This document shows, one piece after another, positions 1 through 34,368 of a stretch of DNA of 34,368 nucleotides. The notes beneath the pieces were generated by a model. It was not told the DNA's origin, did no database searches, and saw only the letters and a list, made by a program, of their open reading frames with translations. This DNA comes from a virus, in IMG/VR virus record IMGVR_UViG_3300027771_000047, positions 1-34,368 of that record. One strand, written 5' to 3'. How positions within the stretch are numbered: the stretch's first letter is position 1; each line of letters starts with the position of its first letter. A program made the translations under genes and the position numbers.

Positions 1-643
1 CTTTAATAGTACACGACTTAACATCAAATGTCAACCTAAACATCATCAACGCAGTTACATCATTAGTGAATAATTGAATTTCATCCCACCACACACTTGA
101 TGAATTATCTGGCATTGCATTATTAATCCATGATTGCATTTGTGAAGCGCGTTTCATTCTCTCGTTATGACGTGATGGTGCAAAACCAGAATTTGATGGT
201 GCAAAACCTGGACTATCCAAAATAATCTTCACACTGTATACATACTTGCCATAGTAAATTTGTTTTCTAATTACCTGTGTAATTTCTTTATTGTTAATCA
301 TATCTAAATGAGCTTGATTTTTAGGAGTCTTTACTTCAAGCAATTCAAAGTTATGCGTATTCTTAGAAGTGATGTTTAATAGTGCATCACATGATTCTTT
401 ATCAGATACATTGAAATATACACGCAAACTATTACCTTCATAATAACTGTGCTGGTTAACTACTTTGACGTTTTTCATAGTTTTATTAAGTACAGATTTC
501 AATGCTTGACATCTACCATACACCGTTGCCGCACTGCTACGATCAGATGATTTAGTCGTAGAAATAAAAGCAACTGAATCAAACCCATAACATAATTTAG
601 TCTGCATCTTCCATACACGATATTTTAAAAATTCTTTGTTCAT
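1..643 (-). CDS. Hypothetical protein, 3' end outside window
   Basis: An open frame runs from an ATG at 643 to the window edge without a stop (214 codons visible), so the C-terminus is missing. I do not recognise the family. The visible protein is basic and polar with no signal peptide or membrane segment. A short internal duplication repeats GFAPS (around 180-230 on the plus strand, the 14-base unit GATGGTGCAAAACC occurring twice, 24 bases apart). Near the visible end it has the segment TALMMFRLTFDV, which resembles a short motif in the peptides at 22853-22906 and 22903-23118. It is the last visible gene of the uvsW transcription unit, 8 bases after the 166-aa gene, so it is probably expressed early. 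That it is a real gene is supported by the long open frame and tight spacing; the function is unknown. Confidence 0.7.
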   Translation of the reverse strand, partial: MNKEFLKYRVWKMQTKLCYGFDSVAFISTTKSSDRSSAATVYGRCQALKSVLNKTMKNVKVVNQHSYYEGNSLRVYFNVSDKESCDALLNITSKNTHNFELLEVKTPKNQAHLDMINNKEITQVIRKQIYYGKYVYSVKIILDSPGFAPSNSGFAPSRHNERMKRASQMQSWINNAMPDNSSSVWWDEIQLFTNDVTALMMFRLTFDVKSCTIK

Positions 644-651
644 AACTACTC

Positions 652-1152
652 CTAGATCAATTCACTGATGTCCAACACTTCTGGGATCTTGTTTACTTCT
701 TTAATCAGATAGATACACTCAGGATTATCCCCATCACACAATGGTACTGACAATATATGACCAAACTTTAGTTTTGGTGCGTGCCATTTTACATCTGTAA
801 ATACATTAACAATATTAACATCAAGATATTTTGGACTATAGCCCGTCAGTGGGTTCATCGCAAGTGTAGTGAAACCCCTGTCATTTAATCCCATCAAACT
901 AATCACTTCTGGATTACCCACTTCTGGGTCGCAGATAATAATACTCCAATCTAAAGGTACATTGATCGTATATTCACCAACTTGCAACACTGCTGCTGGA
1001 CTGTAAAAACTTTCTAAAAAGATCAATGGAATGAAAAAATAATCCACGTTCTTTGGGTCACTGTAATCTAATACACCATATCGTAGATCATCTACCAATT
1101 CTGGCACATCATCCAATTCGTATGTTTTGTTCTCTACTGTTAGAATTTTCAT
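652..1152 (-). CDS. Hypothetical protein (166 aa) downstream of uvsW
   Basis: This complete 166-aa frame starts with ATG after a purine-rich leader (AAAGAGAAC) and lies 15 bases downstream of the uvsW stop. It is therefore probably co-transcribed with uvsW from the promoter at 2651-2679. The protein is acidic, with alternating hydrophobic strands and no obvious transmembrane helix, signal peptide, P-loop or metal motif. I do not recognise the family. Compact beta-rich composition (for example YFFIPLIFLESFY near residue 40 and WSIIICDPEVG near 70) suggests a small globular domain. The position in a recombination and replication cluster hints at an early role in DNA metabolism, but this is inference from context only. 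Confidence 0.7.
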   Translation of the reverse strand: MKILTVENKTYELDDVPELVDDLRYGVLDYSDPKNVDYFFIPLIFLESFYSPAAVLQVGEYTINVPLDWSIIICDPEVGNPEVISLMGLNDRGFTTLAMNPLTGYSPKYLDVNIVNVFTDVKWHAPKLKFGHILSVPLCDGDNPECIYLIKEVNKIPEVLDISELI

Positions 1153-1167
1153 ATTTTGTTCTCTTTG

Positions 1168-2604
1168 TTATTTGTAGTCAACTTTCTCTATTGAGAACGG
1201 ATAATTTGCTTCTTTATAAAACTTTTTGCGTTCAGTCAAATGACGCTTACTGAACTTTGCTGTACTAGTGAAATCATATATTTCCACAAAGTCCTTATCA
1301 TCTGCTCTACGAACACCACGACCAATTGATTGTATTACACGCACGAAACTCTTCCCAGGCTCAATCAATACCATGTTAAAGATGCGTGGGATGTTTAATC
1401 CAACTGCTGCTACACCATATGTCGCAATAGTAATACTATTAGTCGCTTCATTAATTTCATCGTATGCGTCTTTACGATCTGTAGACTTCATTGCTCCCTT
1501 AACGAAAGTAGTATCACCGCCAATATGCTCAACTAACATTTCGCCTGCTTTGATGCGATCAACCAATACCAGAGTATTACCAGATTGTGATATTGTCTTT
1601 ATTAAATTACCCATGTAACTGATGCGTTGTGGATTTGTTGTCAAAAATGTCAGTTCACTTTGATAATTAGTATAGTCGGTATTTTCTTTCATCTGTACAA
1701 TATTAACATGACAATTACTTAGTACGCCCATATCTTGTAATTCTGATGCTGCTAACTTATTAACTACATTACCCAAACTAACTTGTAATGTCATTTGTTC
1801 ATTTTCTGCTTTTGGTATTGTGCCTGTCAATCCCCATCGTAGAGGTATATTAGCAAATTCTTTAGTTAGCATGTCTTTTAGTACATCTGCTTTCGCTTGG
1901 TGAACTTCGTCAACTATGATACAAACTACATCTTCTGCAAAGTCTTGTAGACTCCAATCCTGCTCACCATTCTTGAATCGTTTACGAATGACGTTAAGAC
2001 TCTGCCATGTACAAATGGTATGGGTACGACCAAATTCTTTTTTGTCACCAAAGTACACACCAACATCAAGTCCAAGATTAATATAATCTGCACATGTTTG
2101 ATTCACCAAATCTTTATTTGGTACAATAACAATAGAGCGACCATACTTTTCTGCTTTGTAACTCAATGCTGCGGTGATTAATGTCTTACCAGCACCAGTT
2201 GCAATCTCTTGTAGACACTGGGGTGTTTCTATAAACTTGTTGACGATATCAATCTGATAATCACGTAGTGTAACAGGATCACCAGCAAACCGATGCTTCT
2301 CGGGCCATACCTTATGCTGGAATGTAGATTCGTCTACCAAGTCAAACTCAAGATCATGAAGTGTACGTCGATCTTCAAGATCAATCTTATAACCATCTTC
2401 TATGATAATAGGAATCGCCGTCTCTAATAGACTGACAAATGTAATACCACCAATGGTAAAATATCGTTCACACCCATCCCATCTACCTAATTTATAGGAA
2501 GGAACATGTCGCGCATAAGGCAAGAAAAACTTAAACTTTGCCTCTAGTTTTTTTCTAGTGGTAAGTTCAAGTCCCTCAATCTTTGCATTGACTTCGTCTT
2601 TCAA
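1168..2604 (-). CDS. uvsW: UvsW-like superfamily 2 DNA/RNA helicase
   Basis: This is a helicase of the T4 UvsW type, which unwinds R-loops and branched DNA and moves the phage from origin-dependent to recombination-dependent replication. Numbered from the TTG at 2604, it shows Walker A ATGAGKT (135-141), the DEVH box (232-235), motif III LTGT (259-262) and motif VI QSIGRGVRR (around 424). An N-terminal substrate-recognition domain of about 100 residues precedes the helicase core, as in UvsW. Length (478 aa) is close to the T4 protein. The start is uncertain. The TTG has no ribosome site nearby, but an in-frame ATT at 2625 has GGAG seven bases upstream and would add seven residues forming a beta-strand like the UvsW N-terminus. 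The promoter at 2651-2679 lies just upstream. Confidence 0.93.
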   Translation of the reverse strand: MKDEVNAKIEGLELTTRKKLEAKFKFFLPYARHVPSYKLGRWDGCERYFTIGGITFVSLLETAIPIIIEDGYKIDLEDRRTLHDLEFDLVDESTFQHKVWPEKHRFAGDPVTLRDYQIDIVNKFIETPQCLQEIATGAGKTLITAALSYKAEKYGRSIVIVPNKDLVNQTCADYINLGLDVGVYFGDKKEFGRTHTICTWQSLNVIRKRFKNGEQDWSLQDFAEDVVCIIVDEVHQAKADVLKDMLTKEFANIPLRWGLTGTIPKAENEQMTLQVSLGNVVNKLAASELQDMGVLSNCHVNIVQMKENTDYTNYQSELTFLTTNPQRISYMGNLIKTISQSGNTLVLVDRIKAGEMLVEHIGGDTTFVKGAMKSTDRKDAYDEINEATNSITIATYGVAAVGLNIPRIFNMVLIEPGKSFVRVIQSIGRGVRRADDKDFVEIYDFTSTAKFSKRHLTERKKFYKEANYPFSIEKVDYK

Positions 2605-2650
2605 TATAATTGTTGCAGTTTTAATCGTTGTTCTCCAATTTGTTTTACTT

Positions 2651-2679
2651 ATTATAGCATCAAACTACAACAATGTCAA
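2651..2679 (-). promoter_or_regulatory. Sigma-70 type early promoter for uvsW
   Basis: On the minus strand TTGACA (2679-2674) is followed by a 17-base spacer and TATAAT (2656-2651), an exact match to the bacterial housekeeping consensus. The -35 box overlaps the TGA stop codon of the upstream gene (2676-2678), so the promoter sits at the gene boundary. It would give a uvsW leader of only about 20-40 bases. Host RNA polymerase use is inferred from the consensus. Confidence 0.85.
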
Positions 2680-3326
2680 ATGATATTGTTGCTTCTCCAT
2701 ATATTAATAAAGAATTTCATTGTATCAATATCAATAACCGCATTAATACCAAATATTTTTTCTGACCAAACACTAATCTCTTTCATTGTTGTTGTAGTAT
2801 TGGTTATGAATAAATCATATGGGTCTATAACTAACACATCTACTTCGTCTAATACATGCAACTGTCTATCAAGTCGTTCATTCATATCATCAAATGATGG
2901 TCGTAGTGCATTGCCTAAATTTAGTTTCTTGTTTCGGATATTTTTAAAATATTCATGACTTTCTAGTGTGAGTGATCTTAGTACTATTATACATGACTCA
3001 TTCCATATGTCACACTTGTCATTTACAAACTTTTTAACTAATTTATCATCCCATGTTGAATCAGGATGAAAATAAAACATATGGTCACGACTAATATTGA
3101 TTTGATCAGGGTGGAAATGAAACTGTGATTGATCTATAGTCGCTTCACCATTCCATTCGTCTATTACATGAAATGGTGTGCTTTTACCATCTACCATTCT
3201 CCAACGATTATTGCTGTTTACATACACAGATGTTGGTACATATGATTCATTTTGACCTAAGATCCAGGCAAGGAATTCACCTCCTAATCCTGGATCATAT
3301 ACAACAGTTAATAACCTATTATACAT
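2676..3326 (-). CDS. Sulfotransferase-like P-loop protein (tentative)
   Basis: This is a 216-aa protein whose ATG overlaps the end of the AAA ATPase gene by 8 bases, indicating translational coupling. Residues 8-23 (VVYDPGLGGEFLAWIL) resemble the strand, glycine-rich loop and helix that bind the PAPS 5'-phosphate in sulfotransferase-like proteins. Near the C-terminus VLVIDPYDLF followed by an amphipathic helix resembles the D-Y-x-D-L-F region of that fold. No classical Walker A lysine is visible, so it is not a standard kinase. Many phages encode such proteins with unknown acceptors. The assignment is by pattern only. Alternatives are another P-loop-fold nucleotide-binding protein or an inactive paralogue. 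Confidence 0.45.
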   Translation of the reverse strand: MYNRLLTVVYDPGLGGEFLAWILGQNESYVPTSVYVNSNNRWRMVDGKSTPFHVIDEWNGEATIDQSQFHFHPDQINISRDHMFYFHPDSTWDDKLVKKFVNDKCDIWNESCIIVLRSLTLESHEYFKNIRNKKLNLGNALRPSFDDMNERLDRQLHVLDEVDVLVIDPYDLFITNTTTTMKEISVWSEKIFGINAVIDIDTMKFFINIWRSNNII

Positions 3327-4203
3327 TAGACTTCATACAAGTGATTTCTGCCATACGCTGCCATTTGTCACTTTTGGTTTTACGCAAGTCTGCAATTTTA
3401 CCTACCATACGTAGACTAATCTCGCGCATACGATCTTTATTTACTTCAACAAAGTCAACAATTTCATTTTGCTCTTCTTCTGAAAAACCATACTCTTCTA
3501 GCATACCATCCTTGACAACTTGACGACAACGCAATAGACGCTCACGTGTACTGTTCATAGTCAAATCAAGATAGTGACAACGAGACATAATTGCATCTAA
3601 GTGATCTTTGATCTTACCACGAACTTTATCAAATTTTAGGTTAGTGATGAAAATAACAGAACCTTTAAATTCAAATGACTCAGGAATTCCTTCACGGCGT
3701 AATGCAGAACTTTCAGTGTTCCAAGAAATCCTACGCTTCTTTGAACTATCTAACGCTGCTTTAAGCAAGTTCAATGATAATTCGTCATACAACACAGAGT
3801 CGCAATCATCTAACACCAATACATTGTTTGCATCAGCATAACGATATAGCAACTTGTATAAACCGATTGCAGAGGCAGCGCCTTTCTCAATGCCAAATCG
3901 CGATACTGCACCACGTAACTTATCAAACAATGAATTCTTTTCAATAATATTCTCAACACCGAATGACTTGCCAACTCCCGGAGGACCTGTTACTACCATT
4001 CCGCGAATATCACCATCTACTGACATTTGTGTCATTTCATCTAAGATACCAAATCGTTCGCGTAGACGCTCAACAATCTGTTCATCAGTTTCAGTAGTCA
4101 CAGTTTCAGTAGTATCAATCTCGATGATAGATTTTGCTGCATTCTTACGAGGACGACCTGCTGTTTTGCGTGTAGTAGTTAATTTGATTGTTTGAGTAGT
4201 CAT
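3319..4203 (-). CDS. AAA-family ATPase with N-terminal AT-hook-like segment
   Basis: This 294-aa single-domain AAA+ ATPase has Walker A GPPGVGKS (73-80), Walker B VLVLDDCD (128-135), a sensor-1 asparagine in FITN (around 188) and a likely arginine finger or sensor arginine in MSRCH (around 208). The N-terminal 40 residues are basic and Thr-rich and contain GRPRK (17-21), the core of an AT-hook, suggesting DNA association. The catalytic core resembles the AAA_5/MoxR-like ATPases common in T4-like phages of aquatic bacteria. Its role there is not established; remodelling of replication or packaging complexes is possible. It is the first gene behind a consensus promoter (4240-4269) and is coupled to the sulfotransferase-like gene. 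The ATPase assignment is secure, the role is not. Confidence 0.85.
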   Translation of the reverse strand: MTTQTIKLTTTRKTAGRPRKNAAKSIIEIDTTETVTTETDEQIVERLRERFGILDEMTQMSVDGDIRGMVVTGPPGVGKSFGVENIIEKNSLFDKLRGAVSRFGIEKGAASAIGLYKLLYRYADANNVLVLDDCDSVLYDELSLNLLKAALDSSKKRRISWNTESSALRREGIPESFEFKGSVIFITNLKFDKVRGKIKDHLDAIMSRCHYLDLTMNSTRERLLRCRQVVKDGMLEEYGFSEEEQNEIVDFVEVNKDRMREISLRMVGKIADLRKTKSDKWQRMAEITCMKSNV

Positions 4204-4239
4204 GGTTTAGATTCCTATCTAATTAATTAATGAAGTTCT

Positions 4240-4269
4240 ATTATACAGTAAGATGTATTGGTTTGTCAA
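4240..4269 (-). promoter_or_regulatory. Sigma-70 type early promoter for the AAA ATPase gene
   Basis: Minus-strand TTGACA (4269-4264), an 18-base spacer and TATAAT (4245-4240). It gives a leader of roughly 30 bases before the ATG at 4203. The leader contains AATTAATTAATT-type sequence followed by a weak ribosome site (ATAGGAAT). Confidence 0.82.
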
Positions 4270-4272
4270 GGG

Positions 4273-4491
4273 TTATTTGAAATATAATGCAAATGATGTT
4301 GCATACTTCTTAACGATATACGACTGTGGTCGTTTATATGCTGCATTTGAAGGACCGCGATACTTATAACGAAACTTCCCAGGATATTGACGCTGTACAT
4401 CATCTACATACATCATTGGGATACCTTTTGCAAAACTGCTCTCTTTAGGTGATGTTTCAAAAATCTGCAATATTGAATCAAGTTGTGTCAT
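4273..4491 (-). CDS. Small hypothetical protein (72 aa)
   Basis: This 72-aa basic protein starts with an ATG at 4491, just downstream of a consensus promoter (4527-4555), and ends right before the promoter of the AAA gene. It is therefore a short, probably monocistronic early unit. No known motif is visible; the C-terminal half is rich in Tyr, Lys and Arg (for example KYRGPSNAAYKRPQSYIVKKY), suggesting nucleic-acid or protein contact. The leader is nearly identical to that of the 95-aa gene at 24851-25138. Small host-directed early proteins are typical at such positions in T4-like phages, but no function can be assigned from sequence. Confidence 0.65.
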   Translation of the reverse strand: MTQLDSILQIFETSPKESSFAKGIPMMYVDDVQRQYPGKFRYKYRGPSNAAYKRPQSYIVKKYATSFALYFK

Positions 4492-4526
4492 AATTTTCTC
4501 GCTCTTCTTTATTAACTTACTTAACT

Positions 4527-4555
4527 ATTATAGCAAGGATCATTGCTTTTGTCAA
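4527..4555 (-). promoter_or_regulatory. Sigma-70 type early promoter (leader cassette copy A)
   Basis: Minus-strand TTGACA (4555-4550), 17-base spacer, TATAAT (4532-4527). The surrounding interval 4490-4556, including the whole 5' leader down to the start codon, closely matches 25137-25206, so this is one copy of a duplicated promoter-leader cassette. Confidence 0.87.
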
Positions 4556-4569
4556 GTGTTTATCCATAA

Positions 4570-4593
4570 AAAAACCCACAAATGTGGGTTTTT
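4570..4593 (-). terminator. Rho-independent terminator closing the ssb-uvsX-uvsY operon
   Basis: The inverted repeat AAAAACCCACA / TGTGGGTTTTT lies 8 bases past the uvsY stop. On the minus strand it is a GC-centred hairpin followed by seven T residues (4574-4568). The plus strand is also T-rich after the stem, so it could work both ways. The same CCCAC/GTGGG stem is used after the sheath gene at 18862-18880. Confidence 0.85.
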
Positions 4594-4601
4594 ATTTTTT
4601 A

Positions 4602-5060
4602 TTATAGTGTTGCGTCTTCTAATCCCGCACATCGTAACTTAATTACGTTAGTGAGTTGCCATTGCTTCACTTCAAGTGCTTTGATAACGCCCATGAACTT
4701 ATTTCTAACCATTGAAAATTCAACAATAAGATGCTGTAAATCAACTACATCAGGCTCACCATCAACAAATGCTTTCGCGTCTGCTGACGTTAATGCGCGT
4801 TGGTAATGCTCAGTAAAGTGTCTAAACTTCTGACTGCGCAATTTGCGCATTTCAGTATTTAAAAATTCAAGTATCGCTTCTGTCTCTTGTAGTTGGTTGA
4901 AACGATGTTCAACGATGCCCGGAATATCACGACTGTGCTTTTCCAAGGAACCTTTCATACTACATTCAAACTTAGCCTCTGAAACTTGTATTTCATAATG
5001 TGAAATAGCATTTACTATCTCTGACAAATCTCCAGTGACCTTGCGATACCATTTACTCAT
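4602..5060 (-). CDS. uvsY: UvsY-like recombination mediator
   Basis: This 152-aa all-helical protein lies two genes downstream of uvsX and just before the operon terminator. UvsY displaces gp32 and loads UvsX onto single-stranded DNA. The layout fits the family: an N-terminal helical region, a central HYQRAL-containing segment like the YYSG region of T4 and cyanophage UvsY, then a long helix ending in QWQLTNVIKLRCAGLEDA, corresponding to the conserved C-terminal helix. T4 UvsY is 137 aa. Overall divergence from T4 is large. I rely on the resemblance to UvsY forms I recall from marine T4-like phages and on synteny with ssb and uvsX. The alternative is a different helical mediator at the same locus. 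Confidence 0.75.
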   Translation of the reverse strand: MSKWYRKVTGDLSEIVNAISHYEIQVSEAKFECSMKGSLEKHSRDIPGIVEHRFNQLQETEAILEFLNTEMRKLRSQKFRHFTEHYQRALTSADAKAFVDGEPDVVDLQHLIVEFSMVRNKFMGVIKALEVKQWQLTNVIKLRCAGLEDATL

Positions 5061-5066
5061 TTAAGT

Positions 5067-5315
5067 TTAATCCCACTCTTCTTCTTCGTCTGTATCTACA
5101 TCTTCTTCGTGTTCAATGTATTCATCAACACTAGTTTGAAGATATTTATCATGCTCACTGATCTGTTCTGCATTACCAGCAATATCAAATCCATATTGAT
5201 CTAATATTTGTAGAAAATGTTCTGCGAAATTTCCGCGCTCTTTTTCTACAACACTAGACCTTGCAGCATCATACATGGCAATGATAAATTCTAAATCATT
5301 ATCACTCAGACTCAT
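5067..5315 (-). CDS. Small acidic protein between uvsX and uvsY
   Basis: This 82-aa protein starts within the last four bases of uvsX (ATGA overlap) and ends 6 bases before uvsY, so all three are translationally linked. It is strongly acidic, with a C-terminal run of Glu and Asp residues (roughly 68-81). There is no transmembrane segment or known motif; the N-terminal 50 residues are predicted helical. Acidic tails in single-stranded-DNA-metabolism proteins, including gp32, often serve as protein interaction sites or DNA mimics. A role in modulating UvsX or UvsY assembly is a reasonable inference from position but has no direct support. Confidence 0.7.
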   Translation of the reverse strand: MSLSDNDLEFIIAMYDAARSSVVEKERGNFAEHFLQILDQYGFDIAGNAEQISEHDKYLQTSVDEYIEHEEDVDTDEEEEWD

Positions 5316-6403
5316 TGATCATCCCCTTCGGTAACTAATTCATCACCACTAGAATCTAAGATCGCTTCTGGTTGTTGTTCCCACTCGCGCATCATGATAT
5401 CTAGACAATCATCTGTATTCTTTGACCATGCTTTACGGAACTTCTTAATAACTTCGCCAGTTACGGGACTAATGTACTCAAGACTGTTACCAGACTTTTT
5501 AAGTGCACCTTTCGCTTCAAAGAATTCAGTCAATCCACTGTAAGGACTCATACCAGTATCATATGGAATTTCTACTTGTACACTCTCAAATGGTTTAGCA
5601 TAACGTGTCTTCATTATCTTACACGCTGCACGAATACCATTTACAGTAGTCGTTTTGTTACCATCTTCGTCAACTTTTAACTTCAATTTACGCATTGCGA
5701 TTACAATTGAACTTGCGTAGATAAATCCTTGACCACCAGAGATTTTATCATCGGGATCAAACATATCTTGTGATGCATAGGTGTGATTCGTAGCAAGTAA
5801 ACCTACATTGTATTCACCTAACATATTTACAGTGTTACGAACAAGTGAGGTTAGTGCTTTAGGTTTGCGACCTAAGTCACCTTTCATGTCGCCTGCTTCA
5901 AACTGCTTAACATCGGTAGGTGTTAATAACATACCTAGACTGTCTACAACGAATAAGATTTTAGGACGATCTGCTGGCTCTTTATCACCATGCTCAGTCT
6001 TGTAATCTTTCATCAAGTCAGACATAATTTTAGCAACATCATCAATCATTGCTACGTTCAACTTCATCAATTTTTCTTCACTCGTATCTACACCTAATGC
6101 ATGTAACCATGCTTCGTCTAGTGCATTTTCTGAGTCAATTAGAACAACATAAATATCTTGCTCTTGTGCATGACGAATAATGTTTCCCGAAGCAATATAT
6201 GATTTCCCTGCTCCAGATTCGCCTGCTAGTACTGTTACTTTACCTAGTGGGATACCTTTATCAAAGTCTCCGCTAATTAGTTTGTTTAATGTAAAATTAC
6301 CTGTTGAAATCCAAGTATCAGGATCGTGAAATCCAGTGCTTAGACCAGGAACCGCCTTGGTAATACTCCGACGGAACTTAGACACATCAAATGGTCTTGC
6401 CAT
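5312..6403 (-). CDS. uvsX: UvsX RecA-like recombinase
   Basis: The phage RecA homologue forms ATP-dependent filaments on single-stranded DNA and catalyses strand exchange for recombination-dependent replication and repair. From the ATG at 6403 it is 363 aa, close to T4 UvsX. Walker A is GESGAGKS (61-68) and Walker B is ILFVVDSLGM (149-158). The segment around AMRKLKLK and the ISGGQG region match the RecA-fold core with its DNA-binding loops, and an acidic C-terminus is present. I chose the ATG at 6403 because AAGGAG (6415-6410) lies six bases upstream. An in-frame ATG at 6430 would place that site inside the gene and overlap the hairpin at 6423-6443. It follows ssb by 50 bases and is coupled to the 82-aa gene. 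Confidence 0.95.
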   Translation of the reverse strand: MARPFDVSKFRRSITKAVPGLSTGFHDPDTWISTGNFTLNKLISGDFDKGIPLGKVTVLAGESGAGKSYIASGNIIRHAQEQDIYVVLIDSENALDEAWLHALGVDTSEEKLMKLNVAMIDDVAKIMSDLMKDYKTEHGDKEPADRPKILFVVDSLGMLLTPTDVKQFEAGDMKGDLGRKPKALTSLVRNTVNMLGEYNVGLLATNHTYASQDMFDPDDKISGGQGFIYASSIVIAMRKLKLKVDEDGNKTTTVNGIRAACKIMKTRYAKPFESVQVEIPYDTGMSPYSGLTEFFEAKGALKKSGNSLEYISPVTGEVIKKFRKAWSKNTDDCLDIMMREWEQQPEAILDSSGDELVTEGDDQ

Positions 6404-6422
6404 TTTATTCTCCTTGAAAAAT

Positions 6423-6443
6423 GGGAGCAAAGAACTTGCTCCC
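6423..6443 (-). terminator. Hairpin between ssb and uvsX (attenuator or terminator-like)
   Basis: A perfect 8-bp stem, GGGAGCAA / TTGCTCCC with a 5-base loop, lies between the ssb stop and the uvsX ribosome site. On the minus strand it is followed by ATTTTT, so it looks like a partial intrinsic terminator. It would lower uvsX transcription relative to ssb, or stabilise the 3' end of ssb mRNA. Confidence 0.6.
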
Positions 6444-6453
6444 TATTGGTTGC

Positions 6454-7458
6454 TTATGCGTTAGCACCAGACTTGCGATTGCGAATTGCTGCAAGAATAT
6501 CTTGTGCATTTGCTTTAGGTTTTTCTTCTGAACTTGCTGCTTCTGGTACAGGATCTGCTTTAAAAGGGATTTCATCAGATGTAATCTCCTTCTCTGCGGC
6601 AGGCGTGCTACTAGACTGTGCAGGTGTGCTACTAGACTGCGAAGGCTTAGATGTTGGTGCATCTACACCCCATGGGCGGTAGTAATTACCCCACTTCTCA
6701 TTATCGTATAACTGACCATCGACAGATGCTTCAAACATCTCGACCATTGCATCTAAATGCGCTTGATCAGGCTTCTTAGGTAGGAAATCAGATAGATTAA
6801 ATAATCCATTTGTTTCAACTGCATCTAGTTCATCTTGATTTAGACTACGCTCACGCCTTGCCCAGTTAGAAGTACTATAATCAGCCCACTTACCATTCTG
6901 ACCTTTGACTACTTTAAAGTCTGTACCTTGATCATAATCAGTAGGTAATGATGTGAAATCTACGTCCATTAACGCTGCGCTGATTACCTTAAAGATTTGA
7001 GGTGAAATCATGAAACGACGGATTGGATTTTCGGGTGCTTCTTCAACTAGATCACTTTCAGTGACAAAGCCTTGAAACAAGTATGACTTTTTCTTCCAAT
7101 ACTTACGCGCAACATCTTCCAAAGAAGGATCTTTGAACCATTGACGTAATTCAGAATGAATAGGACAGGTTGTTTTTTCATCATCGTACATTTCAATACA
7201 AGGTACTTGAATTGTTACGGGTTTTGATTCATCACCACCTTTTACGCCTGCAAATTCTAAACGAATCATTTCACGCTTCAACCAAAAGAATGGGTTGTTC
7301 GTGTCTCCGTCAGGTAAAAATCGTAGTGATGCTGATGTGTTGTCTGGAATACTCCAGTGAGGAAAGACAGTGTTGTCTTTATTGGTGTTTGACTTAGTTC
7401 CAGATGAACGTGAGTCTTGTTCAAGCAATTTTGCTCGGATTTCTGCTAATGATGCCAT
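6454..7458 (-). CDS. 32: Single-stranded DNA-binding protein, T4 gene 32 type
   Basis: This gp32-type protein coats single-stranded DNA during replication and recombination. It is 334 aa (T4: 301). The N-terminus (about 1-20, with basic residues) would be the cooperativity arm. The core contains the zinc-region remnant C87-x10-C98-x2-H101, a variant of the T4 His/Cys site in which I cannot place a clear fourth ligand, followed by aromatic-rich segments (KYWKKKSYLFQGF). A flexible linker from about 265 contains a tandem SSSTPAQSSSTPA repeat and acidic residues. The C-terminus, however, ends in ILAAIRNRKSGANA rather than a purely acidic tail. The start has GGAG eight bases upstream. It is the first gene of the operon behind the promoter at 7553-7581, with a structured leader. 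Confidence 0.93.
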   Translation of the reverse strand: MASLAEIRAKLLEQDSRSSGTKSNTNKDNTVFPHWSIPDNTSASLRFLPDGDTNNPFFWLKREMIRLEFAGVKGGDESKPVTIQVPCIEMYDDEKTTCPIHSELRQWFKDPSLEDVARKYWKKKSYLFQGFVTESDLVEEAPENPIRRFMISPQIFKVISAALMDVDFTSLPTDYDQGTDFKVVKGQNGKWADYSTSNWARRERSLNQDELDAVETNGLFNLSDFLPKKPDQAHLDAMVEMFEASVDGQLYDNEKWGNYYRPWGVDAPTSKPSQSSSTPAQSSSTPAAEKEITSDEIPFKADPVPEAASSEEKPKANAQDILAAIRNRKSGANA

Positions 7459-7473
7459 TGTTACTTCTCCATG

Positions 7474-7536
7474 TGCCTTAGTTTTGTTTTAGGTATTTTG
7501 CGGACTATTCCGCTAATACAAGTTTGCCTTAGTTTT
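7474..7536 (-). promoter_or_regulatory. Structured ssb leader: direct repeats flanking a hairpin
   Basis: The 12-base element AAAACTAAGGCA (minus strand) occurs at 7536-7525 and again at 7485-7474, just before the ssb ribosome site. Between them is a perfect 5-bp hairpin, GCGGA-ATAG-TCCGC (7513-7500). T4 gene 32 mRNA carries a pseudoknot operator to which gp32 binds to repress its own translation. This leader is a candidate for the same job, though I cannot draw a convincing pseudoknot. The rest of 7459-7678 holds the promoter and AT-rich sequence with no convincing gene. Confidence 0.45.
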
Positions 7537-7552
7537 ATTACTTAGCCTATAC

Positions 7553-7581
7553 AGTATACTTCTTTTAATGCCTACTGTCAA
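7553..7581 (-). promoter_or_regulatory. Sigma-70 type promoter of the ssb-uvsX-uvsY operon
   Basis: Minus-strand TTGACA (7581-7576), 17-base spacer, TATACT (7558-7553). The expected transcript starts near 7546, giving a leader of about 90 bases before ssb. Confidence 0.85.
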
Positions 7582-7678
7582 GCACTTTTTCGTTTTAATT
7601 TGATTTAATTTTTTAGTCTTTCATTGAAGATATTACGTTGTTAATGCAGGCTCTCAACTGGCGCTGCTTCATTTATAT

Positions 7679-7840
7679 TTATTCTTCTTTGATAATAGAC
7701 CAGATGCCATATACAAGGGCAATCCATGCTGCTATCTTTGCTAACGGACCTAACAATAGAATTGCTAGTGCAGTACCAATTAATACTGCACCATCTAATG
7801 ATGTACGTTCTGTTAAGCGATCTTTCATCCAATTAATCAT
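7679..7840 (-). CDS. Small membrane protein (53 aa)
   Basis: From the ATG at 7840 this is a 53-aa protein with a charged N-terminus containing KDRLTERTSLDG. A hydrophobic stretch from about residue 18 to 48 (GAVLIGTALAILLLGPLAKI, then AAWIALVYGIW) can form two short or one long membrane helix, before the charged end KEE. An in-frame ATG at 7882 would overlap the previous gene by 41 bases; the one at 7840, one base past the upstream stop and preceded by GGTGGGA, is preferred. Small proteins with this ERTSLDG-plus-hydrophobic layout are familiar to me from marine T4-like phages, where their function is unknown. A holin-like or membrane-remodelling role is possible but unproven. Confidence 0.7.
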   Translation of the reverse strand: MINWMKDRLTERTSLDGAVLIGTALAILLLGPLAKIAAWIALVYGIWSIIKEE

Positions 7841-7841
7841 A

Positions 7842-9113
7842 TTATCCCACCATCTTACGTAAGTTAGTAACTGCTTCACCATCCATTGAAGGTGATTCTT
7901 GAGTTACTTCTGGTACTACTTCTTCTGTTACCTTATCAAGTAATTGATCAAGTGCAGTAAGAAATACCTTATTCATTTTATGAACATCAACGCTCAACAT
8001 ATCAAGTAAGTTAGACAATTCAAATTGCTTTACTTGAATAGCCTTCATACCAATGTATGACGCTTTGTGTCCTAGTGCAGAAACATCACCACCATCACCT
8101 GAGAAATCAGTCATTGCGTTTTCAGGATGCTCTGGGTCAGTTGAATCAACAGGAATCTTAATACCAGATTTAACAATGTTGATCAATTTTTCTAAGTTTT
8201 CAATTGCGCTCACGGTTTTCGCCTCTTTCAATTTAGTTTCAGATACTACACGATTTACTGTAGCGAGTGCTTGTTGCATACTCTCAGTAGATAATGCATT
8301 ATACTTGAATTTCTCAGAGATGTCAAGGGTTTCTTCAATTAAATCTTCATTTACTTCAACTTTAAAATTATCATAACCACGCTTGGTAGACAAACGCTTA
8401 ACTGACTCTTTTAGTTGTGCAATCTTTGATTTAATAGTCTCTACAATTTCTTGATTGTCTTCATTGACTAATTTTTGCTGCTTTGTGTATTTTGTGAATT
8501 TGTTTAAATCTGAAATCTCTTCACACATAGCCAAAATTGCTTGTCCCTTAACATCGTAAGGATTTCCCTGTTCATTGACATGCATGGTCATTGCTCTCGC
8601 GCCTGCCATGTACTTATGTGGGAATGCAAACTTTTCGCCTGATGCATTTTCAATAAACAAACTATGAATATTTCTACTGCGAGAACCACGCATCTCTTCA
8701 TTAACACTCTTGTTGTGCTTTATGATAAGAGTCGCCTCTGGTAGTCTAATATAACTTGTTTTGGTTGAACCGCCTGCCTTAGTGAAACCTTCTGTCACTT
8801 GTGCATCTGTTTTCGGTTGGATTTTTTTATCAAATTTTCTCATTGTGAATTCACCTAATTTTGAATGTGCAATTGCTTTGATTGCATCTAAAATATCTTT
8901 ATTTCTCTGTATGTCGTAACTTTCCCCGATCTTAACAATCACTTCAAACTTGTTATCTTCTTGTTTGATTGTAACAATCAAATTTTGATCAACAGCGTAT
9001 AGTCGCGTTGCTTCTTCTACATTCAATGTCTCTACACCATCAATAGTGTATAAACGCATCTTGTAGCCTGCGCCTTTTAGTATGTTAAATAGTTCTGTTG
9101 AAATATCATTCAT
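7842..9113 (-). CDS. Conserved T4-like phage protein of unknown function (423 aa)
   Basis: This large complete gene follows the large terminase and has a late-type promoter octamer at 9142-9149, so it is probably expressed late. The central segment around residues 120-190 (TKSGGSTKTSY-like start, VNEEMRGSRSRNIHSLFIEN, then FPHKYMAGARAMTMHV) resembles a family I recall from marine T4-like phages near the packaging genes. The second half is largely helical with coiled-coil potential (around 215-300), and the C-terminus is acidic and Val/Glu-rich. There is no P-loop, metal site or signal peptide. A virion or capsid-assembly role is inferred from timing and position. It is translationally adjacent to the small membrane protein, with one base between them. 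Confidence 0.75.
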   Translation of the reverse strand: MNDISTELFNILKGAGYKMRLYTIDGVETLNVEEATRLYAVDQNLIVTIKQEDNKFEVIVKIGESYDIQRNKDILDAIKAIAHSKLGEFTMRKFDKKIQPKTDAQVTEGFTKAGGSTKTSYIRLPEATLIIKHNKSVNEEMRGSRSRNIHSLFIENASGEKFAFPHKYMAGARAMTMHVNEQGNPYDVKGQAILAMCEEISDLNKFTKYTKQQKLVNEDNQEIVETIKSKIAQLKESVKRLSTKRGYDNFKVEVNEDLIEETLDISEKFKYNALSTESMQQALATVNRVVSETKLKEAKTVSAIENLEKLINIVKSGIKIPVDSTDPEHPENAMTDFSGDGGDVSALGHKASYIGMKAIQVKQFELSNLLDMLSVDVHKMNKVFLTALDQLLDKVTEEVVPEVTQESPSMDGEAVTNLRKMVG

Positions 9114-9141
9114 CGGGGTAATTCCTTTTTAATTATATATG

Positions 9142-9149
9142 TATTTATC
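9142..9149 (-). promoter_or_regulatory. T4-late-like promoter octamer GATAAATA
   Basis: GATAAATA on the minus strand, about 30 bases before the ATG at 9113 and between gene 17 and the 423-aa gene. It matches the ATAAATA core of T4 late promoters recognised by the phage gp55-type sigma factor. No gp55 gene lies in the window. Confidence 0.6.
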
Positions 9150-9157
9150 TTTTTAGG

Positions 9158-10714
9158 CTATAAAAATGACATTGGCATTGGGTCGTCATAGTCGTTATCT
9201 AAGCCCTCTTCCATCAAGTATTCATATGCAGTGTCTTCGTAATTTGTTACTTCTTGTGCCATTCGTATAATCAATACTAGTGCCATAACCAAATCATCAT
9301 TTTCACCTTCTTTTGCCCCATAACTATTGCCACGAGAAATAAATACTTTCAGTTCACGTAGTAGATTCTTACTTGCTATTTCTAACTTATCAGTCTCTAC
9401 CCAATATTTCAATTTAGCACATGCTGCTATCTTTGATTTATGTGTTGTAGTGAAACCCTTGCGATATGCTTTTGTATTACCATGCTTCTTACGCTCACTC
9501 AAGAATGTGCCTGGGAAGTATTCTTCACCTATCTCTTCCACACAAACCAATCCTGCTTCGCCCATTGAGTTGTTTTCTAGACTGTAATATATTTCCGATT
9601 GTTGCTTTGTCTCGTCATCTATGTATATTGCTATCTTCTGTAATATTCTTACTTGCTGTTGTATAGTCGTTTTATTATGTTGCCATTCAGCAATTTGATT
9701 CATTCCGGGAAGTTCGTAAACTTGTATTGCTGCGTTATCTCCACCAGTTCCTAAACTAGGATCTAATGCAATAAGATATAAATTGCCCGCTTTCAACGGC
9801 TTATACCAGCGTACTTGTCCCTGCATTGCCCATGCTTCTTTTGCTTCCATCATGGCTAATTTCAAACTACTCACCAATGTCTCATCAAATGCGATGAATT
9901 CATTTTTATGCTCACGTCTGAATTTCTCTTCACCGATCTTGGCTTCTTCTACAATTGCCCACTCTTCATCACGATCTGGATGTCTATCCCATATCGCATC
10001 ATACGAGGCAAAACTATTAATACCTAATTCAGTTTCATTACCGTATTCATCTGTCTTCTTTTGTGAATCTCTCCAAATCTGTGCAAATTGATCATCGTCT
10101 TGGTTTGGTGTTGATGTTATTATACATTTACCACCAGTTGCTAATGTAGGAGACAATGCTGTCCAGAAATCTCTTGCGATGTTTGGTCGTACAAATGCAA
10201 ACTCATCTAAGTATGCTAACGATATAGACATACCACGACCTGTGTTATCAGTGGTGGCTTGCGCAATAATACGACTACCATTATCAAATTCCAATGAACC
10301 TTTGTTATATGATGTTGCGCCCGCTCTCAAGTAATCTGGCAATGTTTCATATGCAAAGCGAATACGCTGCATTATCTCTTGTGCGCCACTATATTTGTGT
10401 GCTGCAATTAGGATTGTTTGATCTGGTACGAACATCGCATACCATAATAGATAGCCGGCAGCACATGTTGATTTTCCCATTTGACGAGAAATCAATGCTA
10501 CTGAGTTTCTATGATTGTGATATACATCAACTAATTCTTCTTGAAAATCAAACAACTCAAATCTCATTCTACCCTTAACTGGATGCTGTATCCAACAATG
10601 CGTTTTCATGAAATATTTTGGGTCTTTAATACATTTTGCTAATTCTACTAATTGCTCATGTGTATAATTTTCTTTTTGATGTGGTGTTTTAACTAATTTA
10701 GTATCTGATGACAT
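9158..10714 (-). CDS. 17: Large terminase subunit (packaging ATPase-nuclease)
   Basis: gp17 drives DNA into the prohead and cuts the concatemer. The 518-aa protein has an N-terminal ATPase: Walker A SRQMGKST (76-83), Walker B LAYLDEF with the Asp-Glu pair at 170-171, and coupling motif ITSTPN (199-204). The C-terminal RNase H-fold nuclease has ALDPSLGTGGD (catalytic Asp near 318), a second acidic cluster in LENNSMGE (around 388) and a third in GENDDLVMAL (around 483). Length is slightly less than T4 gp17 (610 aa). The ATG at 10714 lies only six bases from a late-promoter-like octamer and has no clear ribosome site; the next in-frame Met is about 36 residues later. It follows the SGNH hydrolase gene by 8 bases. 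Confidence 0.95.
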   Translation of the reverse strand: MSSDTKLVKTPHQKENYTHEQLVELAKCIKDPKYFMKTHCWIQHPVKGRMRFELFDFQEELVDVYHNHRNSVALISRQMGKSTCAAGYLLWYAMFVPDQTILIAAHKYSGAQEIMQRIRFAYETLPDYLRAGATSYNKGSLEFDNGSRIIAQATTDNTGRGMSISLAYLDEFAFVRPNIARDFWTALSPTLATGGKCIITSTPNQDDDQFAQIWRDSQKKTDEYGNETELGINSFASYDAIWDRHPDRDEEWAIVEEAKIGEEKFRREHKNEFIAFDETLVSSLKLAMMEAKEAWAMQGQVRWYKPLKAGNLYLIALDPSLGTGGDNAAIQVYELPGMNQIAEWQHNKTTIQQQVRILQKIAIYIDDETKQQSEIYYSLENNSMGEAGLVCVEEIGEEYFPGTFLSERKKHGNTKAYRKGFTTTHKSKIAACAKLKYWVETDKLEIASKNLLRELKVFISRGNSYGAKEGENDDLVMALVLIIRMAQEVTNYEDTAYEYLMEEGLDNDYDDPMPMSFL

Positions 10715-10719
10715 ATAAG

Positions 10720-10727
10720 TATTTATC
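10720..10727 (-). promoter_or_regulatory. Late-promoter-like octamer abutting the gene 17 start
   Basis: GATAAATA overlaps the stop codon of the SGNH gene (AGATAA) and lies six bases before the terminase ATG. If used, transcription would start on or next to the ATG, giving a leaderless message. It may be a chance match. Confidence 0.35.
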
Positions 10728-11436
10728 TTTGTCCATTATTCAATATATCGACAATCTCTGGTGTCAATATGTAATTTTCTAATACCCAATCATTTGCTGA
10801 TGGACTCCAATGAGTATCAGTTGGCGAAACTGTAATTCCCGCATCAAATAAGGCATTTCCTCTACGCTCTTCTCCTGGGATATTAATCGGAAGATTATGA
10901 AAAGCCTGTAATTGATGTTGGGCGCTGTTTGAACGAAAGGGCAATAGTTCAAGTTTTATTATGTGTTTGAAATTGTATAATGAATCAATTGAATCAAACC
11001 ATTTATTATGATAATCTTGACTTGTATTGGATATACTTCTATTAGCCAATGAAATATTTATTTCTTTTACCACTGCGTTGAAAGGACTACGTCCTTGCTT
11101 GTGAGGCTCTTGTCCGCTAAACCATATTTGCTCTATCAATTCCAATGTCTGATAATTGTCTGATTTACGTATCATTTCAAAGTTAAAGCCACCATCGCCA
11201 TGTAACTGTGCGACTCTATGCTTAAATGGTCTGTTGACAAAAATAACATCTATATCTTTAAGTTTTGCATCAAGTAATGACCATTGGAACAAATCAGTTC
11301 CGCGACCACCCCATGCATAATTATAGTATTGATGCTGTGGGAATTGTTGTGATAACTTCCACGACCAATGATTGTTATATTGACCATCTTGTCTATATGC
11401 AGAGAAACTATCACCTATGAATGCAATTTTTAACAT
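10723..11436 (-). CDS. SGNH/GDSL-family hydrolase
   Basis: This 237-aa SGNH-fold hydrolase has the nucleophile motif IGDSFS at the N-terminus (Ser10), a glycine in block II (WGGRGTD, around 42-48) and the C-terminal catalytic pair in DTHWSPSAN (Asp207, His209). The canonical block III Asn is probably in IFVNRP (around 68). SGNH enzymes deacetylate or cleave esters on glycans, peptidoglycan or lipids, and phage versions can trim host surface polysaccharide. There is no signal peptide, so it acts in the cytoplasm or on the virion. It follows the SPASM-like gene with a single base between them and precedes the terminase, completing a three-gene block that interrupts the usual packaging cluster. 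Fold and catalytic residues are clear; the substrate is unknown. Confidence 0.85.
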   Translation of the reverse strand: MLKIAFIGDSFSAYRQDGQYNNHWSWKLSQQFPQHQYYNYAWGGRGTDLFQWSLLDAKLKDIDVIFVNRPFKHRVAQLHGDGGFNFEMIRKSDNYQTLELIEQIWFSGQEPHKQGRSPFNAVVKEINISLANRSISNTSQDYHNKWFDSIDSLYNFKHIIKLELLPFRSNSAQHQLQAFHNLPINIPGEERRGNALFDAGITVSPTDTHWSPSANDWVLENYILTPEIVDILNNGQR

Positions 11437-11437
11437 A

Positions 11438-11767
11438 TTATTTATTAGAACAATGTTTTTTGCACAACAACGGTGGATTTTCGCTATTCCATCCTTCGGG
11501 TGCGATATATTTCTTGAATATATTATTTTCTAATATATCATCAAGATCATGATAGTTTAAATCATTCCAAGTTTTATCTTTATCAAATTCAGCCTGTAAT
11601 ATTGCATCACTCGCTAATGTTTTTGCATCAGATCGGTTACTATTGCCATTAAAATCTTCAAATGCTTGTGAGTATTTGCAACATGGCCATACAGTTCCAT
11701 CTTGACTCAATTGAACATGCACTAATGTGTTTCTTTGCATGAACGGACATATAATATTATAACTCAT
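11438..11767 (-). CDS. Stand-alone SPASM-like cysteine-rich protein
   Basis: This 109-aa protein has Cys7 in IICPFM, a Cys-Cys pair at 29-30 in GTVWPCC, and Cys102 and Cys106 in LLCKKHC. That spacing and the dG-x-VWPCC turn are typical of SPASM or twitch domains, which bind auxiliary iron-sulfur clusters at the C-terminus of radical SAM enzymes. Here the domain is a separate open frame whose ATG lies inside the end of the radical SAM gene (11-base overlap, frame shifted by +1). Together they would total about 364 aa, the size of a single-chain radical SAM/SPASM protein. It may be a coupled subunit, a programmed frameshift product, or a recent split. The cysteine pattern is seen directly; cluster binding is inferred. 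Confidence 0.75.
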   Translation of the reverse strand: MSYNIICPFMQRNTLVHVQLSQDGTVWPCCKYSQAFEDFNGNSNRSDAKTLASDAILQAEFDKDKTWNDLNYHDLDDILENNIFKKYIAPEGWNSENPPLLCKKHCSNK

Positions 11768-12524
11768 CTAGTAACTTCCAAAGTGGACTGTTTATGTTGT
11801 ATTTCTGTGCTAACATCATCTCTTGCTCGTCCGTTACTGCATTAAACTCGGTTCTATTAAATAGCATAAATAATGAACACCCTATATCGGTTGCCATTTG
11901 CATGGCTTCACCTATCTGATGATCATTATGATTGAAGATTATGTATTGCCATTCTGCATCTGCTGGAGTTGCAGAAAACGCTTTCATATTTTCATACGCT
12001 TTGTCAAAATTAACATCTACTCTATACATATTGTTTATTTCTTGATTTGTACCATCTATGCCAAAAATTATTCTCAGTTTATCTTTATATTTGTTACCAA
12101 GATGAGTATACCATTTAGCATTACGCAATGCTCCGTTTGTAGATATTATTATATATGCCACTTTACTTGCACATATATCAATAATTTCTTCTATCTGTGG
12201 ATGCATCATCGGATCACCATAATCACCGCTAAGTCTAACAATTGCAGTCTCATTGAATATCTTAGTACTCTTTGTCATCTTTTTTAAAATATCTATACTT
12301 AGATGTTCCAACTTTAAGCCAGGAATGGTCAAACCATCATCGCCTGTTCTAGCACATGACGGACATCTCGCTTGACAAAAAGTGGTAGGTGTCAAGTCGA
12401 TCATATTATGTTTTCTTTTTCTATGACCAACTTTGGTAGGATTAGATTTAGGTGCTGAAACTGCAAGCGCGTTATCATACGGCTTATCAATGTCGTCGAC
12501 ACTGATATCTATTGATTCTGGCAT
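11757..12524 (-). CDS. Radical SAM enzyme
   Basis: This 255-aa protein has the radical SAM cluster motif C50-x3-C54-x2-C57 (FCQARCPSCAR), which binds the 4Fe-4S cluster that cleaves S-adenosylmethionine. It also has a GDPMMHP segment near residue 100 (the usual SAM-contacting strand after beta-2), a STNG strand near 128 and GIDGTNQE near 155, matching the partial TIM barrel. The first 40 residues are polar and probably flexible. The protein stops before the SPASM-type domain, which is encoded by the next, overlapping gene. Radical SAM/SPASM enzymes commonly modify peptides or proteins, but no precursor peptide gene is evident next to this one. It follows the 159-aa leader-bearing protein by 8 bases. 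Confidence 0.9.
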   Translation of the reverse strand: MPESIDISVDDIDKPYDNALAVSAPKSNPTKVGHRKRKHNMIDLTPTTFCQARCPSCARTGDDGLTIPGLKLEHLSIDILKKMTKSTKIFNETAIVRLSGDYGDPMMHPQIEEIIDICASKVAYIIISTNGALRNAKWYTHLGNKYKDKLRIIFGIDGTNQEINNMYRVDVNFDKAYENMKAFSATPADAEWQYIIFNHNDHQIGEAMQMATDIGCSLFMLFNRTEFNAVTDEQEMMLAQKYNINSPLWKLLDEL

Positions 12525-12532
12525 AACCTTCT

Positions 12533-13012
12533 CTATTTTGATATGATATTTTTTACTGATATTTCTAAATTTTCTAAAAAGGTATCAATGTCAATATCAT
12601 CTGATTCAACAACTTCATTGGTTTTTGATTTTCTTTTATCTTGACTACCACTCTTCACAATAGTATTAGGATTCACAGTAGAAGTAGATTTAGAAAATGA
12701 CCATTTAACAACTACTTTTCCATCACTCTCAATTTTAATTACTTTACCTGATGAACCTTTTGTGGCGTGTACAATGCTATCGCCTTTAGATAACTCTTTT
12801 GTAGATTCGGCAACTTGTGGATTTCTTGATAATTTACTGTCATCTACCCATCCTTCTGCATCACTCGTTTGTGACCTAATCAATACTTGATCAAAATCAT
12901 TAGGATTAATGCCTACTACTTCATACGATTTATTTTTATATCCGACAATATCACCAACCCTCAAAGGAGTTTCTAGTAATACCGCTTCCATCAATTTTCT
13001 CATTTCACTCAT
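12533..13012 (-). CDS. Putative internal capsid protein with capsid-targeting-like leader (159 aa)
   Basis: This 159-aa protein is the last of four consecutive genes whose N-termini look alike. Its leader MSEMRKLMEAVLLE is a short amphipathic helix ending in L-x-E, the type of site cleaved by the T4 prohead protease gp21. The mature part would have two small beta-rich modules: residues 17-60 (RVGDIVGYKNKSYEVVGI) and 75-105 (KGDSIVHATKGSSGKVIKI, then KVVVKWSF). Both resemble SH3-like or KOW-like barrels. A Ser/Lys-rich linker and an acidic C-terminal helix follow. Its ATG overlaps the upstream stop by four bases (ATGA). Packaging into the prohead core is an inference from the leader and position; the mature function is unknown. 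Confidence 0.7.
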   Translation of the reverse strand: MSEMRKLMEAVLLETPLRVGDIVGYKNKSYEVVGINPNDFDQVLIRSQTSDAEGWVDDSKLSRNPQVAESTKELSKGDSIVHATKGSSGKVIKIESDGKVVVKWSFSKSTSTVNPNTIVKSGSQDKRKSKTNEVVESDDIDIDTFLENLEISVKNIISK

Positions 13013-13470
13013 GATGCGTTACTCATATGTGCAATAAATTGTGCTAATGTACCAGATGGATTTTTCTCTTTCCATTTATCATGGTTCTCTTTGAACTTTG
13101 GGTGCTTGGGATCTGATTTCTCATAGGCTCCTTCGTCTACTATACCATCTTCGCTAACACCTTCAAACCACATTTCAGGATACTTATCTACCATATCACT
13201 AAAACTCATATTATCATGCATCGCTTTTAGATACTTAACAAGATCATTAGGCACGCCAGAAACATGTGCAGAACCACGTAACCAAGAAATTTTAATCTTT
13301 ACATTGTATTGTGCTTCAAGGTTTTCAATAAATTCGCCTTCTTCATTACGTTCACCAGAAAACAACCAAGGTGTTTTTATTGACACCCGTTTCCCGCCTG
13401 CTTCGTTCATTGTAGGCTGCAATTGAATATCTTCATTCAAGATATTCATTATTTTTCTCATATTGTTCAT
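13009..13470 (-). CDS. Putative internal capsid protein with capsid-targeting-like leader (153 aa)
   Basis: This 153-aa protein begins MNNMRKIMNILNED, aligning with the leader of the next gene (MRKLMEA) and ending in the potential protease site L-N-E. The middle contains a beta-rich segment (IKTPWLFSGERNEEGEFIEN, then KIKISWLRGSAHVSG), and the C-terminal 40 residues are charged and helical (DPKHPKFKENHDKWKEKNPS, then TLAQFIAHM). There is no enzyme motif. The ribosome site is AAAGGAAC, about nine bases before the ATG. Upstream is a 140-base leader with a 13-codon mini-frame at 13504-13545. I infer co-assembly with the prohead core from the leader. It may have another role, such as DNA binding, once cleaved. 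Confidence 0.7.
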   Translation of the reverse strand: MNNMRKIMNILNEDIQLQPTMNEAGGKRVSIKTPWLFSGERNEEGEFIENLEAQYNVKIKISWLRGSAHVSGVPNDLVKYLKAMHDNMSFSDMVDKYPEMWFEGVSEDGIVDEGAYEKSDPKHPKFKENHDKWKEKNPSGTLAQFIAHMSNAS

Positions 13471-13503
13471 AATAACGTGTTCCTTTATAATTTGTGCCGT
13501 TTT

Positions 13504-13545
13504 TTATATACATAGTAGCGAATTACATATAATGGATAACGGCAT
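13504..13545 (-). other. 13-codon mini open frame with a strong ribosome site
   Basis: ATG at 13545 is preceded by AAGGAG (13556-13551) with five bases between, one of the best ribosome sites in the window, yet the frame stops after 13 codons (MPLSIICNSLLCI). A 7-bp inverted repeat, AACGGCA (13538-13544) and TGCCGTT (13495-13501), encloses it and pairs with bases of its start codon. It could be a leader peptide controlling the gene at 13009-13470, or a decayed gene start. Confidence 0.35.
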
Positions 13546-13610
13546 CCTCTCTCCTTAGATAATAAAAACGGGCAAGCCAGTAATTATAACAGTCCTAAGG
13601 TCTAAGTTCT

Positions 13611-15029
13611 TTATAGTCCTGCGTTTCTAAGCAAGATTGCCAATTCTTTGGATTCTTCCAATGATTCTTCCACTGATGGTTCTTTCTTATCTCCATCGTA
13701 CTCTGGCTCATCGTCCATTGTAGGCTCTTTCTTATCTAACATCTTTTTGAATGCGGCTTTCTGTGCTGCACTCTGTGCTTCTGCAAGTTCTGATCCTGAA
13801 GCAGATTCTTTAACTTTGTATTTCTTACCGTCTACCTCAAACTCATCTTCGCCAGCATCCATTGCTTTCTTACGATTGCCTGAAAATTCGTTACCTTCGT
13901 TTGGTGCTTCTACCATAGTCTTTTTCTTAGATTCTTCGTATAATGATTTCATGCTGTCTATGGTGTGTTCAGATATACTCACCTTCTTGTCTTCTGCATC
14001 CATATAACGCTTCAATGACAAGTTCACAGGCTGTGCGTAATCATACGGATCACCATGTGATGCAGGTGAAGTTTCGCTGCAACCTTCTGGTGAATTTGCC
14101 CATTCAGTAATCTTACGCTCTATCGCTTCTTCTGACAGACCTGCAAGATGTAACATGCTTACTAATTGAGTAGTATCCATTGTTGGAGACTCATCTAATT
14201 TAGATGATTCTGCTACCCAGTTTTCACCCATTTCATCATCACAATCATGCTTGCAATCTGTAGTAGGCTTGTGTATTTCATCACCGCAATCCTTGCATAC
14301 TTTCTTAGTTGCTTCATATACTTCATATAAGTCGTCAGCATTTTCTTGGTCGTACTTCTTAATAAAGTCTGCTTTAGACATTGTTTCTGAATCGTCAATC
14401 ATTTGTGATTTGACTTTTCCTTCGTTCATTGAATTCTTCATGTTATCTGTATCCTTTTCTTCTGAACGCACTTCTTCGCCTTCTGCGACTGCGTCTATAA
14501 ATGTTACTGGTGTCAATACTGTGCCACCTGTTTTATGATCAAGTCGCAATGCCATGTAAGTACCATCAATTTTGGTCTTATAATCACGATGTATCTTTGA
14601 ATAATCTGATTTGGTCATTTCTATTTGACCTTCATCATTCACTTTTGCCATTGGGCCCATTGCTTCTTCAACTGCTTCTGTTTGCATTGCGTTTACAAAT
14701 GCATCAGTATAATCACCCCAATTTTCACCATCTTCATGTACAAAATTCATACCATCGCCAGTAACACTGACAATTTTGAATTCACCTTCTTGTACCGAAC
14801 CGAATGCTTCTATTTTAATATCAACTTGAATATCTTTAACATCAATATCATAGTCTTCTGATCCTTCGGATGAACCAAATCCATTTGCTACCGCAGTAAA
14901 TTCTTCACTGTCGCTTGTACGTTGAATATTATCTAATGTAACATTTCCGTCTACTATGACATTCATTACTTCCATTTCGTTCATTATAGGATTGATTGAT
15001 TCTAGTAACGTTCTCATTGACTTATGCAT
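13611..15029 (-). CDS. Acidic putative prohead-core protein (472 aa) with targeting-like leader
   Basis: This 472-aa, strongly acidic, low-complexity protein begins MHKSMRTLLESI, with L-L-E at residues 8-10 matching the prohead protease consensus. Further L-x-E type sites occur later (for example SLEES near 457), so it could be cut into several peptides like T4 core proteins. A cysteine/histidine cluster around residues 244-262 (CKDCGDEIH, then DCKHDC) could bind a metal ion. Near 405 is FEVDGKKYKVKES, a beta-hairpin motif that I associate with structural proteins of marine phages. It overlaps the upstream gene by 8 bases. Scaffold or internal-protein function is inferred from composition, leader and position; there is no direct match to T4 gp22. 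Confidence 0.7.
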   Translation of the reverse strand: MHKSMRTLLESINPIMNEMEVMNVIVDGNVTLDNIQRTSDSEEFTAVANGFGSSEGSEDYDIDVKDIQVDIKIEAFGSVQEGEFKIVSVTGDGMNFVHEDGENWGDYTDAFVNAMQTEAVEEAMGPMAKVNDEGQIEMTKSDYSKIHRDYKTKIDGTYMALRLDHKTGGTVLTPVTFIDAVAEGEEVRSEEKDTDNMKNSMNEGKVKSQMIDDSETMSKADFIKKYDQENADDLYEVYEATKKVCKDCGDEIHKPTTDCKHDCDDEMGENWVAESSKLDESPTMDTTQLVSMLHLAGLSEEAIERKITEWANSPEGCSETSPASHGDPYDYAQPVNLSLKRYMDAEDKKVSISEHTIDSMKSLYEESKKKTMVEAPNEGNEFSGNRKKAMDAGEDEFEVDGKKYKVKESASGSELAEAQSAAQKAAFKKMLDKKEPTMDDEPEYDGDKKEPSVEESLEESKELAILLRNAGL

Positions 15030-15522
15030 CTTTCTTCTCCTGATCTTTTTTCAATTTTAACAATTCTTGAACAAAAGAAGTATTGTACTTGTCACCGAAA
15101 TAATCGTCTGGATTTATTGACTCTGCTTCTGAATATGTGCTATCTGCTAATAAACTTGCAACTTCTGCATCATCTGATAATGCTTGTTCTTGTTTCTCTA
15201 GCGGCTCTTGATCTGAACGAACTTTCATGAAGCCGTCACTGATACCTAGTAGAGTTTGAATTTCTGTTTGTATTTGATATGCGCTTGCTGGTAAATTTGT
15301 TTCAAATTCAATAACAAATATCTCGTATCCACGAAGTTGTGGAAAGTCATAAGGTACGCTTTGTAGCATCAACTTAGTAGGTGCGCTTACTTTCTGTACA
15401 TCGTACTTTGCTAAGTGATTCTCAATGCGAGATAAATCATCGCCAGATAATTCCTTTGCTAATTTAATGCGGAAAGTGTATGTATTTTTTGATTCTGTCA
15501 AGTATTCTGTAAAGGACTTCAT
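15022..15522 (-). CDS. Putative internal head protein with canonical targeting leader (166 aa)
   Basis: This 166-aa protein starts MKSFTEYLTES, very like the capsid-targeting sequence of T4 internal proteins (MKTYQEFIAEA) including the L-T-E cleavage position at residues 8-10. The remainder has a ferredoxin-like beta-alpha pattern (YTFRIKLAKELSGDDLSRIE near 15-35, YEIFVIEFETNLPASAYQI near 66-84) and an acidic helical C-terminus rich in Glu and Lys. The fold could be a small DNA- or protein-binding module. A ribosome site AGGAG precedes the ATG, and the late octamer at 15548-15555 provides a promoter, so this gene probably opens the unit running to 13611. The leader is the strongest evidence that it enters the head. 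Confidence 0.75.
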   Translation of the reverse strand: MKSFTEYLTESKNTYTFRIKLAKELSGDDLSRIENHLAKYDVQKVSAPTKLMLQSVPYDFPQLRGYEIFVIEFETNLPASAYQIQTEIQTLLGISDGFMKVRSDQEPLEKQEQALSDDAEVASLLADSTYSEAESINPDDYFGDKYNTSFVQELLKLKKDQEKKDA

Positions 15523-15546
15523 GGGTTAATTCTCCTAATATTATAA

Positions 15547-16167
15547 CTATTTATCTTTATTGTAAAAATCACCAGACTTAATTAATTCCTTGCATCTTTC
15601 AAATTCATCATACAAACTAAGTTGTAGATAGACCCTGGCTTCACCAGAATCGTTTCTAACACCATGCACCTGTGTGGCATCCATTAATGTAGGATGAACA
15701 GTAGAATACGTGTGTGTGCCTAAATAAAATTCTTCTTGGTGACTTTCAACGCCACACGAATGTCCTGTTATTACTGTCTTATCTGAAAGAATAGCATAAT
15801 CGTAGTAATCTACACCAGCGCCACCGTCTGATGGTAATATTGGTATCATTATTACGCTCTTTCTTGAAAAATCTATATGTGGGTGGAATTGGAAACCAGG
15901 CTTATATACTGTTATTGCAATATTTCCACTTTTTATCTGTTTTACTTCTGGATTGAATAATTTAACAATATCTGATATCTCTGGATAATCTAAATATTCT
16001 TTGCCTTCTAGATCATCTACTCTTATTGAACTGAATAATCCTTCTGTGGCATTATCTCTTATTTTAGCATAATCCTGTGCGAAATGTTTCACTGACTCGT
16101 AGAATTTTTCTAATATGTCTCTGTCGTATGTTATATCAGTTAATGTAATAAATCTATCTTCGCTCAT
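15547..16167 (-). CDS. 2-oxoglutarate/Fe(II)-dependent oxygenase
   Basis: This 206-aa protein has the double-stranded beta-helix iron site of 2OG oxygenases: His97-x-Asp99 (in FHPHIDF) and distal His168 (QVHGV), then Arg178 (GEARVYLQLSL) positioned to bind 2-oxoglutarate. These enzymes hydroxylate proteins, nucleic acids or small molecules. The prolyl-hydroxylase-like form is common in marine T4-like phages, where targets are mostly unknown. It is coupled to gp16 by an ATGA overlap, and its stop codon region forms the late promoter of the next unit. Placement among packaging and head genes suggests late expression and perhaps virion-protein modification, which is inference. The catalytic residues are complete. 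Confidence 0.85.
   Translation of the reverse strand: MSEDRFITLTDITYDRDILEKFYESVKHFAQDYAKIRDNATEGLFSSIRVDDLEGKEYLDYPEISDIVKLFNPEVKQIKSGNIAITVYKPGFQFHPHIDFSRKSVIMIPILPSDGGAGVDYYDYAILSDKTVITGHSCGVESHQEEFYLGTHTYSTVHPTLMDATQVHGVRNDSGEARVYLQLSLYDEFERCKELIKSGDFYNKDK
15548..15555 (-). promoter_or_regulatory. T4-late-like promoter octamer GATAAATA
   Basis: GATAAATA spans the last codons and stop of the oxygenase gene (AAA GAT AAA TAG), about 26 bases before the ATG at 15522, with the ribosome site AGGAG between. It is well placed to start the unit of leader-bearing proteins. Confidence 0.65.
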
Positions 16168-16721
16168 GTATCTTCTTCCCCTTTGTCCATTGAGGCTAAT
16201 ATGTCTGCTAACATATCTGTGCGATTTCCGATCAATCTACCATCAATTGATTCTGGATCTTCTGGATTGTTTTTATTGATTACATGATCAACTTTTCGGT
16301 TATCCATGTTAAGTCGTTCTTTGCGCATCTGCAACTCAATCATTTTTATTTTTTTATCCATCTTTGTTTGCTTTGCGGTTATAGCGGCTGATAACATTTT
16401 ACTTGCACTATCCAATAATGCTGCTGCATTTCTATCGTCTACATTCTTTGCCAAATCTACTATATCATCAAATGCATTGATTGCCTTTTGTGCATAATCA
16501 TCCATCTCTCGGTCTATCGCTTCTAAGCCCACCACCATCGGCAATGCGGCATCTACCTTCATAGACATATCCATCGTGGTTGATTGCGTTGCTATTTGTT
16601 TCTTGAGTTCTGCTATCACTTCTTCTGATGACGGAACTATCTCATTTTCGTCATCATCAAAATTAAATGATATATCTTCTATAGGCGGTAAATTAAATGT
16701 ATCGCTTAGTTTCTGTGTCAT
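16164..16721 (-). CDS. 16: Small terminase subunit
   Basis: gp16 forms rings that regulate the large terminase and recognise concatemeric DNA. This 185-aa protein has an acidic, flexible N-terminus (to about 45), then a long helical core. The DDYAQKAINAFDDIVDLAKN segment matches the first coiled-coil helix of T4 gp16, and AAALLDSASKMLSAAITAKQ followed by KMDKKIKMIELQMR matches the second. A flexible tail follows, ending in a short helix (MLADILASMDKG) like the gp16 C-terminus. Length is close to T4 gp16 (164 aa). It is coupled by ATGA overlaps to gp4 upstream and the oxygenase downstream. T4 has gene 16 directly beside 17; here the two are separated by about 5.4 kb of inserted genes. Confidence 0.85.
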   Translation of the reverse strand: MTQKLSDTFNLPPIEDISFNFDDDENEIVPSSEEVIAELKKQIATQSTTMDMSMKVDAALPMVVGLEAIDREMDDYAQKAINAFDDIVDLAKNVDDRNAAALLDSASKMLSAAITAKQTKMDKKIKMIELQMRKERLNMDNRKVDHVINKNNPEDPESIDGRLIGNRTDMLADILASMDKGEEDT

Positions 16722-17173
16722 TTCTTTTTCCTTTGCGCTTTTGTTCGCTTTTTGGGCTTATTGAATATCTCATGCTCGGTAATAACTCGAAAACCTAAAC
16801 CCTTTGATCTACACCAATGTCTCGCTGCTTCCCATTTTGCGTGATTGACTACTGCGGCTGCTTTTTGTGATTGACTTTTTGCTTCACCTAGTGTCTGTCC
16901 CGCTGGTTTTATTTCTACCATCTCTGCGTGTTGCTTACCATTTGCATCTTGGTATACCATCAATAAATCTGGTACATAATTAGAATTTTTTCCAGTAAGT
17001 GGGTTTTTGTATGGGATGCGATGTGTTTCAGAACCCCATCCTAATACAGATGGGTGATTATCGCACATTCTGAAAACAACTAGTTCCCAACTTGAACGAT
17101 ACCGAGGTGCACCCTTGCCTAAGTATTTAGCAGGATTTTTAGGTGTGTATAATCCTTGATGGAATTTTGCCAT
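16718..17173 (-). CDS. 4: Head completion protein gp4-like nuclease-fold protein
   Basis: gp4 (also called gp50/65) acts late in head completion before tail attachment. This 151-aa protein matches the family: RSSWE (26-30), a VLGWGSE segment (around 43-49), then a restriction-nuclease-like core with PD (68-69) and E87-I-K89, the PD-(D/E)xK signature. The C-terminus is Lys/Arg-rich (KKRTKAQRKKK), suited to DNA contact. Length equals the usual T4 form (150 aa). It lies 2 bases after the tube-like baseplate gene and overlaps gp16 by ATGA. The nuclease residues are visible, so activity on DNA ends is plausible. Confidence 0.9.
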   Translation of the reverse strand: MAKFHQGLYTPKNPAKYLGKGAPRYRSSWELVVFRMCDNHPSVLGWGSETHRIPYKNPLTGKNSNYVPDLLMVYQDANGKQHAEMVEIKPAGQTLGEAKSQSQKAAAVVNHAKWEAARHWCRSKGLGFRVITEHEIFNKPKKRTKAQRKKK

Positions 17174-17175
17174 TA

Positions 17176-18156
17176 TTACTGACCTGCTTTGAAGTCACTG
17201 ATGTTTGCTTCAAATTTTTCTGCTGTATTGTAGAGGCTTTCGGCTTGACCTGATATTTCCTTGGTCGTTAACCATTCACTTCTATTAGTAGATAGATTGA
17301 ATACACCTACTTTATTAATCTGTCTGCTTTCATCAAATTCTACAGTAGGACCGTGTGGCATAACTAGCTTCCCATGCTTTGCATATATTGCTGATGCTTC
17401 ATTATATAAAACTGCTTCGTCTGCTGCTTTTGCTTCGTCTGCGCTTAATCCAGGAACATCTGTTATTGTCGCTGGTACAATAGATTCGACTGTTGTTATT
17501 GACTCTTGTCTAAGAGAAGATGATGCAACTGGTTCTTTCGCTAGTTCTATGCCATTGGTGGTTGTTTTATAACCCTCGTATGTAAAATCTATACGATATT
17601 GCACTGGTGCTGATTCTGAATAATTCAGTGTGTCGGCTTGTATATTAGTAATAATAGGATTATAAATTTCTATAATGTTTTTATCTTCATCAGAAGACGT
17701 TCTAATTATCTCTATCTTAGTAATATAATAACGATTATTGGTTAAATTAAAACCCTTACCACTTTCGTCAGAAAGAAAGTTTTCACTAATCGCATCATCT
17801 TTCATAATATCATAATTATCAGACATAGGACTTGAATAATAATGATTATTGTATCCAACTAGAAATCTTTCTATCTCTGCATCTCGTGTGTCATAGACGG
17901 ACATAGATATAGGGGTGTAATCAATTCCAGTTTGAATTGTACGCTTCTTATTATATTGATTTAATGTCTGGGTCTTTATAGAATGTGCCGGCATTTGTAT
18001 CTCAGATATTCTAGATAATTCAAGAGCATTGATACTGCCAATGTGATATATCTTTACAAGAAACTGAAACTTACTTCTAGGAACAAACAGATTTACAGAC
18101 GGACCGCGCTGGTCTTGTCTGTAAATCTGTGATGCGTAATTTGTTATCTTACTCAT
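17176..18156 (-). CDS. 54: Tail-tube-like baseplate protein (gp54/gp48 type)
   Basis: This 326-aa structural protein directly follows gp19. The first about 200 residues have the tail-tube beta-barrel pattern: FVPRSKFQFLVKIYHI, SRISEIQMPAHSIKTQTLNQ, then ISMSVYDTRDAEIERFLV and a closing YRIDFTYEGYKT strand. This corresponds to the duplicated tube fold shared by gp19, gp48 and gp54. The C-terminal about 120 residues are helical and Ala/Glu-rich. In T4, gp54 and gp48 start tube polymerisation on the baseplate. The position next to gp19 and the size (T4 gp54: 320 aa) favour a tube-initiator role, but I cannot distinguish gp54 from gp48 by eye. Confidence 0.6.
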   Translation of the reverse strand: MSKITNYASQIYRQDQRGPSVNLFVPRSKFQFLVKIYHIGSINALELSRISEIQMPAHSIKTQTLNQYNKKRTIQTGIDYTPISMSVYDTRDAEIERFLVGYNNHYYSSPMSDNYDIMKDDAISENFLSDESGKGFNLTNNRYYITKIEIIRTSSDEDKNIIEIYNPIITNIQADTLNYSESAPVQYRIDFTYEGYKTTTNGIELAKEPVASSSLRQESITTVESIVPATITDVPGLSADEAKAADEAVLYNEASAIYAKHGKLVMPHGPTVEFDESRQINKVGVFNLSTNRSEWLTTKEISGQAESLYNTAEKFEANISDFKAGQ

Positions 18157-18171
18157 ATTTAACTAACTTAA

Positions 18172-18750
18172 TTAAACTGTTGTTGCCGCATTACTGTGTC
18201 CGCCATTTGTAGTCAATGTAGCTTGATCATAACGGATAGTCATTTGCACTTGCACAACATCTGATGTTGCATAATTCAAATCACCGAATGTGGTGCTTGG
18301 AAGGAAACAACCATCAAGTTCCCATGAATCAATAACTGGTACATCACCAGCACCTTGTGAACCATCTAGTGTTTCAATTTTCATGCTGAATTTATAATTA
18401 GTGCCAGCATTTGCACTTTCTTGTGTTGCATAATTTACTTGCTTGTTCATTTGATCACGAATCGCACGTATAACATGGTTATTGGTATCATCACGTAATA
18501 CTACCGTAACATCTTGCCACATGTGCTTTCCTGCAAGACGAATTTTTGAGTTGTATGTGTCAATAGTGACATCTTCATGATCAACTGATGGTCTTGTTGC
18601 ACTAATTACATTCTGTGTAACTAATAGCCCTGTTCCTGTTGTGATACCCAAATTAGTGAATGTGACACGAAAGCGATATTGTAATTTTGGCATCAGTGTT
18701 TGTACGGTACTTGACCCTACTGGTATACCGAAGTTTGATAAAACAGCCAT
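18172..18750 (-). CDS. 19: Tail tube protein
   Basis: gp19 hexamers stack into the inner tail tube through which DNA passes. The 192-aa protein has the tube fold: LQYRFRVTFTNLGI (around 25-38), a strand segment with VDHEDVTIDTYNSKIRLAGK (around 55-75), WQDVTVVLRDD (around 78-88), the helical RAIRDQMNKQ segment, and a closing VVQVQMTIRYDQAT strand. Length and order agree with T4 gp19 (163 aa). It is preceded by a late octamer at 18812-18819 and a ribosome site AAGGAGAAATCAA. It is isolated from the sheath gene by the terminator at 18862-18880, so it can be transcribed to a higher level than the sheath. Confidence 0.92.
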   Translation of the reverse strand: MAVLSNFGIPVGSSTVQTLMPKLQYRFRVTFTNLGITTGTGLLVTQNVISATRPSVDHEDVTIDTYNSKIRLAGKHMWQDVTVVLRDDTNNHVIRAIRDQMNKQVNYATQESANAGTNYKFSMKIETLDGSQGAGDVPVIDSWELDGCFLPSTTFGDLNYATSDVVQVQMTIRYDQATLTTNGGHSNAATTV

Positions 18751-18811
18751 TTGATTTCTCCTTAGAATTTAAATAGACTATCCTAGTGATAGACTATTAT
18801 ATATATAAATG

Positions 18812-18819
18812 TATTTATG
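18812..18819 (-). promoter_or_regulatory. T4-late-like promoter octamer CATAAATA for gene 19
   Basis: GCATAAATAC on the minus strand, 62 bases before the tail tube ATG and after the sheath-gene terminator. The context GCATAAATA is shared with 22841-22848 and the plus-strand site at 25224-25231. Confidence 0.65.
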
Positions 18820-18857
18820 CTTTTTGCGTTTTTATTTTTCAATAAATATTTTGCAAT

Positions 18858-18885
18858 AAAAAACCCACACGAAGTGGGTTTTTTT
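18858..18885 (-). terminator. Rho-independent terminator after the sheath gene
   Basis: Stem AACCCAC / GTGGGTT (18862-18868 and 18874-18880) with a 5-base loop, followed on the minus strand by a run of T residues. It lies 21 bases past the sheath stop and separates sheath from tube transcription. The stem sequence matches the uvsY terminator. Confidence 0.87.
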
Positions 18886-18906
18886 AAACATTAAATTTAA
18901 TATTTG

Positions 18907-21309
18907 TTAACTTAAATCACCAGTATTGACAATACGAACTGGAATATAAATAAATTCACCAGACTTCGTAGGTTCAATTGCAATATCAACATAAATTTCA
19001 TTGCGATCAATACGTGCTGTTGTGTTATTGGTAGTATCACATACTACGCTGAAATCATACACACCACGATTAGCTTTAATGTTTGACAAGAAACCATCAA
19101 ACGTTGACTTGACATCATCGCGAATCGCTTCGTCATTTGGCTCAAACAAATATGGGCGAGAGATAACTGCAAAACGCTCACGCAAATATGCAACTAAACG
19201 AGCAACATTAACTCTATCTAATGCACTTGCTGATGCTGCTAATGTCTTCTGACCAAAGATAACAATGCCTTCTGTTGGGAAGTTAACAACTGGATTCAAT
19301 TTATTCAAATACATTGAATCACGATGTCCTTGTGTCAATGCAACTGCTACGAATTCATTTTCTGAGTTGATATAACCAACGTTAGATGCATTCTGAACAA
19401 CACCACGAGTCAAGCCCGCTGGTGCAAACCATTGGTAACTAACATTATCACTATATGCATAAGTGTAAAGAACACTATGTGATGCTGGTGCAACTACACT
19501 TGCGCCTGATACTGGATCAGTAGTCAATACGCTAGGATAGTAAGTTGCTGCATAAGTATTCTTGGTTACTAAGCCGTTTTCGCCATTCTCTGATGCGCCA
19601 TTTCCTTGTACCCAAGAGATTGCATCTGTTGGAGTCAATCGGAATGGTGCGTCTGCAACAACAAATGCTGTTTGATTGCGATCAGTGTTTAATGTTGTCA
19701 TTTCGTCCATCAACTCTGGATAGCCAGGTGCTGCGATTAAACGGAACTGAATAGTTTCTTCACGTAGTGCTGTTCCTGCTGTTCCTGATTGCATTGCCGA
19801 TGATACAACCTTACGTTGTGCCAAACGACCAAATGATCCAGCACCAGAGAATGCATTACTAGCGAAGTTGCGCCATTTCCATGCAGTTGTCAATGTCGTG
19901 TCATACTTACGTACAGTATTCTTTGAACGACACATGTTAACTGCTGATGTTCCTTCTGCATGTAACAATGGGTTAGGACCGCCTGCTAATACGTCTGCTG
20001 CTAATACATAAGCGCCTGCTGCTGTGTCTAAATCAGTGATATCACCAAATACTACACCATTAGATGTGCTTTGATCTGTATTGTCTTTAACAACCCATGC
20101 TGAACCATTGCTACGATATATAACTGGATAACCAGTTGCGTCAGTGTCAATCCAATAATCACCATCTGCCCCAACTGCGGGTGCTGATGATGTGTAAGTT
20201 ACATTAGTTGCTTTCTTCCATTTCTGTACACCACCATCTACTGCTACTTCAAAAATAGCCAATTCGTTTACTGCTGCATCAAACCAAATAGTGTTATTTG
20301 CTGCTACACCAACTGGTGCAGTTGTTTGCACTTTTGAAACCATGTCAACGAATAAATCAGTAGTTGAATTGTAACGATGAATAGATATGAAACCATCATC
20401 TACGTCAAACCAAATATCACCTTCTGTTAATACACGTGCTGTTGCTGCTGTACCATCTTGGAAAGTATCACCAACCACACCCGTAGGTGCTGCTGCTTGT
20501 ACATACATTGCAGTCTTTGATACAAATGATCCTGCTGCGGTAGTGAATAATGAAATATCATAATCAATGCCTGCGCCTGGAGATGTTGTCTTAATCCATA
20601 CATCGCTTGCTGCTGGCGAAGATGGTGCTGTGTAATGTGGTGACATTGTTGATGATGCGCCACCAGTTGTCCAACTAGAATCCAATGCAACCCAAGAACC
20701 ACTCTCACCAATCCAATAATGAACGTGTGTTGATGATACTACTTGTTCGATTGTAACTAGGTATTCACCGTTTACAACGGCTGCTGTTGGTGCTGCGTTG
20801 TGTGTTGAAACGATTTCAACACTTGGTGTTACTGCTGTCCAACCACTTGCGGTGTATTCAAAAATACCAAACTTAGATAGTGTTGGATTTACCCAATAAG
20901 TGTTTGTCACTGGTAAGCCGACTGGCTCTGCTGTCTTAGGACGAAGTGCCACTAAATCGACATCTGCACGAACAACATATGCTGCTGATGCTTGACCTAA
21001 GAATGAATATGCTGCTAATAGACCGTAATCATTAGTTTCATCGCCTTGTTGTACTGTACTTGATACTGTGCGGAAATCTACATTTCCGAAGTATTGAGTT
21101 AGTTCACGTTGTGATGTTACTAGGACCGGGCTTCCTGCTACTGCTGATTTGGTATATTTTGCAATACCATCAATTTCTGTGCCAGTTGGGTCAACTTTGT
21201 CTTGACCTGTAGCGATAAAAATCATTGGTACTGTGCCAGCGCCTGCTGGTCCGTATACCGACTCGTCTGTTATTTGTACCTGTGTTCCAGGCGATACAAG
21301 ATTTGCCAT
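18907..21309 (-). CDS. 18: Tail sheath protein with a large repeat-bearing insertion
   Basis: gp18 forms the contractile sheath. At 800 aa it is longer than T4 gp18 (659 aa). The N-terminus (MANLVSPGTQVQITDESVYG) and the region SQRELTQYFGN followed by GLLAAYSFLGQASAAYVVRA (to about 115) are typical, and the C-terminal domain ends with the conserved assembly strand EFIYIPVRIVNTGDLS. Between about residues 125 and 410 lies an insertion of roughly six modules of 40-50 residues, each with a P-x-G turn, a [YIV]W[FIV] strand and a terminal aromatic strand (for example GDYWIDTDATGYPVIY, then GSAWVV). Such modules are probably exposed on the sheath surface. The ribosome site is AAGGAG, and the late-type octamer GCTAAATA lies at 21376-21383. 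Confidence 0.93.
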   Translation of the reverse strand: MANLVSPGTQVQITDESVYGPAGAGTVPMIFIATGQDKVDPTGTEIDGIAKYTKSAVAGSPVLVTSQRELTQYFGNVDFRTVSSTVQQGDETNDYGLLAAYSFLGQASAAYVVRADVDLVALRPKTAEPVGLPVTNTYWVNPTLSKFGIFEYTASGWTAVTPSVEIVSTHNAAPTAAVVNGEYLVTIEQVVSSTHVHYWIGESGSWVALDSSWTTGGASSTMSPHYTAPSSPAASDVWIKTTSPGAGIDYDISLFTTAAGSFVSKTAMYVQAAAPTGVVGDTFQDGTAATARVLTEGDIWFDVDDGFISIHRYNSTTDLFVDMVSKVQTTAPVGVAANNTIWFDAAVNELAIFEVAVDGGVQKWKKATNVTYTSSAPAVGADGDYWIDTDATGYPVIYRSNGSAWVVKDNTDQSTSNGVVFGDITDLDTAAGAYVLAADVLAGGPNPLLHAEGTSAVNMCRSKNTVRKYDTTLTTAWKWRNFASNAFSGAGSFGRLAQRKVVSSAMQSGTAGTALREETIQFRLIAAPGYPELMDEMTTLNTDRNQTAFVVADAPFRLTPTDAISWVQGNGASENGENGLVTKNTYAATYYPSVLTTDPVSGASVVAPASHSVLYTYAYSDNVSYQWFAPAGLTRGVVQNASNVGYINSENEFVAVALTQGHRDSMYLNKLNPVVNFPTEGIVIFGQKTLAASASALDRVNVARLVAYLRERFAVISRPYLFEPNDEAIRDDVKSTFDGFLSNIKANRGVYDFSVVCDTTNNTTARIDRNEIYVDIAIEPTKSGEFIYIPVRIVNTGDLS

Positions 21310-21375
21310 TTTTGGAGTTCTCCTTTATTTTATTTTACATGTAATTACTAGTTTATGAATCTATATCATTGTTAG

Positions 21376-21383
21376 TATTTAGC
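21376..21383 (-). promoter_or_regulatory. Variant late-type octamer GCTAAATA for gene 18
   Basis: GCTAAATAC on the minus strand, about 70 bases before the sheath ATG. It differs from the other late octamers at the second position (C for A) but keeps TAAATAC. Confidence 0.45.
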
Positions 21384-21413
21384 GTAAGTTAAAGAAAATG
21401 CTCTATTACAGCG

Positions 21414-22061
21414 TTAACATAGTAGTTTAATAGTGTTCTGTCGGAAGACTTCTAATGTTGATGTGTTATACATAGTATGATTAAATTCCCATCCCGCCCA
21501 ACTAAATTCACTTGGGTGTATATCTGGGAATGCTACTTCCATATGATTACCATGATCGTATATTTGATATTCTTCTTCTGGTGGTGTGGTGTTTGTGGTA
21601 ACTGCAATGTCCCACCATTTTGGTAAATCATGTCTCCACACAGATGCAGTAGTTCCGCCTAATCGCTTGATTACATCTAACTCGTTAAAGAAGCGACAAT
21701 CAGAAATAACAATATTATTATCAATTTGTAAAATCTTACGTTCTGCGGCTGCTACCCATATATCTGGATTAAAATGTGTTCGCATAACATCTGTACCGAT
21801 ATACTGCAATGCATATCTAGGTGTAAAATTAGGTATTCCTAATCTATTAGACCACCATGTGTCTACTTTCTCTCTCCAAACCCTACTCTCAGATGTATTA
21901 CCTTCTAATAGAGTACGATCCCAACTAAAAATATTCGCAACAGCATCTTTCAATACTCCTGCGAAACTAACTCTTTCAAATCCTTCTTCAATCAAAAAAC
22001 CTGCTGCTGTGTCTTTGCCATGTCCGATCAATCCACAAATACCGATCAATTTATTTTTCAT
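21414..22061 (-). CDS. 1: Deoxynucleoside monophosphate kinase
   Basis: T4 gene 1 kinase phosphorylates dNMPs to dNDPs for the phage nucleotide pool. This 215-aa protein has the P-loop GLIGHGKDT (10-18), followed by FERVSFAGVLKDAV and the acceptor-binding segment with RYALQYIGTDVMR (around 82-94), then NIVISDCRFFNEL (around 115), all as in the gp1 family. A second acidic/aromatic region (EFSWAGWEFNHT) is near the C-terminus. Length is near T4 gp1 (241 aa). It lies 19 bases downstream of the neck gene within a structural operon, where gene 1 is also found near gp3 in T4. Catalytic motifs are intact. Confidence 0.9.
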   Translation of the reverse strand: MKNKLIGICGLIGHGKDTAAGFLIEEGFERVSFAGVLKDAVANIFSWDRTLLEGNTSESRVWREKVDTWWSNRLGIPNFTPRYALQYIGTDVMRTHFNPDIWVAAAERKILQIDNNIVISDCRFFNELDVIKRLGGTTASVWRHDLPKWWDIAVTTNTTPPEEEYQIYDHGNHMEVAFPDIHPSEFSWAGWEFNHTMYNTSTLEVFRQNTIKLLC

Positions 22062-22080
22062 ATTACCTTCGTTTATTATG

Positions 22081-22818
22081 TTATCCTATTACAAACCCTA
22101 AACCACTACTTCCGTCATTGAACAACGTCAATTCCGTTTCCAACTTGTCAATTTCTGCTTCTGCTGATGCTTGTAGTTCACCAGAGTTCATTGTAGTACC
22201 ACCTTGTGGTCCTGCGATCTGTGCGAACTTACCGCGTGCTTGTGCAAGCATTAATTTAGCATGACATAATGCAAAATCCTTAATCCAAGGACCAGCGTAT
22301 ATATCTTTTAATAAAGCCTCTAATGGGCGATGATTGAATACGTGAAGAATACATATATCGTTTGCTTTCATCATTCTATGAAGAATTAATTTACTATCTG
22401 ACTTACGCCATGTAAACATTATCTCTGCACCAAATAAACGACCCATTGTTTCTCTATTCTGTTGTAAGAAATCAAAACTTGCTAAACCACCACTGCGACT
22501 TGAACCTAATAAATAAGTATTCAAGTAATTTGCTTGGAATGGTTCAAAATCGTTTCCAGTTCCCGATGATACACCAGTTGTACGGCGGTATATATCAGTT
22601 ACTTCGTCTATTTCACTAGGTAATGTATATTCTGCAACATCTTTCAATAATTCTAATGAAACATAACTTTCTTCTACCGAATTTTGTGCACGTTGACGAT
22701 ATTTTTCTACTGCTTTCTTGATTGATAGTTCATAGTGTTCTGGATCTAATTCCACGTCCACCATTTGACCACCTAATCGTAGTTCTATTTCTTTAATTAA
22801 ATCTGATTGTGCGCTCAT
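22081..22818 (-). CDS. 13: Neck protein, gp13-like
   Basis: This 245-aa protein begins with a helix and the motif LRLGGQMVDVELDPEHYELS, then KKAVEKYRQRAQ. This pattern is characteristic of the family annotated as neck (gp13-type) or head-tail connector in marine T4-like phages. Beta-rich segments (YVSLELLKDVAEYTLPSEID around 48-67, MFTWRKSDSKLILH around 133-146) and helices (AKLMLAQARGKFAQ) follow. T4 gp13 is 309 aa. In T4, gp13 and gp14 close the portal and receive the tail. Here the putative gp14 and gp15 are on the opposite strand about 2.4 kb away. The late octamer is at 22841-22848 and ribosome site AGGAG precedes the ATG. Alternative: another head-tail joining protein. Confidence 0.5.
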   Translation of the reverse strand: MSAQSDLIKEIELRLGGQMVDVELDPEHYELSIKKAVEKYRQRAQNSVEESYVSLELLKDVAEYTLPSEIDEVTDIYRRTTGVSSGTGNDFEPFQANYLNTYLLGSSRSGGLASFDFLQQNRETMGRLFGAEIMFTWRKSDSKLILHRMMKANDICILHVFNHRPLEALLKDIYAGPWIKDFALCHAKLMLAQARGKFAQIAGPQGGTTMNSGELQASAEAEIDKLETELTLFNDGSSGLGFVIG

Positions 22819-22840
22819 AAATATATTCTCCTATTATGTA

Positions 22841-22848
22841 TATTTATG
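22841..22848 (-). promoter_or_regulatory. T4-late-like promoter octamer CATAAATA for the neck gene
   Basis: GCATAAATA on the minus strand, 22 bases before the ATG at 22818, with AGGAG in between. It begins just after the stop of the small frame at 22853-22906. Confidence 0.65.
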
Positions 22849-22852
22849 CTTT

Positions 22853-22906
22853 TTATACAATGATGTCCCACCTTAATCTAAACATCATAGCATCTTCTTC
22901 ACTCAT
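22853..22906 (-). CDS. 17-aa small open frame, possible gene remnant
   Basis: MSEEDAMMFRLRWDIIV starts by an ATGA overlap with the stop of the 71-aa gene, so it could be translated by coupling. The segment DAMMFRLRW is a recurrent ending of small phage proteins that I recall in full-length contexts, and is similar to TALMMFRLTFD in the gene at 1-643. It may be a tiny gene or the residual C-terminus of a decayed longer gene. Confidence 0.35.
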   Translation of the reverse strand: MSEEDAMMFRLRWDIIV

Positions 22907-23118
22907 GATAACCAATCCATTTTCCAACGAATTGCATCCAATTCAGTTTTAAATTTCACCACATTCGTTCCATTGTACATCGCATTATATTCATTTAACG
23001 ACTTATTAATTTCAAGGCGACCAGTGCATCCTTTGGTTGTCAAGAAATGTTTCCACGATGGGATGCAATTATCAAATATATCACTATCATCAATGTCAAC
23101 AATCAAATAGTAACTCAT
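22903..23118 (-). CDS. Small hypothetical protein (71 aa)
   Basis: This 71-aa protein lies 8 bases downstream of the 420-aa gene and is probably co-transcribed with it from the promoter at 24423-24451. The N-terminus YYLIVDIDDSDIFDN suggests a beta-strand followed by an acidic loop. The middle (GCTGRLEINKS, NAMYNGTNVVKF) is polar, and the end is KTELDAIRWKMDWLS. The last segment resembles the D-A-x2-[FW]-[RK] motif in the adjacent 17-aa frame. No catalytic motif is visible and I do not recognise the family. Good spacing and operon position make it a likely real gene. Confidence 0.65.
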   Translation of the reverse strand: MSYYLIVDIDDSDIFDNCIPSWKHFLTTKGCTGRLEINKSLNEYNAMYNGTNVVKFKTELDAIRWKMDWLS

Positions 23119-23126
23119 TTTACTGC

Positions 23127-24389
23127 CTATTTGAACACTGCAAGAATAATAGTCTCGTCATTAAAACGACCATTCAATTTTGTATCAGTGGTAGTCAATG
23201 ATTTGAATGTCTTTAATGCTTTCGGCTTGGTAATCTTCTTAAATTCTGGTAAAACATCGCTCGGCTTTCGTAATGTCTTCTGTGTGCTAACCTCTTCGTT
23301 AAAGTTTAATAACGTAGTTCCCTTAACTTTGAAACCATCTGCATCAATTGCTACATATAATCCTAGTTTTCGGTTCTTACAATTAAATACTACGGCTGCT
23401 ACTGCCCCAATTAATCCACTTGGTGCTACACTCGCAATACCATACGAAGAATCATTTGATTTAAATTTCAATTTAGATACTAACTGATCTGCTGACTTCT
23501 GCTTTACTTTACGTGGAGCCTTTGTTGCTTTTTGCTCAACAATAACAATATCACACGCATCAATTATCTTCTTGTGCATTGCGATTATCGCCGCCAACTG
23601 CTTTGTATTGAAATGCGAATATGCTTCTGCTAATTGTTCACATGCATCTTGATCTTCTTCGCTTAATTTCTTGAATGCTGCTGGTTTTGGGATTGATGCT
23701 GCTTCTAGCAATTCTTCATATACATCACTATAAAAACTTTTAATGATACGAGCGTGATTTGCCTTTGCGTCTGCTACAATCAAAATTGTATGGGGATCAA
23801 ACTGTGCTACTAACTTAATATCACGAGATACTACAAAATCTTCAATACCATCATCAATCGGTTCACACATTATAGTGGCTGCTTTGCGCATAATATCTTG
23901 AATGCTCGGTGCTGCACTAACTGCGACTGCACTAACCTCTTCAATTAACTCTTCATTGCCAACAATGAGTAATCCTTCTGCGATCACATCTGCAATACCA
24001 CCAGATACAAATTCACTAACTGGTTTTAGTTCAGATGAAGTACCTTTCAGTCCGCGCCACATATCTGCATGATTTTGCTGTAAATCAGGCATACCAGTAG
24101 TCAACAGTTTTGCGTAAATTCCAACTTGCACTGGAATATGCGATACTGCTTTTGCTGCTTTGATATCTGATGCGCTATATTCGTTTTGTTTCATGTATTC
24201 ATACACATAACCACGCAAATCTGCTGTCTTTACATTCTGATAATACAATCGTGCAAACGCTGAACGCTCTTTATGGAATTTATCACCAGACCATGTTTCT
24301 GCCGAAGACCAATCAGGATCAGTGAATCCAGTCTTCCGATTAATTTTTGCCCTAGGCTTCTTGCGAGGTACTTTGATGCTAATTGCCAT
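23127..24389 (-). CDS. Conserved phage protein of unknown function (420 aa)
   Basis: From the ATG at 24389 this is 420 aa. The longer in-frame ATG at 24431 is rejected because it lies upstream of, or inside, the -10 box, and AAAGGAAA precedes 24389. The N-terminus is basic (KVPRKKPRAKINRKTGFTD), followed by a helical Ala-rich region (about 70-290) and a basic linker (KATKAPRKVKQKSADQLV, around 297). The C-terminal beta-rich domain includes KLGLYVAIDADGFKVKGTTL and LRKPSDVLPEF, ending KLNGRFNDETIILAVFK. That C-terminal pattern is a family I recall in many T4-like aquatic phages, without assigned function. Early promoter use and basic composition fit nucleic-acid association, but that is inference. 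Confidence 0.78.
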   Translation of the reverse strand: MAISIKVPRKKPRAKINRKTGFTDPDWSSAETWSGDKFHKERSAFARLYYQNVKTADLRGYVYEYMKQNEYSASDIKAAKAVSHIPVQVGIYAKLLTTGMPDLQQNHADMWRGLKGTSSELKPVSEFVSGGIADVIAEGLLIVGNEELIEEVSAVAVSAAPSIQDIMRKAATIMCEPIDDGIEDFVVSRDIKLVAQFDPHTILIVADAKANHARIIKSFYSDVYEELLEAASIPKPAAFKKLSEEDQDACEQLAEAYSHFNTKQLAAIIAMHKKIIDACDIVIVEQKATKAPRKVKQKSADQLVSKLKFKSNDSSYGIASVAPSGLIGAVAAVVFNCKNRKLGLYVAIDADGFKVKGTTLLNFNEEVSTQKTLRKPSDVLPEFKKITKPKALKTFKSLTTTDTKLNGRFNDETIILAVFK

Positions 24390-24422
24390 GTTATAATTTC
24401 CTTTCGTGTTTGATTTAAATAT

Positions 24423-24451
24423 ACTATACACTACTTATAGTTTTTTGTCAA
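24423..24451 (-). promoter_or_regulatory. Sigma-70 type promoter for the 420-aa gene
   Basis: Minus-strand TTGACA (24451-24446), 17-base spacer, TATAGT (24428-24423). Its -10 box rules out the ATG at 24431 as the start of the downstream gene. The -35 box sits 4 bases after the upstream gene's end. Confidence 0.75.
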
Positions 24452-24454
24452 ATA

Positions 24455-24766
24455 TTATAGGGGAACGGCTTCATATAAGCGTTTTTGCTTGATATTCCAC
24501 TTTTCAACGATAGGATTACCATCATCATCTTCATTAACCACGATATATGCAACGCCTTTCTTAACATTAGCATAACGATACCCATAATCAAACGATGATC
24601 TCTCTGTTACCCATACTAAATGAGGATATGCATCAAGATACGGGATTTTTGATTCATCTAAGTTCTTAGAAAATTCAAATAAGTTGTCAGTTGTCTTTTC
24701 TCTGAAACAACCTAGAATTGAACTGTCTCCCTTGTCAAAATAAACAGATGAATGTGCAAATGCCAT
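24455..24766 (-). CDS. Hypothetical protein (103 aa)
   Basis: This 103-aa protein has a good ribosome site (GGGAG, seven bases before the ATG at 24766). It is beta-rich (VYFDKGDSSILGCFREK at 8-24, AYIVVNEDDDGNPIVEKW at 72-89) without a known motif, signal peptide or membrane segment. It lies 84 bases downstream of the 95-aa gene and probably shares its promoter at 25175-25203. The gap holds two inverted repeats, at 24789-24819 and 24825-24856. I do not recognise the family. Early expression is inferred from the promoter class. Confidence 0.68.
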   Translation of the reverse strand: MAFAHSSVYFDKGDSSILGCFREKTTDNLFEFSKNLDESKIPYLDAYPHLVWVTERSSFDYGYRYANVKKGVAYIVVNEDDDGNPIVEKWNIKQKRLYEAVPL

Positions 24767-24788
24767 AATTATACTCCCTTTGTGTTGT

Positions 24789-24819
24789 ATGTCTCGTCAT
24801 AGTTGCTTAGAGGAGACAT
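24789..24819 (-). promoter_or_regulatory. Perfect 7-bp hairpin in the leader of the 103-aa gene
   Basis: ATGTCTC (24789-24795) pairs with GAGACAT (24813-24819) around a 17-base loop, roughly 22 bases before the start codon. It may regulate translation or transcript processing between the 95-aa and 103-aa genes. There is no T-run, so it is not a standard terminator. Confidence 0.4.
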
Positions 24820-24824
24820 TTAGC

Positions 24825-24856
24825 GTACTGTAGCGACTGTTTATGCAGTACTACAG
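24825..24856. repeat. Overlapping inverted repeats (alternative stems)
   Basis: GTACTG (24825-24830) can pair with CAGTAC (24846-24851), or CTGTAG (24828-24833) with CTACAG (24851-24856). The arms overlap, so the two stems exclude each other. The repeat includes the stop codon of the 95-aa gene. Confidence 0.35.
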
Positions 24857-25138
24857 TGACAAATATAAACCAGTTTCTTTTTCAATTAAATCTTGCATCA
24901 TATCACAGTATATTCCATCATGTGATGCAACTTCTGCGATCTTAACACCCCAAATCTTACTAAATGTAATGTCGTATGTATCCATAGAGTTTAAAGCAAC
25001 CTTAACATGGTTAACTCTCTTACTTCCCATAATGCGAAAAGAAAGATCATTACCGCTAGTGGCTAAATTCTTAGCACCCATCATATACAATGCCTTGTTA
25101 CCGATTTGATTTTTAATAATAGAAGCAACTTGTGACAT
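24851..25138 (-). CDS. Conserved small phage protein (95 aa)
   Basis: This 95-aa protein begins with a helix (VASIIKNQIGN), then LYMMGAKNLATSGNDLSFRI and KRVNHVKVALNSMDTYDITF, and ends DMMQDLIEKETGLYLSL. I recall this arrangement (MxGAKN, a beta-strand with NxxKVxLN, YDITF, final TGxYLSL) as a widespread small phage protein of unknown function. There is no metal or nucleotide motif. It is the first gene behind the consensus promoter at 25175-25203, whose leader is almost the same as that of the 72-aa gene at 4273-4491, so both are probably expressed at the same time after infection. Confidence 0.75.
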   Translation of the reverse strand: MSQVASIIKNQIGNKALYMMGAKNLATSGNDLSFRIMGSKRVNHVKVALNSMDTYDITFSKIWGVKIAEVASHDGIYCDMMQDLIEKETGLYLSL

Positions 25139-25174
25139 AATTTTTCTCTCTTTGATTAATTAACCTACTTAACC

Positions 25175-25203
25175 ATTATAGCAAGATGCCTTACATTTGT
25201 CAA
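25175..25203 (-). promoter_or_regulatory. Sigma-70 type early promoter (leader cassette copy B)
   Basis: Minus-strand TTGACA (25203-25198), 17-base spacer, TATAAT (25180-25175). With its leader (25137-25206) it is nearly identical to 4490-4556. It is divergent from the plus-strand late octamer at 25224. Confidence 0.87.
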
Positions 25204-25223
25204 GCGTTTTTGAAATCTTTTTG

Positions 25224-25231
25224 CATAAATA
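25224..25231 (+). promoter_or_regulatory. Plus-strand T4-late-like octamer CATAAATA
   Basis: GCATAAATAC is followed by AAGGAG (25242-25247) and the ATG at 25254. It is the only promoter-like site I see for the plus-strand island of five genes. Confidence 0.65.
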
Positions 25232-25253
25232 CTCTATATATAAGGAGTAATCT

Positions 25254-26318
25254 ATGCCTCGTTTAAGTCTCTATCGTGCGACAAAAACCAATGACTTTAA
25301 TTTTCATGACAGAACCATCAGAGAACAGTTTGATATCGGTGGTACTGCTATACATGTTCATAAATATCTTGGACCCAAGGAAACTATCCACAGCAAGGAC
25401 CCAACTGAACCAAATTATGGTTCTGGTCTTGAACTTGATCCCACACTTGGCATTGAAATAAATCCCGAAGGCTTTATTAATGAAACTAAGATACAAGACT
25501 TGTTGTTTATGGAAAATCGTGATCGTAAATATGATCCAGACATTTTTGAACTACGAGGTGTATACAACGTAACAGACAATGATTTTGACTTGACACAATT
25601 TGGTCTATTCTTAACTAATGACACAATGTTTATCACATTTCACACAAACGATATGGTCGCAAAGGTAGGAAGAAAACTCATGCCGGGCGATGTACTAGAA
25701 TTACCTCATTTACGAGATGATCTTTTACTAAACCATGACAGAAATGCTATCAATAAATTTTATGTCGTACAAGATGCTAACCGTGGCAGTGAAGGTTACA
25801 GTCAAACATGGTATAGTCACATTTGGCGTGTAAAAGTAACACCATTGACCGATACACAAGAGTATGCAGACATACTAGGAACAGCCGATGATCCAAATAG
25901 TTTGAAACAAGATTTAAGTTCATATAAAACAGAGATAAATATTTCTAATGCTATTATACAAAGTGCTGAATTGGATGACCCATTAGGAATTCCATTAGTT
26001 AGTCATTTGTTCGGTGCTGCACCAACTGCGGTGGAATATGATCATGGTGAAGTATTAGAAAAAGGTGATCAATTCCCACAACTACCAAACGATGGTGAAT
26101 ATTTCATAAGAGAAGACTTCACTCCAAACCGCTTATTCGTATACCGTGGCAGTCGTTGGCAGAGATTGTATGACAATATCACTGATTCTACTTGGTCTGA
26201 TAAAACATTCAATGCAAGTGGATTTATAGACAATAAAGCAACAACGATTATAGATAATAAAGAGGTGCCTGAAAGACAAGCACTATCAGATGTAATCAAA
26301 CCAAAGAGTGATTTTTAA
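25254..26318 (+). CDS. 14: Neck protein, gp14-like
   Basis: This 354-aa structural protein is the first of the plus-strand island. It has a short basic N-terminus, then IGGTAIHVHKYLG (around 29-41). The core is IQDLLFMENRDRKYDPDIFE (around 80-99), FDLTQFGLFLTNDTMFITF and a segment with LMPGDVLELPHL. A strand pair FYVVQDA and HIWRVKVTPL follows. This layout parallels the gp14-type neck protein of T4-like phages (IPR-type core, GDLI-like strand, then FxVKF strand). Residues around 275-300 (GDQFPQLPNDGEYFIR, FVYRGSRWQRLYD) form a module like those inserted in the sheath. The start follows AAGGAG and the late octamer. T4 gp14 is 256 aa. The gp14 name is tentative; another neck or tail completion protein is possible. 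Confidence 0.55.
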   Translation: MPRLSLYRATKTNDFNFHDRTIREQFDIGGTAIHVHKYLGPKETIHSKDPTEPNYGSGLELDPTLGIEINPEGFINETKIQDLLFMENRDRKYDPDIFELRGVYNVTDNDFDLTQFGLFLTNDTMFITFHTNDMVAKVGRKLMPGDVLELPHLRDDLLLNHDRNAINKFYVVQDANRGSEGYSQTWYSHIWRVKVTPLTDTQEYADILGTADDPNSLKQDLSSYKTEINISNAIIQSAELDDPLGIPLVSHLFGAAPTAVEYDHGEVLEKGDQFPQLPNDGEYFIREDFTPNRLFVYRGSRWQRLYDNITDSTWSDKTFNASGFIDNKATTIIDNKEVPERQALSDVIKPKSDF

Positions 26319-26320
26319 TT

Positions 26321-27679
26321 ATGGCACAATATTTTTATGACAGACAAATTCGTAGATACATACAACAGTTCATCAGATTGTTTGGTGGCTTTGATGTACA
26401 AATGGGAGTTAATGACCAAAAGATGCCCATATACCAAACTGTACCAGTTCGTTATGGTGATACCAATCGTATGGCTGCACATATTACTCGCGAAAATAGT
26501 GAAAATGTAATAAACACTGTTCCATTCATATCTTGTTATGTAACTGGACTTGACATGGCGCCTGAACGCAGAATGAATCAGCAACATGTAGATAAAGTAC
26601 AAGTATATGAAAAGGCAATAGATGAAACAACTGGTGAATACACTGGTGAAGTCGGAAATCGGTACACTGTAGAACGACATATGCCCGTTCCTTATAACCT
26701 AACTATGAATTGTGATATATGGTCATCAAATACAGATCAGAAATTGCAATTACTTGAACAAATAATGGTATTGTTCAATCCTACGTTGAATATCCATACT
26801 ACTGACAATCCCCTTGATTGGTCAAGTCTTGCATATGTTGAAATGAAAAGTTCGCAATGGTCAAGTCGTAGTGTGGGTGCAAGTGTTGACGATATCATTG
26901 ATGTAAGTACACTTACATTTGAAATGCCGATATTTATTAATCCACCAGCAAAATTAAAGCAGCAAAAATTGATTTATACAGTAATCAATCAATTGTATAA
27001 TCTAGATGATGTTAACTTAGATGCATTTGATGCAAACGAAGAATTTGATACAACATCACTACAATATGTAACCGTTACTTTAGACGATATGAAAGTTAAA
27101 TTTGAAGATAATAAGGCATTCTTACTAAATGAATCTGGTACTCAGGTTAATACAGATATTGGTGGATTGCTTGATTGGGCTAAATTCCTAATCCCATTCG
27201 GTGAATTGCGAGAAGGTATTAGTCAGATTCGTATGCGAAAATCAAGTGCGCCAAATGATATGGATAATGATATTATTGGCAGACTTACATTTGATGCGAA
27301 TAATGTAAATGCACTTAATGTAGAAATAGACACTAGTACATTGCCAACAAACACATTGACTGCGGTTAATGGGGTTTTAGACCCATTACAGAATTATCCT
27401 GGCGACGGATCGGTTGCTGCTGCGGTTGTTGGTGCTAGATATATTATTACTAATAATATTCCAAACGGACCCGAGTGGGCTGGCTTAACTGCAACCAAAA
27501 ATGACATTATTGAATATAATGGGACGAACTGGACTGTATCATTTGATAGTAGTGCGATCATCACCCAACAATATGTAGAAAACATCATTTCTGATGACCA
27601 ATTAGAATGGTCTGATGGTGATTGGATTAATAGTCATGAAGGAATATATAACTCAGGATTCTGGCGCCTTTATATATGA
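26321..27679 (+). CDS. 15: Tail terminator / sheath stabiliser, gp15-like
   Basis: This protein starts MAQYFYDRQIRRYIQQFIRL, closely following the T4 gp15 pattern MFGYFYNSSFRRYATLMGDL. VPVRYGDTNRMAAHI, LPF-like TVPFISCYVTGL, VPYNLTMNCDIWSSNTDQKL and QIMVLFNPTLNI also match the gp15 core order, up to about residue 230. gp15 caps the tail and joins it to the neck. At 452 aa it is much longer than T4 gp15 (272 aa). The extra C-terminal part (about 250-452) is a beta-rich extension ending with modules such as DIIEYNGTNWTVSFD and GDWINSHEGIYNSGFW, like those in the sheath. It begins two bases after gp14 and overlaps the next gene by four bases. Confidence 0.75.
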   Translation: MAQYFYDRQIRRYIQQFIRLFGGFDVQMGVNDQKMPIYQTVPVRYGDTNRMAAHITRENSENVINTVPFISCYVTGLDMAPERRMNQQHVDKVQVYEKAIDETTGEYTGEVGNRYTVERHMPVPYNLTMNCDIWSSNTDQKLQLLEQIMVLFNPTLNIHTTDNPLDWSSLAYVEMKSSQWSSRSVGASVDDIIDVSTLTFEMPIFINPPAKLKQQKLIYTVINQLYNLDDVNLDAFDANEEFDTTSLQYVTVTLDDMKVKFEDNKAFLLNESGTQVNTDIGGLLDWAKFLIPFGELREGISQIRMRKSSAPNDMDNDIIGRLTFDANNVNALNVEIDTSTLPTNTLTAVNGVLDPLQNYPGDGSVAAAVVGARYIITNNIPNGPEWAGLTATKNDIIEYNGTNWTVSFDSSAIITQQYVENIISDDQLEWSDGDWINSHEGIYNSGFWRLYI

Positions 27680-28272
27680 TCAAATACGATGGTCATATGT
27701 GTTGGCATCAATTGTCCAACCATACTGACGAATCTATGATTCATTCGTGTGATTGGTTAGAATTCATGCTACCGAAGCAACATGCTATCACAGTTGAACT
27801 AACTATATTGTCAATTTGTACATTTGACGATCATATTAAACATATACTGAGTGATTATCCTAATATAGAAATAATATACATATATAATAGTACTAGACTT
27901 GATCCTAGGTATGTATCACAGGAAATACTAGAGCATTTTATTAAAGTCTTTAATAAGTATGATAAACATATAAATTTTATATATAATGAAGGTATTGAAT
28001 CTCTAATTAAACACAAAACAATGCCAATCTCTGTATTCAATAGTTTTTTGAGTACATATAAAACGTTTGCATGGCGACCAGAGGATTTTGAAGATTATAT
28101 AGATGAACATGGACCAGAATATCGTGCATTATGGTCATCACTAAATGAATATCATAAAGATTTTACATGGAATGACTTTGTGTGTATTGTAACCAACAAT
28201 TTAAAACCCGAAAATCAATGTACAATGAATATAGAACGTGTATTGGAAGGATGCAAAGATTTCAAAGATTAA
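27676..28272 (+). CDS. Tandem paralogue 1, unknown function (198 aa)
   Basis: This 198-aa protein is clearly paralogous to the next gene. Both begin MIKYD-x-HMC-x-H-x-L, share HSCDWLE, LP-x-Q-x-AIT-x-ELT-x-LSI, FDDHI-x-HILSDYPNI, YNSTRLDPRY, IYN-x-GI-x-SLI, F-x-W, YRALWSS-x-N-x-YH and FTW-x-DF. No catalytic motif is evident, although the conserved Cys/His residues near the N-terminus (HMC, then H, then HSC) could form a metal site. The start overlaps the gp15 stop (ATGA). Low GC and a late operon position suggest late co-expression with the tail genes. Function is unknown. A host-directed or modifying role is only conjecture. Confidence 0.7.
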   Translation: MIKYDGHMCWHQLSNHTDESMIHSCDWLEFMLPKQHAITVELTILSICTFDDHIKHILSDYPNIEIIYIYNSTRLDPRYVSQEILEHFIKVFNKYDKHINFIYNEGIESLIKHKTMPISVFNSFLSTYKTFAWRPEDFEDYIDEHGPEYRALWSSLNEYHKDFTWNDFVCIVTNNLKPENQCTMNIERVLEGCKDFKD

Positions 28273-28283
28273 GGAATAACATT

Positions 28284-28856
28284 ATGATCAAATACGATGC
28301 ACACATGTGTCATCATGAGTTAACAAACCAAATTGATGAAACAAATAGTGACAGTAGACGCAATATGCATTCATGTGATTGGTTGGAAGATGTGTTACCT
28401 AACCAAATCGCTATAACAATTGAACTTACGCTATTATCTATTGACAGATTTGATGATCATATTGAACATATACTCAGTGATTACCCTAACATAAAGAAAA
28501 TACACATATATAACAGTACTAGACTTGATCCTAGATATTCTTGTCAATCTACTATTGATAACTTTATTAAAAGTCTGCAAAAATATAATAATCACATTGA
28601 TATCATATACAATGACGGGATAGATTCATTGATTAGACATGAAGAGATGTCTGCATCAGTATTTGACGCATTATTGCTTGAATATAATTCATTTATGTGG
28701 AGTGTCAACGAATACCCTTGTTATATTGATAAAGATAATGCATATTACAGATCATTGTGGTTATCCATAAATGTATATCATCAAGAGTTCACATGGGGTG
28801 ATTTTATTAAAATTATAGACGATAATTTATCACTATATAAATATTACACATATTAA
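28284..28856 (+). CDS. Tandem paralogue 2, unknown function (190 aa)
   Basis: From the ATG at 28284 (AAGGAATAAC upstream) this is 190 aa. An in-frame ATG at 28182 would overlap paralogue 1 by 91 bases and lacks the shared N-terminus, so 28284 is chosen. It aligns with paralogue 1 through the whole length, with an N-terminal insert of about seven residues (NSDSRRN) and a different C-terminus. Conserved elements are HMCHHEL, HSCDWLEDVLP, ELTLLSIDRFDDHIEHILSDYPNI, YNSTRLDPRY, RSLWLSINVYH and EFTWGDFI. Equal spacing and the absence of frameshifts show that both copies are under selection. Function is unknown; a duplicated unit with complementary specificity is possible. Confidence 0.7.
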   Translation: MIKYDAHMCHHELTNQIDETNSDSRRNMHSCDWLEDVLPNQIAITIELTLLSIDRFDDHIEHILSDYPNIKKIHIYNSTRLDPRYSCQSTIDNFIKSLQKYNNHIDIIYNDGIDSLIRHEEMSASVFDALLLEYNSFMWSVNEYPCYIDKDNAYYRSLWLSINVYHQEFTWGDFIKIIDDNLSLYKYYTY

Positions 28857-28867
28857 GGAATTAAATA

Positions 28868-29326
28868 ATGGATAAGTTAAATGCAAGTGGGTGTATATTT
28901 TTAAGTATAGATACTGGTAGAGTATTACTGCAACAACGTAGTGAGAAATCTAGTCATCCACGTACTTGGGGTTTTTTCGGGGGGAAGGGCGAGAAAGGTG
29001 AGCGTCCGTTAGAAACATTACTTCGTGAACTTGAAGAAGAGGTTGGAATGTTGCCCGATGTTGAAAAAATATACCCACTGAATAAATTTATATCACCAGA
29101 TAAAAGATTTGAATATAATACATTCGCGGTTGCGGTGTTTGAAGAATTTATTCCACAACTTAATAACGAAAGTGATGGTTTTTGTTGGGTTAAGATAGGT
29201 AACTGGCCTCGTCCATTACATCCTGGAACTAAAGCACAATTATATAACAAAGAGATTGTAAAGAAAATTAGAACCATACACGAAACTAGTTCAATGAATG
29301 GTTCTAATTGGTTAGATACGCTTTAA
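28868..29326 (+). CDS. Nudix hydrolase
   Basis: This 152-aa protein has a complete Nudix box G39-x5-E45-x7-R53-E54-x-x-E57-E58-x-G60, which coordinates the Mg2+ that hydrolyses nucleoside diphosphate linked to other moieties. The surrounding fold (SGCIFLSIDTGRVLLQQRSE then WGFFGGKGE) is standard. Substrates of phage Nudix enzymes vary (dNTP cleaning, ADP-ribose, NADH, capped RNA) and cannot be told from sequence. It is the last gene of the plus-strand island. Its TAA overlaps the TAA of the minus-strand gene at 29323-30417 by palindromic TTAA, without a visible terminator. Confidence 0.9.
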   Translation: MDKLNASGCIFLSIDTGRVLLQQRSEKSSHPRTWGFFGGKGEKGERPLETLLRELEEEVGMLPDVEKIYPLNKFISPDKRFEYNTFAVAVFEEFIPQLNNESDGFCWVKIGNWPRPLHPGTKAQLYNKEIVKKIRTIHETSSMNGSNWLDTL

Positions 29327-30417
29327 TCTGCGCTAATGCGTTTTTTCATACTTGCGATGAATTGCTCACGCAACCATTCAAAATCATTGATTTTTTGTAG
29401 CATTTCTACGTCATCTTTATGTTCAATGCCATACGCCTTTCCTTCTACTGCGCCTTTAACGCAATATCTTCCAAAACGTTGACCATTATCCACTGTGCAC
29501 CAGATTTCTAAACGACTACTCGCTTCATTATTGATTCTGTCATTTGCACCAACATTTGATGCCAATTTTACACATTCACGAAACGCTGAACGCCATGTTC
29601 TGAACGGATCTTTGTTAAACATTGTAACATTAGATATATTAGACACTGGTTGATAGAATGATACACCTTGTGAGAAATCAGGCAATACATGTCCCATCTC
29701 TAGTAGTTGTTCACGTGGGAATAACTTAACTGCACCATAACCATACTCTAAATCGTTTATAGGATTACGCGCTGACCAAACATATGTCGTATTCTGACGT
29801 TTGTTCATTGGTGGTATATAATCAAATTTGAAATTTGGCACTATCTCTGCATCTGCATCAACAATATAAATCATTTCAGTTTTGCATATAGATGCTGCTT
29901 GTCTGTGTGCATTCGCAATGCCTTCTACATTTTTTATATGTTTAGCATCTGGGAATAACTGTTTTAATTTCTGATAATTAGAATCTGCTTCTGCTTCATG
30001 GAAACTAATCATAACTACTTCAAAATCAGCATTATGGTATGAACAAATAATTTTATTGTCCAAAACACCATGTGCTACTCCAGACGTAGGTACTAATTTT
30101 ACATCACCCCATGAAGTATCACGACCTGTTCGTCTTATTACTCTAGGGAAAGAGTGAATAAAGTTGTGTCCGATATCACTTGGTTTATAGTGCCATGGGA
30201 AGTCTGGATTAAGGTTTTGTGTATCATCTACTACCCAAACCATATCACTAGTTTGTTCATATTCACGCGCTATTAGTAATAATGCGTCAACATCATTACT
30301 ACTAGGTGCTACATGAACTGGATATGATTGGAATACGTGCTTTTTTAATCTGTCCCAAGGCGAAATAACTGTTTGACCTTTAAAATCAAACAATGTTGAT
30401 TGTGTTATATTAATCAT
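29323..30417 (-). CDS. Glycosyltransferase-like protein with two GT-A-like halves
   Basis: This 364-aa protein has a DXD-type motif in YIVDADAEIVPNF (DAD, 187-189), the signature of GT-A fold glycosyltransferases, followed by EYGYGAVKLFPRE (around 224-236), a pattern I recall in phage glycosyltransferase-like proteins. The first about 120 residues contain another strand-Asp pair, VWVVDDTQNLNPDF (around 60-73), possibly a second, degenerate GT-A-like module. It overlaps the upstream glycosyltransferase gene by 8 bases, indicating that the two act together. Likely targets are phage structural proteins, DNA or host polysaccharide; the sequence does not decide. There is no signal peptide, so it is cytoplasmic. 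Confidence 0.7.
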   Translation of the reverse strand: MINITQSTLFDFKGQTVISPWDRLKKHVFQSYPVHVAPSSNDVDALLLIAREYEQTSDMVWVVDDTQNLNPDFPWHYKPSDIGHNFIHSFPRVIRRTGRDTSWGDVKLVPTSGVAHGVLDNKIICSYHNADFEVVMISFHEAEADSNYQKLKQLFPDAKHIKNVEGIANAHRQAASICKTEMIYIVDADAEIVPNFKFDYIPPMNKRQNTTYVWSARNPINDLEYGYGAVKLFPREQLLEMGHVLPDFSQGVSFYQPVSNISNVTMFNKDPFRTWRSAFRECVKLASNVGANDRINNEASSRLEIWCTVDNGQRFGRYCVKGAVEGKAYGIEHKDDVEMLQKINDFEWLREQFIASMKKRISAD

Positions 30418-31060
30418 TGCAATTGCCTTTTATTGTAAATGCGGTTGTACCAACATGACTTATTTGCATACTAGTATCATTGTCAACCCACACTTCGTAA
30501 CCATTCTCGGCTGCTTTTTTACAGAAGAACATATCTTCGCCTATTAGACTCGTATAATCATTATTCCATTCTACCCCGAAGTGAGGTTTTTGTATCTTTT
30601 CGTATACCGATCTTTTTACTAACATTGCACCCATTCCGACAGCATCTACGGTTTCTATGCCCGTTTGACTGAATACTCTCTTATCTAAATCACCAAATGT
30701 CTTAAATGCGACTGGGCGATGTGGTGGTACACGTGTGCTATAATTACACGCCATAATATCTTTATCATGCGACATTAGTGCTTCAATAATAACTGTAGGG
30801 AATATCATATCGCTGTCAAGCCATAAAATATGTGTACAATCTGTATCTAATGCAGTATTAACAAGTTCTTGTCGTTGCATTGCAACTTCGCTTCCTATAT
30901 TCATATGAATCGTAATTGACTTATTATCTCGCCCGCATTTATTAGTTAACATAGCAAGACTATGTGTAAATGCGGAAGTGACTAAATCACGAACTGGAAT
31001 ACAAATTGCTACTTTTGCGTTAAGATTTTCTTTGTAGTAAAATTTGGGTATACTTACCAT
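30410..31060 (-). CDS. GT-A family glycosyltransferase
   Basis: This 216-aa single-domain protein has an N-terminal nucleotide-binding strand (VAICIPVRDLVTS, 17-29) and the D82-S-D84 metal/nucleotide-sugar motif in LWLDSDMIFP. DIMACNYSTRVPPHRPVAFK and ETVDAVGMGAMLVKRSVYE (around 135-155), where the acceptor and catalytic region of such enzymes lies, follow. There is an EDMFFCKKA segment (around 177), matching the ED motif of family 2-type enzymes. It transfers a sugar from a nucleotide donor to an unknown acceptor. It lies 5 bases downstream of the 139-aa gene and overlaps the second glycosyltransferase gene by 8 bases. No signal peptide or membrane anchor is seen. Confidence 0.85.
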   Translation of the reverse strand: MVSIPKFYYKENLNAKVAICIPVRDLVTSAFTHSLAMLTNKCGRDNKSITIHMNIGSEVAMQRQELVNTALDTDCTHILWLDSDMIFPTVIIEALMSHDKDIMACNYSTRVPPHRPVAFKTFGDLDKRVFSQTGIETVDAVGMGAMLVKRSVYEKIQKPHFGVEWNNDYTSLIGEDMFFCKKAAENGYEVWVDNDTSMQISHVGTTAFTIKGNCND

Positions 31061-31065
31061 AGTTG

Positions 31066-31485
31066 TTAGATCATACCAGCATCAAGTTCGGCTTCAACAG
31101 TCTTGAATTCTTCATTCAAAGTCTTTGCCAATGTTGCTGTTGTCTTTACACATGCAGCAAATGCGTTATCATTTAATGATACCATATAATTCATATGCTC
31201 TGGTTGTACTTTACCGATAGTAAGGATATCAATTGCTGCTAATTTAGCAAGACGTTGAATCCAATATTCCTCTTCGGAATCTTCAATGTTTTCAAGTAAT
31301 GCAGTAACATCGTGCTTTGCAGAAAAATCATCATATACCGCTTGCAATACTACTTGATCAGGATGACCACTTTGCGTTGCTGCTGATAATTCTACTGTCA
31401 ATGCCTGTGCTTGACGTGCTGGGGTAGGGTGTGATCCTAATAGAAATGTTTCCACTTCAAATCTGGTGCGGATGCCTGTACTCAT
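31066..31485 (-). CDS. Hypothetical protein (139 aa), probably late
   Basis: I chose the ATG at 31485 because GGAG (31498-31495) lies nine bases upstream. The in-frame ATG at 31500 has no ribosome site. The 139-aa protein begins STGIRTRFEVETFLLGSHPT and is largely helical, with an acidic central helix (VTALLENIEDSEEEYWIQRL) and an acidic C-terminus (TVEAELDAGMI). No motif identifies it. It stands between a tail-fibre-associated gene and glycosyltransferases. A late-like octamer variant (CATAAATT) at 31524-31531 is present, so a late virion or assembly role is a reasonable inference. A real gene is likely from spacing and ribosome site. Confidence 0.68.
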   Translation of the reverse strand: MSTGIRTRFEVETFLLGSHPTPARQAQALTVELSAATQSGHPDQVVLQAVYDDFSAKHDVTALLENIEDSEEEYWIQRLAKLAAIDILTIGKVQPEHMNYMVSLNDNAFAACVKTTATLAKTLNEEFKTVEAELDAGMI

Positions 31486-31523
31486 AGTTGTTTTCTCCAT
31501 GTTGAGTTTACAAAATTTTAGTA

Positions 31524-31531
31524 AATTTATG
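31524..31531 (-). promoter_or_regulatory. Late-like octamer variant CATAAATT
   Basis: CATAAATT on the minus strand, about 40 bases before the ATG at 31485. One base differs from the CATAAATA sites; support is weak. Confidence 0.3.
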
Positions 31532-31580
31532 TGTGATAAGTAGCATGAGGACTATTAATCCTCATGCTGATGCTAGATGG

Positions 31581-31766
31581 TTACGGTGACGTACCACCCG
31601 CATTAGGGTTCTGCCAACCACCGAAGGTTGCTGACAATGATATATTTGATGTTACACTTGGCGAAATAAATGCACCTAGTTGTGACAATGATACTGTTCC
31701 AGATAATCCGAAATAGTTACGTACTGTGCCCATTGTAATGGTTACACCTGTTGCTGGTAATGCCAT
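31581..31766 (-). CDS. Small virion-like protein (61 aa) next to tail fibre
   Basis: This 61-aa protein with few charges starts MALPATGVTITMGTVRNYFG and contains SGTVSLSQLGAF and a Gly/Asn/Pro-rich end (FGGWQNPNAGGTSP). Short proteins with this MALP-x-x-G-x-I-x-MG opening and repeated SL-Q/S-L segments occur beside tail fibres in aquatic phages, and resemble fibre-tip or adaptor fragments. It has a ribosome site (AAGGAG) and the late octamer GATAAATA at 31812-31819. It would be expressed late as a small structural or fibre-associated protein. The function is inferred from composition and position. Confidence 0.7.
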   Translation of the reverse strand: MALPATGVTITMGTVRNYFGLSGTVSLSQLGAFISPSVTSNISLSATFGGWQNPNAGGTSP

Positions 31767-31811
31767 GAGTTATTCTCCTTTTTTTTGCTGATAACTAGTA
31801 TCTGCTTTATA

Positions 31812-31819
31812 TATTTATC
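31812..31819 (-). promoter_or_regulatory. T4-late-like promoter octamer GATAAATA
   Basis: GATAAATA on the minus strand, 45 bases before the ATG at 31766 and downstream of the tail-fibre stop. Confidence 0.6.
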
Positions 31820-31831
31820 TTTATATAATAT

Positions 31832-31860
31832 AGTTTAACATAGTTTTAATACTATGTCAA
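31832..31860 (-). promoter_or_regulatory. Possible sigma-70 promoter with dyad in the spacer
   Basis: TTGACA (31860-31855), 17-base spacer, TAAACT (31837-31832). The spacer contains the 7-bp inverted repeat ACATAGT / ACTATGT (31838-31844, 31851-31857), which could be an operator or a weak hairpin after the tail-fibre gene. It lies just upstream of the late octamer at 31812-31819. Confidence 0.4.
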
Positions 31861-31868
31861 TAACCATA

Positions 31869-34368
31869 TTATCCTTTCTTTAATATATTTATCTCTTCTT
31901 GTAGTGAGTTTATTTGTAATTGTTGCTCTTTAACTGCTTCAATTAATAATCCAACCATGTTGCCATATGCTACTGACTTCAATCCTTCGTCATTTGTATG
32001 AACTACTTCTGGGAACACTGATTCAACTTCTTGTGCAATAACACCAGTACTTTGTCTATTGTCCTTCTCAAACATAACACCTCTGAGATTATTAACAGTG
32101 TCTACTGCGTTAGTGATTGTTTCCACATTATGCTTAAATCTAATATCGGAATATGCAGTCACATCGCCCGATGCCACAATACTTCCAGTAACCGTTAAAC
32201 CATTGGCACAATGCCACAAACCAGCGTCAGTACTATATGCCGACCAGCCATTAGCAGAGTTTAAAAACCCAATGTTGTTAGAATTACAGTGTATTGCCCT
32301 ATTACCGTGATCGGTGTCGACCATGAATATATAAGAAGAAGTACCTGCTCCTACCGTCAAGTTTCCTGAAATACTATCAGCCGTATCACTTCTTAAATAC
32401 TGTGAACCTTGTAAACCATCAAGTAAGTCAGCATCTAAGCCTGAACCTGAACCATCTACTGTTTTAACTGCTGTCAATATCTGTGCTGCTGATTGGTCTG
32501 CTGTAGCACCGTTCTCTACGTTTAATAGAGTTCTTGCTCCTGCTGCTGTGTAACTTCTACCAAAAGTATCAGTTCCGTTTGTTCCAGTGAACAGACCCAT
32601 TCCACTAGATGTACCACTAGTACTAAACGTACCTGTGCCGTTATAGAAGTTAGCGTATATGTAACCACTGGCACTTCTCTCTACGATGGTACTATTAGAT
32701 TGAGCCTGACTAGGTAACGCACCTCCTAAAGTACCAGCATTGATACCTCCTGTGCCATTTATGTCAACAGTCTTAATAGCAGCAAGTATCTGTGACGCAG
32801 ATTGATCTGCGGTTGCACCAGTTTCAATGCCGTTTAACTTGCTGTGATCTGCTGAAGTAAAGTTAATCTGCGAAAGACCACCATCACCTACAGAATAAGT
32901 CGTATCAGTAAATACTGCTCCCGCTGGTACATTAGTCAATACCTGACTATCATCTACCTTGCCATTTAACGATGTTTGCAATCCTGTGATAAACGAGATA
33001 GGGTGACTTGAAGGGTGAACATAATTGTTGGCACTCGTTGCGATGCCATCTAACTTAGTATTATCTGCTGTAGTGAAGTTTACTTGAGTTAAACCACCAT
33101 TACCTACTGAGTAGGTAGTGTCAGTGAATAAAGCGCCAGATGGTACATTAGTCAATACTTGACTGTCGTCTACTTTGGCATTTAATGCTGTTTGCAATCC
33201 CGTGATAAACGAGATAGCGTGACTTGACGGGTGAACATAATTATTGGCACTCGTTGCGATGCCATCTAACTTAGTATTATCTGCTGTAGTGAAGTTCTTT
33301 TCAGTTAAACCACCATCACCTACCAAATAAGTCGTATCAGTGTCTGCTGCCAATGCCGAAGACAACGCTGCATCTGCTTTACTAGTTGCATCTAAACTTG
33401 CAGTTGCAATTGCATCTGCTTCTGCGGTGTCTGCATATGATTGGTACGCTGTTGTAATTGCTGTTTCACGACCATCTGTGTATGCGTTCGCATTAGATTC
33501 TGCTGTGTTTGCCTTGGTAGTCGCATCTAAACTTGCAGTTGCAATTGCATCTGCTTCTGCGGTATCTGCATATGATTGGTACGCTGTTGTAATTGCTGTC
33601 TCACGACCATCTGTGTATGCGTTCGCATTAGATTCTGCTGTGTTTGCTTTAGTGGTCGCATCCAATGCTGCTGTTGCAATTGCATCTGCTTCTGCTGTAT
33701 CTGTATATGATTGGTACGCTGTTGTTATTGCTGTTTCACGACCATCTGTATACGAGTTTGATGCATTGATTGCGTTTGCGTGTGATGCATCTACATATGC
33801 TTTATGTGTTGCATGATTAGCATTTGTTATAGGACCGTTGATATCAATATCATTTGCAATGAAGCAATCTGCTTCCATTTTTCCTAATACAAAACTTGCA
33901 TCTCCCGTGTTAATATCACCATTTGGTTCTGGATCATATTCACTAAACACTTTCCATGTCAATGCACTTGCATCATAAAATACACCAACGTGGGTGTATC
34001 CTGGTGCAGATGTGCCCGTGTTAATGTTACTAAAAATACCAGTGTCAATTGCTAATGGAGCGGCAGTACCGCTCCATACGTCACCTAACGTGTGCCCAGT
34101 GGTAGCAGAGAACTTAATTGTAATGTTATTGTCCAGTGCTTGATCTGTTCCGTCGATCGTAATACCCGTTGCTACTGTTGTTACAAAGTTATCCTTTGAC
34201 CATTCAAATGTATCTGGAGTACCATTGGCATCTATTCGTACGTAATAAGTGACTGAGGTAGTACCTTCAAAGTACCCCCCAAGAAAACCATCGTCTAATC
34301 CAGCACCAGTGAATATAGTGTTTGCTGCACCAATTGCATCACCTTGATTCAAGTAAATAAAACTATCA
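31869..34368 (-). CDS. Tail fibre protein with C-terminal S74 chaperone, N-terminus outside window
   Basis: The frame is open to the window edge with no credible start inside. A TTG at 34352 is in frame but preceded by coding sequence, so this is the 3' part of a longer fibre gene (about 830 residues visible). It has three 45-residue repeats (minus-strand copies within 33388-33760; NANAYTDGRETAIT, then AYQSYADTAEADAIATA) of coiled-coil type. Roughly 2.3 copies of a 72-residue repeat follow (TKLDGIATSANNYVHPSSH, SFITGLQT, VLTNVP-x-GA). It ends with an intramolecular chaperone (SDIRFKHN, GVIAQEV, FPEVV, a final QLQINSLQEEINIL coiled coil) that trimerises the fibre and is then cleaved in the S74 family. 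It recognises the host surface. Confidence 0.9.
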   Translation of the reverse strand, partial: DSFIYLNQGDAIGAANTIFTGAGLDDGFLGGYFEGTTSVTYYVRIDANGTPDTFEWSKDNFVTTVATGITIDGTDQALDNNITIKFSATTGHTLGDVWSGTAAPLAIDTGIFSNINTGTSAPGYTHVGVFYDASALTWKVFSEYDPEPNGDINTGDASFVLGKMEADCFIANDIDINGPITNANHATHKAYVDASHANAINASNSYTDGRETAITTAYQSYTDTAEADAIATAALDATTKANTAESNANAYTDGRETAITTAYQSYADTAEADAIATASLDATTKANTAESNANAYTDGRETAITTAYQSYADTAEADAIATASLDATSKADAALSSALAADTDTTYLVGDGGLTEKNFTTADNTKLDGIATSANNYVHPSSHAISFITGLQTALNAKVDDSQVLTNVPSGALFTDTTYSVGNGGLTQVNFTTADNTKLDGIATSANNYVHPSSHPISFITGLQTSLNGKVDDSQVLTNVPAGAVFTDTTYSVGDGGLSQINFTSADHSKLNGIETGATADQSASQILAAIKTVDINGTGGINAGTLGGALPSQAQSNSTIVERSASGYIYANFYNGTGTFSTSGTSSGMGLFTGTNGTDTFGRSYTAAGARTLLNVENGATADQSAAQILTAVKTVDGSGSGLDADLLDGLQGSQYLRSDTADSISGNLTVGAGTSSYIFMVDTDHGNRAIHCNSNNIGFLNSANGWSAYSTDAGLWHCANGLTVTGSIVASGDVTAYSDIRFKHNVETITNAVDTVNNLRGVMFEKDNRQSTGVIAQEVESVFPEVVHTNDEGLKSVAYGNMVGLLIEAVKEQQLQINSLQEEINILKKG
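32849..33346. repeat. 216-bp tandem repeat within the tail fibre gene
   Basis: A 216-base unit (72 codons) recurs; for example, GCGATGCCATCTAACTTAGT starts at 33040 and again at 33256, with flanking partial copies. The repeat preserves the reading frame and probably forms a repeated segment of the fibre shaft. Confidence 0.75.
33388..33760. repeat. 135-bp tandem repeat (three copies) within the tail fibre gene
   Basis: Starts at 33388, 33523 and 33658 share the unit GCATCTAAACTTGCAGTTGC or a close variant. The period is exactly 135 bases (45 codons). Copies 1 and 2 are almost identical and copy 3 is more diverged. This could support variable shaft length by recombination. Confidence 0.85.

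Follow-up and report, generated by a model that had tools for sequence, protein, structure and literature searches.

Putative T4-type capsid-targeting leaders on four adjacent genes beside the large terminase of an ocean T4-related phage

The internal proteins IPI, IPII and IPIII of phage T4 carry a capsid-targeting sequence (CTS), a short N-terminal leader with hydrophobic residues at positions 4 and 7, L or I at position 8 and E at position 10, behind which the mature parts are variable and unrelated (PMC9026906, PMC3012670). Mutants in the IPIII targeting sequence assign positions 4 and 7 to targeting and positions 8 and 10 to processing, and D10 blocks processing only (PMC9026906). The T4 shell proteins gp23 and gp24 have propeptides that end at a related site (GSFLTE/AE in gp23 and the N-terminus MAKINELLRE/S in gp24, the slash marking the cut here and below). 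Among the head and ejection proteins of phiKZ and SPN3US, those of the head are cut by a diverged gp21-like protease after a short motif whose last residue is E (PMC9026906). An inner body of undefined make-up has been described in phages 121Q and phAPEC6 (PMC7247149; PMC5646251).

The window, meaning the whole 34,368-nucleotide stretch analysed, is a 34 kb piece of a T4-related myovirus, an ocean phage with kinship to the giant T4-like phages. Four adjacent minus-strand genes, in the order D-C-B-A and with no genes between them, are flanked by a gp4/gp16-like pair and the large terminase (Table 1). A sequence-only reading had proposed that their products begin with leaders ending in L-x-E and have unrelated mature parts. 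ORF coordinates and N-termini were confirmed exactly, with predicted cuts at MSEMRKLMEAVLLE/T in A, MNNMRKIMNILNE/D in B, MHKSMRTLLE/S in C and MKSFTEYLTE/S in D, and no common domain was found behind these similar leaders, A being SH3-like, C acidic with a Cys/His cluster and D predicted to be ferredoxin-like. The leaders resemble the label used for head loading in T4, and the four proteins are therefore probably packed inside the virus particle.

Table 1. Positions in the window of the four genes, their leaders, the LAG motifs of C and the surrounding genes.
Feature	Position	Strand	Remarks
Neck protein	22081-22818	-	First in transcription order
Tail sheath	18907-21309	-	After neck protein
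Tube	at 18172	-	After tail sheath
Second tube-like protein	at 17176	-	After tube
gp4-like head closure	at 16718	-	After second tube-like protein
Small gp16-position gene	at 16164	-	After gp4-like gene
Possible 2OG oxygenase	15547-16167	-	Weak match to PF05118; directly upstream of D
Gene D, 166 aa, probable conserved head protein	15022..15522	-	phrog_14802 virion structural protein; CBB_210 homologue in virions
Leader of D, MKSFTEYLTE, predicted cut before S11	15493..15522	-	Positions 4, 7, 8 and 10 conserved over a set of 18 phages
Gene C, 472 aa, acidic mosaic protein, Cys/His cluster	13611..15029	-	Homologues differ by large insertions/deletions
Leader of C, MHKSMRTLLE	15000..15029	-	Weaker T4-pattern fit; swapped in L004-L006
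Internal LAG motif of C, MLHLAGL (within LVSMLHLAGL)	14136..14156	-	
C-terminal LAG motif of C, LLRNAGL, at stop	13614..13634	-	Resembles scaffold C-terminus
Gene B, 153 aa	13009..13470	-	Final 60 residues 57% identical to L137 C-slot protein
Leader of B, MNNMRKIMNILNE	13432..13470	-	Strict pattern: I7, I10, L11, E13
Gene A, 159 aa, SH3-like	12533..13012	-	PF23044; homologue alignment
Leader of A, MSEMRKLMEAVLLE	12971..13012	-	L12 and E14 invariant in six homologues; strict pattern
Radical-SAM/SPASM/GDSL-like cassette	10723-12524	-	Between A and large terminase
Large terminase	at 9158	-	After radical-SAM cassette
Virion structural protein	at 7842	-	After large terminase

The longest relatives examined were G001 (148,882 bp) and G003 (103,158 bp). 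The window, L019 and G001 have the possible 2OG oxygenase gene, which G003, L013 and L017 lack. The radical-SAM cassette occurs in the window and L146, partially in L006, and is missing in G001, G003, L013 and L017; its slot in L166 and L177 holds a PP-loop-like gene, an identity taken from our own reading of the sequence. Neighbouring plus-strand genes at 27676-28272 and 28284-28856 specify paralogous proteins with no assigned function. The T4 late promoter TATAAATA occurs at 2 sites in the window, fewer than the 4.87 expected, both on the plus strand and neither upstream of A-D, and the count of sigma-70-like promoters in the window was not above that in shuffles.

D matches the phrog_14802 profile over residues 1-161, nearly its full length (E=7.6e-16). 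In the giant phages CBB, GAP32, 121Q, RaK2 and Vibrio phage 2.275.O the homologues occupy the same gene order (sheath, tube, tube, gp4-like, small gene and D), and in PA5oct, Phosso and Atu_ph07 their surroundings are similar. Absence from virions was looked for, and D homologues are present in those of two phages: 13 unique peptides covering 60.5% of CBB_210 were detected (PMC5259590), and the PA5oct homologue carries an ESI-MS/MS mark. D is probably a conserved head component of this phage group. Its predicted structure (mean pLDDT 70) has a leader helix at residues 4-11, a strand/helix core in ferredoxin-like order and a flexible C-terminal part; among solved structures the best matches of the model are chiefly to ribosomal protein S6 and to folds of the PII-like kind, all weak and with low TM-scores, and a ferredoxin-like/S6-like fold is predicted. 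A sequence search of the PDB with D gave no matches.

The D leader was compared in 18 phages. Positions 4 and 7 are hydrophobic in all 18, L8 is kept in 17 and E10 in 15, residue 9 is variable and S is usual at position 11, and the conserved positions are those mapped functionally in T4 IPIII. The RaK2 homologue has D10 in place of E10, and those of PA5oct and Phosso retain residues 4 and 7 with the cut site gone. A search with residues 1-25 of the L177 homologue against 38,880 phage families placed phrog_2667, 'internal head protein', at the top (E=0.012), and this family was also the sole match of the window D leader (E=0.19, not significant alone). With the leader removed, the bodies of D and of the L177 homologue gave no match to phrog_2667, and because the match vanishes in this way, D shares the leader type of that family and not its membership.

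The interval from D to the terminase behaves like a mosaic slot, since the C leader has been swapped, a module of A is missing in several homologues and a module of B recurs in L137. In the sister phages L004, L005 and L006 the body of C is retained and its leader is replaced by the unrelated MHEIRNYVNIINE/S, which ends I-N-E/S. The DNA of L006 and the window is identical over 37 nt through ATGCAT, then unrelated for 60 versus 120 nt, then 98.3% identical over 296 nt, and both alternative leaders terminate in [LI]-x-E/S. A has SH3-like matches to PF23044 above the cut-off of that family (E=1.7e-4), and several homologues are missing its second SH3-like module; the predicted structure of A was dropped as evidence on the fold owing to low confidence (mean pLDDT 58). 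For B no family could be assigned with confidence, and the window and a near-identical contig are the only places where it is whole. The L137 C-slot protein that shares the last 60 residues of B begins MNMKKLIE/S. Searches of a phage collection with A, B and C gave no matches. Leader conservation in homologues is seen for D (18 phages) and A (L12 and E14, six homologues), and homologues of C have re-acquired a leader; like the virion detections, this partial check came out in favour of the sequence-only reading.

The motif itself was tested under a loose rule, [LI]xE with E at positions 6-18, on the proteins of phage CBB genes 180-275. There was no enrichment in the virion set, 7 of the 30 MS-detected proteins carrying the motif versus 17 of the 64 others (27%; Fisher p=0.80). 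The MS-detected head-block proteins 210, 213, 214, 254, 256 and 257 all have a loose [LI]xE, a grouping made post hoc. By itself, an N-terminal [LI]-x-E carries little weight, since about a quarter of CBB proteins have one whether they belong to the virion or not, and because the loose rule fires so often in CBB, four such leaders in succession are not decisive alone. The earlier reliance on L-x-E by itself is to this extent abandoned. A strict T4-like pattern (phi-x-x-phi-[LI]-x-E, E at 9-15) was chosen after the leaders had been seen, and its figures are descriptive: of the 41 ORFs called in the window it matches A, B and D and no others (3 versus 0.34 expected), and with S, T or A required after E there are 2 matches in the window (A and D; 0.06 expected), 4 in G001 (0.40 expected) and 3 in G003 (0.10 expected). 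The A and B leaders have the same spacing back from E as the T4 pattern. C fails it, with S at 4 and T at 7 instead of hydrophobic residues, so the proposal that all four leaders are of the T4 capsid-targeting type is supported for D, A and B and fits C less well.

A Peptidase_S77 (gp21-family) protease was found above cut-off in the relatives G001, G003 and G007. The search of the window alone gave no S77 match because the window is a fragment without that block. In G001 and eight giant phages, L-x-E followed by S, T or N stands in the major capsid precursor where the variable propeptide meets the conserved body, and the G001 junction NYLTE/SA can be set against EYLTE/S in D.

Several other genes carry similar N-termini. 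In giant phages (L057, L059, L063 and L064), the product of the gene that follows D opens with a variable stretch whose closing L-[NQ]-E either abuts a conserved RPY[SG]R body or stops one residue short of it. A further neighbour begins K-[KQ]-I-N-E-A, and both look like additional prohead protease substrates. A cytidylyltransferase-like enzyme (PF01467) at L047:9949-10557 (G001 85949-86557), also present in G003, has the leader MRISDIITE/S and is possibly packaged in the head.

A second motif is shared by C and the scaffold. In G001 (L041), G003 and all eight giant phages, a variant of LxxLAGI makes up the C-terminus of the scaffold protein that adjoins the protease; the motif is absent from the T4 gp22 terminus. 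C-slot proteins of L021, L166, L168, L169 and L175 begin with a LAG motif, and that of L166 ends with one too. Among the 239 distinct ORFs of the fetched viral loci, LxxLAG[IL] lies no more than 3 residues from the C-terminus in 6 (0.18 expected; all C-slot or scaffold proteins) and near the N-terminus in 6 (0.78 expected; all C-slot proteins), the motif having been picked after the data were seen and the homologues not being independent. Over the whole G001 contig, 4 of 6 LAG occurrences are C-terminal, one of the 4 probably by chance; the LAG-like end of G001 5033-5431, which sits in a membrane-like segment, was set aside as a probable chance occurrence. Tentatively, and with the odds somewhat against it, these patterns could reflect two separable head-loading signals. 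One would be a T4-type leader that is cut off, the other an LxxLAG[IL] terminus that is left uncut and mimics the scaffold C-terminus, so that cargo would dock where the scaffold docks.

Taken together, the sequence comparisons make it probable that the first 10-14 residues of A-D are T4-type capsid-targeting propeptides, with D a conserved head protein and A-C variable cargo like the T4 internal proteins. The amphipathic leader would dock each protein onto the prohead core, and the S77 (gp21-family) protease would then cut after L/I-x-E, freeing the mature protein within the head. A, B and C would be rapidly changing mosaic proteins, filling a variable cargo slot that lies between D and the large terminase. 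We accept prohead targeting and processing in the case of D and A, consider them likely in B and call them plausible in window C; actual targeting and cutting, the residence of A-C in the head and any release into the host are inferred.

The leaders may also be processed on proteins that build the head, as parts of the core, inner body, vertex or minor shell, and are not delivered to the host, a reading to which we give slightly less than an even chance. It draws on the single gene order in which D is kept within the structural block across giant phages, on the inner body of 121Q and phAPEC6 (PMC7247149; PMC5646251) and on the similar 10-residue leader of the processed T4 vertex protein gp24, but A, B and C are too variable and mosaic for a fixed structural part, and B is lacking in most relatives. 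The earlier proposal of a co-packaged cargo set is kept for A-C, which are mosaic and internal-protein-like, and modified for D, which is conserved group-wide and may be an ordinary head component; A-C resemble T4 internal proteins, and D is more likely to be a lasting part of the head.

The D homologues of RaK2, PA5oct and Phosso, which keep positions 4 and 7 and not the cut site, would also suit leaders that target the head and stay uncut, with L-x-E incidental. What makes this unlikely is that E10 persists in 15 of 18 phages next to a variable residue 9, and that the same site stands in the capsid propeptide. Coincidence is less probable still: many proteins start with a short amphipathic helix, and the loose motif occurs in 17 of the 64 non-detected CBB proteins, but the D site is kept over deep divergence, the A leader is conserved and the C leader has been swapped for another. 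Counting against capsid-targeting propeptides as the preferred reading are the unenriched loose motif in CBB virion proteins, the loss of E10 in RaK2, PA5oct and Phosso, the non-hydrophobic residues at 4 and 7 in window C, the many C-slot proteins that begin with a LAG motif and have no L-x-E leader, the absence of a protease gene from the fragment itself, and the post hoc choice of the strict pattern.

The leader offers a rule by which head-packaged proteins can be named from sequence in a large group of marine and giant T4-related phages, most of whose virion contents lack annotation, and the finding marks a variable cargo slot beside the terminase. It also renders the inner-body question of 121Q-like phages testable, and 121Q encodes a D homologue. 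The leaders could act as loading tags in these phages, like the CTS in T4.

In the literature examined, no targeting role was found for the leader of phrog_14802 (CBB_210, GAP32_204 and 121Q gp557), a family with no assigned function to which D belongs by its near-full-length profile match and gene order. With head proteins of phiKZ and SPN3US, A-D would have in common, by analogy, cleavage after a short motif ending in E; no sequence link to those proteins came up. The T4 gp24 and gp23 propeptides share the cut motif of A-D, but these are shell proteins to which A-D have no similarity. The likeness to the T4 internal proteins lies in the leader and in the unrelated, variable mature parts; here the mature proteins are others, the genes adjoin the terminase instead, and the leaders, recognised from sequence, have 10-14 residues, with the register shifted in A and B relative to the T4 CTS. 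The loading mechanism is known from T4, and the present set of cargo genes appears to be undescribed.
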